Made by a program: the position numbers and the translations under genes. 64,000 bases of DNA from Cyanidium caldarium (Eukaryota > Rhodophyta > Bangiophyceae > Cyanidiales > Cyanidiaceae). Location: positions 62,001 to 126,000 of the forward strand of contig JANCYW010000004.1 of NCBI GenBank assembly GCA_026184775.1, written 5' to 3'. This document shows, piece by piece, positions 1 to 64,000 of this stretch (position 1 is its first letter; every line of letters begins with the position of its first letter). The notes beneath the pieces are model-generated. The model worked only from the letters and a program-made list of their open reading frames with translations, was not told where the DNA came from and did not search any database.

Positions 1-1
1 T

Positions 2-3000
2 CACCGGGAGCCTATCACCGGCGTGGTGACGGCTTTCGGTGCCGATGCCGCCGAGCAAAGGCTTTCGTCGCTGTGCGTGGAGCAGCTGCGGTGGCTGCAG
101 GCGACTTTGCGTTGCCTGCGCAACGATGCTGAGGTAGCTGTGGCGGAGACGCGCGTGCCCGTGACTACCCCGGAGCCGAGCGCGCTGATCGATTGTTTAT
201 TGTCGGTGCTAAGCATCGCCTCGTCACAACTGCAGCTATCCATTATAGAGACGCTGCCCGAAGTGGCGGCCTCCGCGGAAGATATGGACGCCGAGGAGGC
301 GCGCATCGGTGACGCCCTGGTGCCGCTGTGGGATGACTGCCTCGGCGAGGGTAACGGCCATCGCCGCATCCCGTTGGCGGTGCTGGATGCGGTGGCCACG
401 TTCCGATCGGCGGCCGCTGGACGCCGCGCGCAACGGCAGCTGGTAGAGCGAGCGCTGGCGCTTTTGCCCAGTATGCCACCAGGCGCAGAAGCAGCGCTAT
501 CTATTCGCTTCTTATTAGGCAGCATGGCTGAAGCATCGGCCACTCCGAACGCCGTGGACGCGAGCGCCTCTCCACCAGGCGAGCTGGGCAAGGGCCTGCA
601 GGGTATCCGCATCTTCTTGGCGGTGCGCGACAGCCTCGCAGACAGTGGCGCCGCCAGTGCGGACGCGCGACTGGTGTTTGAGGCGGTGCTCGTGACGTTG
701 CAGCGGAGCCGACGGGTGGCGACGGCCGTGATGAACTGGTACGCGGCCGCACAACGCTGTGACATGCGGGCGGCGCCCGATCCCGACGACTGCAGTGATG
801 TATGGCGAGTCATTGCCGGCGAGCCGTCGCTTGCTGATGTGTGGTTCGCCCTCGCGATCTTCATCGCCCATCCGGACCTGTTGCAGAAACGGCCGGGCGG
901 CATGTCGTGGATGCGGCGCGGTGCCGCCGCTGTGAATGCGAGAACCGTCATCGGGTGGCTCTTGCTGCGCGGCAACGTCCTGCAGCGCTTTCTGGTGGAT
1001 GCCTCGGAGTGGTTCGATGAGTCGTTTGGCGCGGCGATACTACGCCTATTCCACTGCTGCTGTCAAGATGCGGCCGCTCTTGCGGGTGCCGAGCGCCCGC
1101 AACGCGTTTCTCAGGTGGCCCACACCTGGCAATGGCTGCTGCTGCAGCTGCCGCGTCATCGTCCAGAGTGCCTGCTGAACGCTCTCGATGCGGTCAGCTC
1201 GGGAGATGCGTGGCAGCGCGCCATGGCGCTGCAGACGCTGTGTCTCGTAGCCGAAGAGGAGCCGCGCGCGTTACACCCGTTCTTGCCGCTGATGTACGGA
1301 CTGTTGGACTATGTGGAGGTGTTGGCGCCGCCACAATTTGGTGATATTGTCACCTCCTCCACCGACAGCGCCAAGCGCGCGCGACCGTCGTCCGCTGCTG
1401 CCGTCGACGAGCAACCGTTGCGCCTGCTGTTTCGGGTATTGGGCGCGTTGCACGCCCATGCGGTGTGCGTGGCGGCATCGCGGAGGCACGGCCAAGAGGT
1501 CGCATTGCCGTGCAGTGACGGCACCCTGGACAACTTGTTGCAAAAAGAGTTGCGGCATCACGATGTGGTGTATCAGCGCATCGGCTGTGTCGCTGCCGCC
1601 GCTCTGGTGGAACGTTGTGCCCAGTCGACTGCGACCGTGCATCGGGCGCTGGAGTTGTTGGAGCTGGCACTGCGTTGCACCGAGCAACGGCCGCAGGTGG
1701 CGGCGCGTCTGTACGATGAGCTGTCGCAAGTGGCGCTGGTGCCGATGCGTGGCGGTGCCGCTGCCAACACTGCCTCTGTCGCATCGGCATCGCGCTGGCA
1801 AGTGAGCGAGTTTCTGTTTCAGCAGTGCGTGTGTCACCTATCGCGACTGTTTCTGACGACGACGACGACGACGACGACGCCACCGTGGAGCCGAGCTGAG
1901 GAAGGTGCTCGGGTGCGGCGGCAGTACGGCTTGAGCGCTGGGGACACCGCATTCGTGGTGCGCATCGACGCACTCGCGGTGACCGGCACTGCGACAGATC
2001 GGGAATGGTTGGCGCTGCTGTGTCCGCTGTGCCGGTTGGCGTTCCATGCACTGCCGTCGGACGAGCAGCGCCAGCAGCGCTTTCGCGATGAGCTGTTGCC
2101 GCTGCTGCGGTGTGCGGTCGAGCTGCCGGCGGTGCTTTTTCAACCATTCCATGAGCAGGAGCTCAATGGCACGACGGATGCGACGACGGGTCCGGTGGTG
2201 CTGTTGGCGGCGCTGTGTGCGCGCAACTGGTTCCGGGAGTTGGTGCGCTCCGCCGCGTTGTTATCGCCACCACCAGACGAGGAGCTGTTGCCGCTGCTGC
2301 ACCAACGTCTGGCGCATGCGTTGGAGATGGAGCGTCTGGCACAGCAGTGGGCGTCGCGTCTCCCAGACGGCTCGGCGCTGATGGAGAGCTTTCCATCGCG
2401 TGCCCTGGGTGCGGAATGTGTGCGGTCGCTGCTGCAGATGGAGGATGCGCAATGGTCATCGCCAGAGCTGTGCCTACTGTTGCGGGAAGTGCACGGCGCG
2501 GATTCCGATGTCACGGAAATGTTGTGCGAGCTGGTGCAGCAGGTGGCGGAGGCCGCCTGGCGATGCCGCGACGCTGCGGTGGTGGCGGCTGCGTTGCCGT
2601 GTCTGGAGCGGGCGCCCTCGGTGGATCGGGCGTTTGTGTTGCAGCAATTGCTGCCACCGCTGAGCGCCGAGGAACATTTGATGGAGAGCGCATCGTTGGT
2701 GCTATCGGCGCTGCGGCTGCTTCAGCGGGTCGCACCGGTTACCGCGGCCGAGTTCGCCCACGTTCAGGCGTTTTGTGCGCAGGTGTTGCATGCATGGCAA
2801 GCCACCGACAGGCGCATCCTGGTGCAGGCGCTGGACGCATTGTTCGGTCTGGCGCCGACCGCTGCCGATGCGCTGCAGTTGATGGGAAGCTTTGTCGGTC
2901 TTCCGGATGGAAGTAGCAGCAGCGCGGCGTCTGCATCGCTGGAATGGCCGATGATAGCCACCACCAGCTCGCCGTTGTTGTTGCGGACACTGTATCGACA

Positions 3001-3622
3001 TTTGAGCGGGTGGTTTGCGCGATGGTGTGCAGAGGCGTACGCGCATCGAAGTGCCGGGGGCAATCACGTCGGCCGGCAACTCGATGGCACCGTGCGAGAC
3101 GAGGCGACATTCCAGCGGATGTCGTTGCATTTCATTGAGACGCTGCGGGTATGCACGGACGAGGCGGTAGCGCGTCGCGATCGGGCCACCTTGGCATGCG
3201 CGATGCGCCACGGACGTGTCTTCATCGAGGCTGTAGTACAGCACCTGATCCCGGTGTGGGTAGCGCACTACGAAAACTGGCAAGCGTACATCGCCCAAGC
3301 GTGTGCGCGGCTGCAGAAGAGCACCCGATTGTATCAGCGCCTGTGCGCCTACGCCAAGGGGCAGCGCCAGGGCGCTCTGGCAATACAGACGCCCGGCCTG
3401 AAAAAGGCGCTGGAGTCGTTCCTGTACCGGGTGAAGGGTATGCTGCAGGCGAACTCGTGCCTGTCGAGCTTTTGGGTGGGCAACTTGCGCCACAAGGATC
3501 TGGAGGGACAGGTGGTCGGCAGCCAGTTGATGGACGAGGCGCCGCCGGGAGAGCGGTCGCCGCTGCGTGAATGCCCGCAGAATTTCCACGGCGGAGAAGG
3601 AGAGGTAACGGAGAATATTTAA
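2..3622 (+). CDS. FANCD2: FANCD2 (Fanconi anaemia group D2), 3' part of gene
   Basis: DNA interstrand-crosslink repair protein; in known species it is monoubiquitinated and clamps DNA together with FANCI in the nucleus. The reading frame is open from the window edge to the TAA at 3620-3622 (about 1,200 residues), so the true start lies upstream; the human protein is about 1,450 aa, so roughly the first 200-250 residues are missing. The call rests on the C-terminal block near nt 3390-3530, with LKKALESFLYRVKGML and FWVGNLRHKDLEG, which match the conserved FANCD2 end (LKKTLELLVCRVKAML, FWLGNLKNRDLQG in human). The rest is a Leu/Ala-rich helical solenoid, as in the family. A run of eight Thr is encoded by a perfect (ACG)8 at 1856-1879. 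It converges on MIS12 with a 23-bp gap. I could not locate the ubiquitinated lysine with confidence. Confidence 0.85.
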   Translation, partial: HREPITGVVTAFGADAAEQRLSSLCVEQLRWLQATLRCLRNDAEVAVAETRVPVTTPEPSALIDCLLSVLSIASSQLQLSIIETLPEVAASAEDMDAEEARIGDALVPLWDDCLGEGNGHRRIPLAVLDAVATFRSAAAGRRAQRQLVERALALLPSMPPGAEAALSIRFLLGSMAEASATPNAVDASASPPGELGKGLQGIRIFLAVRDSLADSGAASADARLVFEAVLVTLQRSRRVATAVMNWYAAAQRCDMRAAPDPDDCSDVWRVIAGEPSLADVWFALAIFIAHPDLLQKRPGGMSWMRRGAAAVNARTVIGWLLLRGNVLQRFLVDASEWFDESFGAAILRLFHCCCQDAAALAGAERPQRVSQVAHTWQWLLLQLPRHRPECLLNALDAVSSGDAWQRAMALQTLCLVAEEEPRALHPFLPLMYGLLDYVEVLAPPQFGDIVTSSTDSAKRARPSSAAAVDEQPLRLLFRVLGALHAHAVCVAASRRHGQEVALPCSDGTLDNLLQKELRHHDVVYQRIGCVAAAALVERCAQSTATVHRALELLELALRCTEQRPQVAARLYDELSQVALVPMRGGAAANTASVASASRWQVSEFLFQQCVCHLSRLFLTTTTTTTTPPWSRAEEGARVRRQYGLSAGDTAFVVRIDALAVTGTATDREWLALLCPLCRLAFHALPSDEQRQQRFRDELLPLLRCAVELPAVLFQPFHEQELNGTTDATTGPVVLLAALCARNWFRELVRSAALLSPPPDEELLPLLHQRLAHALEMERLAQQWASRLPDGSALMESFPSRALGAECVRSLLQMEDAQWSSPELCLLLREVHGADSDVTEMLCELVQQVAEAAWRCRDAAVVAAALPCLERAPSVDRAFVLQQLLPPLSAEEHLMESASLVLSALRLLQRVAPVTAAEFAHVQAFCAQVLHAWQATDRRILVQALDALFGLAPTAADALQLMGSFVGLPDGSSSSAASASLEWPMIATTSSPLLLRTLYRHLSGWFARWCAEAYAHRSAGGNHVGRQLDGTVRDEATFQRMSLHFIETLRVCTDEAVARRDRATLACAMRHGRVFIEAVVQHLIPVWVAHYENWQAYIAQACARLQKSTRLYQRLCAYAKGQRQGALAIQTPGLKKALESFLYRVKGMLQANSCLSSFWVGNLRHKDLEGQVVGSQLMDEAPPGERSPLRECPQNFHGGEGEVTENI

Positions 3623-3645
3623 CGCCAGCAGAGGAGCAGGTGCCT

Positions 3646-4626
3646 TCAGGATGGTCGCAGCGCGCGCTCGAGCTCCACCGCCGCCTGCGGCGTGTCTAAA
3701 GAGACACTCTCGCGATGTTGCTGAAAGTGCCGCTCCAGAACGTGCAGCGGTGCCGTTGCCACGGGCTCGCCCCACGCGCCGCCCAACAACGAGCGGCGCC
3801 GAGAGCCGCGACGGGCATCGTCGCACTCGGTATCCGGCTCGACATCGAGTGACCGCTGAAAGTGCTCCCGGTTCTCCGCTACGAGACGCTGCAGCTGGGC
3901 GGTGTTGTGGAGAATGTGCCGCAGTCGCTCCTCCAATCGTTCGCCGGCCGCTTCATCGTGTGAATCGGAAGCGTGCACCAGATGACTGACGGCCGATTGA
4001 CACTCGGCCAGCGCCCGCCGATCCGACCGCAGCAGCGCCCGCTCGCGTCGCAGTCGCTTCTGCTCGGCGCGTATCTCTCGCAGGCGGTCGCGATGCACGG
4101 CCAACTGTGCGTCCACCGCCGCCTCTTCCGCTTCCGACAGGGTGCCGTCGGGGGATGCGGCCGCCTCTCGCAACCATCGCGGCAAGTCGTCGTCGCCGTG
4201 CTCGATTTTCATCGTCCCCAGTTCCCAACCGCGCAGGTCGGACGGTATGCGCAGCACGTTGCGCAACACGTACAGCTCCAACTGATCCATATTCCAGTCG
4301 GCGGCCTCTCGCAACTGCTTGCGCAGCCGCTCCAACCCCAGCTGCAACGCCTCCCGTTCCGGCAACAGCGACACCGGAGCACCGCCGGCAGCCCCGTTCT
4401 CCTTGTCGAGGGCGCTCGCCGTCGCCGCCAGCCCGCCCTCCCGCTCCAACGACGCCTCCAGACCTTCCAGCGCATCCCAAACGTAGTCGTCTACCGCGCT
4501 GATGAGGTCTTCGGTGAGCAGCGCCGGGTGAAATCCGAAAAACGCCTCCTCCCGTGGCATGCTCGGCCAGTCGGGAGCGTCGGCAGCTGCCCGGTTCTCC
4601 TCGGGCGCGCCCGAATTCTCCTCCAT
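3646..4626 (-). CDS. MIS12: MIS12-like kinetochore protein
   Basis: Subunit of the KMN kinetochore network linking centromeric chromatin to Ndc80. The 326-aa product shows the two hallmark MIS12 blocks: EAFFGF at residues 27-32, followed by a helix that matches the N-terminal head, and LRIPSDL at 125-131 (human EAQFFGF and LRIPSNIL). Residues about 170-260 are highly charged and look like a coiled coil, as expected for the rod. The protein is longer than the human one (about 205 aa), mainly through an inserted linker (about 60-90) and an Arg/Ser-rich C-terminal extension. The first ATG of the frame is used. It is transcribed divergently from gamma-tubulin, another spindle gene, and the shared upstream region has E2F-like and CHR-like motifs. 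Confidence 0.8.
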   Translation of the reverse strand: MEENSGAPEENRAAADAPDWPSMPREEAFFGFHPALLTEDLISAVDDYVWDALEGLEASLEREGGLAATASALDKENGAAGGAPVSLLPEREALQLGLERLRKQLREAADWNMDQLELYVLRNVLRIPSDLRGWELGTMKIEHGDDDLPRWLREAAASPDGTLSEAEEAAVDAQLAVHRDRLREIRAEQKRLRRERALLRSDRRALAECQSAVSHLVHASDSHDEAAGERLEERLRHILHNTAQLQRLVAENREHFQRSLDVEPDTECDDARRGSRRRSLLGGAWGEPVATAPLHVLERHFQQHRESVSLDTPQAAVELERALRPS

Positions 4627-4941
4627 GGTACTGGACAGAAGCGCGTTCCCCCCAAAACACCACTCCGACTGGCTATCGGGACAGGGGAGTGATAGACGTC
4701 CCAGACAGGCACCTTAACCCGCTCCCTGTCCGGCAACCACTCGTCACGAGTTGTCACCCGCACGAGAACACGCCCCAGCGCTCCAACGCGTCCGGCAACG
4801 CGCATCGCGCTTCGAAATTTGAATCGCGCGCGCGTTCGTTTCGCGCCACGTCGCCTTTGTGCTTTTGCGGACAGAGCCGACGACCGATTCGGTGGCGCCC
4901 CGGTAGACACCTGCCGCTGCTGCCGATCCCGACCTCACACG
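4627..4941. promoter_or_regulatory. Divergent MIS12/TUBG promoter with E2F-like and CHR-like motifs
   Basis: This 315-bp region separates two spindle genes read in opposite directions. It holds TTTCGCGCC at 4839-4847, which fits the E2F/DP consensus, and TTTGAA at 4818-4823 inside the stretch TTCGAAATTTGAA (4811-4823), which fits the CHR element used by DREAM/MuvB complexes in animals. The 10-mer GAAATTTGAA (4814-4823) recurs upstream of the MYB gene (54046-54055). The motifs are seen directly; the cell-cycle role is inferred. Confidence 0.45.
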
Positions 4942-6519
4942 ATGCCGCGAGAGATCATAACCCTGCAGGTGGGTCAGTGTGGCAATCAAATCGGGTGCGA
5001 GTTTTGGAAGCAGCTATGTTTGGAACATGGAATACGGCCGGACGGCCTGCTGGAGGGGTACGCGGTCGCCGGGCTGGACCGCAAGGACCCGTTCTTTTAC
5101 CAAGCCGACGACGGGCGGTACACGCCGCGCGCCATTCTGATCGATTTGGAGCCGCGAGTAATTCAGGCGATTCGGAGTTCGGCGTATCGGCAGCTGTTCA
5201 ACCCGGAGAACTGTTTCGTGTCGGCCGACGGAGGCGGCGCCGGCAACAACTGGGCATCGGGGTATCGACAGGGCGAGGAGCGCGAAGAGGAGCTGTTTGA
5301 TATGGTGGAGCGCGAGGCCGAGAACTCCGACTCCTTGGCCGGCTTTCAGATGTGTCATTCGATCGCCGGCGGTACTGGCAGCGGTTTGGGCTCGTACCTG
5401 TTGGAGCGGCTGAACGACCGATTTCCCAAAAAGGTCATCCAGACCTACTCGGTATTCCCGAACCAGGCATACGGCGGTGGTGCGGGTCACGAGCGCGGCA
5501 GTGGCGGCTCGCGCGCCTCGGAGGAAATGGAGCGGGCCGAACGTGACGAGTCACTGGTGAGCGATGTGGTGGTGCAGCCGTACAACTCGCTGCTCACGCT
5601 CAAGCGCCTCACCCAGAACGCCGACTCGGTGGTGGTGTTGGACAACAACGCCCTGAATCGCATCGCCTGTGATCGGCTCTACATCGAGCACCCGACGTTC
5701 AGCGAGGTCAACTCGCTGGTGTCGATGGTGATGTCGGCGGCCAGCACCACGCTGCGTTACCCGAGCTACACCAACAACGACCTGGTGTCGTTGATGGCGT
5801 CGCTGATACCGACACCGCTGTGCCACTTCCTGATGACCAGCTACACACCGCTGACGCTGTACTCTGGTTCGGAGCTGATGCGACAGGCCGCCAGTGCCAA
5901 CGGGAATGGACCTGGGCGCGACCCGCTGCAACAAGTGGCCCCGGTGGGCGAGAGCCACGTGCGCAAGACGTCCGTGCTGGACGTCATGCGGCGCCTTCTG
6001 CTGCCCAAGAATATCATGGTCAGCTGCCCGATGCGCCGCGGTTACTATCTGTCGCTGTTGAACATCATTCAGGGCAGCGCCGAGGACCCGTCACAGGTGC
6101 ACAAGAGCCTGCAGCGCATCCGCGAGCGCCAACTGGCGCCGTTCGCGCCGTGGACCACCGCCAACATCCAAGTGGCGCTCACCCGCAAGTCGCCCTACTT
6201 GCAGAGCACCCAGCTGGTCAGCGGCTTGATGCTGGCCAACCACACCGGCATCGCCAACCTCTTCGGCAGGATGATGTCGGCGTACGACAAGCTGCGCAAG
6301 CGCAACGCGTTTATGGATATGTACGCCAAGGAGCCCATGTTCCACCACGACTGGGAGGAGTTTGATTCGGCACGGGAGGTCGCGCAGAGCTTGCACAACG
6401 AGTACGGCGCCGCCGAGCAGGCCGAGTATATGGGCGCCGGGGGCATGGCGGAGGCGGGAGGGACGCAAGGAGCCTGGGCGCCGCCTGCGAGACAAGGCAT
6501 ACCGCAGCCGTCGGTGTAA
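4942..6519 (+). CDS. TUBG: Gamma-tubulin with two loop insertions
   Basis: Microtubule-nucleating GTPase of the gamma-tubulin ring complex. The start is set by the canonical N-terminus [18 protein letters not shown]; the frame is open further upstream but that part is not tubulin. The tubulin signature GGTGSGLGS is at residues 143-151 and most of the chain aligns closely with human gamma-tubulin. Compared with that protein there are two insertions: about 28 residues (about 176-205, nt 5467-5557) after SVFPNQ, in the T5 nucleotide-contacting loop, and about 27 residues (about 306-339, nt 5857-5958) after YTPLT, in the M-loop used for lateral contacts. Neither has GT-AG ends and both are in frame, so they look like real protein, not introns. 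The tail ends in a Gly/Ala/Pro-rich extension. The product is 525 aa, against about 450 usually. Confidence 0.95.
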
Positions 6520-6731
6520 AGGCGGGAATCAAGATGCGAGTGGAGAGAGGGGATAAGATGCGTCATCGTTCGACCCACGAAGCTCGTCCGATGGTTTCCC
6601 TCCACTGAGCGCCGCTCATCCTGTTGAGCGCCCCTCTGTGCGCCCCCCCCCCAGACGCAGCCCGCATGCCCGGCACGCGCGCGAGGCGATTGAAGGCATC
6701 TCGCGGGCGGGCGTTCGCCGTCCGTCCGCAC

Positions 6732-6765
6732 GTGAAAGTTCACAGTGTGCACTCTGGACTTTCAC
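6732..6765. promoter_or_regulatory. Inverted repeat just upstream of SAP-SmD2 start
   Basis: GTGAAAGT at 6732-6739 is repeated in inverted form as ACTTTCAC at 6758-6765, with an 18-bp spacer, ending 16 bp before the ATG. The first arm also starts a smaller palindrome (GTGAA-AG-TTCAC, 6732-6743). It could be a protein-binding site or a leader hairpin. No function is established. Confidence 0.3.
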
Positions 6766-6781
6766 CTACCCGACACTCGTG

Positions 6782-7678
6782 ATGTCGATGGGAGCGCGTT
6801 CTACCTACAGCCGGGAGCAGGTGGGGCGGATGACGGTGGCGCAGATGCGCAGCGAGTTGGCGCGGCGGCGGCTGCCGACCACCGGCCGCAAGGCGGAATT
6901 GGAGGCGCGGTTGCTGGAGTCGCTAGATGATGGGAGTGCAGGGGAGCGGGGAGAGGTGGATGTCGCTTCGGTGTCGCGGATGAAAGTGGCCGAGCTGCGC
7001 ACACAGTTGGAGGTGCACGGATTGGACACCGCCGGCCGCAAAGCGGAGCTGCAACGACGACTGGTGCAGGCATTGCACGGGGAATCCACTGCGGCAGAGA
7101 GGAAACAGGTTGAGGAGGAGCAGGCGATGCACCCCTCCAGTGATGGGGCGGACCCGGAAATGATGGAACGACCGGCGCCACCTGTGACCGCTATCGCTCC
7201 TGTTGTGCCCACCGCTGCCCTTCCGTCAGCGACCCGCTCCAAGCGACCGACGGCGGAGCCGCCAGTGGCCTTGCCACCACCGAAACGATCCCGCTTCCAA
7301 TCGGCGGCACCGCCAGCAAACAGGGAACGACCCCTCCCATCCGCCACGGTGGAGCGCGCCTCGTTCACCGCATCCCCGCCTCAGCCATCGACACCGTTCC
7401 GCGTGCTGGAGCGGTGTGTGAGCGACGCCTCGCCGTGTCTGGTCAGTTGCCGCAACGACAAGAAGCTGTACGGCATACTGCGCGCCTACGACAAGCACTT
7501 CAATTTGATTCTGGAACAGGTGCGTGAACTGTGGCGCGAGCGGTCGGCCGTCCGCCGAACATCAGACGGCGCCGCTGCCGCACCCGACCGAGACGCCGCC
7601 ATCCTGCACGAACGCTTCATACCCAAGTTGTTCGTGCGCGGCGACACGGTCATCTTTGTGCTGCGGCCGCGGCTCTGA
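6782..7678 (+). CDS. SAP-SAP-SmD2 fusion protein (spliceosomal Sm protein)
   Basis: The last 91 residues (about 208-298) are a complete SmD2 core: VSCRNDKKLYG matches the Sm1 motif (human LINCRNNKKLLG), LILEQVRELW follows it, and FIPKLFVRGDTVIFVL matches Sm2. SmD2 is part of the heptameric ring on spliceosomal snRNAs. Unlike known SmD2 (about 118 aa), this 298-aa product has two N-terminal SAP motifs (about 17-47 and 66-98), each ending in GRKAEL, which normally bind AT-rich DNA or chromatin. A Pro/Ala-rich linker of about 100 residues joins the parts. The frame is continuous with no stop or splice-site pair between them. The start is the first ATG of a MSM doublet, 16 bp after an inverted repeat. 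The stop lies 11 bp from the convergent oxysterol-binding protein gene. Confidence 0.85.
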   Translation: MSMGARSTYSREQVGRMTVAQMRSELARRRLPTTGRKAELEARLLESLDDGSAGERGEVDVASVSRMKVAELRTQLEVHGLDTAGRKAELQRRLVQALHGESTAAERKQVEEEQAMHPSSDGADPEMMERPAPPVTAIAPVVPTAALPSATRSKRPTAEPPVALPPPKRSRFQSAAPPANRERPLPSATVERASFTASPPQPSTPFRVLERCVSDASPCLVSCRNDKKLYGILRAYDKHFNLILEQVRELWRERSAVRRTSDGAAAAPDRDAAILHERFIPKLFVRGDTVIFVLRPRL

Positions 7679-7689
7679 TTTACCTGATA

Positions 7690-9915
7690 CTACGGCCAGT
7701 ACGACGAGTCCTCGCGCAGGATGCGGTCGGGCACAAACGGCGGCGGTTCGGGCCAGCGGTGCTCGCGATAGCCCTTTTGGCGCAGGGCGCGGTCGGCACG
7801 CTGCGCATTCTCCACGCGCTCTTTCACCGCTTGCGCGTAGTTCATACGCGCCTCCTGTTCGGCGCCGCGATACTGCAACGCCTGCCGCAGCGCCAGCACG
7901 TCCTGACGAAAGCGGCTGTCGCTGGGCAAGACGTCGGTTTCGGGCACCGGGACCGGCTGCTCGCCAGGCATCTCCCGAATATCCCAATACCGCACGCCGT
8001 CAAACTCCAAAAAGCCCAGGTAGGTGCCCCAAAAGGTGCTCAGCACGGCCACCGGCGGACGATGTTTGGCGGGCGGACGGCCTGAGCGGGAACGCTCCGG
8101 CGCGCCGCTGAAACGATGGGCGGCGTTTGAGGTGTGTCGGGAGGGGGCGGCAGCGCTCGCCGGGCGATCAGACGCCGCTGCCACCGCCGACGATTCCCAC
8201 GCGGCTATACCGCGCCGAAAGCTAAACTCGGATACTACGCGCTGCACTTGGCGGCGGGCGACTCGGTGGGCGCCGTCAGGCAGCAGCGACGACGATGACG
8301 ACGTGCGTCGTCCGTTGGTGGCGGCCGTCGGCAGCGACGTGGACAAGCCCGAACCGGAGCTGTCAATATGCGGCACTCCGGCAGAGGCATTGGCCGGCGC
8401 CGACGCGGACGCATCGTCGGAGTCGTCGTTGGAGGCATCGGTGGTGGTGGCGGATGCATCCATATCCAGTGCGCCGGCTGCGTTCATGCGCAGAATCACC
8501 CCTCGCAACAGATCGGTCGGCTCGCTGCCGCCGCCCTCGTGCGCGTCAGACATGCCGCTGACGCTGCGGCGGCGAAGGACAGAGGCCCGATACGAGGCAC
8601 GGCCGCTACCACCGAAAATGCGGCCGAGGCCTTTGGCGGCATCGCGTAGACTGCCCAGAATGCCGCCTCGCTCGTTGTTCAGATGCATGACCGCGATGAG
8701 GGTCTTGTCGGCATCCACCAGCATCTCGCCGCTGCCGCACCGTTCCACGGAGGCCATGCGCGGTAAGCTGTGGGCGTCGGCGCTCTCGGTATTCGCTGTC
8801 ACGCCCGACAGCGGCCCCCATTCGTAGATGAACACTGCGCGGCCCAGGTACTCCAGCCGTCGTTCCCCGAAGGCGATACCGTGGATCTTCATGTGCGGCA
8901 ACCAGAACACGACGCGCGAGCCGTCCTGAAACGTCACCACATTCACACCCAGACGCTGCGCCCGCACGGAATTCTCAAACAGGTGCACTTTGGCGCTGTA
9001 CGCGCCGAAACCGGTAAACTCGTACAGGCCGGCCCCGCACGACACCCGCCAGTGCGTCACCGGCGGATGATGACAGCTCTGCTCCAGGTAGATGCGGGTG
9101 CCGTCGCTGGGCATCACCGCCTGGTAGGTCTCGCCCAGCAGCGGGTTGAACGGTTTGAACATGACCGCCGACTTGTGCAGACCGGCCACCGCAAACGCGA
9201 TGGTGTGCTTGAAGCGCTCCAGCGGGTCGGTGGCCAGCGCGGCGGCGCGCAGGAACAGCGTGCAGTAAGACCAGTCTTCGGTGAGCCGCTGCATGAAGGA
9301 GCGCGGCTCGAAGAGGCGGATGGGCAGGCTGAGGTTCACCAGATCCTTGCCCTCCATGAAATTGTTGCCCACCTGCCGCAGCATATGTCCCACCACGTGT
9401 CGCTGTCGTTCCAGCTCGGCGCGGTCGGTGAAGCCGACGCCACCGAGCGGTGCGGCCTGCGGCACTCGGTAAAAGTCGCGGCGCGATGAGCGCGGCGTCA
9501 CCGATGCCACTGAGCGACCGTTGACACCGTTCACCTCCGCACCGCGTCGGTCGTCGGTGGTGGTGCGACGACCGCGACGCACCGGCCCGGTAGGTTTCGG
9601 TGGCGGAAGAGAGTCGGCATCGGTAGTGCCGGAACCATCGACCGAGGATGGTGCCGGTGCCCCGGTCTGGCGACCGAGGCGAGCAGTTTCACCAGACGAC
9701 GGTGTGGACGACGGGTTTCCAGCGGTCGTCAGCGCAGCCAATCCAGGCGCCGGTCCTCTACGAGAGTCGACCTCGGCGAACCGACTCGAAGACGACATGC
9801 GCCCCAGCGCCCACGACGCACCACCTTGAACAACCTTTCGCGACACTCCTGTCCTTTGCGAAGGCGACTTTTTCGTGAACGCCCGTGAAAACGCCCAAAT
9901 GCGTCGCCACCGCAT
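7690..9915 (-). CDS. Oxysterol-binding protein-related (ORP/OSBP) lipid transfer protein
   Basis: Lipid exchanger that acts at membrane contact sites. The ORP fingerprint is present: EQSCHHPPVTHW (antisense of about 9054-9095), preceded by KPFNPLLGETY, with KIHGIAFGE and the closing LSTFWGTYLGFLEF further on. No PH domain or FFAT motif is visible, so this is a short ORP. Between the N-terminal half of the lipid-binding domain and its last strands lies a Ser/Ala/Asp-rich insertion of about 180 residues (nt about 8080-8660). The C-terminus is a charged helix. The first ATG is at 9915; an alternative at 9798 would drop 39 basic residues. It is tandem with the thioredoxin gene upstream and convergent (11 bp) with SAP-SmD2. 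Confidence 0.9.
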   Translation of the reverse strand: MRWRRIWAFSRAFTKKSPSQRTGVSRKVVQGGASWALGRMSSSSRFAEVDSRRGPAPGLAALTTAGNPSSTPSSGETARLGRQTGAPAPSSVDGSGTTDADSLPPPKPTGPVRRGRRTTTDDRRGAEVNGVNGRSVASVTPRSSRRDFYRVPQAAPLGGVGFTDRAELERQRHVVGHMLRQVGNNFMEGKDLVNLSLPIRLFEPRSFMQRLTEDWSYCTLFLRAAALATDPLERFKHTIAFAVAGLHKSAVMFKPFNPLLGETYQAVMPSDGTRIYLEQSCHHPPVTHWRVSCGAGLYEFTGFGAYSAKVHLFENSVRAQRLGVNVVTFQDGSRVVFWLPHMKIHGIAFGERRLEYLGRAVFIYEWGPLSGVTANTESADAHSLPRMASVERCGSGEMLVDADKTLIAVMHLNNERGGILGSLRDAAKGLGRIFGGSGRASYRASVLRRRSVSGMSDAHEGGGSEPTDLLRGVILRMNAAGALDMDASATTTDASNDDSDDASASAPANASAGVPHIDSSGSGLSTSLPTAATNGRRTSSSSSLLPDGAHRVARRQVQRVVSEFSFRRGIAAWESSAVAAASDRPASAAAPSRHTSNAAHRFSGAPERSRSGRPPAKHRPPVAVLSTFWGTYLGFLEFDGVRYWDIREMPGEQPVPVPETDVLPSDSRFRQDVLALRQALQYRGAEQEARMNYAQAVKERVENAQRADRALRQKGYREHRWPEPPPFVPDRILREDSSYWP

Positions 9916-10192
9916 CTTTCGCGATTGGACGCGCCACGGCGCACGAGGCGCAGCACACAACGTGACCGATGCGCTGGTGGTGGGCGCGGCAACCCGTTAC
10001 GGACGACTTTGCGAATGAAAGCGGCTGTGGCGTGTGAAACGGCCGAGAGGGCAAAAAGCGTCCCCGAGAAAACTGGCTGCGCAGTGTGTTTACCCAGGTG
10101 CCATCAGTATGTATTGCCCCTTGCCGCAGGCGGCCGATCGCCGTCCGGCGCACTCGGCACTCCCACCGCTACCCCTCTGCTTGCCATTCCCA

Positions 10193-10717
10193 TCACCGGT
10201 AGCTCTCAATGCCGGCGATGACCTCGTCGGCCTTGGCGCCGTTCACGGTGTGCACGCGTTTGCCGCTTTTGTAAAAGTGGAAGCTGGGCACGCTGCGGAT
10301 GCCGGCCATTTTCATAATCACCGACGTCTCCCGCGATTTGTCGCCCACCACTCGGAGGAAGCGCACGTTGGCGTACTGCTCGCTCCACGTCTCTATCTTC
10401 GGGTCCATCAGCTTGCACGGTCCGCACCACGTGGTGCCAAAGTCGATCACCACCAGCGCGTCGCCCGCGTCGCCCAGTTCCTTGTCCAGTTGCTCCTGTG
10501 AATCGATCTCCTGCACGGCCATACGTAAAGAGGCGTGGTGGTGTGAGGTCGCCCGCCACAGCCGCACCGAGGAGCGGGATAGTGCCGGGCGACGAACCGA
10601 GCGGGCGGCGCACCGCTTGCTAGACGAGAGGAAGGGGAACCCGACTGGGACGCCCACAAAAGCCGAGGTGGCAGGCGAGGCCAGGCCTCCGCGGTGGCAG
10701 TTTTGCCGTTCGCGCAT
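10193..10717 (-). CDS. Thioredoxin with N-terminal targeting leader
   Basis: Dithiol oxidoreductase with a WCGPCK active site at residues 97-102 and the cis-Pro motif SVPSFHFY about 45 residues later. The thioredoxin fold covers about 66-174. The first about 65 residues are rich in Arg, Ser and Ala, lack acidic residues after position 3, and contain SAFVG near the start, like a plastid transit peptide of the red-algal type; plastid import is inferred. MAVQEIDS at 66 would be the start of the bare thioredoxin. The active-site surroundings resemble plastid or h-type thioredoxins. The gene is co-directional with the oxysterol-binding protein gene downstream. Confidence 0.88.
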   Translation of the reverse strand: MRERQNCHRGGLASPATSAFVGVPVGFPFLSSSKRCAARSVRRPALSRSSVRLWRATSHHHASLRMAVQEIDSQEQLDKELGDAGDALVVIDFGTTWCGPCKLMDPKIETWSEQYANVRFLRVVGDKSRETSVIMKMAGIRSVPSFHFYKSGKRVHTVNGAKADEVIAGIESYR

Positions 10718-11157
10718 CGCAGTCGGTTCAGGGGGCCAGAGGTCGTGAGGGCACGCTCGGGAGTGCGCTCAATTCAACGCGCAAGTCCGTTTCGCGACGA
10801 GTTCTCAGGAAACCGTCGCACCCTCACCAGGCACTACGCTCGCCTTTCTACAACTGGAATCAGGGTTCGGGAAAGCGGACGCTCCCCAGCGTTTGGAAGT
10901 CTCGAGGTGCTGAGCGCGAGGCCAAACCGATAGCGCAGAGAAGCGCGCGGCCCGCACCTCCGCCGCAGCCGCCGCCGCCAATCTGCCACGATGGGAACGC
11001 GGCTGAGAACGCACTCGGGAGAGGCGAGCACCTCGACTGGAGACGACCAAAAGTATGCGCTTGGAAATGGTCATGAAAAGTGTGCACTTGGATAGGAAAG
11101 ACGTGAGGTAGATGGAAACTTGATAGCGCCAGCTTTACCACTCACCCCCTCTCTAAG
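10718..11157. other. Intergenic, thioredoxin upstream region
   Basis: This 440-bp stretch lies between the 3' end of orphan A1 and the start of the thioredoxin gene, both on the minus strand. No convincing gene, RNA or clear motif is visible; short frames here are Arg/Ser-rich noise. It probably holds the thioredoxin promoter. Confidence 0.5.
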
Positions 11158-11835
11158 CTACTCTCCATAGCAGTGCTGATCGGGAGACTCGCCGAGCAGC
11201 ACGTAAGAGTAGACGTCGTCGCTAAGCAGTGCGACGGTGTAGGAGGCGGCCAGATTGTAGCGACCGGCCTTCAGGGTGCTGTTCAGTTTGGCTTCCAGTT
11301 TGGGCACGGCCAGCAGGCCCGCCTCGTACGCCTTGTAGCCGTATAGACCCGTGCCGGCTTCGCCCAGTTCGCTGGTCCAGTTGAAGTAGCGGCCGGGGAG
11401 ATGGGTGGCGATCGCCACGCCGGTCACCGACGGGCTGGTCCATCCGACCCTCCGCAGCGTATCGGTGGTAGCGTTGGGCGTCAACTGGCTGCAGTTGTTG
11501 GCGTTCACTTCCGCCACCGTGCACAGCGTGGCCATATCCACCAAGTCGGCGGCTGCCAGCGTCAACGCGTAATTGAGGCACAAGTGCGGATTGACGGCCA
11601 TAATCGAGTTGATGAGCGTATAGTCGTACTGCGAGTAGTTCAAGTCTCCAGCGATGGTCATGTTCAACAACGGCCCAGCGCCTGGCGAGTGCGACGGCGA
11701 CGGCGCTACGCGCGCCACCCATTCGGCATCCCGCGCGTGCAAATCCGCCAGCAGCTCCGTCGCTTGCACAGCGCGTCCGTGCAGCAACGAGAGCGAGAAA
11801 AGCAACACACACAATAGCCTGTAAAGCGTCCGCAT
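11158..11835 (-). CDS. Secreted orphan protein A1 (A family)
   Basis: A 225-aa protein of no recognised family. A clear N-terminal signal peptide (LLCVLLFSLSLLHG, about 7-25) predicts secretion. It is a paralogue of A2 (15521-16186): both share N-Y-[ST]-Q-[FY]-D-Y-T-L, [KH]CYG near the C-terminus and four cysteines with matching spacing (86, 105, 115, 222 here; 71, 90, 100, 202 in A2). Several Asn-X-Ser/Thr sites suggest N-glycosylation. I considered fasciclin and other adhesion folds but saw none of their motifs. It is divergent from B1 and lies at one edge of the four-gene secreted cluster. The first ATG of the frame gives the signal peptide and is preferred. Confidence 0.75.
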   Translation of the reverse strand: MRTLYRLLCVLLFSLSLLHGRAVQATELLADLHARDAEWVARVAPSPSHSPGAGPLLNMTIAGDLNYSQYDYTLINSIMAVNPHLCLNYALTLAAADLVDMATLCTVAEVNANNCSQLTPNATTDTLRRVGWTSPSVTGVAIATHLPGRYFNWTSELGEAGTGLYGYKAYEAGLLAVPKLEAKLNSTLKAGRYNLAASYTVALLSDDVYSYVLLGESPDQHCYGE

Positions 11836-12477
11836 TTTGGCAATGAAATCAACGGGGCAACGCCAACCTCTACAGGCGTTGTCGAGTTTTCGGCAGCCCA
11901 GTTGCTATTTCTAGCCGAAACCAAAAATGGCGCCCGGCTCTGTTCATGGCGCATTTCGACGCTCGCGCGACCGAGGCCGTTTTGCGGGCCACCGATTCCG
12001 TCCGTTCGTGGCGCGTCGAGCACGCTCACGCGGATTCCCAGGGAGACGGTCACTGGCCAATGCAGCAACGAATATGGCCGCTTTGGAAGACGACTCGCCG
12101 GAATACCGAATGCGACGGTTTCGTGTGCGTCGTCTTGGCAGAACAGCAGGAGAGAACCGTCTCACCGACACGCAGACAGCACCTCCAGCGAGTCTTGCCG
12201 CGACAATCCACAACGAATCTCTTGGTGGCTGCCGCCGCGATGAACAGTCCTGTCTTGCGCTTCCCCTCCCGTGGAGAGCGCCCAGACCACACCCGTCCTA
12301 GACGTTGCAAACGCTGCGACACCCAGACATAAACCCAGCCTAGCTGTCCGTCCCCGTTGACCGAAACCGAACGATGCCGCGGACACGGCGCGAATGCGGC
12401 ACGCACGGACGGCCGCTGCGCAGGCGCTGGCGCCGGCATTGGTGTTCGGTAGCACCTGTCGCAAGCACCCCAGCGAC
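11836..12477. promoter_or_regulatory. Divergent A1/B1 intergenic region
   Basis: These 642 bp separate divergently transcribed A1 and B1 and probably hold both promoters. Reading frames here are compositionally noise (Arg/Cys/Ser-rich, with no homology to the paralogous proteins). The upstream frame of B1 is open to an ATG at 12394, so part of this region might instead encode an N-terminal extension of 28 residues. Confidence 0.45.
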
Positions 12478-13494
12478 ATGATGCTGCTGTGGGCCCTCTT
12501 CTTTTGCGGCGCCGTCGCGCGCTGGTCATCCTGGGAGCCGCCGCATCACAACGACGGTATCAAACTGCAGGGCGGTGCGGCCGCTTCGCCCGGGGCGCGG
12601 CTCTCACCCGCTATCCGTGCTGGGCAGTGGCCGCGCGCGTCGCCCGGCAGTCACCTCACCGACACGTTCGGTCATCTGCAGATATCCTTCCAGCCGCTGG
12701 CACCGCCCTCTTTCGAGCCCATCCCGTCGCTGCCATCAGGCAACCTGGAGTCGACGGCGCCGACCCAGACCGGTTGCAGTTGTCCGGTCAGCCCCACTCC
12801 GACACCGCCCACGCCCACACCTACATGCACCTGCCCGGTAAGACACACCAGCCAAGCGCCGACGCGCACGGCGGTGCGCACCACCTCCCGCACGTCGTCG
12901 CCGCCGGGCTCGCCCACCAGCAACGGTCGCGAATGCATCAGCGGCGCCGGCGCGCGCGTATACTGGGTGTGGGTTGATCAGGCCGGCGGTCTCATCAAGT
13001 GGGTGTTTCGTAATCCCACCGACCACAAGACCACCGTGGTGCTGGAGCGTGGCATCGTCGGCTCCGGCAGTTACTGTTTCGGCGATGCCTATTGGCCGGC
13101 GTACCTGGAAGTGGGCTTGACGCACATCTCCGACGGTCCGTACGCGCCCATATCGGGCAGCAGGCAGAACTTGCCGCTGGCGGTGATCGGCAAAGCGCGC
13201 CCCGGTGTCTGCTTCGTGTTCCCGCTCGATCCGCACAGCAGCGTGGAGGTGGACGAGGGCGGATTCGGCGGCTACCAGCCATTCTGCCACGAGCTGGTGG
13301 ATGTCCAGTTCGCCGGCAACTTTGAATACCGCATCACCTACAACGTGCGCGACCAGTGCAACGACTTTGGCGGCAGCAGCAACTGCCCGCCCAATCCGCT
13401 GCAAACCCGCGTGCCCCAGTACCGCCCGCTAGACGGCTCGACCGCCGGAGAGTTTGGCCCGCAGGGCAACGATGTCATCGAGCTGGAGTCGTAG
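12478..13494 (+). CDS. Secreted orphan protein B1 (Hog-less paralogue of B2)
   Basis: A 338-aa predicted secreted protein: signal peptide LLWALFFCGAVA at the start, then a Pro/Thr/Ser-rich segment with two Cys pairs (about 85-150), then a compact domain (about 153-325). That domain is about 45 percent identical by eye to B2 and keeps its six cysteines with almost the same spacing (153, 200, 245, 270, 294, 303; gaps 47-45-25-24-9). Shared motifs are CFGDA-[FY]-WPAYL, CFVF and NCPPNPLQT. B1 stops about where the Hog domain begins in B2. The domain is not one I recognise. The ATG at 12478 gives the best signal peptide; one at 12394 would bury it. Confidence 0.8.
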   Translation: MMLLWALFFCGAVARWSSWEPPHHNDGIKLQGGAAASPGARLSPAIRAGQWPRASPGSHLTDTFGHLQISFQPLAPPSFEPIPSLPSGNLESTAPTQTGCSCPVSPTPTPPTPTPTCTCPVRHTSQAPTRTAVRTTSRTSSPPGSPTSNGRECISGAGARVYWVWVDQAGGLIKWVFRNPTDHKTTVVLERGIVGSGSYCFGDAYWPAYLEVGLTHISDGPYAPISGSRQNLPLAVIGKARPGVCFVFPLDPHSSVEVDEGGFGGYQPFCHELVDVQFAGNFEYRITYNVRDQCNDFGGSSNCPPNPLQTRVPQYRPLDGSTAGEFGPQGNDVIELES

Positions 13495-13854
13495 GGGAAA
13501 AACTCGGTGCGGACGGCCTGCACCTCTACGGTGGCGCGCTGCTGCGCCTGCAGCAAGCGCTCCGCAGCGGTTGGCAGGTCGTCGAGAGAGTCAGGTCGTG
13601 GGCGTCTCTGGGTCCGTGAACGAAACCGCGACCTCACCGTCGTCCCCCACCCGATTCGAGGTAGGTCCTCTGTCATCCATTGCCTGGGGAGTCGCTGCCA
13701 CTCCCCCGTCTTGCTCCTCCGCAACCCTCGCCACACGTCCGACCAACGCTGGACAATTCGATGGTCAGCGCATGTCCGGACGGACACGTGGTCGACGTCG
13801 ACATTTCGCTATTCGCCTCGTACCAGGGTGTTCACTTCGGAGTCGGCGTGAGGC
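13495..13854 (+). other. Intergenic between B1 and B2
   Basis: These 360 bp lie between two tandem paralogues. I looked in all three forward frames for a decayed Hint domain downstream of the B1 stop and saw no Hint motif. It presumably holds the B1 3' end and the B2 promoter. Confidence 0.5.
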
Positions 13855-15330
13855 ATGGTGTCTGGTCGGAGATGGGCACTGCTGGTGGCAATCTTGTTGG
13901 TGTGTCTGGGACTTGGGACAGTGGGGGAGGCGGCGCGATTCAAGTCTCTCCCGGAGGCGCAGATGCTGGCGAACCTGTCGCGGACAGCAGCTGTGGCTAC
14001 CGCCTCCCCGCTGACCCGGCAGGGGCACGCCCCCGACGTGGACGGTGACGGTGTGCGCACCATCGGGCCGGCGCCGCCACCGGCATCAGCGCCGCCGGCA
14101 CCGCTGAACAACGGACAGACCTGTGCGAGTGACCAGGGTGCGCGGGTCACCTGGACGTGGTATGACCAGTCGTCGGGTGTCGTGTACTGGACGTTTTACA
14201 ACCCCACCAACGAGACCGCCCGGTTGGTGCTGAACCGTGGCATTCTGCAGGAGCCCGGCTCGACGTATTGTTTTGGAGATGCGTTCTGGCCGGCATACTT
14301 GGTGAGCAACCTGGCGTACATCTCTCCGGGGCCGTACCCGCCGCTGGGCGAGAACACCCAGGACTTGCCGCTAGGAATCATCGGCAACCAGACGCGCTTG
14401 GTGTGCTTTGTGTTCACCTTGGCGCCGGGGGCGACGTATTTGTTGCCGGAGGCGGGCTTTAACGGGGTGGCGCCCAAGTGCTCCGCGTTGCTAGATGTCA
14501 AGTTCGAGGGCAACGTGCCGATGTCGATACCGTACAGCAAGTCGTTGCAGTGCAGCGCGTTTGGCGGCACCACCAACTGCCCGCCGAACCCGCTGCAGAC
14601 CACCATGCCGCTGTATCAGCCGGTGAGCGGCTCGGCGGCGGGCGCCTTTGTGCCGTCCGACAAGGGCGGCGGTGGTATCGTGTGTTTCGCCGAGGAGGCG
14701 CGTGTAGCCCTGCCCGGCGGCCGCTGGAAACGCATGCGCGATGTGGCAGTGGGTGACCTGGTGGCCACCCGGCGGCGACATCCGCAACGCGGTATGGAGA
14801 CGGTGTTCACCCGCGTGTACGGTTTTGCCGATCGGCTACCGCAGGAAGAGGGCGTTGCCTACGTGCGGCTGGTAACTGGGAGCGACGGCAGCGCCCTGGA
14901 GCTGACACCGAATCATCTGGTGTGGGCAGCGCGTTCACGAGCGAGGGGAGAGGACGGCGGCGGCGGCGCCTTTATGATGGCCGGCGAGGTGCCGCTGGGC
15001 ACCTACCTCCAGAATGGTGACGGGAAGCGCGTGCAGATTGTTCGCGTCGAACGGGTGCACCGGCGAGGCGCCTACGCCCCGCTGACCGAGGCCGGCACCC
15101 TGCTGGTGGACGACCACTGGGTGTCGTGCTATGGCAACATCCGCTCGCACGACGTTGCCCATGCCGTTTTCGCACCGCTTCGCACGCTGTACCGAGTGCG
15201 ACAATGGCTACCGGTGAAATGGAGAATGTCTGCACAGCTGGAGGGACTGCACTGGTACGCGACGCTTTTGCTACGGATACGCTTGGTGGTGAACCGCTTG
15301 GTGCTGACGCGCTTTGAGGAGGTATCTTGA
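13855..15330 (+). CDS. Secreted B-domain protein with Hedgehog-type Hog (Hint) domain
   Basis: A 491-aa protein: signal peptide (1-26, ending VGEA), Pro/Ala-rich linker, six-cysteine B domain (90-262, shared with B1), a Gly run, then a Hog domain (about 275-485). The Hint catalytic set is complete: nucleophile Cys277 in IVCFAEEARV, Thr351 and His354 in LTPNHLVW, and the block GAYAPLTEAGTLLVDD followed by WVSCYG with Cys425. Beyond Hint it keeps AHAVFAPLR, a WLP motif and GLHWYA (464-469), which match the end of animal Hedgehog proteins (AHWGLAPMR, WLP, GIHWYA), the sterol-recognition part. In the Hedgehog family this domain cuts itself off by thioester chemistry and attaches a lipid to the released N-terminal domain; that this one does so is inferred. 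The B domain is unlike the Hedgehog signalling domain. Confidence 0.9.
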   Translation: MVSGRRWALLVAILLVCLGLGTVGEAARFKSLPEAQMLANLSRTAAVATASPLTRQGHAPDVDGDGVRTIGPAPPPASAPPAPLNNGQTCASDQGARVTWTWYDQSSGVVYWTFYNPTNETARLVLNRGILQEPGSTYCFGDAFWPAYLVSNLAYISPGPYPPLGENTQDLPLGIIGNQTRLVCFVFTLAPGATYLLPEAGFNGVAPKCSALLDVKFEGNVPMSIPYSKSLQCSAFGGTTNCPPNPLQTTMPLYQPVSGSAAGAFVPSDKGGGGIVCFAEEARVALPGGRWKRMRDVAVGDLVATRRRHPQRGMETVFTRVYGFADRLPQEEGVAYVRLVTGSDGSALELTPNHLVWAARSRARGEDGGGGAFMMAGEVPLGTYLQNGDGKRVQIVRVERVHRRGAYAPLTEAGTLLVDDHWVSCYGNIRSHDVAHAVFAPLRTLYRVRQWLPVKWRMSAQLEGLHWYATLLLRIRLVVNRLVLTRFEEVS

Positions 15331-15520
15331 TGCTGAAAGTGAGTCCTCTTGAGTAAAATAGCAGTGCAGACGAGTGGCCGTGACCGAGGCTGCAGCAGCG
15401 AGGGGCCCGATGTAGCGTTCGGCATCGAGAGCGGTCGAACACGTGTCGGTTTTCTCCGCGAGCTGGGCACCGATCGCCCATCCCATCAACCTCACCTACC
15501 GCCACCGCACCCCCGACGTC

Positions 15521-16186
15521 ATGGCGTACCGAATCACTCTCCTTCCCATCTTCCTTCTCCTCGCCTCCCTCCTCCCTCCTCTCCGCATTCTGGCCCTACC
15601 GCTCGCACTGCGGGCGACCCATCCCACATCCCACACCGACAACCTGAACGAGAACGTGGCCATGACGCTCAACTATACCCAGTTCGATTACACGCTGGCC
15701 AATGCGCTGCACAAGATCAACCCGAAGATCTGTCTCAACTACGACTTGACCATAGCCGCGGAGAACGTGGCCGATCTGCTGCCGTCGTGCACCGTGGACG
15801 AGGTGGGTGCCGACAACTGCAGCTCGCTGACCGCATCAAGTGTGCGCGAGGCGTTCGCCAGTGCCGGGTGGAACAGCTCGGATGTGCAGGGCGTGCAGTT
15901 GGCCGCCAGCCTGCCGGCGCGCGATTTCAACTTTACCTACGGAGAGGGGCTGGTCGGTCGTACCGGCTATGAACAGGGGCTGCGCGCGGCGCCGCAGGTG
16001 GTATCCAAGTTGAGACCGTACTTGGAGGCGCGGCGTCTGAACCTGGCCGGAGTCGGCTCGGTGTCGCTACTGGATGATAAGGTATATGCGTTTGTGGTGA
16101 TCGGAGAGGGTGGTGGGCAAAAATGTTATGGCGACGAGGCCGGGCAACCGTTGTACGACTTTGGCGGTGACAGCTACATTACGTGA
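15521..16186 (+). CDS. Secreted orphan protein A2 (A family)
   Basis: A 221-aa predicted secreted protein with a strong hydrophobic start (ITLLPIFLLLASLL) and several N-glycosylation sequons. Paralogue of A1: same order of motifs, four cysteines at 71, 90, 100 and 202, and KCYGD near the end, followed by a tail that A1 lacks. The family is unknown to me. It lies 190 bp downstream of the Hog protein on the same strand, so each B gene has an A gene beside it (A1 divergent from B1, A2 tandem after B2). The start at 15521 is chosen because it begins the signal peptide; the frame is open upstream. Confidence 0.75.
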   Translation: MAYRITLLPIFLLLASLLPPLRILALPLALRATHPTSHTDNLNENVAMTLNYTQFDYTLANALHKINPKICLNYDLTIAAENVADLLPSCTVDEVGADNCSSLTASSVREAFASAGWNSSDVQGVQLAASLPARDFNFTYGEGLVGRTGYEQGLRAAPQVVSKLRPYLEARRLNLAGVGSVSLLDDKVYAFVVIGEGGGQKCYGDEAGQPLYDFGGDSYIT

Positions 16187-16281
16187 ACAGCATGTCTACC
16201 GTGGAGACGCATGAGGCGGGGAGAGACGTGAGACGTCCCTCGCTCGGAGCCCTGAGAGCGTCAACACACATTGCTGCCACG

Positions 16282-17370
16282 TTACTTCACCTTCACAATG
16301 CCGTCAGCGGCCATTTGCCTCGCATGCTCCAGCACGGTCGTCTGCACTGGACGGTATTCCAGCTGCAGAGCACGGATGGACTTGCGGTTATCCACCTGCA
16401 GCGGCACGCCGATGCGGTGCCGCACCATGCTGCCCGATATGCCCACAAATGGTCCGATCACATAGAAAAGCCATTTGGGCAACACGCGTTTGGGCAGGGC
16501 AATCTTGCCGCCAAACTCCGGCCGCAACATATCCGCTAGATCCATAAACGACACCGTCTTGGCGACGGTCACGTAGCGCCCAGAGGGCACATTCTTGCGG
16601 TCGGCACCGGCGCGTAGGTGGGCCCGGGCGACATCGCGCACGTCTACGACTGGCACGATGATATCGGGGGTGCCCACGCTCATTTGACCCGACAGCAGCT
16701 GTTGCATGAGCTCTACAGTGCCCGACTCGGTGGTGCTGCTCAGTGAAGGCCCCAACACCGCTCCTGGGAGCACGGTCACCAGGTCCCACTTGCGACCCGG
16801 CGGCTGCTTTTTCTGAGCTACTTCCCACGCGGTCTGTTCGGCGCGCACTTTGCTGTAGGCATACGGATAGCTCCGCAGCGTCGAGGTGGTGTTCCAATCG
16901 GCCTCCGTGTATGCGCCCTGCGTGCGGCAATCTTTCTGGTCAAAGTCGCCGAAGACCGCTACTATGGAGGACGTGACCACGACGCGCCGTAGCGATTCCA
17001 ACGCAGCCGGCTTCAGGCACGCCTCCAGTACGTTGCGCGTGCCCTCCACTGCCGGCTCCACAAACACTTTGCGCGGGTCACCTCTGCGGGCCGCTATAAA
17101 GAACGGCGACGCGGTGTGGTACACCACGCTGCAGCCACGTACGGCCTCATCAAACGAGCCCGGCTTCAACAAGTCCGCCTCAAACAGTTCCAGGTGGCCG
17201 CCGGCGGCAGCGCTCTCCTCGGCCAGCCGCAGCAGGTGCGCCGTCTTCCGGCGCCGGTCGCGCACCGTGCCGTGCACAGTGTACCCCTCCTCCAACAGGT
17301 ACTTTACGATCCAAGAGGCAATGTAGCCACTGGCGCCCGTCACGCACACCGTCTTCTCCGCTTCGGTCAT
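16282..17370 (-). CDS. NAD(P)-dependent reductase, DFR/CCR-like (extended SDR)
   Basis: Extended short-chain dehydrogenase of the dihydroflavonol-4-reductase / cinnamoyl-CoA reductase group, 362 aa. Residues 6-20 hold the Rossmann motif VTGASGYIASWIVKYL; further on come HTASPF and the catalytic YAYSKVRAE (Tyr-x3-Lys). The motif VPVVDVRDVARAHL is typical of this group. The substrate cannot be told from sequence; a role in sugar, sterol or carbonyl reduction is as likely as phenylpropanoid chemistry in an alga. No signal peptide is visible. It is divergent from the trehalose phosphatase gene with 150 bp between starts. Confidence 0.88.
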   Translation of the reverse strand: MTEAEKTVCVTGASGYIASWIVKYLLEEGYTVHGTVRDRRRKTAHLLRLAEESAAAGGHLELFEADLLKPGSFDEAVRGCSVVYHTASPFFIAARRGDPRKVFVEPAVEGTRNVLEACLKPAALESLRRVVVTSSIVAVFGDFDQKDCRTQGAYTEADWNTTSTLRSYPYAYSKVRAEQTAWEVAQKKQPPGRKWDLVTVLPGAVLGPSLSSTTESGTVELMQQLLSGQMSVGTPDIIVPVVDVRDVARAHLRAGADRKNVPSGRYVTVAKTVSFMDLADMLRPEFGGKIALPKRVLPKWLFYVIGPFVGISGSMVRHRIGVPLQVDNRKSIRALQLEYRPVQTTVLEHARQMAADGIVKVK

Positions 17371-17520
17371 AGTAGGTGGTCACGAGAAGTGGATGACGCG
17401 ACTCTAGGAACACCGAGCGTACCAAACGGTGCACGAAACGGGGAACGCGTCGGCTGCGGAGACGGTTTGGCCGCTTCGGCGCTGAAACGGCGCACCGGGC
17501 GGTCGCTGCGCCCACCTTTC

Positions 17521-18732
17521 ATGGAAGACACCGCGGGGGCCGGACCGTCCGCCACCCCACCTCTCTATGTTCCCGCTCCCTCAACCGCTTCGCCGGCACC
17601 CGCCCGCCGACTCCCTTCCCTGCGCCACGCAGGTGAGCTGCCGTCGGCCCTGGACTGCTTCCACGTGGTGAATCCGGCACGCTCCCGCCTGGCTTTCCTA
17701 CTCGACTACGACGGCACGTTGACGCCCATCGTGGACGACCCCGACGCGGCTATTTTATCTAAGGAGGCGCGCGCCGTGCTGAATGACTTGTCCCAGCGGT
17801 ACCCGGTGGCGATCATCACCGGCAGATCGCGCGAGAAGATTTTCCGGTTGGTGGGCGTGCGGCGCCTCTATTATGCCGGCTCGCACGGTTTCGATATCGT
17901 CGGGCCGCGCGGCCAACGCGACCGCGAAGAGATGCGCGCCAGTGCTGCCGATGCCGAGCGCAACCACCGCCTGCCGCGCCACTCGTCGTTCATCCGGTAT
18001 CACGTGGCCGAGTCGAGTCTGCCGTCGCTGCGGCATGCCGCCGCGCAGCTGCACGACGTGTTGGGTCTGGCCGAGCTGACCATGGACGGGGAGCGGGATG
18101 GAGCTTCCGGGCCAGGACGACAACTGTCGTCGTCGCCACCAGACGCGGCGGGCATGGCCGCTTGTGACCTGCGCGAATCCTCCTCCGACCACAGCTCCAT
18201 CGCCGTGGCCATGCAGCCGGAGCCGACCTCCCCGCAGTATGTGGACCCGCAGTTGGCCGCGGAGTACGCGGACATGCTGCGAAGACACTGGGACATTCCC
18301 GGCATCCTCGTGGAGGACAATCACTACTCGCTGTCGGTGCACTTTCGCAAGTGCGACCCGCGCGACGTCGGCACCATCGAGAAACTGGTCGACTCGGTGG
18401 CGTACGAGAACGGCCTGCGCAAGACGCACGGCAAATGCGTGTTCGAGCTGCGCCCGGCGGTCAAATGGGACAAGGGGCGTGCGGCGGAGTGGATTCTGGA
18501 GACGATAGAGAACGAGGAGCAGCGACATGTCGTGCCGATTTATATTGGCGATGATGTCACCGACGAGGATGCATTGAAAGTGGTGATCCAGAGAGGTGGA
18601 TTTGGCGTGATCGTGACCGACGACGACGAGCGCGAGACGCACGCCACCATGCGGTTGCGTGACACGTCCGAAGTGCTGCGCTTTCTGCACAACTTTGCGT
18701 CCACTCCCGGAGAGGGGCAAGTTGGGCTCTAG
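17521..18732 (+). CDS. Trehalose-6-phosphate phosphatase
   Basis: HAD-family phosphatase that removes phosphate from trehalose 6-phosphate, 403 aa. HAD motif I is LLDYDGTLTPI (nucleophile Asp in DYDGT), motif II is IITGRSREK, and motif IV is IGDDVTDEDA. GSHGFDI is also typical of the plant-type enzyme. No synthase domain is attached. Between motifs II and III there is an insertion of about 50-60 residues rich in Ser and Asp. The start is the first ATG of the open frame; the frame continues upstream without ATG through the neighbouring gene. The stop is 44 bp from the convergent PEP carboxykinase. Confidence 0.9.
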   Translation: MEDTAGAGPSATPPLYVPAPSTASPAPARRLPSLRHAGELPSALDCFHVVNPARSRLAFLLDYDGTLTPIVDDPDAAILSKEARAVLNDLSQRYPVAIITGRSREKIFRLVGVRRLYYAGSHGFDIVGPRGQRDREEMRASAADAERNHRLPRHSSFIRYHVAESSLPSLRHAAAQLHDVLGLAELTMDGERDGASGPGRQLSSSPPDAAGMAACDLRESSSDHSSIAVAMQPEPTSPQYVDPQLAAEYADMLRRHWDIPGILVEDNHYSLSVHFRKCDPRDVGTIEKLVDSVAYENGLRKTHGKCVFELRPAVKWDKGRAAEWILETIENEEQRHVVPIYIGDDVTDEDALKVVIQRGGFGVIVTDDDERETHATMRLRDTSEVLRFLHNFASTPGEGQVGL

Positions 18733-18776
18733 GATCTCTCCACACGATCGATACGACGACTCATATCGCGATTCCG

Positions 18777-20588
18777 TCACAACGGCCCGCCCGGCAGGAG
18801 CGACGGGCTGTATCCTTTGCGCACAAACTCGTCCTTCATGCGCTGGGACAGCCGGCGCGCCTGTGTCTCGTACGCGCGCGCGTCGCTCCAAAACTGTTGC
18901 GGATCCAACAAGTGCGCGTCGACACCACTTACGTGCCGCGGCACCCGCAACCCGAATATCGGGTCGGGCGGCTGCAACGCCTCTTCGCGTATCTCGTCAC
19001 TCGTAATCGCATCCACAATAGCGCGCGACACGCCGATATCCATGCGCGGCGCCCCTGACGAAGCCGACCCGCCGGCCCATCCGGTGTTCACCAGGAACAC
19101 TTTGGTGCCGTGCTGGCGCATCTTGTCGCGCAGCAGGTCGGCGTAGACGTGCCCCGGCAGCGGCATGAACGCTGCGCCGAAACACGTGCTAAAAGTGGCC
19201 GTCGGCTCGCGTATGCCGCGCTCGGTGCCCGCAATCTTGGCGGTATACGCCAGCGTGAAATGGTAGGCGGCCTGATGCTCGTCCAGCATGGCCACCGGCG
19301 GCAGCACGCCGAACGCATCACACACCAGAAACACGAACGCCTTGGGCGGCGGTCCGCGGCGCGAAGGCTCCCAGTTGGGGATGCTCTGGATGGGGCACGA
19401 GGCGCGGGTGTTGGGCGTCTTGCGCGCGTCATCAAAGTCGACCACGCCCTGCTCGTCCACGACCACATTCTCCAAGATGGTCTGCGGCTCCCGGATGGCG
19501 TTCCAAAGAAGCGGCTCTTTCTGCGACGACAGATGAATCACTTTGACATAGATACCGCCCTCCATGTTGCGTACCGCGTCGGCATCCCACACGTGCTCGT
19601 CATCGCCGATAAGCAGGCGGTGCGGATCCGCCGACAATGTCGACTTGCCGGTGCCCGACAGACCCCTGTCGCGCTCGTCGTATCGAGGTCGGTTAGTTTG
19701 TCGCTCCACTGCCTGAACAGTACTCGTCCCAATGAAGTTCCGTACTTACGCAAAACACACCGTGTCCGGATGCTCGGCATCCAGACTGCAGGTTGCTGAG
19801 CAGTGCAGCGGCAACATGCCCTGCTGCGGCAACATCGCGTTCATCACCGTGAAAATGCCCTTCTTCATCTCGCCGCTATACTGCGTGCCGCCAATCAGGC
19901 CCAGCCGCTTCTCCAACGACAGCGCGATAAACACGTCCGAATGCAGTCCCATCTGATGGTACTGCGGGTTGCGCAAGCGGCAGGCGTTGACGATGGTAAA
20001 GTCGGGCTCGCCGAATGCCTCGCGCTCGGCCCGACTGCCCAGCGGGATAAACATGTTCGTCACGAACGCGTGGTGCCAGGCCAGCTCGGTCACCACCCGC
20101 ACCTTCAGGCGGCTGGCGCCGCTACACACGTAGCCGTCGTACACGAAAGCGCGCGGCCGCTGCCCCATGTGCCGGGCCACGGCGCTGCGCAACGCCTCGA
20201 ATACCTCCGGGGCAATCGGTTGATTCACCTCGTTCCAGTCAATATCACGCTCCCATACCGACCCCGGACGGCACTCGATGTAACGGTCGTGCGGCGAGCG
20301 GCCAGTATACGCGCCCGTGTCCACACACAGAGCGCCCGGGGGATCGCGCGACTCCACCCCCTCACCGAGCGCCAAAGCCATCGATCTCGCCCGATCAAAC
20401 GGCAGGTTGTGGTGCAGTTCCCCCGGCAACGCTGCTATACCCAGCCGGTCGCGCAGAAACGCGCGGGCCGCATCGACACTGGCGCCCGCTGATGGCGACG
20501 GCGCCGCTTGCACACCTCGACCTCGGCGCCATAACGTGTTGTAGCGGTTCCGCTGAACAACCCGCGTCGCGGCCCTCCACAACGGCAT
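18777..20588 (-). CDS. PCK1: Phosphoenolpyruvate carboxykinase (ATP type), one intron
   Basis: Converts oxaloacetate and ATP to PEP, CO2 and ADP (gluconeogenesis, or C4-like carbon shuttling in algae). The gene is split: exon 1 is 20588-19750 and exon 2 is 19665-18777, joined in phase 2 to give 575 aa. The join restores CFA-GLSGTGKST, the kinase-1a P-loop. Other family motifs are DTGAYTGRSPHDRY, LGLIGGTQYSGEMKKG, IGDDEHVW, EGGIYVK and NTGWAGG. The N-terminus (MPLWRAATRVVQRNRY...) is basic and amphipathic, like a mitochondrial presequence; that location is inferred. It is tail-to-tail with the trehalose phosphatase gene and divergent from the exchanger gene. Confidence 0.93.
19666..19749 (-). 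other. Spliceosomal intron in PEP carboxykinase (84 bp)
   Basis: On the minus strand it begins GTAAGT and ends CGACAG, with the branch-site sequence AAACTAACC about 26 nt before the acceptor. Splicing joins GC|G to form the Ala codon before the P-loop. The unspliced frame runs into a stop within the intron. Donor, branch and frame restoration all agree. Confidence 0.92.
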
Positions 20589-20821
20589 GACTAGACAGAA
20601 AGCTGCGCTCTATACAAGATATTCCGTTACGCGAAGGGCTCTCTCCGGCCCTCCATGGGATTTCCTCCGTGCTCGGTGTGCGCCTCTGAGCGCGCGCGCA
20701 CACACACACACGCAGACATCTCCGCCATCGCGCCCATCGGCAGCGCGTTTCGGGCGTTCATCCACGCACGACGACACGTCGAGAAGGAGCGCTCCCGCTG
20801 ACCGCCGCGAGTGTCTCGAGC

Positions 20822-23047
20822 ATGACCAGCAGATGGCGCTGGCGAGCGTTGCTCGTCCTCTGGTGCTGCAACATACTCTGGGCCACGGGATGGCCGGCTT
20901 CGACCACCGCCTCGAAGACAGGACGCGAGCCTCTGGCTACGCTCCCGGACAGTGCCTCCCTCGCCTCCCCGCAGCGGGCCCGCACGGTGCCACGCCACAC
21001 GTTCTTTCGGGCGGATGCACACGAGTCGGCGGTGTTGGCGGAAGATGAGGGAGACCATCCGCCCGGAGCCGCTGGAGAGGACCTCCACAACGCCGACGGG
21101 GCGCCGCCGCAGACCGATCCGCACGCGGAGAAGCGACTCGGGCTGGGCCTGTTCTCCACCATCGTGGCGCTTATGCTATGCATCCTGCTGACGTACGCAT
21201 TGCTGCAGTATCACTATCACGTGCTGCCGGACTGTATCGCGTACGTGTTTCTGGGGCTGGCGGTGGGCGGCATTTTGCGGCTGGCTGGCGACGACTACGC
21301 GGCCGTGTCGGGCGCGCTGCCCAATCAGGAACAGTTCATGTTGTTCGTGCTGCCGCCGGTGCTATTCGAAGCGGGTTACTCGCTGAACAAGGGCGACTTT
21401 TTCGCGCAGGCCGGCTCCATCGTCACCTTCGCGGTGATGGGCACCATCGTGTCCGCGCTGGCGTTCGGGTTCGGGCTGTGGTTTCTGGGCGTGCTGCACC
21501 TGTCGTACCGCATCTACCTGATGGAGTCGCTGGCGTTTGGCGCGCTGATATCCGCCGTGGACCCGGTGGCCACCATTGCGGTGTTCAACGCGCTGCAGGT
21601 GAACCGCACGCTGCACTATCTGGTGCTGGGCGAGTCGGTGATCAACGACGCGGTGGCCATCGTGCTGTTCCAGACGTTCCAGCGGCTGGCCGGCGCCCAG
21701 GCGTCCATCCCGTGGTGGCAGCCGATCCAACGCTTTCTGTTCGTGTTTTTGGGCAGTACGGCGGTCGGCTCGGCGAGCGCGTTGCTGTCGGCGCTGCTGT
21801 TCAAACACACCCGCCTCTATCGGTACCCGGTGCTGGAGCTGAGCATGTTACTGCTGCTGGCCTACTTGCCGTACACCTTGTGTGAGGGATTGGAGCTGAG
21901 CGGCGTGATGGCTATCCTGTCCACCGGCATTCTCATGGCGCACTACACCCACCACAACCTGTCGTCGGTGACCAAACTCACCTCGCAGCAGTCGTTTAAG
22001 ATGATCTCGCACATCGCCGAGACGTTCATCTTCGTGTACCTCGGGCTGGCGCTGACGCTGTTCCGGCACTCGTGGCACATCTGGATGATCCTGTGGGGCA
22101 TCGTGCTGACGCTGGCCGCGCGCTTCGTGAACGTGTTCCCGCTGTCGGCCATCCTGAACCGGTACCGCCGCGAGAAGATCACCGCCACCAACCAGTTTGT
22201 GTTGTGGTTCTCGGGGTTACGCGGGGCGGTGGCGTTTGCGCTGTCGCTGAATTTCCCGTCCGGCGGCGGCGGTGATGCGTTGCACGGTTCGGAGACACGG
22301 CGCGCGGTGATATCCACCACGCTGGCCATCGTGATATTCACGGTGATCGTGTTGGGCGGTGGTACGATGCCCATTTTGCGGCTGTTGCGGGTGGAGCACG
22401 CCGACGCCAGCACTGCGTGCGAGATATCGCGGGTGCACGCCGAGTCGGTGAGTTCCGGTGACCGCGGTGAGGATGGAGACGCGGCCGCAGGTGCCGAGAT
22501 CGCCGCCGCGGAGGAGCAGACGTTTCCGATGGAGTTTAACGAGGTGTCCGCGGAAGCGAATGGCGGCTCGCGGGCAGCCTACTTTGCGCGGCGCTTCAGT
22601 GAGAACGTGTCGTGGTTGCAGCGGATGGACCAGCGGTATCTGCAACCGTGGCTGCGGGCGCGACGACATCAAGTGGGCCACCAGGGGCTGGAACGCTTTT
22701 TGAAGTATGGACGAGCGCGGTTCCTGTCGCCGACCGAGTTGTCGCAGATTGTGGCAGCGTCGGCGCGCGACGAACCGGAATGGACGCCGAGCAAGCCGAG
22801 AGAGCCAGAGGCGGCGGCGGCGGCGGGACGATCATCGTCGACGACCGCCGAGGTGGAGCCGCCCGAGCGCGTGGGATACGTGCGCGTGTCGTTACCATTG
22901 GGGGGAGCGCAGCCGTCGGACGCTGCGATGGACGCGGTCGTGTCGGTGACGGAGGACGGCGTGGCCGATTCGTTGGCCCACACGCGAAATGCCCACGTGG
23001 CCGCGGCATCCGAGGAGAGTGCTCCGCGCGAACCAGAAGCGGTGTGA
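20822..23047 (+). CDS. Sodium/proton exchanger (SLC9A8/NHX-like)
   Basis: CPA1-type cation/proton antiporter, 741 aa, with about 12 membrane helices. It starts with a hydrophobic signal-like segment and a luminal stretch of about 90 residues, as in endosomal or Golgi SLC9 members. Diagnostic blocks: FVLPPVLFEAGYSLNKG (the LPPxxFE amiloride-site motif), SAVDPVATIAVFNAL, GESVINDAVAIVLFQT with the catalytic Asn-Asp pair, and LWFSGLRGAVAFALSLNF. The C-terminal about 220 residues form an Ala/Glu-rich cytosolic tail. The pattern is closest to SLC9A8. The probable role is pH or Na+/K+ balance of Golgi or endosome. It is divergent from PEP carboxykinase across 233 bp holding a CG/CA dinucleotide run (20691-20712). 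Confidence 0.9.
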   Translation: MTSRWRWRALLVLWCCNILWATGWPASTTASKTGREPLATLPDSASLASPQRARTVPRHTFFRADAHESAVLAEDEGDHPPGAAGEDLHNADGAPPQTDPHAEKRLGLGLFSTIVALMLCILLTYALLQYHYHVLPDCIAYVFLGLAVGGILRLAGDDYAAVSGALPNQEQFMLFVLPPVLFEAGYSLNKGDFFAQAGSIVTFAVMGTIVSALAFGFGLWFLGVLHLSYRIYLMESLAFGALISAVDPVATIAVFNALQVNRTLHYLVLGESVINDAVAIVLFQTFQRLAGAQASIPWWQPIQRFLFVFLGSTAVGSASALLSALLFKHTRLYRYPVLELSMLLLLAYLPYTLCEGLELSGVMAILSTGILMAHYTHHNLSSVTKLTSQQSFKMISHIAETFIFVYLGLALTLFRHSWHIWMILWGIVLTLAARFVNVFPLSAILNRYRREKITATNQFVLWFSGLRGAVAFALSLNFPSGGGGDALHGSETRRAVISTTLAIVIFTVIVLGGGTMPILRLLRVEHADASTACEISRVHAESVSSGDRGEDGDAAAGAEIAAAEEQTFPMEFNEVSAEANGGSRAAYFARRFSENVSWLQRMDQRYLQPWLRARRHQVGHQGLERFLKYGRARFLSPTELSQIVAASARDEPEWTPSKPREPEAAAAAGRSSSTTAEVEPPERVGYVRVSLPLGGAQPSDAAMDAVVSVTEDGVADSLAHTRNAHVAAASEESAPREPEAV

Positions 23048-23117
23048 CGTGGAGACGCGGCTCGGCGAGCTTGTACAGTATTCTGCTTGACTCCGTTGAG
23101 AGCGCAAAGCGCAGCTG

Positions 23118-23384
23118 TCACCTTTGTTGCCCCGCCTCGTCTCTATCTGCCTCCTCTGCATACTTTTTCCACTCGCGCAGTTGCTCCTTGTGCTCCAGAC
23201 TCTGCGCATAGTTCAGCTCCCGCCGCACCAAGTACTCGCGCCCCAGGCACTCGTCCAGCTCGCGCTTGCACTGGTTGCACTTGCCGAAGAACTTGAGCAG
23301 CGCGTGCTGCTGATGACAGGCCGCCAGTCGCCGAATCTCCTCTACACAAGTGGGATGAACGTGTTCCGCCAGGATGGGATGCAT
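23118..23384 (-). CDS. CMC2: CMC2-like mitochondrial twin CX9C protein
   Basis: An 88-aa protein that fits COX assembly mitochondrial protein 2, an intermembrane-space factor for cytochrome c oxidase. The start MHPILAEH matches the family's MHPDLSPH. Two CX9C pairs are exact (C13-C23 and C36-C46), separated by HALLKFFGKCN, the family's LKFFGxCN motif. The C-terminal part is a charged helix. The frame is open upstream, but the region before this ATG overlaps the divergent glucosidase gene's promoter and start and does not look coding. Import through the Mia40 disulfide relay is known for the family. Confidence 0.85.
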   Translation of the reverse strand: MHPILAEHVHPTCVEEIRRLAACHQQHALLKFFGKCNQCKRELDECLGREYLVRRELNYAQSLEHKEQLREWKKYAEEADRDEAGQQR

Positions 23385-23662
23385 GAGAATATGGGTGTGG
23401 AGATGACGGGGAGGATGACAGGGCAGAAATCTCGACGGAAGCAGTTCTTCACGACCCCATTCGCTCGTCGCCGATGGTCCGGTTCGTGGGCGCACCCGAC
23501 GACCCGAGACGAGGCGCGCGCGGCAGGTCGCCGCCGTGACGTCTCCGGTGGCGGGTCGTCCGGACAACCCGGTGCAGGGAGTCGATGGGAAGCAGCCGCT
23601 AGAGTAGAGAGGTAAAATGGGTCTGGGGCAGTCCAATGGATAGAGAAGGAGTAGATTGGCAG

Positions 23663-25327
23663 ATGGGACACTCATCGCACCGAAGCGGAAGACGTTATAG
23701 GTGGGTAGGTTGGTGGTTGATCCTTCTCGCAATCTTGCTGTCCCATCCAGCGCACGCCCAGTTACGAGGCGCGTCGCCGGAGGTGGAAAAGCGACTGTTG
23801 GCGCACGCCGCCGAGGGATACTTTCAGTGCTCGCAGCAGCGACTGCCGATCGACGCGCTCAACGACGACTACTGTGACTGTGTCGACGGCACCGACGAGC
23901 CGGGCACGGCGGCCTGCTCGGGCGTATCACCGCACACGCTGCGCTTTTATTGCAGCAACCGCGGGTACTTGCCTGAGCTGCTGCATGCATCGCGCGTGAA
24001 CGACGGTTTCTGTGACTGTTGCGATGGCTCGGACGAGTGGCAACGGCCGGGCGTCTGCAACGATACCTGTCCGGAGCGGGGCGATGCGCTGCGGGCGGAG
24101 CTGGAGGACAAGGTGGGGCGATGGGAGGCCGGCCGGCAACAGCGGCGGTTGCTAGAGCAGAAGGCGGCTGCGCGGCGCCAGCGCCGCGGACCGCAAATGG
24201 TGCGTGAACATCGCGCGCAACTGCATATTGCGCAACGCGCCGAGCGCCGGTTGAGTCGGTGGAAACGGCGGTTGGAGGCGTACACGAAACTGCTCGAGTC
24301 GTCGCTCGAGAGGGCAGAATTGACGCCCGCGACCCACGCCACGGCCGGCATGGGTGCGGAAACGGATCCGCTGTCGGAGACACCTGCATCCGAAGATGAG
24401 CATCCCACGGAGGATGTGCCCAGCAGCAGTCCCGTGCCCGACGAACTGTTGGACGAGAACATGCAGAACGAGTTGCAGGCCGTACCGCAACCGAGCCACG
24501 CCGACGGGCCGACCGCAACGGAAAGGAGCTGGCGCAAGAGACATGCGCACGGTAGGGAGGGAGTGGCGTCCGCAAAAGACACCGCCTCCTCGTCACCCAC
24601 ACCACCGCAACAACTGGAGAGCGAGGCTTGTCGCGCAGTAACATTGTCATGGCCGGCCTATGTCATCGTCCGCGCGTGGCAGCGCGTGCTGCAACTGCGT
24701 CGCCGCGACTTGCTAGCCAACTACCGAATACTGCGCCCGTTGCTGGGGCGTGTGCGCGACGCGACCGCGCTACGACGCGATGCCTCGGCCTGTGTCTCGC
24801 TGGCCGCATCGGAATATCACGCGGCGGTGCGCCAGCGCGAACACCGCCATCGCGAGCTGGAAGAGGCGCAGCGGCAGCAGACGGCGCGCTACGGGCCGAG
24901 CGACGCCTTTTACGCTTTTCACGACGAGCCGTGTTTTCAGAAACAGGTGGGCGAACACGAATTCGAGGTGTGTCTGCCGCGCAAGGTCACACAGCGCTCC
25001 TCGCAAGGCGGCGGCAACGCGCTGTTAGGTCATTTCGAGCGAGTACAAGAGCCCGATGCTCCCGGCAAACCGTTGCGCATGCTGTTCGAGAATGGCGACC
25101 GCTGCTGGCACGGTCCGACGCGGCACTGCGTGATCGAGTTCACCTGCAGCAACGTGACGGATATTCTGCACGTAGAGGAGCCGGAAAAGTGCTTCTATCG
25201 CATTCGCATGAGCTGCCCGGCAGCGTGCAATGAGCAGGCGATACGTGATGCGCGGGAGACGTTGGAGGTGCTGCGACGCAGTCGGGAGAGCGCGAGGGCA
25301 GATGCCGCCGCGTGGGACATAAAGTAG
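23663..25327 (+). CDS. Glucosidase II beta subunit (PRKCSH-like), ER quality control
   Basis: Non-catalytic subunit of ER glucosidase II, which trims glucose from N-glycans in the calnexin cycle. The N-terminus has a signal peptide (WWLILLAILLSHPAHAQ), followed by two Cys-rich LDL-receptor-A-like repeats with DDYCDCVDGTDE and DGFCDCCDGSDE, the GII-beta-N module. A long charged coiled coil with an acidic insert follows, then a C-terminal MRH domain (CFQKQVGEHEFEVC to CNV, with FENGDRCW) that binds mannose. No HDEL-type signal is seen at the end (DIK). An ATG at 23636 would add nine residues ahead of the signal; 23663 gives the more typical leader. About 555 aa. Confidence 0.92.
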   Translation: MGHSSHRSGRRYRWVGWWLILLAILLSHPAHAQLRGASPEVEKRLLAHAAEGYFQCSQQRLPIDALNDDYCDCVDGTDEPGTAACSGVSPHTLRFYCSNRGYLPELLHASRVNDGFCDCCDGSDEWQRPGVCNDTCPERGDALRAELEDKVGRWEAGRQQRRLLEQKAAARRQRRGPQMVREHRAQLHIAQRAERRLSRWKRRLEAYTKLLESSLERAELTPATHATAGMGAETDPLSETPASEDEHPTEDVPSSSPVPDELLDENMQNELQAVPQPSHADGPTATERSWRKRHAHGREGVASAKDTASSSPTPPQQLESEACRAVTLSWPAYVIVRAWQRVLQLRRRDLLANYRILRPLLGRVRDATALRRDASACVSLAASEYHAAVRQREHRHRELEEAQRQQTARYGPSDAFYAFHDEPCFQKQVGEHEFEVCLPRKVTQRSSQGGGNALLGHFERVQEPDAPGKPLRMLFENGDRCWHGPTRHCVIEFTCSNVTDILHVEEPEKCFYRIRMSCPAACNEQAIRDARETLEVLRRSRESARADAAAWDIK

Positions 25328-25543
25328 TCACCGCGTATGCCGACGGAATAGAGGACGTACGCGCCCTCCACGCATCCTATCTATGGGAACACACTCAGAA
25401 CCGTAGGAATGGCTTGGTCAATGTCCGCATACGCGCGTCGATGTCGACAGCGTCGTCATCGGACTGGAACGGACAAGGATGCCGAGGTGATCGGCATCAG
25501 GTAGGTCGTTCATCATCGTGTGTCTCCCATAACACCACGTCCA

Positions 25544-25963
25544 CTACGCGCCCCGATTCCCGGGTTGGGCAGCTCTCCGGCCCTCGCTCCCGCTCAGCAA
25601 CGATGTCCACTGCTCCAGGTCGCCGCCGCTCTGCAAATAGGCCATCTCTTTGGCCAAGTACGCCAGGTCGTCGCGGTCGTCGGCGTCGAAATGCGCGGCC
25701 ACCACCAGCCAGTTCCAGGGGTCGCGCTCACCCTGTCGGAGCGCCTCGTGCACCGCCTGCTTCGACAGCGTCTGTAACGGGTCCAGCACCGCCTCGGCGG
25801 CCCGATCCAGTCGAGAGTATCGCTGGTCGCCCTCCATGACGTACTGATTCGGAGCGTACGCCCCGCCCAGGTGCACCACGGCCACCGCCAGCCCTAGCAC
25901 AAACGACGCAAAGCGGTGTCGGGAGATGCGGTACGGCACGGCGGTACTCGCGCCGTCGGCCAT
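25544..25963 (-). CDS. Hypothetical small membrane protein
   Basis: A 139-aa protein I do not recognise. After a short basic segment it has one hydrophobic helix (FVLGLAVAVVHLGGAY, about residues 20-36), then an acidic, helical soluble part with DPWNWLVVAAHFDADDRDD and many Leu, Ala and Glu residues. The start at 25963 is chosen because upstream codons look like leader noise. It is divergent from the PsbP-domain gene, and 322 bp separate the starts. A single-span organelle membrane protein is likely, but nothing more can be said. Confidence 0.55.
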   Translation of the reverse strand: MADGASTAVPYRISRHRFASFVLGLAVAVVHLGGAYAPNQYVMEGDQRYSRLDRAAEAVLDPLQTLSKQAVHEALRQGERDPWNWLVVAAHFDADDRDDLAYLAKEMAYLQSGGDLEQWTSLLSGSEGRRAAQPGNRGA

Positions 25964-26285
25964 AGAGAAAGGTGGGAAGAGAGACAAAGGTCGCCAGCGA
26001 GCTGCGAACGGGGCGGCGCCAGGCATTCAACTCACTCCCTACTTTGGTATGTTACTCCCGTCCCTGCGTTGCATCCAGTGTTCTTGACCTTGGCCGCGCC
26101 GTTGCGCAAACCGGGCACCGCCCGCCCCGTGGGACCGGGGGCGCGTCACAGCCGTCGGCGAGAGGCGGGGCGTGTGGCCTCGCAAGGGCCGCGACGAGTG
26201 GTCGTCGCTCAGAGAGAGCGAGAGAGCACCCCGAGGAGAGGCGACCACCCAGTTCGATAGCGGGGCAATAGGAGACGTGCATTCC
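25964..26285. promoter_or_regulatory. Divergent promoter region, orphan / PsbP-domain protein
   Basis: A 322-bp gap between divergent starts. Frames are open on both sides but without ATG near the ends, so this is probably leader and promoter sequence. No recognisable element was seen. Confidence 0.4.
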
Positions 26286-26984
26286 ATGATGCAGTGCGGG
26301 TTTGTGGTGGCACCATCTGGTGATTGGAAGGCACGAGCACCGCGAGCCGGATGCGGTGTGATGTCGCGAACGCTGCGCATGCAACTTGCGAGGGCACCGC
26401 CTCCCTCGCTCACTCGGCGCGCGCTGTTCCAGCACCTCGGCACCGTCCTCCTGGCAGCACTCAGCACCTCCTATGCTCCTCCTGTTCGGGCGGAAGAGGA
26501 GCTTCCCGCCCTGACGACGTTGCCGCGCGGCGTGCGCGGCAAGCTGCAACCGTACACCGACCTGGCCAAGGGGTACCACATGCTGCGTCCGATCGGGTGG
26601 AACGAGTTTGACGGCACCGTCGAGTCGACGCAGTACGACAAAAAGTTTCAGGACATTATCCAACCGCTCGAATTCATCACCGTGGTGAGCGTGCCGGTCA
26701 AGTCGGGCGGCAAGTCGGTGACCGATCTGGGCAAACCGGAGGAGGTGGGGCAGAAGCTGGCGGCCAAGCGCAACGCCAAACTGGTGGCGGCGAATATGAA
26801 GGAGGACGACGGCATCACGTACTACATTTTCGAGTACACCCACGAGCCCGCCCACCAGATGACCCTGCTGACCGTTTACCGCAACAAGCTGTTCAGTGTG
26901 AATGCCAGCACCAGCGAGAAGCGGTGGCCGCGGCTGGAACCGTTGTTGCGCGCCTCGCTGGACAGCTTCGTGCCGCATCTGTGA
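26286..26984 (+). CDS. PsbP-domain thylakoid-lumen protein
   Basis: A 232-aa photosystem II oxygen-evolving-complex type (PsbP / PPD family) protein. The leader is bipartite: a plastid transit part beginning MMQCGFVVAP, then a twin-arginine signal (RRALFQHLGTVLLAALS, Arg44-Arg45) ending PVRAEEE, typical of Tat import into the lumen. The mature part shows the family's GYHMLRPIGWNEFDGT, FITVVSVPV, VTDLGKPEEVG and YIFEYTHEP...HQMTLLTVYRNKLF. Whether it is PsbP itself or a PPD assembly protein cannot be decided. The first in-frame ATG is used. It is the clearest evidence in the window that the organism is photosynthetic. Confidence 0.85.
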   Translation: MMQCGFVVAPSGDWKARAPRAGCGVMSRTLRMQLARAPPPSLTRRALFQHLGTVLLAALSTSYAPPVRAEEELPALTTLPRGVRGKLQPYTDLAKGYHMLRPIGWNEFDGTVESTQYDKKFQDIIQPLEFITVVSVPVKSGGKSVTDLGKPEEVGQKLAAKRNAKLVAANMKEDDGITYYIFEYTHEPAHQMTLLTVYRNKLFSVNASTSEKRWPRLEPLLRASLDSFVPHL

Positions 26985-27026
26985 GGCGGATTCGGGGAGA
27001 GCGGGGACAATCCGCCAAAGTGCCCT

Positions 27027-27377
27027 CTAGACAGTCCGCGGCGCGGGATCAACAGACAAGCGGTCCGTGCGAGTGTGCGCCGCCAGATCGGCAAACTCTC
27101 TCCGCGCATCCGCGTACGCCATGCCGATGCCGACGCCGGTGCCCAGGCCGGTCACCGCAGAGCGGGACATGCCGCCGCGGAACAGCAGCACGCCCACGGC
27201 GCCACCGGCCAGCAGACCGTACGCTGCCCATTTGATGCCGGTCTCGATGGCGCGATCCCACGCGTCGCTCATGGCCAGCTCCGAGGGCCGCGCGTCGGGA
27301 GTTGCGGTCGGTGGGGCGGACGTCTCAGACGGCGCACTTGCAGTGGGATCGTCTTTGGTTACCGCCGCCTCCGCCAT
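27027..27377 (-). CDS. MIC10: MIC10-like MICOS subunit
   Basis: A small inner-membrane protein that bends crista junction membranes. The 116-aa product has WDRAIETGIKWAAYG followed by two short hairpin helices with the glycine ladders that define MIC10: GLLAGGAVGVLLF in the first, and GLGTGVGIGMAYAD (about 77-90) in the second, matching human SGMGLGMAYS. The N-terminal about 35 residues are a Pro/Thr/Ala-rich extension not present in animals; an internal ATG at 27272 (MSDAWDR) would give an 82-aa protein closer to the usual length. It converges on the PsbP-domain gene with 42 bp between stops. Confidence 0.85.
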   Translation of the reverse strand: MAEAAVTKDDPTASAPSETSAPPTATPDARPSELAMSDAWDRAIETGIKWAAYGLLAGGAVGVLLFRGGMSRSAVTGLGTGVGIGMAYADARREFADLAAHTRTDRLSVDPAPRTV

Positions 27378-27565
27378 GAGCGAGTGGGAGATCAAGTGAC
27401 TGGTTGGGATAAAGAGGTCCACGAAAGAGTCCAAGTCGGGTGCTGGCCCTCAGATGAGAGTAAACTCGTCGGGCAACGGGGAAGTCGCCAGCCAAAGCGT
27501 CGTGTGCTGGTGGCCGACGATTCTGTTCTCGGCGTGTGGGCCAGTGCAAGCAGGTCGCCGCGCTG

Positions 27566-27946
27566 ATGACTTCGGAAACGGCTGCCGATCGTGCTGCAAA
27601 CGGTAGCCGCACCAGTTGCCGTGGTGTCGGAGAGCGGCTGTTGAAGCTGCACGGTTGGAAGGAGGGAACTGGGTTGGGCAAGCAGGAGCAAGGCACTTTA
27701 CACTGCGTGGAGGTGGCGCCCAAGCGCGACGTGCTCGGGCTGGGAGCGGCGACGCTGCCGCCGGCAGACGAACCGGCACGGCTGCCGCTGGATTGGAAAG
27801 GCAGCGAGGAGCTCGATGAAGTATTACAACGATTAAACGCGCAGCGGGAGCGCCGACGAAAGCGGAGGGAGGCGAAAGAGGAGCGGGAACGAGCCCGCAA
27901 AAGTGGCCGTGGCAGGTCGTCGCGGAGCCATCACGCCGCGCCGTGA
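27566..27946 (+). CDS. Small G-patch protein
   Basis: A 126-aa protein whose centre is a G-patch: LLKLHGWKEGTGLGK followed by QGTLHCVEVAPKRDVLGLG, with all the defining glycines. G-patch proteins activate DEAH-box helicases in splicing and ribosome biogenesis. The C-terminal about 45 residues are a Lys/Arg/Glu-rich helix likely to bind RNA or act as nuclear localisation signal. The protein resembles short G-patch proteins, but I cannot assign an orthologue. The first ATG of the frame is used. It shares a 190-bp divergent promoter with MIC10. Confidence 0.82.
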   Translation: MTSETAADRAANGSRTSCRGVGERLLKLHGWKEGTGLGKQEQGTLHCVEVAPKRDVLGLGAATLPPADEPARLPLDWKGSEELDEVLQRLNAQRERRRKRREAKEERERARKSGRGRSSRSHHAAP

Positions 27947-27979
27947 GTAACGATTCGTACGATCCAACTCTCCACCCGA

Positions 27980-28609
27980 TCATCGCTCGCCGTTGCGCCG
28001 TGGCGGGTCGTTCGCGCCGGCTACCCCTCGGCGCTTCTTCATCGACCGCGAGCTGGGTTGAATGCGCGTCAGCTTGCCACACACGAAAGCTACAATGCGA
28101 GCGTCGCGCGTCTCTGACGCCTGCTGCAGCGCGGCCATCAACTCGGCGCGCTCGTCCTCCTCCCGCGCGCTCTCCCCACCGTCCTCGTCGGCATCCTCCT
28201 CGAACCATTCCCACGTGTCCGCGCCCAGCGTATATCGCATGCCGTCCCTGCCATGCACCACCACCGTCCACTCGCTCTCCTCGTCGTCCGCATCCGCGGC
28301 GCTGGCGCGATCGTCGGCACCCCTGACATCCACCGCCGGCCAACCGGCCTCGTTCCGCACCGCCGGGGTGATTTGCAGGCGTCGGTCCGGCACTGCGGGC
28401 ATGCGGCGACCGTCGCGCCAATCCTGCGCCAGCCGTCGCCACCGATCGGCCGCGGCTGCCGCTTGCGTCACTTGGAGCAACCGCGGATGACCTTGGACGT
28501 AGTTGGGCAGGCCGTGGCCCGACAGGCGCAGCGGTTGGTTGAGGCGCTCCCACAGCGCGCCGAAGCGAATCAGCGCTCGCACCGCGCTGCCACTAGAAGA
28601 GGGGGTCAT
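27980..28609 (-). CDS. Hypothetical protein, acidic middle
   Basis: A 209-aa product that I do not recognise. The first 70 residues are helical and basic, with ALIRFGALWERLNQPLRL and the motif SGHGLPNYVQGHPRLL. The centre is acidic (about 110-165) and includes EWTVVVHGRDGMRY and TWEWFEED. The C-terminal tail is Lys/Arg-rich (MKKRRG). It might be mitochondrial given the basic start, but that is a guess. The first true ATG in frame is at 28609. The gene converges on the G-patch gene. Confidence 0.5.
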   Translation of the reverse strand: MTPSSSGSAVRALIRFGALWERLNQPLRLSGHGLPNYVQGHPRLLQVTQAAAAADRWRRLAQDWRDGRRMPAVPDRRLQITPAVRNEAGWPAVDVRGADDRASAADADDEESEWTVVVHGRDGMRYTLGADTWEWFEEDADEDGGESAREEDERAELMAALQQASETRDARIVAFVCGKLTRIQPSSRSMKKRRGVAGANDPPRRNGER

Positions 28610-29362
28610 GGGGGAATTTGAGGTGAGAGTGAGTGGTGGTGTGAAAAGGAGTTTGAGGCGGAACGGTTGTCTCCCGGAGCGTTCGACACCCAAAAGCCGG
28701 TCCAGCACGCAGGGGCGGTCCAGAGAGGCCCCGAGGCGCAAGCGATGTGCCGAGGCAGGATCGGGCGCGCAAGTTCGGGCACAAGATAAACGACCGCACC
28801 AAGACTTTTCTCACACCAACTGCCAGGCAGTTTACTGACGCAATCCCAAGATGCGCGTTGTCTACTCCAACAAGACGGAAGCGTACTGCGTCTGCGAAAC
28901 GAATACCCTGACCACCAGTCGTTGCGCTACCTGCTACATACGTCGTTGGCACCAAGCGCCACAGCATCCGCAGGCTAACCCCATTATGAGGGTCGTCTGC
29001 TTTGGGGTGCGGATTGCTTCAGTGTGACCATTCGGCGCGTCACAAATGCGTGAGTCAACATCGTCACGCGGTGAGCAAAATCTGGCTGGGAGAAGCGCAG
29101 GCTGCCGATCGGCGCAACATTCCAGAGGGCACCTGTTTTCAGCGCGGCGTTTCCGTTCCGAGAACGGCGCGCACGCTGTACGCCGCGGTGCATCACGGCT
29201 GAAACGTTTCCGCAATCGATGTTCTGGCAATGTGACGCTCCACGGCGAGAGACTCCCGGCGTTGGTGTTGCGGGATGAAGCGCCCAGTCCGTGGGCGACA
29301 TACACGGCTGCAGTCTTCTCTGATCTGCATCACCCGAAAATCTGCCTGCACCTACAACGATC
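28610..29362. other. Intergenic, divergent orphan / ABCG-1 upstream region
   Basis: This 753-bp gap is one of the longest in the window. I checked it for tRNA (no T-loop GTTCGA with a matching acceptor stem), for small genes and for similarity to the gap before ABCG-2, and saw none. It is likely regulatory sequence for the transporter. Confidence 0.45.
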
Positions 29363-31792
29363 ATGAACAGGGACCCGAGCATCATGAGTGCCGGCTCCGA
29401 GGAGCACCCTCCGCTGGGAGGCGCGGTGGACGGCGAGCACCACGAAGTTGACTCCGCGGCTGCTGCCCACGACCGGGCTTTCGATCATACTCCGGAGAGC
29501 GCGTTGAAAGTGCACGAGGCGGCGGCGGCAAACCGTGCGCGGTTCCATCTCTTCGCCAACGCGCCCGAGGACATCCAGACGCGTTTGGCCCAGTCGCGCA
29601 AGGCGATGAAGCTGGTGTTTCGCAACCTGCACTATCAGGTACCGATAACGCTACCGCCGGAGTCAACGAAAACGTTTGTGGACCGATACATTGTGGAGCC
29701 ACTGCGATCGCTGCTCCCAGAGGGGCTCTCTCAGCGCACGTACGGGTGGGTGGAGCTGCTGCACGGGGTGAGCGGTGTCGTGCGACCGGGCGAGTTCTGT
29801 GCGATACTGGGTGGCTCGGGCGCCGGCAAGACCACGTTGCTGAACGCCATCGCCGGCCGCTCCATGCTCCCGCCGTCGGAGGGCAGCGTGACGTTCAACG
29901 GGCGTACCCGCACCCACGCCACCCGCCGCCTCATCGGCTACGTGATGCAGGACGACGTGTTCCTGAGCAACCTCACGGTGGAGCAGACGCTGCGCTTCAC
30001 CGCCAGTATCCGCCTGCCGCGCACCATGACGCGAGAGGAGAAGCGGCGGCGGGTGGATGAGGTGTTGCACTCACTGAATTTGGACAAGGCGCGAAACACC
30101 ATTATCGGCGACCAACAGTTCAACAAGGGCATCAGCGGCGGCGAGCGCAAGCGCGCCAACATTGCCGAGACGCTGCTGACCAACCCGTCGTTGCTGCTGC
30201 TGGATGAGCCCACGAGCGGTCTGGACTCCACCACGGCGCTGTCTGTGGTGCGCCTGCTGAAGGATCTGGCGCTGTCGGAGGGGCGCACGGTGGTGGCGAC
30301 GGTGCATCAGCCGAGCTCGGTGATGTGGTCGGAGTTTGACAAGGTGTTGCTGTTGGCGGATGGCTCCACGGTGTACTTTGGTCCGGCGAGCGAGGCCACT
30401 GCCTACTTTGAGCGGCAGGGCTTTCGGCTGCCGTACGGGTACAACCCGGCGGACTATTTGCTGGATCTGTTGGTGAGCGGCTTGGAGAGTGGCGGTCGGA
30501 TGACCGAGGAGCGTTGGCGGTCGGTGCCGGAGCGTGTGCGTCGGGAGGCGCGTCGGATGTTTGGCAAGGGCGGTGCGTCGGGGTCGCTGGACGTATCGGA
30601 CGAGGACGATGAGAAGTCGGCGTCGGTGTACTCGGAGCTGACGGCGTCGATGGTGTTGCGGGCGGCGTGGTGTCTGAACGAGGCGGAGATGATGTCGGCG
30701 GAGCGTGCGGCGTACGAGTCGCGGGCGCGGGAGTACTCGACGATAGCGCGTGCGGCGGCGGCGTCGAATCGGGACAGGGCACGAGCGGCGGTGGCGGCGG
30801 AGCTGTCGGACGGCGGCACCTTTGTGGAGCGGCACGGCGCGGAGAAGGACGGCGATGACGATGAGGATGAGGTCGGCGAGCAGTACACCGAACACAAGTA
30901 TGCGGTGTCGTGGTACGAGCAGTTTCGGGCGCTAGCGTTGCGCGCCATCCTGCAGAGTGGCTCATCTTTTTTCACGTGGGTAACGCTGTCGCAAGCGATA
31001 GCCGTGTCGTTGCTGGCGCTGTTCGTCTGGGTCGGCTCGCCCGACGACGAAAGCGGCATTTATCCGCGCCTCGGGTTGGTGTTCTTCACGGGCATCTTCT
31101 GGTCGTTCACCGTTTTGTACAGCAGCATCACCTCGTTTCCGATGGAGAGAGCGGTGTTGAACAAGGACCGCTCCGCCGGCAGCTACATGTTGTCGGCCTA
31201 CTTTCTGGCCAAGACCTCCATCGAGAGCCCGATGCAGCTCGTGTACCCGTATATGTTCACGCTGATCGTGTACTTTTCGGCCAACCTGAAGCGCACCGCA
31301 TCCGCGTTCTTCCTCTTCGCGGTGTTGCTCTCGATGCAGGTTATGGTGGCGCAGTCGCTGGGCTACTGGCTCAGCAGCATGGTGATGGACTTTGCGCAGT
31401 TGGCGGTAATGGCGGCGCTGTGGATGGTCGGGACGATCCTGGTCGCCGGGTTCTTCATCCCCATCTCCAAAATGCACGTGTGGTTCCGCTGGATTCGTTA
31501 CGTGTCGTTTGTATATTACGGCTACAACGGGTTCATTATCAACGAATTCCAGGACAGCACCTATGCCTGCGAGGACAACGGTGCCGGTGGCGGCGGCGTT
31601 CAGAGCAAGTCGTACCCGTCATGTGCAGAGTCGCCGCCGCAACCGGTGACGTCTCAGGAGATCTTCCGTGCTTACAACGTGGACACGACGTTTGGCATCG
31701 GCGGCTGCATTGGCATGTTGATCATGTTCATGGTGGTGATGCGCATATTCGCCTATTTGAGTCTCAAGTATGTGCAGGGCGTGCGCAAGTAG
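29363..31792 (+). CDS. ABCG half-transporter, copy 1
   Basis: ATP-binding cassette transporter of subfamily G (WBC type, nucleotide domain first), 809 aa. Walker A is GGSGAGKTT (nt about 29811-29837), the ABC signature is ISGGERKR, Walker B is LLLLDEPTSGLDS and the H-loop is TVHQPSS. Between the ATPase and membrane domains lies an unusual acidic, Ala-rich segment of about 150 residues ending in EDEVGEQY. The membrane domain has about six helices with KDRSAGSYMLSAYFLAKT, typical of the family. Half-transporters dimerise to export lipids, waxes, sterols or drugs; the cargo is unknown. Copy 2 is 618 bp downstream and shares a nearly identical central tract. Confidence 0.95.
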   Translation: MNRDPSIMSAGSEEHPPLGGAVDGEHHEVDSAAAAHDRAFDHTPESALKVHEAAAANRARFHLFANAPEDIQTRLAQSRKAMKLVFRNLHYQVPITLPPESTKTFVDRYIVEPLRSLLPEGLSQRTYGWVELLHGVSGVVRPGEFCAILGGSGAGKTTLLNAIAGRSMLPPSEGSVTFNGRTRTHATRRLIGYVMQDDVFLSNLTVEQTLRFTASIRLPRTMTREEKRRRVDEVLHSLNLDKARNTIIGDQQFNKGISGGERKRANIAETLLTNPSLLLLDEPTSGLDSTTALSVVRLLKDLALSEGRTVVATVHQPSSVMWSEFDKVLLLADGSTVYFGPASEATAYFERQGFRLPYGYNPADYLLDLLVSGLESGGRMTEERWRSVPERVRREARRMFGKGGASGSLDVSDEDDEKSASVYSELTASMVLRAAWCLNEAEMMSAERAAYESRAREYSTIARAAAASNRDRARAAVAAELSDGGTFVERHGAEKDGDDDEDEVGEQYTEHKYAVSWYEQFRALALRAILQSGSSFFTWVTLSQAIAVSLLALFVWVGSPDDESGIYPRLGLVFFTGIFWSFTVLYSSITSFPMERAVLNKDRSAGSYMLSAYFLAKTSIESPMQLVYPYMFTLIVYFSANLKRTASAFFLFAVLLSMQVMVAQSLGYWLSSMVMDFAQLAVMAALWMVGTILVAGFFIPISKMHVWFRWIRYVSFVYYGYNGFIINEFQDSTYACEDNGAGGGGVQSKSYPSCAESPPQPVTSQEIFRAYNVDTTFGIGGCIGMLIMFMVVMRIFAYLSLKYVQGVRK
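29733..30948 (+). repeat. Gene-conversion tract, copy 1 (1,216 bp)
   Basis: This stretch aligns without gaps to 32787-34002 at a fixed offset of 3,054 bp. By eye only seven bases differ, all before 30116 (six between 29962 and 30075, one at 30115). From 30116 to 30948 the copies look identical, while both flanks differ in protein and DNA. A second shared run of about 70 bp lies near 31163-31233 and 34217-34287. Confidence 0.9.
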
Positions 31793-32410
31793 TGCAAGTG
31801 TATTCGATGGCCGAGATAAGTACGTGTGGCTGGACCGTTGTGTGTATGTCTGTGTGTAAAGAGAGCGAGTACCGCCTTTGTGGTGTGAAAGATTCCTCTT
31901 CAACTCCACGTTGTACCCACGTGTGGATGTTGGGGTGTCCGACACCGCGGCGATCCGTGAGGTATTCGGAGAGAGACAAACGACCGCCCGGTTCGTCGCA
32001 AGCGCTTTGCAAGATGGTTCAGCGCTTGACACACTTTTCCACCGCCCCAGAGTGCTCCAGTGCCTGCACTGCATCGCGACCACCAGTGCGAGCGACCCAT
32101 ATCATATCACGGGGCGAAGGCGGCGATAAGAGGCTTGCAGAGAGCGCAGTCTGAAGTAGGTTGGCGTCCGAATTGCGCAACAGCAACGCCGTTTGCCGAC
32201 AAGTTCTCGGCGCATCACGCGTTACGCTTCGCACTCGTCACGCATTGGGCGCGCGTTTCACGTTCGGGGGGCGGCGTCGAAGTCGCTCTTTCATACGCGT
32301 CGCTCTCACCGCGTGGACTGGGCAAATTGGATTGTGTGAGCTCTCAGTGACAGCCGCGTTTACTTCTCTCTCTGCCCATTGCCTTCCGAGACGGTCTTTC
32401 AACACAATCC
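31793..32410. other. Intergenic between the ABCG copies
   Basis: A 618-bp gap. It shows no similarity to the region upstream of copy 1, so the duplication did not carry its promoter or the promoters have diverged. A short (TC)n run precedes the copy 2 start. No gene or RNA was recognised. Confidence 0.45.
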
Positions 32411-34846
32411 ATGGCCACGAGCCGAGAACCGAGCATCGTGGACGCCCTGCCCGGGGACCTCCCTCCCGACGGCGACCGGGCGGTGAACGGTGGCCGCCCC
32501 GTGCCGGGCGCGACTATTGCTGACGACTGCCACTTTTCGTCCAACGACCATGAGGGCGCCATGAAAATGCACGAGGACGCTGCGCACGCCCGAGGGCGCC
32601 TGCAGCTGTTCACCGGCGCGTCCAGGGACACGCAGGTGCACTTGGCGCGGTCGCGCAAGGCGCTCACGCTGGACTTTTGCAATGTGCACTATCAGGTGCC
32701 GATAACGCGACCGCCCCCGGCGCAGACGCGTATGGATCGATTCGTGTGGCGACCGCTGCGTTCCTTATTGCCGCAGGCGCTCAACGAGCGCACGTACGGG
32801 TGGGTGGAGCTGCTGCACGGGGTGAGCGGTGTCGTGCGACCGGGCGAGTTCTGTGCGATACTGGGTGGCTCGGGCGCCGGCAAGACCACGTTGCTGAACG
32901 CCATCGCCGGCCGCTCCATGCTCCCGCCGTCGGAGGGCAGCGTGACGTTCAACGGGCGTACCCGCACCCACGCCACCCGCCGCCTCATCGGCTACGTGAT
33001 GCAGGACGACGTGTTCTTCAGCAACCTCACGGTGGAGCAGACGCTGCGCTTCACCGCCAGTATCCGCCTGCCGCGCACCATGACGCGAGAGGAGAAGCGG
33101 CGGCGGGTGGATGAGGTGTTGCGTTTTCTGAATTTGGACAAGGCGCGAAACACCATTATCGGCGACCAGCAGTTCAACAAGGGCATCAGCGGCGGCGAGC
33201 GCAAGCGCGCCAACATTGCCGAGACGCTGCTGACCAACCCGTCGTTGCTGCTGCTGGATGAGCCCACGAGCGGTCTGGACTCCACCACGGCGCTGTCTGT
33301 GGTGCGCCTGCTGAAGGATCTGGCGCTGTCGGAGGGGCGCACGGTGGTGGCGACGGTGCATCAGCCGAGCTCGGTGATGTGGTCGGAGTTTGACAAGGTG
33401 TTGCTGTTGGCGGATGGCTCCACGGTGTACTTTGGTCCGGCGAGCGAGGCCACTGCCTACTTTGAGCGGCAGGGCTTTCGGCTGCCGTACGGGTACAACC
33501 CGGCGGACTATTTGCTGGATCTGTTGGTGAGCGGCTTGGAGAGTGGCGGTCGGATGACCGAGGAGCGTTGGCGGTCGGTGCCGGAGCGTGTGCGTCGGGA
33601 GGCGCGTCGGATGTTTGGCAAGGGCGGTGCGTCGGGGTCGCTGGACGTATCGGACGAGGACGATGAGAAGTCGGCGTCGGTGTACTCGGAGCTGACGGCG
33701 TCGATGGTGTTGCGGGCGGCGTGGTGTCTGAACGAGGCGGAGATGATGTCGGCGGAGCGTGCGGCGTACGAGTCGCGGGCGCGGGAGTACTCGACGATAG
33801 CGCGTGCGGCGGCGGCGTCGAATCGGGACAGGGCACGAGCGGCGGTGGCGGCGGAGCTGTCGGACGGCGGCACCTTTGTGGAGCGGCACGGCGCGGAGAA
33901 GGACGGCGATGACGATGAGGATGAGGTCGGCGAGCAGTACACCGAACACAAGTATGCGGTGTCGTGGTACGAGCAGTTTCGGGCGCTAGCGTTGCGCGCC
34001 ATTCAGCAACGCGCCGGGGTGATCTTCACCTTCCTCACCCTGACACAGACGCTGGCACTGTCGTTGCTGGTGTTGCTGATCTGGCTCAATTCGCCCAACA
34101 ACGAGAAGGGCATTTACCAGCGCCTCGGGCTGGCGTTCTTCTCGGGCATCTTCTGGTCGTTCTTTGCGCTCTTCAACAGCATCACCTCGTTTCCGTCGGA
34201 GAAGGCGGTGCTGGCCAAGGACCGCTCCGCCGGCAGCTACATGTTGTCGGCCTACTTTCTGGCCAAGACCTCCATCGAGAGCCCGTTGGAGCTGATATAC
34301 CCCTACATGTACGCCATCATGGTGTACTTTGCGGCCAACTTGCAGCGCACTGCCTCGGCGTTTTTCCTGTTTCTGGTGCTGCTGTCGCTGCTGACGCTGG
34401 TGGCGCAGTCGATGGGGTACTGGATCAGCAGCATGGTGATGGACTTCAAACAGGCGCAGGTGATCGCCTCGCTGTGGATGCTCGGGTCGATGCTGGTGGC
34501 CGGATTCTACATCCCGGAATCGGAAATCCCGGTGTGGTTGCGCTGGATTCGCTACGTGTCGTTCGTATTTTATGGCTACGTCGGCCTGATCGTCAACGAA
34601 TTTCAAGGCACCACCTACAAGTGTGTGAGTGGCGGCAGCGCCAGCAGCGATACGCGTGGTGCATCGTTCCCGTCATGCAACGAATCGCCACCGAAGCCGA
34701 TCACGCCCAGCGAGATCTACAGCGCGTACAGCGTGAACACCACGTTTGGCGTCGGCGGCAGCATCGGCATGCTCGTCATGTTCCTCATTGTGCTCCGTCT
34801 GCTTGCCTACTTCACGCTGAAATACATTCAAAAGGTGAAAAAGTAG
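32411..34846 (+). CDS. ABCG half-transporter, copy 2
   Basis: An 811-aa ABCG/WBC half-transporter, tandem paralogue of copy 1, with the same order of Walker A, signature, Walker B, acidic linker and C-terminal membrane domain. Residues from RTYGWVELLHG to the linker end are the same as in copy 1 except for three positions (FFSN for FLSN, RF for HS before LNLDK). The N-terminal 125 residues and most of the membrane domain have diverged: for example LNSPNNEKGIYQRLG against VGSPDDESGIYPRLG. So the two pumps probably share ATPase behaviour but may differ in cargo or partner. Confidence 0.95.
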   Translation: MATSREPSIVDALPGDLPPDGDRAVNGGRPVPGATIADDCHFSSNDHEGAMKMHEDAAHARGRLQLFTGASRDTQVHLARSRKALTLDFCNVHYQVPITRPPPAQTRMDRFVWRPLRSLLPQALNERTYGWVELLHGVSGVVRPGEFCAILGGSGAGKTTLLNAIAGRSMLPPSEGSVTFNGRTRTHATRRLIGYVMQDDVFFSNLTVEQTLRFTASIRLPRTMTREEKRRRVDEVLRFLNLDKARNTIIGDQQFNKGISGGERKRANIAETLLTNPSLLLLDEPTSGLDSTTALSVVRLLKDLALSEGRTVVATVHQPSSVMWSEFDKVLLLADGSTVYFGPASEATAYFERQGFRLPYGYNPADYLLDLLVSGLESGGRMTEERWRSVPERVRREARRMFGKGGASGSLDVSDEDDEKSASVYSELTASMVLRAAWCLNEAEMMSAERAAYESRAREYSTIARAAAASNRDRARAAVAAELSDGGTFVERHGAEKDGDDDEDEVGEQYTEHKYAVSWYEQFRALALRAIQQRAGVIFTFLTLTQTLALSLLVLLIWLNSPNNEKGIYQRLGLAFFSGIFWSFFALFNSITSFPSEKAVLAKDRSAGSYMLSAYFLAKTSIESPLELIYPYMYAIMVYFAANLQRTASAFFLFLVLLSLLTLVAQSMGYWISSMVMDFKQAQVIASLWMLGSMLVAGFYIPESEIPVWLRWIRYVSFVFYGYVGLIVNEFQGTTYKCVSGGSASSDTRGASFPSCNESPPKPITPSEIYSAYSVNTTFGVGGSIGMLVMFLIVLRLLAYFTLKYIQKVKK
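32787..34002 (+). repeat. Gene-conversion tract, copy 2 (1,216 bp)
   Basis: Partner of the tract at 29733-30948. Its edges are sharp: the 5' edge is at AGCGCACGTACGGG and the 3' edge at GCGCGCCAT, after which the sequences diverge at once. It covers the ATPase domain and the acidic linker but not the membrane domain. Confidence 0.9.
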
Positions 34847-34934
34847 CGTGCCAGAACGTGCATAGCTGAGACCGCCCTTTAAAAAGCCCGCGATAGGGGT
34901 TGAGCACAGCGCGCCGTCCCTGCCCCCGTCCCAC

Positions 34935-36140
34935 TCAAACCACGACATTGCAATGGTAACATCTCTCGCCGCCCCCTCTCCGTGCCTCCCGCACCAGCGG
35001 CAGCCGTTCGCCAGGATCGTCGTGCACGCTGCGCACGGCCGCCCGACGATCGCGGCGCTCATCCAACGTCACCAGCACCAACAGCACCAACGCACACAAT
35101 CCGTCGGGGATGTTGTTGGCCCACACGCTGAACGGCATGTGCATGCCGCTCATATACATGCTGTACAACACGTCGGAGAGCAGCGTGGCCAGCACCCACA
35201 GCAACGACAAACTGCCGCGATGGCCGTACGTAAAGGTGGTCACAATCTGCGGTATCCACATCACCGCGCAGAGAAGGGTGGAGGCGTAGCCGCAGCCGTC
35301 GGCGAACAACTGCGCTACATGGCGGCTGGTGGCGGCGGTCGCGGTGCCGGTGTGCGCCTCCGTGCGGTCCCGTCGATACACATAGACGGCGGCGATCGCC
35401 AACGCCACGCCCACGGTGATGTAGATGCGAAAGAAGAGGGAGGCGTATCCAGAGTCGTCGAAGTAGGTCGAGCCGCGCTCATCGTAATGCAGCGGCGAGT
35501 GACCGCTGGCGCTGCGCTCGGCGTGTCCATTGCGCCACGACCACGACCGCTCCGCCGATGGCACTCTCTCAAACGTGCTGCGTTTGGCATCCGGAGTAGC
35601 GGGAGGCATCTCTCCCGCTTCCTCCGCCGCCACCACCACCTCCTCCTCCTCTTCCAGGGTATCCGAGAAGAAGACGCCAGCGCGGTCGCTCTGGCGACGC
35701 CGCTCCTCATCCAGCCGCTCATACCGCAGATACCAGTACCACAGTCCGGTGAGCAGCGCCCAGGCGCCCGCCGCCTGCACCGTGGGTTGAAAGTGGATGA
35801 AGCACGGGTAGGCGACGTGTCCACAGGCGTCCAGCGACTGGCCGTTGTGACCGACCAGCACATCCAGCATCGTCAAATAGGTGTACATGCTGCCGTAAAA
35901 GAGCGTCCATGACGACAAGCCGACCACGCTCTTGCGTCGGTGCAGCTCGAAGTGTTGTGGCACGAATTGGCCGAGTTGGATGACCGTCATAGCCAGCGAC
36001 GTCAGGTCGCAGACGACGGAGCGGCACGCCGGAGACAGTGAAGAGGCGTCGATGGGGTTGGAGGTGGATCGGACAGTCGACCAATGCGCCAGGGTGTGCC
36101 ATATAGGGAGGAGCGATTGGGATAGGGGAGACGAGATCAT
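34935..36140 (-). CDS. PQ-loop repeat membrane protein
   Basis: A 401-aa multi-pass protein with two PQ-loop repeats. The first has QLGQFVPQHFELHRRKSVVG, with the Pro-Gln pair and the following SSWTLFYGS; the second has AVMWIPQIVTTFTYGHRGSLS. The family includes cystinosin and lysosomal or vacuolar amino-acid exporters, and the distantly related SWEET and KDEL-receptor folds. A cytosolic acidic and Ser-rich loop of about 120 residues (LEEEEEVVVAAEE, then a Ser/Arg segment) separates the halves. The substrate is unknown. The ATG at 36140 is the first true ATG of the frame. It converges on ABCG copy 2 (88 bp). Confidence 0.82.
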   Translation of the reverse strand: MISSPLSQSLLPIWHTLAHWSTVRSTSNPIDASSLSPACRSVVCDLTSLAMTVIQLGQFVPQHFELHRRKSVVGLSSWTLFYGSMYTYLTMLDVLVGHNGQSLDACGHVAYPCFIHFQPTVQAAGAWALLTGLWYWYLRYERLDEERRRQSDRAGVFFSDTLEEEEEVVVAAEEAGEMPPATPDAKRSTFERVPSAERSWSWRNGHAERSASGHSPLHYDERGSTYFDDSGYASLFFRIYITVGVALAIAAVYVYRRDRTEAHTGTATAATSRHVAQLFADGCGYASTLLCAVMWIPQIVTTFTYGHRGSLSLLWVLATLLSDVLYSMYMSGMHMPFSVWANNIPDGLCALVLLVLVTLDERRDRRAAVRSVHDDPGERLPLVREARRGGGERCYHCNVVV

Positions 36141-36475
36141 GTTGGCGGAGAGGAGACGAGGGGTGCCCACGGCGCTCCCGCCAAAAAATGGGCTGCACAC
36201 CCAGAGTCCAGAAGAGACGTGCAAACTGCCACGGTCACTGTTGTACCTCCAGCGCCAGCAACCACACCAGCTGCCTCCGCAATTGTCTACACAAGCGCTC
36301 GTCCCGTGCAAAGCATCATTCGGGTCGCGACGCCCTCGCCGTTGGTTGGGGAAGCGGCAAACCGCGCGGCCGCCGACGGAACCGACCTCACAGGGAAGAG
36401 CGAGCACGAGAGCCGAAGAAGACAGCGGATGTGTACAAGTTGTCTCACAAAACGTACATCCCGTCCTCTCTTTTA
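36141..36475. other. Intergenic upstream of the PQ-loop gene
   Basis: These 335 bp lie between the PQ-loop start and the end of the small orphan gene; both genes are on the minus strand. The frame stays open upstream of the PQ-loop ATG but has no further ATG. No element was recognised. Confidence 0.4.
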
Positions 36476-36790
36476 CTAGGGAGTAGCGGGTTGCCGGTTC
36501 GTACCTAGACTCTCACGGCTGGTGCGCATCATGGCCTCCAGTTCGTCCAGTGCCAGTTGGCCCGGCGAGCGCGATCGTCTCCGCTCCTCCTCCATGCGCA
36601 CGGTGGAGGCGTACTTGCCATTGGCGGTGTCGGAGCGCCAGTACCCCTGAGTGCGCGTCGGAGTGTACACCCGTTCGCGCACGGCCGCAGCGCCGTCACT
36701 CGCCCAATCCAGGCGCTCGCGGAGTCGGCGGTCATGCTGCTCCGGCGTCGGCGCCAGTTTCTCTATCCAGAAGCTGACGAGGTTCACCAT
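36476..36790 (-). CDS. Hypothetical small protein
   Basis: A 104-aa protein of unknown family starting MVNLVSFWIEKLAPTPEQHD. It is highly charged, with a middle of YTPTRTQGYWRS and a Glu/Arg-rich C-terminal half (RMEEERRRSRSPGQL). There is no signal peptide or membrane helix. It could be a small mitochondrial or RNA-associated protein, but no motif proves it. It is kept as a gene because it begins with ATG, has balanced composition for this genome and fills an otherwise gene-free stretch. Confidence 0.45.
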   Translation of the reverse strand: MVNLVSFWIEKLAPTPEQHDRRLRERLDWASDGAAAVRERVYTPTRTQGYWRSDTANGKYASTVRMEEERRRSRSPGQLALDELEAMMRTSRESLGTNRQPATP

Positions 36791-37100
36791 GTGGGGAAGA
36801 AGAAGGAGGTGATGATGAAGAGGTGGGTGAGTCGGTGCGCAGAGGACGGAATGGTTGGACCCGGAGGTGTTCTGTCACGGAGGTGGCGGTTGCGTGCAGA
36901 AATTCTGTCACACGCTCCGGAGTAGCCGTTTCGATTTGGTTGCTCGCGTCCGCCGCCGCGGTGCGGTTAAAAAATGCTCGCAGCGTGCGGACCGGCCTCA
37001 CGACCTTATTTACCCGCACCGAGCGGCGAGCACTTTTGTGAAGAAGACCGCAACCAAACCTCCTTTTTTTCCGTAGTCACTTCTCCCGCTCTCCTTTCTC
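36791..37100. promoter_or_regulatory. Divergent promoter, small orphan / ClpS-like gene
   Basis: 310 bp between divergent starts. Near the ClpS-like gene it has T-rich and A-rich runs (TTAAAAAATG at 36966-36975; a run of T before 37074) that stand out in this GC-rich DNA. No specific site was identified. Confidence 0.4.
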
Positions 37101-37745
37101 ATGACGTCGGCGCAGGAAGTGCTCGGATTTCTCCCCCCGCCGCCGGATTGGAAACGGCAACCAGACCTCACTCGCCGCCACTACCTCTCCACCGGTCAGC
37201 GTTTACCGCGTCGTCCACGCGCTCGGGTGGCGATGCAAGCGTCGAATGAGGAGGACGGGTCTCCGCCTCCTCCCACCACACCCTCGCTCCCTATCCGCCT
37301 CACCATCTGGCTGGAGACAACGACAGCAGCGTGGCGAGCAGCACTACGCGGCCGCACTCAACCCATCCTGCGCTCGCGGCCATTACCGCGGCTGCTGGCG
37401 GATACCGATGCCGGCCTGCCGCCATTCCTCCGTCAATCCCCTCACCCTTCTACGCCCGCCTCTCCATCGACTCGACCCGTTCGCTCGCCGACCCTCTATC
37501 GACTGCTGCTGTTCCGCAACGGAGCCGCGGGGTATCGGCACCGCCCAGAGTACATCGCCCGCGCTTTGTTGCAGCACGCGCCGTGGCTATCGTTCGGCGC
37601 CGCCTCCACCGTCGCCCGCCAGGTCGTCCATCACGGTCAGGCGCAGTTGTTGGTAAGTGACCGGCACACCGCCGAGCGATGCTGCACCTGTCTCCTCGCC
37701 GACGGCATTATGAGCAACGTGGAGCCGGCGCCGAAACGCGAATAA
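37101..37745 (+). CDS. ClpS-like N-recognin adaptor domain protein
   Basis: A 214-aa protein whose C-terminal about 80 residues resemble ClpS, the adaptor that hands N-degron substrates to Clp protease: TLYRLLLFRNGAAGYRHRPEYIARALL, then VVHHGQAQLLVSDRHTAERCC and LLADGIMSNVEPA, the last matching plastid-lineage ClpS ends (GLxSxIEPA). The Asn-Asp-Asp that clamps the N-terminal residue in bacterial ClpS is not there (RNG instead), while a His pair sits near the second site. The N-terminal 130 residues are Pro/Arg/Ser-rich and low in acidic residues, so could be a plastid transit plus linker; this is inferred. Confidence 0.55.
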   Translation: MTSAQEVLGFLPPPPDWKRQPDLTRRHYLSTGQRLPRRPRARVAMQASNEEDGSPPPPTTPSLPIRLTIWLETTTAAWRAALRGRTQPILRSRPLPRLLADTDAGLPPFLRQSPHPSTPASPSTRPVRSPTLYRLLLFRNGAAGYRHRPEYIARALLQHAPWLSFGAASTVARQVVHHGQAQLLVSDRHTAERCCTCLLADGIMSNVEPAPKRE

Positions 37746-37849
37746 ACGAGCAGAACAGAGAGTCATAGGTGAGTGTTCGCTCAATATCACCACCCCATTA
37801 CCGCGCACTGCCACGGGTCACCGCCGGGGCGTCCCTGCTTGGCCCGTCC

Positions 37850-39820
37850 TCACTTTCCCCCTGGCGGACTGGCCGATTGGCTGATGTCCTCGCTGCCGAC
37901 GCACTCGATCGTCGGGTCGTGACCGGCCCGGCGCGACGTGAGCTGTGTCGGTTCTCTCGCCCTACTCCCCGCTATCGTATCCCGTTCGTGGTCTTCATAG
38001 TGATCGGGCCATCGAAACACCTGCCGCAAGCCGCGATGCAGTTCACTCCACTCGGCCGGACGCCGCGCCGGCTGCCGCATCGGCGGCTGCCGTGCCTCCT
38101 CCACTACCGTCGCATCCGACATCCGCCAATCACCGCGCAACCACTCCGATAACGACGCGCCGAGTGCCGTGAAATCGAAAGCGGCCGGCCCGTTGGCCAC
38201 AGGCCGCTTGGCGACATTTGCGCTGCTGCTCGCGGCGCGATAGACTGCGCGCTGTTTCCATACGCGCGCAAAGTTGTGTGTCTCCTGTGTCCATGCCTGT
38301 AAAAAGCGCCCGCCAAAGTACCCGCCGAGCGACGCCAAGTGTCGATCCGAAACGTCGCTCAACGCCGTTACCGACGCCACCAGCTGGTGCACATACCGAT
38401 GCAGTGTTCGCCGCAGTTGCATCTCCGCCGGTGCCTCCTCCATTCCCGCCAGCATCACTTGGCGCGACAGTTGCTCCACAAAGCGTTTCTCGCGACGCGT
38501 GAGCGCCACCCGTACGCTCGCCGCCGGGGTAAAGTACACCCGCTGCGACTCCAGATCCACCAACGCATCCGGATACTCCCATGCACCGCCGGACGCCGTC
38601 CGCGCCGGCGTACCCGGCGAGCGCTCGTCGGCGGCACGCGTGGAGACTGCGGATGGCGATGAAGGGCGGCGGTGCCGACTCGGTCGTCGTTGCGGCGACG
38701 GCGGCACCAACAGCGACTTGTTCGGCGACCCCTCGAATAGACGCGCCGATCGACACGCCGACCGATACAGCTTGCCGGTGTTGGAGGCGGCGCCGGCCAC
38801 AAAACCGCGCCGACTCCGCGGCCAGGTCTCTAGATCATCGGCGTCGCCCACCGATGCGGCATGGTCGACCGCGGCTGCGCGACCAACTGCCTCAGGTGAG
38901 CGCGGATGAGCTTGCAAGTACTCCGCCTTGTCCATCTGCAGCATCTCTCGCAATCGCTGCAGCGGTACGTACGGCTCGAGATCCAAACACGTCGAGTGGC
39001 CCGCATCCATCTCATCCGACGGGCACTCGACTTTTCCAGGGTGCAACGTCGGCACTCGAAACAATCCCAAGCGCACCGACTCATCCTCAACTCTCCTCCT
39101 CCTTCTCCTCCTCTCCTCCTCCAGCTCCATTTCGCCGGGAAAGCAGGCGGCGATCCCTAACACGGTGTTGCCGACGCGCTCGGTGGGCGCGCCCACCACT
39201 AGAATGCGCCGCTCCAACAACACCAGTTTGAGCAGACACAGCAAGTCCCGACCGACCGCCAGAAACAGGGCCGCCGCTGCCGTGTTGATGGGCGTCGATA
39301 ACGCCGGCGAAAGCGGTGCGGCATTCAACGCCTGCATCAGATCCACAAACCGCTCCACCCGCCCAAAGTCGTTTTCCGCAAAGTATTGCGACATGACCGG
39401 CGCCAGCCGCTGCGCCAGAGCAGCATACGCTGGCCGTCGACTCAACAGCACCGCCGCCTTTTGCACCGTGCCGCGCGACACCGAAGCCAACCCCGACAGG
39501 TGGTTGGTGCTACGGGCGTCCAGCGCCCGCTGCCGATAACACGCCACCGCATACCAATCCGAACGCGAATTGGGCGCACGCAGGTGAAAGTACACCGTGT
39601 CGCTCATTCGGTTGTGCACTCCGTCCGGCAGGGCGTGCAGCGCCACCCCCTGTTGCAGTGCGTGGTCGCAAGCGAGCCACTCGGCCGCCGGGTACATCCA
39701 CTCCACCTCATTGCCGTGCTTGGCGTGGAATCCTACCAGCAACACCGCCGACACCAGCGGAGTGTCATGGGAGGCGTGCTCGGTGGAGGGCGGCGGTGAA
39801 GAGGCGTCCGAAGCGGACAT
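37850..39820 (-). CDS. AVL9: AVL9-like DENN-domain protein
   Basis: Late-secretory-pathway protein of the AVL9 branch of the DENN family (Rab exchange-factor related), 656 aa. It opens with VSAVLLVGFHAKHGNEVEWMYP, then ALPDGVHNRMSDTVYFHL and ACYRQ, matching human AVL9 (VVVGFHHKKGCQVEFSYP, ALPDGAHNYQEDTVFFHL, SCYRQ). LVLLERRILVVGAP is the core DENN helix-strand. Low-complexity segments interrupt it: an Arg run (ERRRRRRR) coded by CTC/CTT repeats near 39090-39130, and a Ser/Arg/Pro region around the middle. The last part (RWPDHYEDHERD) is also family-like. The first true ATG is 39820. It is divergent from the LIM gene. Confidence 0.88.
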   Translation of the reverse strand: MSASDASSPPPSTEHASHDTPLVSAVLLVGFHAKHGNEVEWMYPAAEWLACDHALQQGVALHALPDGVHNRMSDTVYFHLRAPNSRSDWYAVACYRQRALDARSTNHLSGLASVSRGTVQKAAVLLSRRPAYAALAQRLAPVMSQYFAENDFGRVERFVDLMQALNAAPLSPALSTPINTAAAALFLAVGRDLLCLLKLVLLERRILVVGAPTERVGNTVLGIAACFPGEMELEEERRRRRRRVEDESVRLGLFRVPTLHPGKVECPSDEMDAGHSTCLDLEPYVPLQRLREMLQMDKAEYLQAHPRSPEAVGRAAAVDHAASVGDADDLETWPRSRRGFVAGAASNTGKLYRSACRSARLFEGSPNKSLLVPPSPQRRPSRHRRPSSPSAVSTRAADERSPGTPARTASGGAWEYPDALVDLESQRVYFTPAASVRVALTRREKRFVEQLSRQVMLAGMEEAPAEMQLRRTLHRYVHQLVASVTALSDVSDRHLASLGGYFGGRFLQAWTQETHNFARVWKQRAVYRAASSSANVAKRPVANGPAAFDFTALGASLSEWLRGDWRMSDATVVEEARQPPMRQPARRPAEWSELHRGLRQVFRWPDHYEDHERDTIAGSRAREPTQLTSRRAGHDPTIECVGSEDISQSASPPGGK

Positions 39821-39984
39821 GAGCACCACCCTCTCGAAAGCGACCGTCGTCAGCGGGCGTCGCCGCGAGAACGACACGCGCGCGCGCGCGTTTTGTCTGC
39901 ACACTCCGGGGGTGGGTGACACGGTTGCAGGTGCGCCATCACGTTCTGGGTATACGCAAGGACTCACTCCGTGCCACCTCCTCT

Positions 39985-40428
39985 ATGGACTCTCTGAACG
40001 ACTCGTATTGTGCGCCGTGCGGTGAGCCGAAACACTTGTGCGTGTGTCGGGAAAAGGCCGAGCGCATCCACGACGTCGCCGAAGAGGTACCGCAACCGAC
40101 CCCATCGCCGCCCGCGTCCGCCACGAACCACGACAGCACTGTCGCCACTGAAGCCGACGGGGACTCCACTCCATTCCGGGCCAGTCGTCCGTGCCTCAGG
40201 TGTCATCAGACGGTGTACTTTATTGAGCGAGCCGAGGGGCCACGCGGCAGTTGGTGCCATCGCGACTGTTACCGCTGTTTCGACTGTCAGCGGCGGTTGG
40301 ACGCGAGCACCGCGTGTGACCACCGGGGACGCGAGCTGTATTGCGGTGCGTGTTACGGTAAGCGGTACGGGCCGACCGGCTTTCGGGCCAGCAGTTTATC
40401 GGTGCGCACGCCGGAGAAACAACACTAG
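39985..40428 (+). CDS. Single LIM-domain protein
   Basis: A 147-aa protein with one complete LIM zinc domain near its C-terminus: Cys70-x2-Cys73, His92-x2-Cys95, Cys98-x2-Cys101 and Cys120-x2-Cys123. The core reads CxxCxxTVYFIERAEG and ends CGACYGKRYGPTGF, very like CRP/CSRP LIM domains of animals and plants, which bind actin or act in transcription complexes. The N-terminus has a separate Cys motif (YCAPC, then CVC at 19-21) that may bind another zinc. A Pro/Thr linker joins them. The first ATG is 39985. Its stop is only 6 bp from the stop of the convergent giant gene. Confidence 0.88.
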   Translation: MDSLNDSYCAPCGEPKHLCVCREKAERIHDVAEEVPQPTPSPPASATNHDSTVATEADGDSTPFRASRPCLRCHQTVYFIERAEGPRGSWCHRDCYRCFDCQRRLDASTACDHRGRELYCGACYGKRYGPTGFRASSLSVRTPEKQH

Positions 40429-40434
40429 AGGGAG

Positions 40435-43400
40435 TCAGCGTGGGCGACCGCTGAGCGTGTAACCTTGGAGGTGTCGCAGCCAGGCGGGTAAATGAGGATG
40501 CATCGAGGGATAGCCAAGAGCGGCTGTGAGCGCCACTCGATCGAACCAGTGCGCCCGAAAGCGTATCGCATGGCCGTCCGGGTCGGATGTGGCGTGTCGT
40601 GTCAGCGAGTGCAGACGCGAGCGCAACGTGGTATCGATCCAAGCGGCCGCCGCATCCGCATCCCCGCATTGACGCCAACGCTGCACCAACCGGTCTACCG
40701 CGGCGCGAGCATCGACCGATGCGGATGCGTCGGTCGGGTCGTCATAGGATATGCGGGATAAACGATCGGCGGCCGCATACAACCAGCGCAAGAGGGTGTG
40801 CGCGGTGAATGACCATTGGGACACCTGCTCCTCCTCCTCCGACGGCATCGCCCGCACCCCGACCACGGCGTGCGCCAACCGGTACACCGCGTTCCAGCGC
40901 TGCGGAATCGATCGATCGGATACGTTCCGCGTCAGCGCCTTCGCCACCGCGGCCGCCATCATGCCCAATGCGTCGCCGGCCCACAGCACCGCCGGACCGC
41001 ATCGCCGCTGCCCCCGCCCCGCCGCGCAGCAGGTACGCACGAACAGCTCGGCGTCCGCCCAGGAGGCGGCATCGACAGCCGTCGACGCCGGCATGCACAG
41101 CGCCGCCACTTCCCGTATCCAGTGCCGCTGAAACGTCTCCAATCGCTGACGATCCATCCTGCCCGCGACCGCCAGTGGACCGAGCGCCGCGCGCCCGGCC
41201 ACCGCACCCTCGAGCAGCACGGCATCGATGCACGCCAACCAGTCGCCCTGATGGTCGTTATCGCCACAACCCTCGGCATTGTGCCGCATCCCTCTCTCCA
41301 CGGATACATCCGGCAAGCCGGGTATCAGACCGCGTGCCACGGCGACGACCGCATGGCGAGCGACACTGGCAGCCACCACATTGCGCATAAAACTCACATA
41401 GTACGCATCGTGGGGCGCAAACTCCATCTGTGACATGCCCCGCAACACCAGCGCGATCCAACGATGGCTCGCAACCGTGTCCACTTGTTCACTCTCTGTG
41501 CGAGTGGCGTTGGATGTGGACGCCGTGCCCAGCTCCAGCGCCCGCCGACCTACTTTGATCAACTCGGTCCAGAACGGCGGCCGGCCGGGTATGCGCAACA
41601 GGTTCGGACACACCGTCAACAGCGCGCCAGCCACGTCTACCACAAAGGCGCGCACATCACGCACGCCGTGGTGCTCGCGGCTGGTGGGCGCCCGACTCCA
41701 CAGGGTCACCACCTGGCCGAGCGCCTCGCAGATATCGTACAGCAGTTGGGCGAAGCGCTGCCGCACACGGGGCCACTGCATCGTCGGAGGCATCGCCACG
41801 GCCGACTGCTGCGCTGTCGCCTGACGCAACTGCACGCACAGCTGCAGCAACGCCGTCTTGGCAGTCGGCATCGTCAACGTATCCGTCAGTGCCGAAGACG
41901 ACTCCAAGCGCTCCAACCACACCGCCAGGGTGTGTCGTGCGGTCCCGACGGCAGCGGCCGCGTCGTGCCGTCGCGGATGACGAGTGAGCGCGCGCACCAA
42001 CGCCCGCGCTTGCGATAACCATTCTGTCGCCAGGCGACTGCGCCACGGTGGCACCGAAAACGCGGCATCCTGATGCGTCCCCGACGAGAGCAGCGTTGGC
42101 GCCGTCGCCCAAGCGCCCGCCAACGCCCGCATCGCCGCGTCGCAGACGTGCATGCCGAGCACCTCGCTTGTCGACTCCTCGTCAAACGCGTCAACAATGG
42201 TGAACCGCGGGATGACCACCGCAAACGCCGCATCCGCCTCGACGATGTGAACCAACAGCTCCACCAGCAGTGGCGATGACGCCGCCACCGTGAACAGAGC
42301 TTGCCACGCAGCTTCTCCGCCGCGAACGCCCTCCACCAGCGTGGCCAGTGCCACCGATCGCCCCAGAACGACCGACAACAGCGGATGCACAGCACCCGAA
42401 TGCCGAGCGGCGTACGGGGCAGCAGCAGGGGCGTTGACTGCCTGCGCCATCGCCGCCGCCGCCACCTCCCACGCTCGGTGCAGATGACGCCACGCCGGCG
42501 TGCCCGGCCGCAGCACCCGCAACACACATGCCCGCGCCACTTGCGCCTCCACATCCATGCTCAACAGCGACAGAGCGATGTCATCGCCGGGCACGACGTC
42601 CTCCGTCGGGCCCACTCCGGTCGAGTCGCGGCCCGGCATCGACGTCTGCAGCGCCCGACCGGTGAGCGCCGCCAGAAACGACAACAACGCCTGGGTGAGC
42701 GTGGCCGGTATACCGGGCACCATGCCCATCGCAGACGTCCCCGTCGTCGCCGCGACGCCCTCTGCATGGCATTCCGTCAACAGCACCGACACCGCCGGCA
42801 CCAGGCACTGCACCGCACTCCAGTCGCCCGCCGAGACATTCTCCGGCGCTGCAGCCTGCAGCCAGCGGGTGGCATCGTCCAGCGCAGCGACCACAGCATC
42901 CACCAAACGCTCACGTCGACCACGCCGCGCCACCAGATGGTGCGCAAGCACCACCGGCATGCCCGAGGCGGCCGTGGCCGCTGTTGGCTCGTCGGTGTCC
43001 GCCAGCGCTCGCACCAGCTGCCGCAGCATCTCCACCCAACTGGCCGCGTTGTCGCGCAGCAGGGGAGTGGCCACCAATGCGGCGGACAGAGCGTTGTGCT
43101 CTGCACCGACCACCGACGCAGCCGCTACCAGGGGCGATGCGCCTGTCGTGGCCTCCTCCGCGCCCAACCGATAAGCGGCCGCCCGACACCACCCCAAGCG
43201 CGCGCCCATCAGATACCGCATCCCCGACACTCCCGCCGCATGACTCAGCTGGCGATACAGGGCGCGCTGCTCGGCAGCGTTCAGGCACACGCTCAACAGG
43301 ACGATGCCATGCAGCTGCAGCACCCTCAGTGGCGTGCTGTCGGGCTCGGGGGAATGCGCCACCCAGCGGTGGGTGTCGGAGGCGGCGCGCAGTAGCGCCA

Positions 43401-46400
43401 GCCAGCGCTTGCCCTGCTGACGCCATACCCGCCAGGGATCATCCACCAGGTGTCGGCAGGGTTGCCATCCCAGCTGCACATGACGACAGAGCAGGCACAG
43501 CGCCCGAGTCATCCATTCCCACTCGGGAACTGCCGCAACCGATGTCGTTATCGAATCGTCGCGAGCGGCACGCACCGCCTCCCCAACGGATGCCACCGTC
43601 AATAGACGTGGCAGATGCTGCCGCGCCCAGGCGTCCAGAGCGGCCGCCAGGCGCTCTGCAGTGCGGCTCTGGGAAAAAGGGAGTGCCGCGGCGGACGCGT
43701 CCGGCCCTGCCGTCAGCTGCGCCGCCTGAATGCCCGCTTGTAACGACAGGCGCACCAGACCGTCGGGCACCGATGCCACATCCGCCGCCTGCACGCAGGC
43801 GTCATCCACGGCCCAGGCGAGCCGCAACACCTGCCCGAGCAGGCGAGCATCGGTGGAGGGCGCGACCGGTGCGACGACCGTGGCGTGTCGCAACCAGCCA
43901 TCCCAAAACCAGGCGTCCAGCCCACGATGCTGCTGTGGTAACAGCATGCGCGCCCACACGCTCAGCACCGTCAGGGTGAGAGCGCTACATTCCGCCGGGT
44001 CACTGTGGACGGAACCGGTGTTGTGCGCTGTGCGAGGCGACAACTGCGATCGGATGCGCCGACAAGCCCCCTCGATCAGCTGCCAGGTGCGCGCCACCCG
44101 GTCGCTCCCTCCTGCAGTCGCCGCGGCCATCAGTGTCTGTGCCAGGCGTCGGAAACGACGCGCTGCCGTCGATTTCCGGGCGGCGACGCCCGATGCCGCC
44201 AGCTCCAACACCAGCGCACGGCGTTCCGACCACTGATGCAACAGCTCGCGCACGCAACCATCCACCACGGCCGTCAGATAACCGTCAGTGGTAGGCGGCG
44301 CAGCATCGGCGCTGTCGGCTACATGAGACGTCTGAATATCCCCCTCCCATTCCGGCAGCATCAGGATGCCATATCGAGCCAGCGCCAACAGCCGCAGATG
44401 CACCGCACATCCACTGCCATCCTCGGGCACCTCCCGTCCCGGAGCGCGTTCGTCCTCGTCTGCATCGCGCAGCAGCGGCGTTTCCGCCATGCGCTGCACC
44501 AGCGCACGCGCCTCACCCCGCACATCCGCCAGCGCATCTTTCTGCGTGGTGTCTTCCACTTCCGCGACCGCATCATCGGTCGCCGCAAACTTGGCCGCCA
44601 GCCGTTGCGGTTCCAGCAGCTCCAGCACAGCGGGAGGCGATAAAGTGGCGCGGCCGTCAGCGCCCCGCGCCCGCACCGCCTCCAAACAGTGCGCCGCGGT
44701 GCACAGCGCGTAACACGTAGCCTGACACCGACGCGACACCGTCCACGTCACCATAGGCACTCGAGGGGCACCTCCATCGCTGGCGGCGGTGTCGGCTGCA
44801 TCGGCGCCTCTCTCGATGTCCGCGGAGAGAGAGCGATGCAGCTCGCGAGCCACCGTGGCCAGCAGCTCCCGCATCGAATGGATGCGGAAAAGGGATGCAT
44901 GGCGAAGTGACTCTGTGCCGGGTGCTCGTCGCGGCGTCGCGGAGACAACGCCGGATGATGCACACGTCCGTTCGGGACTGGCAGATCGAAGCACATTTTC
45001 ATCGGTGGCCACCCCGGCGGAGGTGCTTGCGGAGATATCTGCCAGGCTGACTTCCACCGACGGTTGCAGTCGTTGCGGCCGAGCGGTTTTGCGGGCGCGA
45101 GCGCCCCGCAATGTGCCTCTTGCGCTCTCCTCTGCACGCCCATCTTCCTCCTGGCTGGGAAACACCACGCGACGTGCCCGCGCGTGCCAGCGCTGCTTGT
45201 CGCGAGCGTGGTGAACCTCCAGACGCCACGCCGATATCGGGGGTGGAGACGAATCGCGGTGATGTGTCGTCAGCTGCTGCCGTCGACGCACCAGTCGTGC
45301 CACAATGCGGTCCAAGCGGGAGGTTGGCGTGCATCGATCCCGCGGTATCCTTGCACTCGGCATGCCCGCGCGTGGCATCGTCGTCCCCGTCGGTGATGCA
45401 CTCACACCAGACACGGCCATACCACGGCGCCGCTCGCGACTCACCTCGGTCGTCTCCGACAGTCGCGCTACCCTCCGTCCACACCTCTCGTAACGCTGCG
45501 GCAGCATATCGTCCTCCAGCTCTACCTTCTCGTCATCGCTGTCGGTGATGATACGGCGGGGTGGCCGACGCCTCGTCTCCCCGACGATCCCAGAGTCCCG
45601 TTCGTCCCATTCATTCATCGCCAACGGGCGTTTGTGGCGCATGCGTCCCGCCGTAACCGCCCCGTGCCGCGCGCCACGCCTACCCGCTGCATGCATCGAC
45701 GGGCCGACTCGCCGTACCGCCGGCACCGTCAGTCCGGCGGCGAAAGACGGGTGCAGCTGGCGAATCCACTCGTCCACCTGCTGCTCCATCTGCCGCACCT
45801 CCTCCCACTGCCAACACTCGCTCAGGCAGTTCATCGACTCGGGCACCGACACGGTGTGCGTGTCCTCGCGCTCCGGATGCAGGCGCTTCAGCTCGCCCTG
45901 CGCATTGAAGTCGTAAGTCGGGTCGTGCACCTCGCCGTTGCGGATGCAGGCGCGGTAAAAGTTGGAGCACTGATACCCGCACCGAGTGGGCACCGCCTTG
46001 CTGAATATGCCCCAGCAGCTGCCCAGACGCCAGCGATGGCGTTGCCAGCGCGTCAGCTCGGCGAAGAATTGCCGCCGCTCGGCGTCCGTCCACGCGTGCA
46101 ACGATTGCGTCTCCTGGCCAGCGACTTGGCCCGGGTCGGTGTGTCGATAATAGTAGGCGTTGGCGTTGACATGGCGGTCGCGCCACGCCTTGAGCGCCGC
46201 CTCCGACCACGACGCTACGGCGCGGCGAGTCCACTGCCAGGCGGCGGCGCGGTGCACGGCGCGTCGTCGCTGTCGGTCGGTGCTGCGAGCGGCGACCGAC
46301 GGTGGCCAGCTGGGCGCGGACGGGCAGCCGGTGGCAAGGCGGTGGGCGCGACGACGCACTCGATCGCGCTTCTGCCACTGCCGCGAGACGTCGGCGGCTT

Positions 46401-47958
46401 CAGCACTGAGCCTGGCCGCTGGCGGGCGTCGTCGGTCGTCGAACCGGTAACGGTCTGTGCACAGTGGGCCATCGTGGGCGCGGGTGAGCAGCGCGCTGCC
46501 CGGCCGCGGCGCCCATCGTCCCCGCTGCGCTGCCTCCAGCGTCCGTCGCAAACTGCGCCAGCCCACACGCAGAAACAGCGGCAGCGGCTGGCGGCGCCTC
46601 CATGTCGCCGCCTGCTGCTGCAACTCGTGCCGAACGGTCGCCTCGAGATGCGTCAGGTAGGCGACCAACTGGACGGTGAGGGGTTCAAATGGAGCGTCGG
46701 CCGGTGCCGCTGCTGACGCATCCGACGAGGATATCGAACGAGGCGGCGACGAAGACGACGATACCGCATTGGGCGACGGCGATGCGCGGCGCTCGGAGTG
46801 CCCCGTCGAGGTCGCAGAGGATGCGGGCGAGTCCGGCGTGACCTGAACCGGCCGGCGACGGCGCTCTAGGGAGCGCAGGCGGAATTCGTCAAAGCTGACG
46901 GCGCTCTCCGACGTCGAGGATGCGGAGAGGGAAGAGGCACTGTCGGCGAGGCGCCCCTCCGCATCCTCACTTTCGGTGACGCGGGGCGACTGGTCGACCT
47001 CCACGACACTGGGGAACGACGGTTGCGGAGGCGACGCGAGTGCCGTCTCAAGGTTGTCCTCTGCAGCTGGAGGACTGGTCGGGGAGGCGCGGACTCGCTT
47101 TCGAGCCGGGATGCTTGATGCAACCGGCACCTCGTCATCCATTTGGAGAGGCTCCCCGTCCTGCCGCAAAGACGACAGCAGCGACTGCGTGGCGTCTGGC
47201 CCGCGTCGAATGGCCGCCACCAGCGCCCCGGCTCGGAGCACGGGCACGTCTCTCCCCAGCGCCATCGATTTGGTAACAGAGCTGCCAGAGACGCCCTCCA
47301 CCATCACCACCACCAAGCCCACTTTCGGCCGAACATCGCCGCTGCGCTCATGCGGAGAGTCGGTCCGCATCCCCAGCGCGGCGACGAGCGAGCGCACGCA
47401 CAGCGCATCCTCGGAGATGCCGGCAACGTTCCGCGTGGGGCACTCCCTCCATTCCCCGGCATCCTGCGTGTCGCTGCAACCGCACGCGATCCAAGCGTGC
47501 CCGTCCCACCCTAATGGTCCTCGCTGCCGCCACCGTCGCGCCGCCGCCGCCGCCAATCCATCTCCCTCGTTCGCACCCCACTCGTGCTGCTCCTGCTCAT
47601 CGTCCAGCCAGCGACCAGCCGCCGCCGAATTCCGCAGATACGACGCCCGCAACAGCCAACCACCGCGCAGCATGGCGCCGAGCAGACGACACTCCTGCCA
47701 CTTGTCGTGCGGCCGCACCGGCTCCAACTCCGCCACAATCCAGTGCGTGATCTGCTCCTCCTCGCACACCTCGGTCGCCGCCTGATCACTCGCCCACGGC
47801 CTCCCTATGACGGTGCCCGGAATGGCAGCCGCCACTTGCACCCACGCCGCCAACAGCTCCGCCGGACGCACGTTCCGTCGTCGCGCCACCACGAAGCCCA
47901 GCCGACGCTGTCGGTCGGAAGCGATGGGCACTTCGGAGTCTGTCCCACCATAACGCAT
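40435..47958 (-). CDS. Giant BRCT / SANT-like protein (2,507 aa), function unknown
   Basis: A single intron-free frame of 2,507 codons. The first about 115 residues look like a BRCT domain (ITHWIVAELE, a G-WLL helix, GRWLDDEQ); a second weaker one may follow (VVVMVEGVSGSS to LRAGALVAAI). Ser/Pro/Glu-rich segments follow. Around residues 600-720 is a SANT/Myb-like block: TDAERRQFFAEL, then WGIFSKAVPTRCGYQCSNFYR and DPTYDFNAQGELKRL. The last about 1,400 residues are Ala/Leu/Trp-rich helical repeats. BRCT plus a long helical tail suggests a DNA-damage or replication scaffold; I considered Rap1 (far too short) and MMS22-like proteins (no firm motif). I cannot name it. Confidence 0.6.
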   Translation of the reverse strand: MRYGGTDSEVPIASDRQRRLGFVVARRRNVRPAELLAAWVQVAAAIPGTVIGRPWASDQAATEVCEEEQITHWIVAELEPVRPHDKWQECRLLGAMLRGGWLLRASYLRNSAAAGRWLDDEQEQHEWGANEGDGLAAAAARRWRQRGPLGWDGHAWIACGCSDTQDAGEWRECPTRNVAGISEDALCVRSLVAALGMRTDSPHERSGDVRPKVGLVVVMVEGVSGSSVTKSMALGRDVPVLRAGALVAAIRRGPDATQSLLSSLRQDGEPLQMDDEVPVASSIPARKRVRASPTSPPAAEDNLETALASPPQPSFPSVVEVDQSPRVTESEDAEGRLADSASSLSASSTSESAVSFDEFRLRSLERRRRPVQVTPDSPASSATSTGHSERRASPSPNAVSSSSSPPRSISSSDASAAAPADAPFEPLTVQLVAYLTHLEATVRHELQQQAATWRRRQPLPLFLRVGWRSLRRTLEAAQRGRWAPRPGSALLTRAHDGPLCTDRYRFDDRRRPPAARLSAEAADVSRQWQKRDRVRRRAHRLATGCPSAPSWPPSVAARSTDRQRRRAVHRAAAWQWTRRAVASWSEAALKAWRDRHVNANAYYYRHTDPGQVAGQETQSLHAWTDAERRQFFAELTRWQRHRWRLGSCWGIFSKAVPTRCGYQCSNFYRACIRNGEVHDPTYDFNAQGELKRLHPEREDTHTVSVPESMNCLSECWQWEEVRQMEQQVDEWIRQLHPSFAAGLTVPAVRRVGPSMHAAGRRGARHGAVTAGRMRHKRPLAMNEWDERDSGIVGETRRRPPRRIITDSDDEKVELEDDMLPQRYERCGRRVARLSETTEVSRERRRGMAVSGVSASPTGTTMPRAGMPSARIPRDRCTPTSRLDRIVARLVRRRQQLTTHHRDSSPPPISAWRLEVHHARDKQRWHARARRVVFPSQEEDGRAEESARGTLRGARARKTARPQRLQPSVEVSLADISASTSAGVATDENVLRSASPERTCASSGVVSATPRRAPGTESLRHASLFRIHSMRELLATVARELHRSLSADIERGADAADTAASDGGAPRVPMVTWTVSRRCQATCYALCTAAHCLEAVRARGADGRATLSPPAVLELLEPQRLAAKFAATDDAVAEVEDTTQKDALADVRGEARALVQRMAETPLLRDADEDERAPGREVPEDGSGCAVHLRLLALARYGILMLPEWEGDIQTSHVADSADAAPPTTDGYLTAVVDGCVRELLHQWSERRALVLELAASGVAARKSTAARRFRRLAQTLMAAATAGGSDRVARTWQLIEGACRRIRSQLSPRTAHNTGSVHSDPAECSALTLTVLSVWARMLLPQQHRGLDAWFWDGWLRHATVVAPVAPSTDARLLGQVLRLAWAVDDACVQAADVASVPDGLVRLSLQAGIQAAQLTAGPDASAAALPFSQSRTAERLAAALDAWARQHLPRLLTVASVGEAVRAARDDSITTSVAAVPEWEWMTRALCLLCRHVQLGWQPCRHLVDDPWRVWRQQGKRWLALLRAASDTHRWVAHSPEPDSTPLRVLQLHGIVLLSVCLNAAEQRALYRQLSHAAGVSGMRYLMGARLGWCRAAAYRLGAEEATTGASPLVAAASVVGAEHNALSAALVATPLLRDNAASWVEMLRQLVRALADTDEPTAATAASGMPVVLAHHLVARRGRRERLVDAVVAALDDATRWLQAAAPENVSAGDWSAVQCLVPAVSVLLTECHAEGVAATTGTSAMGMVPGIPATLTQALLSFLAALTGRALQTSMPGRDSTGVGPTEDVVPGDDIALSLLSMDVEAQVARACVLRVLRPGTPAWRHLHRAWEVAAAAMAQAVNAPAAAPYAARHSGAVHPLLSVVLGRSVALATLVEGVRGGEAAWQALFTVAASSPLLVELLVHIVEADAAFAVVIPRFTIVDAFDEESTSEVLGMHVCDAAMRALAGAWATAPTLLSSGTHQDAAFSVPPWRSRLATEWLSQARALVRALTRHPRRHDAAAAVGTARHTLAVWLERLESSSALTDTLTMPTAKTALLQLCVQLRQATAQQSAVAMPPTMQWPRVRQRFAQLLYDICEALGQVVTLWSRAPTSREHHGVRDVRAFVVDVAGALLTVCPNLLRIPGRPPFWTELIKVGRRALELGTASTSNATRTESEQVDTVASHRWIALVLRGMSQMEFAPHDAYYVSFMRNVVAASVARHAVVAVARGLIPGLPDVSVERGMRHNAEGCGDNDHQGDWLACIDAVLLEGAVAGRAALGPLAVAGRMDRQRLETFQRHWIREVAALCMPASTAVDAASWADAELFVRTCCAAGRGQRRCGPAVLWAGDALGMMAAAVAKALTRNVSDRSIPQRWNAVYRLAHAVVGVRAMPSEEEEQVSQWSFTAHTLLRWLYAAADRLSRISYDDPTDASASVDARAAVDRLVQRWRQCGDADAAAAWIDTTLRSRLHSLTRHATSDPDGHAIRFRAHWFDRVALTAALGYPSMHPHLPAWLRHLQGYTLSGRPR

Positions 47959-48227
47959 ACGGCGATATACAATCCCTCGATAAGAGGCCGGGAAGGGATC
48001 GTCTCAGGGCGTGTCGGCCACACCGGCAAGTGCCCTCACGCCCATCCGAACGGAGCCGCCTGATGAGCGGCACGGCTGTCCCAGAAGGCCGCGGGTGCCT
48101 CCGATCGTCGGCGGCGATTTCGCGCCACGCCATCGATGGCGCGTGCCGTTTCGGTGACCCCGGTGGGCGAGCGGAGTGTTGCGGCCGTCGGTGGTGCAGA
48201 GGGAACACCAACTGCACCACGACGGTG

Positions 48228-49348
48228 ATGAACGACGACGACGCCGACGACGCCGACGAACGCCTCCGAGGCGTGGATGACGCCCTCCTCTATGAACGGT
48301 GGGAAGAGATCCGGAGAGAGGAGGCAGCGTTGGTGGAGGAAGAACAGGGGCGGCGGTCGCGAGAAGTCGTGGCGCAAGCGCAGGCGCTGCAACAGCAACG
48401 AGTAGGTGACGGGGCCGAGGACTACCTGACCTTAGAAGAGACAACACGGGAGGGGGCGCAATGGTTTAGAGAGTGACGACTAACCGAATGGTGCAGAGAC
48501 AAGTGGATGAGGCGCTGGGACTGCGAATGGCACTGCAGAAGGCGTTGGATGCGGCGGAGCAGCTGCCGCGGCCAGCGCACCGCGTGCAGTTCTGTGCTCG
48601 ACACGAACGGGTGTCTGCATCGTATGGATCGGCAGCCGAGGCAGCGCACGCGCTGCTCACGACTTTGCTGCGGCATATCGAAGAGGGGAGCGCCGACGAC
48701 GCATCGTCTCCTGTAACCGATCGCTGTGAGGCCGCATGGACTCGGCTGGAGCGCTGTCAGCAACGACTGCGGGCGCGGCGACAACAGTTGTTGCGCGACA
48801 GCGAACGCCACTTTCCCAAACGCAAAGCGGTGAGCAGTGCCACCGACGAGATGGCGTCATTGCGCATGCTGGATCAGAGCATCGAGGTGCAACTGCAACG
48901 CGCGCTGCGGGCGCCCGAGTCTCGACAGCGCTTGCGTGCGCTGGCCTGTGCCCGCCGCACTCCTTACCGGCCGCTGGGAATGCCGCCCGAAGAGGCGGCC
49001 GGTATGCGTTCGGATCCAGAGCACTACGACGACACCGACTGGTATCACGGCCTGTTGCGACAACTGATCGCCGATGCCACCGAAGCACCCGGCGATGCGC
49101 GTTTCCGCGAGCTGCTGCAGCGACCCGACCGTGCCGACGGCGGAGACGTCAGTGTTCCTCGCAGCAGCACCGAGCTGTTGCTGGAGCGAGCACGACGACG
49201 GGTGCGTAAATACGCTCCGGAGGATCGGCGCGTCAGCAAGGGCCGCCGCCTCCGCTACGATGTGCACGAGAAGCTGGTGGGGTTCCTGGCGCCGCGAGCG
49301 CCGCCGCCACCTGCACACGCCTCGCTGCACGAGTTTTCCGTGTTGTAA
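48228..49348 (+). CDS. AATF/BFR2-like ribosome biogenesis protein, one intron
   Basis: Nucleolar protein of the AATF/Che-1/Bfr2 family, needed for 18S rRNA processing. Two exons, 48228-48401 and 48497-49348, join in phase 0 to give 341 aa. Exon 2 carries the family blocks: ALGLRMALQKALDAAEQLP, PYRPLGMPPEEAAG, DDTDWYHGLLRQLI and the closing [8 protein letters not shown]-type motif RVSKGRRLRYDVHEKLVGFLAP (human [22 protein letters not shown]). Exon 1 is acidic and starts MNDDDADDADERL. An earlier ATG at 48063 is possible but adds a Cys/Arg-rich leader not typical of the family. It is divergent from the giant gene and converges on ZNG1 (54 bp). Confidence 0.85.
48402..48496 (+). other. Spliceosomal intron in AATF gene (95 bp)
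   Basis: Donor GTAGGT at 48402, branch site GACTAAC at 48478-48484, acceptor GTGCAG ending at 48496. Removing it joins two phase-0 exons that otherwise lie in different frames; exon 1 read through ends in a TGA at 48474-48476. The same CTAAC branch core occurs in the PEP carboxykinase intron. Confidence 0.75.
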
Positions 49349-49402
49349 AGTATGCCGCTCAGTGTCGGAGCGAGAGCCACCTCCACGCTTCCGTCGCGCG
49401 CT

Positions 49403-50560
49403 TTATCGCTGCTCGTCACCCCGGATACAAGAAAGCAGCATGCGCATGATCTGTTCGCGGTCCAGTCGGCGGCCGATGACCACCATTTGCGACTTGCGCG
49501 GCTGGCCGGCGGGCCATTCGTCCTGTTCCACCTGAAAACGCCGACCACACAGCTGGAACACAAACCGCAGCGGATAGCCGTCGAACCAGAGCAGACCTTT
49601 GGCGCGGTACACCTCCGGCGGCAGGCGCGACACAAAGTCGCGTCGAAAGCGACTCAGCACCAGTGGTTGCTCGCGGCACTCGAAGGCGACCGACACGAAA
49701 CCGTCCAGGGTTAGGTGCTCGCTGGGAGAAGATGGCTCTGTCGAACAGGCACACGCCTCGCCGTCGACGTGTACATGCGGCGCCGATTTGCTGACCCTTC
49801 TCCGCCCGGGCACATCCAACAACAGCCGCAGCGGAATGCCGTGGCCGCGACTGGCCTGCAGAATGCGCGCATTCGGCTTGCCCGCCAGCACCCGCTCCAC
49901 CACCCGCTGCACTGCTTCAGCGCCCTCCAACAAGTCCACCTTGCTCAACAGGATGGTGTCGGCATGCTGCATCTGACTGCGTCCCGCCACCGTGTCGTAT
50001 TCCGGTTCCAGCAGGTGGTACGCGTCCACCACGCACAGCACGTGATCCACGTACACGTGGTCGTCCAGTTCGGACTCTTGCAGCGTGCTGACGATGGGCG
50101 CCGGATCGGCCACGCCGGTCGTCTCGATCACCACATAATCGGGCGGTCGTTCACCCATGTTCAGCACTCGCTTCACCGCCTCCACCAACGAGTTGTTGAT
50201 GGTGCAACAGATGCACCCGTTGGACAGGCGGATCGCCGCCGCGCCCTCCACGTCCACCTCCGGCTGCTCCACGTCCAGCAACTGCGAGTCGATGTCGATC
50301 TCGCCCAGCTCGTTCACCAAAACCGCCACCCGCAGACCGTGCTCCGGCGATTGCAAGATTCGGTTCAGCAAGGTGGTCTTGCCGGCGCCCAGCATACCCG
50401 TCAGGACCATCACCGGGACGCCGCGGGTCGGAAACGCGCCCTCCAGACGATCCACCGCGGCGGCATCGGTCTCCACCAGAACTTGAGAGTTATGTCGCGC
50501 TTCATTGCTCTCGACGTCCTCAGGTGGAACCCTATCCTCTACTCTCTCCCGGACGTCCAT
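49403..50560 (-). CDS. ZNG1/CBWD-type zinc chaperone GTPase (COG0523)
   Basis: A 385-aa G3E-family P-loop GTPase of the CobW/COG0523 group; eukaryotic members (ZNG1) deliver zinc to methionine aminopeptidase. Walker A is GMLGAGKTT (55-63), switch I is NELGEIDID, the metal-binding CxCC is GCICC (115-119), the G3-like segment is IETTGVADPAP, and the base-recognition loop is LLSKVDL. The C-terminal CobW-C domain has GFVSVAFE, LPPEVYRAKGLLWFDG and FQLCGRRF. A CACST stretch before it may add metal ligands. The ATG at 50560 is chosen; the frame is open upstream only as the antisense of PEX11. It shares a 140-bp divergent promoter with PEX11. Confidence 0.92.
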   Translation of the reverse strand: MDVRERVEDRVPPEDVESNEARHNSQVLVETDAAAVDRLEGAFPTRGVPVMVLTGMLGAGKTTLLNRILQSPEHGLRVAVLVNELGEIDIDSQLLDVEQPEVDVEGAAAIRLSNGCICCTINNSLVEAVKRVLNMGERPPDYVVIETTGVADPAPIVSTLQESELDDHVYVDHVLCVVDAYHLLEPEYDTVAGRSQMQHADTILLSKVDLLEGAEAVQRVVERVLAGKPNARILQASRGHGIPLRLLLDVPGRRRVSKSAPHVHVDGEACACSTEPSSPSEHLTLDGFVSVAFECREQPLVLSRFRRDFVSRLPPEVYRAKGLLWFDGYPLRFVFQLCGRRFQVEQDEWPAGQPRKSQMVVIGRRLDREQIMRMLLSCIRGDEQR

Positions 50561-50700
50561 CGTGATCCCGTTTGCATGCTCCGCGCCGCCGTCGAAATGG
50601 CGTCGACGAGAAGCGAGCGGCGGCGTGCGTCCGTTCGCGCGTCCGGAAACGGCGCGGTTGGGGACACATCTCGCGGCGGGCCGTGCCCTCCCCCACAGGC

Positions 50701-51522
50701 ATGGAGCCGTTGATACTGCACTTGCAACGGCTTCTGGCCACGACCGACGGGCGCGACAAGCTGTACAGGTTAGTACAGTATGCTGCCAAGGCGGCGCGGG
50801 GTGTGCTGATGGGCAGGGAGACAGACGGGACGCTGACAGTGGCGCTGACCAAGGCGGCGATCCTGGAGGCGTGCATGCAGGACAGCCGGAAAGTGTTGCG
50901 GTTGGCGCGAGGGGTGAATATTCTGTCCAAACGGCTACGGCAGAGACATGGTGCGGTTTCCTACTCGAGAGTCGACTGGGTGCGCGAGTTGCCCGCGGTG
51001 CTGGAGGCGTTGAGCGACGCCGGGCTGTTCGGATACTTCGCGGCGGACCACCTGGCCTGGCTGTACAGGAGCAAATTGTGGGAGGAGAGTGACAAGCGAG
51101 ACGCAGTGGTGCCAGGTGGGGCTTTTTGGGGCATCCAGGCCGGTCGATTTTACTTGCTGGCCAGCGTGGCCCTGCTGGTGCGGCAACTGATGTGCGGGTC
51201 GGCGCTGCTGCGGATGACGTTGCTGGCGGTGTTGCGGCATCTGCAACAGCGCAAGAGCGCCGGCGCCGCCTCGAATGCTGTGACGACGGCAGGAGCGGCC
51301 TCTCGATCGTCAGCAGTCTCGGCCGAGGTACGCAGCTGGCTAGCGACCACCCTGCGTTATGCGTGCGATGTGCTGGTCGGCCTGAATATGTCGCGGCCCG
51401 GCAAGTACTCGCAAACCTATGTGGGCATCGCCGGTATGATCTCTTCGCTGGTACAGATCGCACAACTGTGGACGACCGTCGCCCCAGCGCCCACACCAAC
51501 GCGCGCGCCTTCTGCCGCCTAG
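50701..51522 (+). CDS. PEX11: PEX11-like peroxisome proliferation protein
   Basis: A 273-aa peroxisomal membrane-elongation protein. The N-terminal half has the family pattern GRDKLYRLVQYAAKAARG, then SRKVLRLARGVNILSKRL and LSDAGLFGYFAADHLAWL, corresponding to the amphipathic helices that bend the peroxisomal membrane. Two hydrophobic segments follow (FYLLASVALLVRQLM and the end region MISSLVQIAQLW), and VGIAGMISS close to the C-terminus is characteristic. A Ser/Ala-rich linker lies in between. The start MEPLIL at 50701 is the first sensible ATG. Confidence 0.9.
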   Translation: MEPLILHLQRLLATTDGRDKLYRLVQYAAKAARGVLMGRETDGTLTVALTKAAILEACMQDSRKVLRLARGVNILSKRLRQRHGAVSYSRVDWVRELPAVLEALSDAGLFGYFAADHLAWLYRSKLWEESDKRDAVVPGGAFWGIQAGRFYLLASVALLVRQLMCGSALLRMTLLAVLRHLQQRKSAGAASNAVTTAGAASRSSAVSAEVRSWLATTLRYACDVLVGLNMSRPGKYSQTYVGIAGMISSLVQIAQLWTTVAPAPTPTRAPSAA

Positions 51523-51613
51523 TGGGGTCATCGGTTCGCCATTCTCCGCTCATTTGCATTCCCCTCCGTCGATCCCCCCGTATCCTATCACGCCCTCCCC
51601 AACCTGTAGCAGC

Positions 51614-53620
51614 TCATCGCGTGCCGTCCTCCGTCGACTGCATCCCGCGACCGAGCCACTCCAGCCGCCTCCGCGATATCCACTCGCTGAGCCACGCATC
51701 CAGGCCGAGCGGCAGGCGCGGCTCCAGCCCCAAATCAACCGCCACGCGATGCGCTGCCGCGAAGCCGCTAAAGGCCACCGCGTTCAGGCCTTGGCCCGGA
51801 AAGGTGCTGTCGCCGACGCAGTACAGCCCCGGCAGGCCGGTGCGGTTGAACGGCATGGTGAGCAGGCCGTGCAGGCGCCGCGCGGCGATCGGCCCGTAAG
51901 TGCCATCTTTGCGCCCCAGAAAACGTCGATGGGTGCGCGGCGTGCCCACCTCGAACACCTCGATGCCGCGGCGCAGGCCGGGAAACACCCGCCGCTCCAG
52001 CCGTTCGATGAGCCGATCCGCCAGCTGCTGCTTGCGGGCGCGGTACTCGGAGTGGCCGAGACCGCGCCACTCGCTCATCCACGACGGTGTGAATACGTGG
52101 AAGATGTGGCGACCGGGCGGCGCCACCGACGCATCCAGCACCGTGGGGATGGACACGAAGATGGTGCCGGCGGCATCGGTGGCGCTCTCCATGTGCGCCC
52201 ACTCCTCCAACACGATGTGGTGGCAGTCGCGCAGGTGTGCGTGGCCGGCGTCGAGAGCATCGGCGCGTACGCCCAGGTGCAGCGAGAGAAACGAGGGCGA
52301 TTCGGTGTACCACTGACGCCAGAGGCGCTCCGTGGGCGGCACCTCGGCGGCATCCACCAATGCCCGCGGCACCGACTCGTCCGCGCCCGCCAGCCCGAAC
52401 GTGTCCCAGCGGGTGGCGTTGCTGATCACCGCGCGCGCCCGGATCTGCCGCCCGTCGGCCAGCGTCACACCCGTGGCCCGTCGTTGCCCGTCCACATTCA
52501 CCCGCACGGCACGCGCACCGTACTCCACCCAACAACCGGGAAAGCGCTCCTGATCCCGCAGCGCATTCGCCAGCCGCTCCGCCAGCGTCCCCACGCCGCC
52601 CACCGGGTAGTTGATTCCGCCGTAGTGCCGGTCGCTGAACACCATCCCGCCGTTGATCATGGGCGTGCGGTCGGCCGCCGCCACCGACCAGACGTAGCAG
52701 TCGATGTCGATAAAGCGCAGCAGCGCCTCGTCGCGAATCCACCGCCGAGCCACATCGCCCACGTTCACGCCCAGATACCGCAGCAGGGTGAAGCACGCCA
52801 GCGGGTTCTGCAGAAACACCCGCAGCAGATAGCGCGGCTCTTCCAGCGAGAGCAACTCCAGGGCGTTGAGGGCCCGGAACACCGCCCAGCACTCGTCGTA
52901 AAAGCCGCGAATGCCGCGGCACTCGTGCGGAAAGCGCTGCGTGAGCTCTTCCAGCCACTGCGCATAATCGCGATGCACCCGCAAGTGATCCAGTCGCGGA
53001 TCGGGCAGGTGGTAGTGAATTTGCACCGGGTCGGGCACGCTCTCCACCCGCTCGTCGACCGCCGCCAAGGCGCGGGTGAGCAAATTGGTGGAGCCGGGCT
53101 CGCTGCCCAGTCCAAATATCATCGACGCGCCCACGTCGAACACGTAGCCGTCGCGCTGGAAACGGCCGGCCGACCCACCGGGTATCACATATCGCTCCAG
53201 CACCAGCACGTGAGCGCCTTTGGAGGCCAGTTGGGTGGCGGTGGTCAGGGCGCCGATGCCCGAGCCGACGATCACCGCATCGAACACGCGTTGGTCCAGG
53301 GCGAACGGTGCCGCCGTGCGGAGATTGGGCGTGAAGGTGGGAGGTCGACGCGAGGAGGTGGAATTCGTGGCTCGTAGGGGATGATGGGGGAGTGTTGGAT
53401 GACGTGTGGGGCAGCGACGGCGGCACGTGCTTCGATGAGGGAGGCGGCGACCTGGTGCGCTCACCGGCGAGCGTTGAACGAAGCCGGTCAGCGCACGTGC
53501 TATCGAAGAAAGTTGCAGTGATGGTTGGACGCTTCCACGGACGCCCGCGTCTCTTCCAGTTCTTGTCATCGTATGCGAATGAGGAGTGTTGCCCAGGTCG
53601 GCCCAATCAAACGCCTCCAT
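51614..53620 (-). CDS. CRTISO: Prolycopene isomerase (CRTISO), carotenoid biosynthesis
   Basis: Plastid FAD enzyme that converts poly-cis-lycopene to all-trans-lycopene. After a Ser/Thr/Arg/Pro-rich leader of about 110-120 residues (plastid transit, inferred), the mature part is continuous with plant CRTISO: VIVGSGIGALTTATQL (FAD), IPGGSAGRFQRDGYVFDVGAS, SLEEPRYLL, DRHYGGINYPVGGVG, ISNATRWDTFG, DCHHIVLEEW, VGTPRTHRRFLGRKDGTYGP and YCVGDSTFPGQG. No conserved block is missing. The first ATG is 53620; one at 53569 would give a leader without early acidic residues. It converges on PEX11 (91 bp) and is divergent from MYB. 668 aa. Confidence 0.95.
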   Translation of the reverse strand: MEAFDWADLGNTPHSHTMTRTGRDAGVRGSVQPSLQLSSIARALTGFVQRSPVSAPGRRLPHRSTCRRRCPTRHPTLPHHPLRATNSTSSRRPPTFTPNLRTAAPFALDQRVFDAVIVGSGIGALTTATQLASKGAHVLVLERYVIPGGSAGRFQRDGYVFDVGASMIFGLGSEPGSTNLLTRALAAVDERVESVPDPVQIHYHLPDPRLDHLRVHRDYAQWLEELTQRFPHECRGIRGFYDECWAVFRALNALELLSLEEPRYLLRVFLQNPLACFTLLRYLGVNVGDVARRWIRDEALLRFIDIDCYVWSVAAADRTPMINGGMVFSDRHYGGINYPVGGVGTLAERLANALRDQERFPGCWVEYGARAVRVNVDGQRRATGVTLADGRQIRARAVISNATRWDTFGLAGADESVPRALVDAAEVPPTERLWRQWYTESPSFLSLHLGVRADALDAGHAHLRDCHHIVLEEWAHMESATDAAGTIFVSIPTVLDASVAPPGRHIFHVFTPSWMSEWRGLGHSEYRARKQQLADRLIERLERRVFPGLRRGIEVFEVGTPRTHRRFLGRKDGTYGPIAARRLHGLLTMPFNRTGLPGLYCVGDSTFPGQGLNAVAFSGFAAAHRVAVDLGLEPRLPLGLDAWLSEWISRRRLEWLGRGMQSTEDGTR

Positions 53621-54182
53621 TCCACGCGTTGAAGCGGGAGCCGTGAGCACCACAGCCCGCGCCCGAAAGGCGATCTGCTGCTCGAACAGGAGGTTTGGCC
53701 TCCCGGACGGCGGAGGCAAGCACCGAGGACCATTCCGTGGCCACGGTTTCCCGACGATGCACTCATTCTCCAACAGAGTGCACGAAGAGGAGCGGAGTTA
53801 TCGCCAACGTCAACCAGGCGTCCATGAGCTTACCGTGACCCAATCGCGCAACTCGCCAACCTCTCTTTCTGCACGTATGTTTGCATCCAGTCCTTTCTCG
53901 CACAATCTCCTCTCCTCTCCTCTCTCCCGCATGAACCTCGGGTCACCTCATCCCGGTGCGTTCACAGCACCGTCCCAAGGCGCTCGCTTTCCGTTGTCGG
54001 TAGGCGTTACGAAGCTCGCGCGGATCGGATTTTTCTCTCCGAGTTGAAATTTGAACGACAGGCCGCGATGTCGGGTTGTCGCTACCGACGGTTGGACGCG
54101 TGGCCACGCCTTGCGAGGTATGGAATGAGCGGACATTGACTAGGTCAGTGGGCAGTGTGTAGCTGGCGCTCGCGGAGCAGGT
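53621..54182. promoter_or_regulatory. Divergent CRTISO/MYB upstream region
   Basis: A 562-bp gap with a CT-rich run (about 53905-53930, CTCCTCTCCTCTCC) and, 128-137 bp before the MYB ATG, GAAATTTGAA at 54046-54055, the same 10-mer found in the MIS12/TUBG promoter. The CHR-like TTTGAA core is included. No gene or RNA is visible. Confidence 0.45.
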
Positions 54183-55514
54183 ATGGTGCAGACGCGAGAG
54201 CGAAGCCGCACGTCGGCGATGCGGGAATCGACAGATGACGGCGTCGTCGTCGTCGTCGGGAAGATGACCGCAGCGGCCAGTAGGCAGACACGCGGTCAAC
54301 GTCAGGCCTCCTATTTCACAGACGTCTGGCGCTCATCGTGCCGGTCGCTCTCCGGCAGCGACGCTTCACCGGCACGCCGGGGCGAGCCGGACGTGCTCAT
54401 CGACGCGGCCACACTGCCGACGATTCCCGACAAAGCGACCGGCAGGGGACCGTGGAAAACGTGCGAGGATGAACGGCTGCTGGCACTGGTGCGCATCGTC
54501 GGCCCGAGCAGCTGGTCGCGCGTCGCCGAGTACATGGTGCACCGCACCGCCAAGCAATGCCGCGAGCGGTACGTCAACCACTTGGCGCCGGGCGTGGTCA
54601 AGGCCGAGTGGACGCCCGAAGACGAGCAGCGTCTCATCGAGCTGCAGGCGGTGCACGGCAACCACTGGTCAGTGATCTCCAAACACTTCCCCGGTCGCAC
54701 CGACAATGCCCTCAAGAACCGCTACAACAGTTACCTGCGTCGTCAGGAGTACCGCAAGAAGCGCGAGGCCGCCGAGGCCCAGCGCCGAAAAAGCAGCCGG
54801 GACAAAAAGGAACCCGACGCCAAAAGGGCGCGTCATGGTCCGACATGCGGCGATGGGAGGGCGAATTGGGAAGACGAGCGGGCAGCGACGAGGCCATCCA
54901 ATCGCCCATCTCGCCATAGAGATGCGCCCGCCATGGGGGCACCTTCGGAACGCACTTCCGCGCCCCGAGCCACAGCAGCAACAGCAGCGCGGATACCGCA
55001 ACCCCACTCTGTCGATCCCCAACTGGATCCCTCCTATTCCCAGCAACCGCAGTTGCGCATGGCGTTCATGCGCGAGTCCACCGCACCTTTTCTGGTACAC
55101 GAGAACGACTTGGGCGTGTCGCTGTGCTCGCCGATCCTGGAGGAGCGCCGCGCCTCTCCGCGCACTGTGTTATCGCGTTCCACAAACGCCGCACTGGAAG
55201 CGCTCCACAACGTGCTGACCGAGAGCGAGACGCGCCTGCTCGGTCGCTATATGTACGCGGGCGCGTCCAAACCGTCGCTGCTGATGCGCAGTCCCAGCAA
55301 CTCTGGCGTGCTGGATGAGACGACAGGCGCCGCGGTATCATCCCGCGAGCCCAAGCCGCGCACTTCACCAACCTATTGGGAGACGTCCCCGCACGAGCTC
55401 ATCACCCCGGTCACGTTCCGAACGCCGCTGCGCGGGCAGGCGGACGCAGCGCACGCCCCAGCTCGTCTGGATAACGGCGAGGACGATTGCACGGCGGCAT
55501 TTTTGGTGGAATAG
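54183..55514 (+). CDS. R2R3 MYB transcription factor (animal c-Myb/MYB3R-like repeats)
   Basis: A 443-aa DNA-binding protein with two MYB repeats at about 88-188. R2 has Trp91 and Trp111 and RTAKQCRERYVNHL; R3 has Trp143 and Trp162 and GRTDNALKNRYNSYLRR. These recognition helices match c-Myb and plant MYB3R (GKQCRERWHNHL; RTDNAIKNHWNS) more than typical plant R2R3 factors. The last Trp of each repeat is Tyr here (Tyr130, Tyr181). A basic stretch follows, then a disordered Ser/Pro/Gln-rich tail. MYB3R factors control G2/M genes; that this one does is inferred, helped by the shared promoter 10-mer. No R1 repeat is seen. Confidence 0.9.
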   Translation: MVQTRERSRTSAMRESTDDGVVVVVGKMTAAASRQTRGQRQASYFTDVWRSSCRSLSGSDASPARRGEPDVLIDAATLPTIPDKATGRGPWKTCEDERLLALVRIVGPSSWSRVAEYMVHRTAKQCRERYVNHLAPGVVKAEWTPEDEQRLIELQAVHGNHWSVISKHFPGRTDNALKNRYNSYLRRQEYRKKREAAEAQRRKSSRDKKEPDAKRARHGPTCGDGRANWEDERAATRPSNRPSRHRDAPAMGAPSERTSAPRATAATAARIPQPHSVDPQLDPSYSQQPQLRMAFMRESTAPFLVHENDLGVSLCSPILEERRASPRTVLSRSTNAALEALHNVLTESETRLLGRYMYAGASKPSLLMRSPSNSGVLDETTGAAVSSREPKPRTSPTYWETSPHELITPVTFRTPLRGQADAAHAPARLDNGEDDCTAAFLVE

Positions 55515-55808
55515 GAGGCGGGATGGTAAACTTCATTATTCTCCGTCGCCCGACGTGCACACTCGGCGGTTCAACGTGGCGATGGGAAGGGGAGAGCGCG
55601 AAAACCAACGAGATACGCTGTCTGCTCGCCGATGAGACACGTCATTTTCTCCTCTACGCCCGCTGTTCTTGTCTGGCGACAACATTGTTGGGCGTATTCA
55701 TGTTCGACGACGGGCGGACAGCGCACGCCGTGTAACGGAAGATTCATACACGCACTCCGTGCCGACGACGTCCAATCTGGCGGCCATCTTCTCGTGTCTG
55801 GCTCCGTC

Positions 55809-57551
55809 ATGAGCAACTCCACGTTGACCAACGCCACCGCGGTGTCCACCGCGGTCGTCTCGCTCTTCTATGACTATCCCAGAATCCTGGGCGGCTCCAA
55901 TCAACTCCGAGTGGATTTCGATTATTTCAAAGGGGTCGGCTTCACCGCTATACCTTATGTGGCGGTCGGCGTCGGGCTGGCGCTGCTGCTGCTGTTGCTA
56001 CTGGTGCTGCCCGCTGCGGTGTGGAGCGCCTGTGCGCCGGGCCGGGCGCGCCCGCTACCCTATTACGACGAGCGCCCCAGCGGCGATATCGTGCTGCACA
56101 GTGGAGTGGCGTTGGCGGAACCGACGCCGCCGAAGCCGTCCGCCCCGCTAGCGCCGCAACCGAACGGCAAAGCGGCGCTGATGGCCGACGAAGAGGACGA
56201 GGAGCCGATAGAGGGCACCCGCTCATCGGCAACGGCGGCCAGTCCGCTACCGCCGGAAAAATTATGGGCGGCCAACGGCGCTGTAGCGGCGGGTGCCGCC
56301 ACTCCAGCCGCTGCCGAAAGCGCCCTCTGCGCCCGCACGCCCCGCGCTTGCAGCACCTTCTTCCCGCCGCCGCTGGCGTGCGGCTACCTCATCAGCGTTG
56401 CCGCGCTGCTGGTGCTGCTGGCGGCCGCCCTGATGGTGGCATTGGTGGGCAACATCGTGGCGCACACCTCCCTCGAGGAAACTTTTGGTGCTATATCCGG
56501 CGGGGTGCACGCGGTTCGCCATCGCGGCCAGGGCGTGGTAGACGATTACGACCGCGCCACCAATTTGATCAACACCCTGATCAGCAGCCCGGAGGCGTCG
56601 CTGATCGGCATCAGCTCGTCGAGCGTGAACATCAGCAGCATCCGCAGCGAGGCGCAGAGCATTTACCACAAGGTGGTGAGCGTGGTCGACACCGTCAACA
56701 ACGGGCTTGGTTATGCGCGTACTGCCGAGTGGGTGCGTTTTGGGGTGCTCCTGGGTGGCACGCTGCTGTTGTGGCTGTTGTGGGTGCTGATCGTGGGGGC
56801 GGTGTACACGTCGTGCCGGTTGGCGATCGATGCGTGGAGCGATCCGCAACTGCTGAATAGCGCCGCCGCCAGGACGCGCCTGCACGGTTGTTGCGGCCGC
56901 ATCATGAGGCTGCGTCTGATGCTCTTCGCCGCGATCGTCTTCGTGCTGCTGGTGTGGATCGGTCTGGGCATCTCCACCGCGTACGGCGTGCTGAACGGCG
57001 ATCTATGCACGGCGGCGGTGGCGCGCGAAGACCAGCTGCTGGAGGGTGTTAACTTGGACGGCACCGTCTCGGCCAGCGTGCCGTCCGACTCGCTAGGCCA
57101 CCTCATCTACTGTCCGGAGCGCAGCAGTGTGGAGGGCGTGCTGCACAAGCAGCAACGCATCCTGGACGGCATCTTCAGCAAACTGGACTCGGCGCTGCGT
57201 GGCCTGGGCGTGAGCTTGCCGGCCAACATCACCTTGCAGGACTACCAGCAGGTGTTCAGCGAGCTGGAGTCGAGTGGCGGCACCGCCATCGGCCTCGTGC
57301 GGCCGTTTCTGAACGAGGGCTCGCAGATTCTGGGCAACGTCAGCGACGCCACCACGACGCTGCACAACTGGCTGGACTGCGGGCCGGTGGTGGACATTCT
57401 GGGCAGCGCCATTCGGGAGCAGTGCAACGCGGGCGTCCAGTCAGCGCTGGCCACCTTTATCGGCTTTTTCATCTGTTCGATCCTCGGCTCGCTGATCGCC
57501 CTGTACGTGCTGGTGTGCTCCAAGATCCAAAACGCCGAACTCCACCTGTGA
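55809..57551 (+). CDS. Five-span membrane protein, prominin/tweety-like topology
   Basis: A 580-aa protein with five hydrophobic helices: one at about residues 55-80 (VAVGVGLALLLLLLLVLPAA), a second around 200-225 (LISVAALLVLLAAALMVALVG), two close together in the middle (VLLGGTLLLWLLWVLIVGAV and LMLFAAIVFVLLVWIGLG), and one near the end (FIGFFICSILGSLIALYVL). Two large outside loops, with helical VVDTVNN-type repeats, conserved Cys and sequons, lie between helices 2-3 and 4-5. That layout is shared by prominins and tweety proteins, which shape membrane protrusions. No signature motif decides between them. The N-terminus before helix 1 has sequons (NST, NAT). The start at 55809 is preferred over 55632, which adds a Cys-rich leader. 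Confidence 0.65.
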   Translation: MSNSTLTNATAVSTAVVSLFYDYPRILGGSNQLRVDFDYFKGVGFTAIPYVAVGVGLALLLLLLLVLPAAVWSACAPGRARPLPYYDERPSGDIVLHSGVALAEPTPPKPSAPLAPQPNGKAALMADEEDEEPIEGTRSSATAASPLPPEKLWAANGAVAAGAATPAAAESALCARTPRACSTFFPPPLACGYLISVAALLVLLAAALMVALVGNIVAHTSLEETFGAISGGVHAVRHRGQGVVDDYDRATNLINTLISSPEASLIGISSSSVNISSIRSEAQSIYHKVVSVVDTVNNGLGYARTAEWVRFGVLLGGTLLLWLLWVLIVGAVYTSCRLAIDAWSDPQLLNSAAARTRLHGCCGRIMRLRLMLFAAIVFVLLVWIGLGISTAYGVLNGDLCTAAVAREDQLLEGVNLDGTVSASVPSDSLGHLIYCPERSSVEGVLHKQQRILDGIFSKLDSALRGLGVSLPANITLQDYQQVFSELESSGGTAIGLVRPFLNEGSQILGNVSDATTTLHNWLDCGPVVDILGSAIREQCNAGVQSALATFIGFFICSILGSLIALYVLVCSKIQNAELHL

Positions 57552-57631
57552 GAGGTGCCTGCCGGATCGTTGTGTACGGGCAGAGGCGCTGCGGCATCTA
57601 AAAGTAGCGCCAGATTCTCCACGCCTGTCGT

Positions 57632-58375
57632 TCAGCTGGACTTGTTGACCGTTTTGGCTGGGCGCGGTGCCGGGCGCCGCGGTCGATGGCGCACCGCCAT
57701 CAGCACGATGCCAACCACCATCGAGAGCACCATTGACACAAACGCCAGCGGATGGCGTAGCAGCCACCGCGCAACGTGGTCCGACTTCCACATCGCGGCA
57801 CTGCACACCGGTAGCAGCCACCCGAAAGGGTCGCGCCAGCCGCGCAACGGGATGGCAACGTCGGGCGCGCCGGCCAGCTTCCCGTCCAAACCGAGGTGCA
57901 CTGCCTGAACGATGCCTTCGGCGGTGTGCGGCCCGGCGTAGAAGAACGTCCCCGGCCGGCCTGCTTCCGCCGCGTTCTTCAACAGGATGTACAACGCCGG
58001 GAAACCGTCCGCACCGAAGCGCATGGAGACATCGCCATAGCGAGCGCCGTCCAACCGGCACACCGACACTGGCTGTCGCTCCGACGCCAGGGTGGCCACT
58101 GCAGCGCCTGCAGACGGACCGGACAGCGCCTGGGCGACATCCCGCATCACCGGCTCCAGGCGGCGACAGTGACCACACCACGGAGCATATATCTCCAGCA
58201 GTATCGCTGCCGTCGCGTTGCCAAACATTTGCCGGACGTGCGCATCAAACGCCGATCCGTCCACCTCCCGAACCAACGAGCTCTGCACACTGCCGGACGC
58301 ATCCTCGGCTGCGGCGCGGCGAACCAACAGCGCCGCCAGACAGAGCAGCAGCAGCAGCAGCAACGTCTTTCTCAT
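57632..58375 (-). CDS. Membrane-anchored protein disulfide isomerase (TMX-like)
   Basis: A 247-aa ER oxidoreductase. The signal peptide has a poly-Leu core encoded by a CAG/CTG triplet run (58345-58361). The thioredoxin domain holds APWCGHC at residues 64-70 and the cis-Pro segment FGADGFPALYILL. A C-terminal helix (LAFVSMVLSMVVGIVLMAV) is followed by a basic tail ending KTVNKSS, so the catalytic domain faces the lumen. This is the plan of TMX-type PDIs. No KDEL is present. The ATG at 58375 gives the leader. It converges on the five-span membrane gene and is divergent from the TLC gene. Confidence 0.88.
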   Translation of the reverse strand: MRKTLLLLLLLCLAALLVRRAAAEDASGSVQSSLVREVDGSAFDAHVRQMFGNATAAILLEIYAPWCGHCRRLEPVMRDVAQALSGPSAGAAVATLASERQPVSVCRLDGARYGDVSMRFGADGFPALYILLKNAAEAGRPGTFFYAGPHTAEGIVQAVHLGLDGKLAGAPDVAIPLRGWRDPFGWLLPVCSAAMWKSDHVARWLLRHPLAFVSMVLSMVVGIVLMAVRHRPRRPAPRPAKTVNKSS

Positions 58376-58767
58376 CCCAATCAGACCGCAGCACCTCAAA
58401 AAGACGAACCGGAACACCAATTTCGCAACGCTTGCTCACCCCTCTGCAGTTCCCACCAGGCTATCCACACACACACACACACACCCACACACACCCTCCC
58501 TTCCCACCCCGACGTTCGCTCTGCGCGCGTTCAGCGCCGCCTCCGCCGACAACAAGCGAGCGATGCGTGTGTGTGCCATTTCGCGCAGGCGCGTGCAGGC
58601 GATCGCCGAAGGAGATGCGGTCTGGGGCGGAGCGGCACCGACGCGTGGCACGTTTCAGCGTCAGGAAGCGCCAGCGGTCTGCTTGACGACGAGGTGTCGC
58701 CGACGGTGCGCCTACCGACGTGGTGGTGCGCGCTGCGGGGTGTTTTCTCGACGCCGTAGTGGGAGTC
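58376..58767. promoter_or_regulatory. Divergent PDI/TLC region with CA microsatellite
   Basis: 392 bp between divergent starts. It contains an interrupted (CA)n run at 58466-58494. A similar CG/CA run lies in the PEPCK/exchanger divergent region (20691-20712). No other element was recognised. Confidence 0.5.
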
Positions 58768-59586
58768 ATGCGGGAGCCGGGTGGAGCGACGGCGGCGACG
58801 ACGGCGGCTGCAGAGCCGCGCACGCCGCCGCGAGTGCACGGCCCGGTTGGCGGTGTGGGTGTGCACGGGGCTCGTCCAGTTTCGTGGCGTCCGGGGCTGG
58901 GCTCGCGGGTTCACGACTTTGTGAACATGGCGGAGATACCGTTGCTGTTCGTGTTGTCGGTGGCGAGCATGTTCACCGAGCGCGTGTGGGTGCATGCGAC
59001 GTTGATCGTATACGCGGACATTTACTTTCTGAGCGACACTGTATGGATTTTGGTGGCGCCGTATATTGTGAAGCAGCCGCGGTCGATTATCGCGCACCAC
59101 TTGGTGGCCATGATGCTGCTGCTGGAACCGACGAGCGCGCTGCTGCGGCTGGCCCACGTCATCGGCGAGTGTCGGCGCGCGTCGGCGCGCTGCTTCGAGG
59201 TGGGCGACATGGCGTCGGTGGCGCTGGCGTTCAGTGCGATCACAGGCGATATCCTGGTGGTGGAGCTGAACACGCTGTTCCTGTTGTTGCGGCGGAACAC
59301 CGAGACGCGCCAAGTGTTCGAGTTCCTTTTTTATCTGACGTGGCTCGCGATCCGCATCATCTGGTACCCGTACCTGCTGTTCTGGCGCATCCTGCCGCAC
59401 CCCACGGCGTCCGTGGTGAGCAAGGCGTCGTTCGTGGTGATCGTGCTGTTGCAGTTTTGGTGGACGCTGGCGTTTCTGAAGCCGAGTTACTGGAGTCGGC
59501 AGCGGAAAAAGTTCACCGGCCATCACGCGGACGGCAGCATCCACCAAGGGGAGCGTTCACCGGAGATGCGCGAGAAGTATCTCTAA
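58768..59586 (+). CDS. TLC-domain (TRAM/LAG1/CLN8) membrane protein
   Basis: A 272-aa multi-pass protein with a TLC-type core. Helices run from AEIPLLFVLSVASMF to the last FVVIVLLQFWWTLAFL. The motif pair QPRSIIAHHLVAMMLLL (the conserved His-His after a helix start) and LNTLFLLLRRNTE, followed by FLFYLTWLAIRIIWYPYL, fits TLCD/CLN8-like proteins rather than ceramide synthases, which have a longer Lag motif. The family acts in ER or plasma-membrane lipid metabolism. The first ATG of the frame is at 58768. The N-terminal about 45 residues are Ala/Pro-rich. Confidence 0.78.
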   Translation: MREPGGATAATTAAAEPRTPPRVHGPVGGVGVHGARPVSWRPGLGSRVHDFVNMAEIPLLFVLSVASMFTERVWVHATLIVYADIYFLSDTVWILVAPYIVKQPRSIIAHHLVAMMLLLEPTSALLRLAHVIGECRRASARCFEVGDMASVALAFSAITGDILVVELNTLFLLLRRNTETRQVFEFLFYLTWLAIRIIWYPYLLFWRILPHPTASVVSKASFVVIVLLQFWWTLAFLKPSYWSRQRKKFTGHHADGSIHQGERSPEMREKYL

Positions 59587-60198
59587 CGGCGGTCCGAGGA
59601 GGGAGAAGCGGGTGCGGGGTGGCGAGTCAAGTGGGCGGGAGCGCAGCGGCAACGGATGGTCTGTGAATGGACACGTAAACTGGATGCCGCAAGTTGCATT
59701 GCCTGTCGAGGACACTGAGATAACGTTGCCAACGACTTGTCAGAGCCATCCGGTGGCACTGGCCGAAAACGAAATCACCACATCAAGGGCACCGCAAGGA
59801 CGCCGACAGACTCGAGGGGCCAGATTCCCGTCGGGTGAATCGGAGGTGTTCAGAAAGACGAAAAATTCCAGTTGCATCGCAGGCGCGATGTTCACGAGCA
59901 AGTGTCACGCGCCCGCTTCTACCTGTTACAGTAGAAAGAACAGAAACTACCGTTGTATCCAAGCTTGTCGCTCGCGATACACCTTGAGTGCCGGGGACAA
60001 CGCCAAGGCGGCGCGAATCAGGGCGCGGCCGCGGCCGAACGGAGGAGGCATAGGCGTCCGACGATGAGAACCTCAATGGCGACATTCTCGTCTATGATGA
60101 GTCAATTATAGACGACCGACGAGCAGCGTTTGGGGAAATCGACGTTCCGGCTCGTGCCGCGTTCGCCTTGTGCAGACCCCCGCACTCGCACCCTTCTT
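59587..60198. other. Intergenic upstream of the Kelch-BTB gene
   Basis: 612 bp with lower GC than most of the window. It holds an inverted repeat, CGTCTAT at 60089-60095 and ATAGACG at 60108-60114, 12 bp apart, about 85 bp before the Kelch-BTB start. Small frames look like noise. Possibly promoter plus leader. Confidence 0.4.
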
Positions 60199-63030
60199 AT
60201 GCCTCGGGGCAGCAGCGTGCATCGGTCGGAAGCACCGTCACCGACGACGTTACCGGAAGCGCCAGCGGCGGGCGGGCGTGGCGCGCTCGACGAAGGAGTG
60301 GCACCGCCAGAGCGCCTCGAGGGGAACGATGCGGAGGCAACCCGCGGCGATCGACCTGCTGCCGCCGATCCCGACGCAAACCCCCCAGTGAGCAGTCGAG
60401 AGGACGGGGACGTGTCCGATGGGCGCAACAGCTCAGAAAGCGACGTGGGAGATCGGTCACGCGCCACCCGTCCGCCGCAATTTTGCGAGATGTCGTACTC
60501 CGGTAACATGCGCCCGGAGTGGCTGGCGATGGAATCGGTGCTTTCACCGCGCCAACGCTTTTTGGAACAACGCGGCCGCTATTTCGGTTCCAGGGGGAAC
60601 GATGCGCGGACAGCGGGAGGGTACACGGTGCCGCCCAGCCGATCAGCGCCAACGCCGAACACCCTAGGCGGACGCAAGCGCCCGCGGGTGTCTGGCGCGA
60701 TGCCGACCCGCCCGACACCCTCCACCTCCTCCAGTGATGTGGGCGACCACTGCACCGACGTGTGTGCGCCCACCTATGCCTACGGTAGCGCCCAGCGTCC
60801 GGTGCGATGGAACGCCGTACCACCCGACCCGTCGCTGGCGTACCTGTTTGGCGGCCGTGCCGGACACGCCATGGCGGCGGTGCACCACCGCGTGTACATC
60901 TTCGGTGGCTACAACGTCCTCCGCGGCAATGACGCCGCCGAGACGGTGCCTGTCACCGGTGTGGAGGAGCGCACCAGTCCGGACGGCCAACGACGCATCC
61001 GGCACTTTAGTGACCTCGTCGAGTTTGACGCGGACAGCCGCCGATGGCGACTGGTGGGCGGGGCGTTGCCGACGACTGCGCGCCCGGCACCGCGTCGCCA
61101 CGCCAGCATGGTGTGTTTCCGCAACGCCCTGTATGTGTACGGCGGCTTCAATGCGGACGACCAGGTGCTCGGTGACTTGTGGTGCTGCGACCTGAACGCC
61201 GGCGGCGAATGGCGGCGGATGGATGTGACAATGGAGACATCGGCGGCCGGCGCGCCCGGAAGAGAAATCACCGGGATCGTCGCTCCGGCCGACTCGGCCG
61301 CCATACCCGCACCGCCCGGCGAGCACAGTGGTCCTGGCTCCCGCCGTTACGTATGGCTCGACGGCGTCGGATTGGTCTCCTACGTCGACGAGGCCGTCGC
61401 TCGCAGCGGCCGCGCTGAACACACCGCGGTGGTGTACAAGAACTTCATGGTGGTGTTCGGCGGCTATGACGGGCGCCGCAAGGTCAACTCCACCCTGGTG
61501 TTCGACCTGCACACGCACCGCTGGCTGGTGGTCAAGGCGTTGCTAGAATGTCACACACACGGGCGCGTCGGTATCGACTATCCGCATCGGCGGTGCAAAC
61601 ACTCGGCAGTGGTGTATCGTCACCGCATGTACGTGTTCGGCGGCTTTCAGTATCGCGACGGGGCCAATTACGCATGCTCCGATATGTTCGTCCTCAATCT
61701 GGATACGTGGCTGTGGGAGGGGCCGGTGCTGATGCACGGCCAGCCGCCGGCCGCGATGCAGGGTCACCGCGCGGTGGCCTGTCTCGACTCGATGTACGTG
61801 TTCGGGGGCAAGATTCGCGCTGACGGGACCACGGCACTGCCGCCGCCGCCGCCCAGCGGCGGCAACCCCAGTACACCGCCCGAGTTGCGCTCGTCGGGGT
61901 TGAGTCGCCACATCTGGCAGTACCGCTTCGACGTGTGCAAGTGGTTCCGGGTGCCAGTGGAGAGGGCGCCAGGCGGGGCGAGTCGGATGCCACGGGCGGT
62001 GCCCGTACCGCGGCAACTGCACGGCATGGCGGTGACCGGCGAGGATAATCCGCGTGCCTGCACGATTTATCTGTTCGGCGGGATGGATCGCGAAAAGGAG
62101 CGTTTCTTCGGGGATATGCACGAGCTGCGCGGACTGCTCGCCTTTGGCCACCAGCTGCAGCCGCGGTGCGCATTGTGTACGGATTTGGAACGCGCCCTGA
62201 ATCAGCCGGAATGGGCCGACGTGGAGTTTGCTCTCACCGCCGAGTCGACAGAGGAAGACTGGGTAGGGCATACGGATACGACCATTGCTGGGGTGCTGGT
62301 GAACGCGTCCGCTACCGCCACCACCACCCTCTCCTCCGCTGACACCGCCAGCAGCACGCACGTGGCGGCGGCACCCGACGTGAGGAGCGAGACCGGCGAT
62401 ACAGCGTCGGCGGAAGAGTCGCCCGAGGCCCACCGAGCGCCACCGCCCAGCACCGCGGCCACCGTGCGCTTCTTCGCGCATCGCGTCATCTTGGCGGCGC
62501 GCTCGGAATACTTTGCCAACATGTTCCGCAGCGGCCTGCTAGAGTCGTGCTCGTCCACCGCCCACGCACGCCTGACCATACCGATCGCTGACGTATCCCC
62601 GTCGGTGTTCTGGGCGATGTTGCGATACCTGTACACCGGTCAGGTGGTGTTCCCGGACCGCTTGCAGGCGGACGCCTCCGACGCTGCTGCCTCGGCCGAA
62701 CAGCGCGGCCGCTTCGCCCTGCGCCTACTGCAGGCCGCCGATCGTTTCGGCCTGGAGACGCTGTGCAGCACGTGCGTGAGCCTTGTCGAGCGCGCCATTA
62801 CCATCCACAACGTGGCATTCGTCCTGGAGGTGAGCGCCTCCGGCCTCCAAGGCACGAGCGGACTCAAGTCGTACTGCCTGTCGTTTATCGTGCACAACTT
62901 TCGTCGCGTCATCGAGACCGACAGCTGGCACCAGCTGCTGCGCCGCGACCCCGGCGGGCTCGGCCAAGAAGTACTACGCGCCTACTACGAATCCACCCAC
63001 ACCGAGTCCACCAATTCCAGGACGCTATGA
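60199..63030 (+). CDS. Kelch-repeat BTB protein, LZTR1-like
   Basis: A 943-aa protein. After a disordered N-terminal about 200 residues come at least six Kelch blades, each with a His-x-A/M...[VF]-x-GG core: HAMAAVHHRVYIFGGY, HASMVCFRNALYVYGGF, HTAVVYKNFMVVFGGY, HSAVVYRHRMYVFGGF, HRAVACLDSMYVFGGK and TIYLFGGMD. Then a BTB/POZ domain: WADVEFAL, a Thr/Ala/Ser-rich insertion of about 70 residues, then FFAHRVILAARSEYFANMFRSG and VFWAMLRYLYTG. A BACK-like helical end follows. Kelch-first order is that of LZTR1, a CUL3 adaptor, not of KLHL proteins. A CUL3 role is inferred. The first true ATG is 60199. Confidence 0.88.
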   Translation: MPRGSSVHRSEAPSPTTLPEAPAAGGRGALDEGVAPPERLEGNDAEATRGDRPAAADPDANPPVSSREDGDVSDGRNSSESDVGDRSRATRPPQFCEMSYSGNMRPEWLAMESVLSPRQRFLEQRGRYFGSRGNDARTAGGYTVPPSRSAPTPNTLGGRKRPRVSGAMPTRPTPSTSSSDVGDHCTDVCAPTYAYGSAQRPVRWNAVPPDPSLAYLFGGRAGHAMAAVHHRVYIFGGYNVLRGNDAAETVPVTGVEERTSPDGQRRIRHFSDLVEFDADSRRWRLVGGALPTTARPAPRRHASMVCFRNALYVYGGFNADDQVLGDLWCCDLNAGGEWRRMDVTMETSAAGAPGREITGIVAPADSAAIPAPPGEHSGPGSRRYVWLDGVGLVSYVDEAVARSGRAEHTAVVYKNFMVVFGGYDGRRKVNSTLVFDLHTHRWLVVKALLECHTHGRVGIDYPHRRCKHSAVVYRHRMYVFGGFQYRDGANYACSDMFVLNLDTWLWEGPVLMHGQPPAAMQGHRAVACLDSMYVFGGKIRADGTTALPPPPPSGGNPSTPPELRSSGLSRHIWQYRFDVCKWFRVPVERAPGGASRMPRAVPVPRQLHGMAVTGEDNPRACTIYLFGGMDREKERFFGDMHELRGLLAFGHQLQPRCALCTDLERALNQPEWADVEFALTAESTEEDWVGHTDTTIAGVLVNASATATTTLSSADTASSTHVAAAPDVRSETGDTASAEESPEAHRAPPPSTAATVRFFAHRVILAARSEYFANMFRSGLLESCSSTAHARLTIPIADVSPSVFWAMLRYLYTGQVVFPDRLQADASDAAASAEQRGRFALRLLQAADRFGLETLCSTCVSLVERAITIHNVAFVLEVSASGLQGTSGLKSYCLSFIVHNFRRVIETDSWHQLLRRDPGGLGQEVLRAYYESTHTESTNSRTL

Positions 63031-63272
63031 ATAGCGTGTCGAGTAAACGAGCATGAGAGCGAAAGAGCCGGTGAGGAGGCATCGGGTGTGCGGCAGCGGA
63101 TGGGAGGCTCCACGCGGTGCTGCGCACGGCGTGACGAAAGCGGTTGCAGGCAGCACGCGTCGGGTGCTGTCGGCAGCGCGGTGCGATGCGACTGAAAGGG
63201 GCGGAAGACGATACCGAGGAGTGCAGGAGGGCATGAATTAGATTCTCGGGGACGTTGACACTTTCTCGAAGC

Positions 63273-64000
63273 ATGTCGCACGGCTGGAGCACGCTGGCGG
63301 GCAGGTGGGCGACGACGCTGTTCGCTCGAAGATGGTCCGGGCGCCTCGCTGCAGAAACCATGCAGCGACAAGCCGCCAGCGTCAGCACGCTCATCGAGGC
63401 GTATACCTCTCGATTACGAAGAACACCGGCACTGGGATCGGAGCTTTACCGACCAACCTCAGAACGTCGTCTACCGTCTCATCCTCTTCCCGTTCCCCGC
63501 ATCCCGCGACGGCGACTCACCGACGGGACGCGGTCGGCCGAGACCGTGGCCGCATTGCGCGAGGAGCATCTCTCCGACGTGCACAAACTGGAAGGTGTGG
63601 TGCAAACCGCCAAGATTGGTCTGCCGAGCATCCTCCGCACGCAAGACTCGATGATGGCGCAGCAGCTGACCGCGGAGCTGTACGAGGCCGATCGGCTGGC
63701 CAGGGAGGCGCGCGCCGAACTGGATCAGGCGTTGGACGCGACACTCTCTTTAGAACGTTTGGCCGCAGTATACGAGACCACCGATACGCTGCGACGCACC
63801 TGCAATTTCTTGTCGGTGGTGCCGCCGGCGGACACCCTGCCGGCCGGCACCGACCGCATGCCTGGCAAACCGTCGCGCACCGCGCGCGGCAAGCGCCAGC
63901 AGACGCTGGAGATGCAGGAGGCGGCGGCGCTGGAGCGCGAGCGACTGACGGTCACCCAAGTGGATGGCGGCGATGCGGTGCCGCTGTCACGCTCGCGCAC
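63273..64000 (+). CDS. Probable COG-complex subunit (COG5-like), 5' part
   Basis: A frame that begins with ATG at 63273 and stays open to the window edge (242 codons). The first 75 residues are Arg/Pro/Ser-rich; from about 85 the protein is a continuous heptad-like coil (VAALREEHLSDVHKLEGVV, SMMAQQLTAELYEADRLA, SLERLAAVYETTDTLRRTCNFLSV). The last segment resembles the COG5 stretch with ARLQ..CDLLRRIIRIL, a Golgi tethering-complex subunit. The assignment to COG5 over other tethering subunits is tentative. The gene continues beyond the window. Confidence 0.4.
   Translation, partial: MSHGWSTLAGRWATTLFARRWSGRLAAETMQRQAASVSTLIEAYTSRLRRTPALGSELYRPTSERRLPSHPLPVPRIPRRRLTDGTRSAETVAALREEHLSDVHKLEGVVQTAKIGLPSILRTQDSMMAQQLTAELYEADRLAREARAELDQALDATLSLERLAAVYETTDTLRRTCNFLSVVPPADTLPAGTDRMPGKPSRTARGKRQQTLEMQEAAALERERLTVTQVDGGDAVPLSRSR

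Follow-up and report, generated by a model that had tools for sequence, protein, structure and literature searches.

A domain with archaeal and viral relatives joined to a Hedgehog-type Hog domain in a predicted secreted protein of Cyanidium caldarium

Described Hog systems

Hog domains are thought to have swapped N-terminal partners freely in eukaryotes, and those partners are described as mostly lacking recognisable relatives (PMC2362128). The same survey (Buerglin, 2008) reports Hog genes in red algae, mosses, dinoflagellates, haptophytes, cryptophytes and other groups, many of them having secreted, cysteine-containing N-termini; in the non-truncated red algal and moss Hogs it describes, the motif-J cysteine is replaced (PMC2362128). 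Kelch, trefoil and Hint/Hog genes are described in the Cyanidiophyceae (PMC9812998, PMC13353863), with reported Hog gene counts of 17 in C. merolae, 10 in Cyanidiococcus, three in Cyanidium caldarium and two in G. partita (PMC13353863). Mainly haploid expression is reported for 8 of the 10 Cyanidiococcus Hogs, two of the three in Cyanidium caldarium and both in G. partita, with a similar pattern in C. merolae (PMC9812998, PMC13353863); haploid and diploid Cyanidium strains are described (PMC13353863). The available text of these Cyanidiophyceae Hog descriptions makes no mention of an archaeal N-terminus on a Hog (PMC9812998, PMC13353863), and a surface-level search of the open-access literature found no link between an archaeal domain and Hog.

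The B2 gene and its Hog domain

The window, i.e. the whole 64,000-nucleotide stretch of Cyanidium caldarium DNA analysed here (contig JANCYW010000004.1, positions 62,001 to 126,000), has a GC content of 64.6%; published figures for the genome are 65.7% GC, a size of 8.79 Mb, 4870 genes and 44 introns (PMC9812998, PMC13353863). Eukaryotic genes in the window include those for gamma-tubulin, FancD2, Mis12 and glucosidase II beta, and a carotenoid isomerase gene was also found (score 773.8 bits, cut-off 586.9). The one evident intron, of 84 bases (19666-19749, minus strand; GTAAGT to CAG, with ACTAAC inside), lies in a PEPCK gene, and its removal rejoins the ...FAGLSGTGKST... frame across two PEPCK ORFs. 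Two adjacent ABCG-type half transporters that share one domain make-up (29363-31792 and 32411-34846, plus strand) are probably a tandem duplication; an ORF of 2507 aa (40435-47958, minus strand) has no Pfam family at E<=1e-5; and a scan of the window for bacterial-type promoters and terminators returned nothing useful.

The ORF check on the window placed the gene studied, B2, at exactly 13855-15330 (plus strand, 491 aa). Its product begins with a signal-like N-terminus that has a hydrophobic core (mean Kyte-Doolittle value 3.3 over the 12 aa starting at residue 9), continues through a linker, the six-cysteine part and the GGGG hinge, and ends in the Hog domain, the B and Hog parts lying in a single frame with no stop between them (Table 1).

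Table 1 Features of B2 and its paralogue B1 (positions in the window).
Feature	Position	Strand	Basis
Signal-peptide-like N-terminus of B2, residues 1-26	13855..13932	+	by eye; hydrophobic core
B domain of B2, about residues 86-267, archaeal/viral family	14110..14655	+	PHROG 6678; tblastn SMR1; GTDB loci; AF2/Foldseek
GGGG hinge and residues IV ahead of the predicted cleavage site; Val276 at -1	14665..14682	+	sequence
Hog domain (Hint and sterol-recognition region), residues 277-479	14683..15291	+	PF01079; 6td6_B
Nucleophile C277 codon	14683-14685	+	
Asp326, equivalent of fly D303 (D46)	14830..14832	+	alignment to fly Hog
TPNH with Thr351 and His354 (TxxH motif)	14905..14916	+	sequence; fly alignment
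SCYG with Cys425, equivalent of fly C400	15124..15135	+	sequence; fly alignment
AHAVFAPLR, first sterol-recognition motif, residues 435-443	15157..15183	+	fly alignment
GLHWYA, second sterol-recognition motif, residues 464-469	15244..15261	+	sequence; fly alignment
B1, neighbouring paralogue, B domain without Hog	12394..13494 (likelier start 12478)	+	tblastn; PHROG 6678
Possible Hog-tail remnant behind the B1 stop, DGLHLYGGALLRLQ	13512..13553	+	shuffle and window tests

Pfam PF01079 matched B2 residues 276-479 (E=3.2e-39; 135.2 bits against a cut-off of 29.7) over positions 12-211 of the 213 of the model, i.e. Hint plus the sterol-recognition region. The best phmmer match in the PDB was Drosophila Hedgehog (6td6_B, E=2e-17, B2 residues 277-476 aligned to 258-460), and the four distinct PDB chains found at E<=10 are all Hedgehog proteins. 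Chance matching is far from accounting for these scores. The B2 Hog is identical to Drosophila Hh in 65 of 187 columns (35%): C277, D326, T351, H354 and C425 align on fly C258, D303, T326, H329 and C400, and AHAVFAPLR and GLHWYA on fly AHWGLAPMR and GIHWYA (the motif names K and L are taken from PMC2362128, and the assignment of the letters to the B2 motifs is our own). The five catalytic positions and both sterol-recognition motifs are intact. An intein was considered and rejected, with no Pfam intein family at E<=1 and, after SCYG, a sterol-recognition tail followed by the stop. Pfam at E<=1 returned Hint and Hint_2 only, with no match in B2 to the Hedge signalling domain. A full-length AF2 model of B2 from a two-row alignment was unusable (pLDDT 34.9).

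The motifs read in the initial annotation (nucleophile Cys277, Thr351, His354, APLT at residue 408, SCYG at 424 with Cys425, and GLHWYA at 464) were all recovered, and its assignment of a Hog-type domain agrees with the profile and phmmer searches. Its statement that every expected feature is present stands for these motifs, to which the unlisted Hog-specific Asp D326 can be added, but overlooked the residue before the nucleophile: the Gly described at -1 of Hh proteins (PMC13060885, PMC9163320) is Val276 in B2. Gly at -1, a feature described for Hh proteins, is not treated here as defining the Hog family. Taken together, the sequence comparisons support a genuine Hog assignment for the C-terminal part of B2, sterol-recognition tail included, as opposed to an ordinary Hint of the intein-like type.

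B1 and the N-terminal part of B2 are 49% identical (tblastn E=4e-60), and B1 has no Pfam family at E<=1. Just 3' of the B1 stop, DGLHLYGGALLRLQ resembles the B2 GLHWYA tail EGLHWYATLLLRIR, with a score reached by 4 of 1000 shuffles and by 2 of 173 other 360-base stretches; the full Hog query found nothing special behind B1 (76 of 1000 shuffles scored as high). It is possible, and these figures are suggestive only, that B1 once carried a Hog, since lost. Candidates for another Hog elsewhere in the window, weak matches around 53.2-53.6 kb and at about 11.9 kb on differing strands, look like chance. The B1-B2 pair is flanked by two related, secreted-looking proteins (46% identical; 11158-11835, minus strand, and 15443-16186, plus strand, likelier start 15521). 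This flanking A family (A1, A2) has no Pfam family, PHROG or phage match, and gave no match in 61 archaeal genomes in a search that ran without a positive control; NCBIfam returned nothing for B2, B1, A1 or A2.

Relatives and origin of the B domain

The N-terminal part of B2 had been described as a novel six-cysteine secreted domain; the six cysteines are there, but novelty did not survive the searches, which place the domain in a family of archaea and archaeal viruses. Searched with tblastn against 50,697 phage records, B2 gave eight matches at E<=0.01, all Sulfolobales viruses and some of them duplicate records, the best being SMR1 (NC_019413.1, E=3e-12), whose source is an acidic spring at pH 3.6 and 65 °C (PMC3569270). 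B1 matched SMR1 at 3e-13 and also its duplicate record, along with five further Sulfolobales-virus records that scored more weakly (5e-3 to 5e-2); a Microbacterium phage match to B1 (E=3) was taken as chance. PHROG 6678 matched both proteins (B2, E=7.2e-15; B1, E=1.6e-16), and no other PHROG matched either at E<=1. The SMR1 protein, orf32, is annotated as 'similar to Lipothrixviridae proteins; similar to archaeal proteins'. Plasmids gave no match at E<=0.01; in viral contigs, no Hog or B relatives came from scans that used A1, A2 or the Hog domain on its own, and the A4 scan returned nothing but the SMR1 virus.

A scan of GTDB contigs with SMR1, B2 and B1 together gave 47 candidate stretches and 22 confirmed loci, titled Thermoplasmata, Thermoplasmatota or Thermoplasmatales (18), Nitrososphaerales (2), 'archaeon' (1) and 'bacterium' (1). 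The scan with the algal pair alone found no B relatives, and single-query negatives are weak here because adding the viral protein to the query raised none to 22 loci. Among the loci compared, the best B2 match reached 39.6% identity (E=1e-26 within that small set). The family occurs in 28 of 61 genomes of relatives of a single carrier, and in 17 of 292 sampled from the whole of the carrier's phylum; PF01079 gave nothing over the cut-off in the 61 archaeal genomes, with two weak matches. The B protein of the contig titled 'bacterium' (L025) groups with the Nitrososphaerales rows in the 29-row tree, and the contig is probably a mislabelled archaeal one. A script placed seven of ten archaeal B loci; the ten neighbour proteins, from six loci, belong to mixed metabolic families and include no conserved neighbour. 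Five Pfam families each weakly matched one of 25 B members, and a profile search of PDB sequences found nothing at E<=10. The B proteins of loci L008-L029 and L030-L058 make up an uncharacterised archaeal family that has no Pfam model and is shared with Sulfolobales viruses.

The AF2 model of the B domain from a 25-row alignment (pLDDT 82.6, pTM 0.82) had two Foldseek matches in BFVD at E<=0.001, both Sulfolobales-virus proteins: one of Sulfolobus filamentous virus 1 (E=3.6e-09, TM 0.65/0.59) and one of Sulfolobales Beppu rod-shaped virus 1 (6e-08, TM 0.61/0.51); no PDB structure matched at E<=0.001. The predicted fold supports homology of B to the viral family, in a comparison not fully independent of sequence homology, since the input alignment included archaeal rows and SMR1.

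Between the signal-like N-terminus and the Hog domain, B2 has six cysteines (90, 139, 184, 209, 233 and 242), with a seventh, C17, inside the signal-like N-terminus. All six columns are common to B2 and B1 in the 25-row alignment; five of them hold cysteine in B1 and B2 only and in none of the 23 other rows (seven of which are gapped at the first column), and the sixth (C184) is cysteine in 8 of the 23. By eye, the archaeal and viral B frames start without an evident signal peptide; on both counts the signal peptide and most of the cysteines look like algal additions.

In the 29-row tree B1 and B2 group together (100/99) on a stem of length 1.71 that is weakly placed (42/63), and a long-branch warning applies; in the 41-row tree, from which four divergent viral rows were excluded, the pair sits within the archaeal rows, next to L038 and L039 (94/94), under the same long-branch caveat. 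The simplest reading, in which donor and direction are inferred, is that the alga received the domain from archaea or from viruses of archaea. The long algal stem and the 42/63 placement would also suit an ancient shared domain, or one that passed out of a eukaryote into archaea and viruses; the genomic B searches covered phage, prokaryote and plasmid sequences, and B may also occur in other eukaryotes. An origin without archaea-to-alga transfer is nevertheless unlikely, given the occurrence of B in 28/61 related archaeal genomes and 17/292 across the phylum, in the two loci titled Nitrososphaerales and in Sulfolobales viruses, and the position of the algal pair among archaeal rows in the 41-row tree. 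The archaeal likeness of half of B2 is the single point in favour of an assembly artefact, in which archaeal DNA was joined onto an algal contig. This explanation, already disfavoured, is highly improbable: B and Hog share a stop-free frame; the adjoining B1 has the same six cysteine columns; the GC3 values of the three B2 parts (0.76, 0.85 and 0.74) are in or near the 0.75-0.84 range of ten other ORFs, B1 included; and the flanking genes are eukaryotic.

Proposed processing and comparison with known systems

Under the transfer reading, the B domain would have entered the algal lineage horizontally from archaea or an archaeal virus. In the processing that we infer, B2 would be a precursor that its signal peptide sends to the secretory pathway; there the B domain, a beta domain of archaeal type with cysteines gained in the alga, would fold, probably with disulfides. 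The Hog domain would turn the peptide bond between V276 and C277 into a thioester, which a membrane sterol would then attack with the help of Asp326 and of the sterol-recognition tail with its two helices. The B domain would thereby be released with a C-terminal sterol ester that tethers it to the cell surface or to the outer face of the membrane.

Sterol ligation is judged the most likely chemistry for the B2 Hog. In Hh, loss of the Asp (D303/D46) is described to halt the sterol step with the acyl shift unaffected (PMC13060885, PMC9163320); H374, F377, R381 and the HWY motif of hSHH, reported to be required in cells (PMC7242414), have counterparts in B2. Galdieria and Cyanidium are reported to make ergosterol and 24-ethylsterols, and a route to cholesterol is inferred for C. 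merolae (PMC8172173); because of this reported synthesis in Cyanidium, a sterol partner is likely at hand. Val276 at -1 is the main reason for doubting sterol ligation, and a point against easy cleavage of B2. Together with the divergent helix-1 leucines (by our count, with no gap assumed, one of the membrane-facing L382, L386 and L390 of hSHH is kept by position) it could weaken sterol handling, so that the Hog would cleave without sterol transfer, the thioester falling to water or to some other small nucleophile and B becoming a soluble secreted protein; the nematode Hog adduct is described as unclear (PMC2362128). We consider this outcome rather unlikely, as D326, AHAVFAPLR and GLHWYA are all intact and the Hog Asp is described as serving the sterol step specifically (PMC13060885, PMC9163320). 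The same valine might block the acyl shift altogether, leaving B2 as one two-domain secreted protein with the Hog as a membrane-binding module, and B1 does exist without a Hog; the intact C277, T351, H354, D326 and C425 are unexpected for a dead domain, and loss of cleavage appears improbable.

Cleavage with sterol transfer is the outcome that we retain, and the reading as a whole (an archaeal domain acquired horizontally, secreted, with cysteines, and released by the Hog with a sterol) has, in our estimate, slightly better than an even chance of being right. We propose more tentatively that a thermoacidophilic alga captured an archaeal or viral domain and remade it with cysteines for secretion, and that a working Hog displays it on the surface of the alga through a sterol anchor. 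Because the five catalytic positions and both sterol-region motifs are kept, the B2 Hog is well suited to asking whether sterol transfer is older than animals.

Compared with the Hedgehog Hog (PF01079; Drosophila Hh, human SHH), B2 has the whole domain including the sterol-recognition region, with C, D, T, H, C and HWY, but gave no match to the Hedge signalling domain and carries Val at -1 instead of the Gly of Hh. The secreted-type N-terminus followed by Hog is shared with the non-Hh Hogs of red algae, the Cyanidiophyceae among them; however, as far as these are described, their N-termini are Kelch, trefoil-related or unassigned, whereas that of B2 is archaeal/viral, and the motif-J cysteine replaced in the non-truncated ones is kept in B2. 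The B domain resembles the PHROG 6678/SMR1 orf32 family of Sulfolobales viruses and archaea in sequence and predicted fold; unlike these, the algal copies add a signal-like N-terminus and cysteines, and B2 adds the Hog. The nematode hh-related genes (warthog/wart-only, ground-like) are described as having a secreted domain with and without Hog (PMC2362128), comparable to B2 and B1, but their N-terminal domains, judged by their names, are unrelated to B. A Hog in a red alga is in itself nothing new. The novelty of B2 lies in its cargo, a domain of archaeal/viral kinship that has become a predicted secreted, possibly sterol-linked algal protein. The Hog partner in B2 is traceable to archaea and archaeal viruses, offering a concrete route from a horizontally acquired domain to a secreted, possibly sterol-anchored protein.
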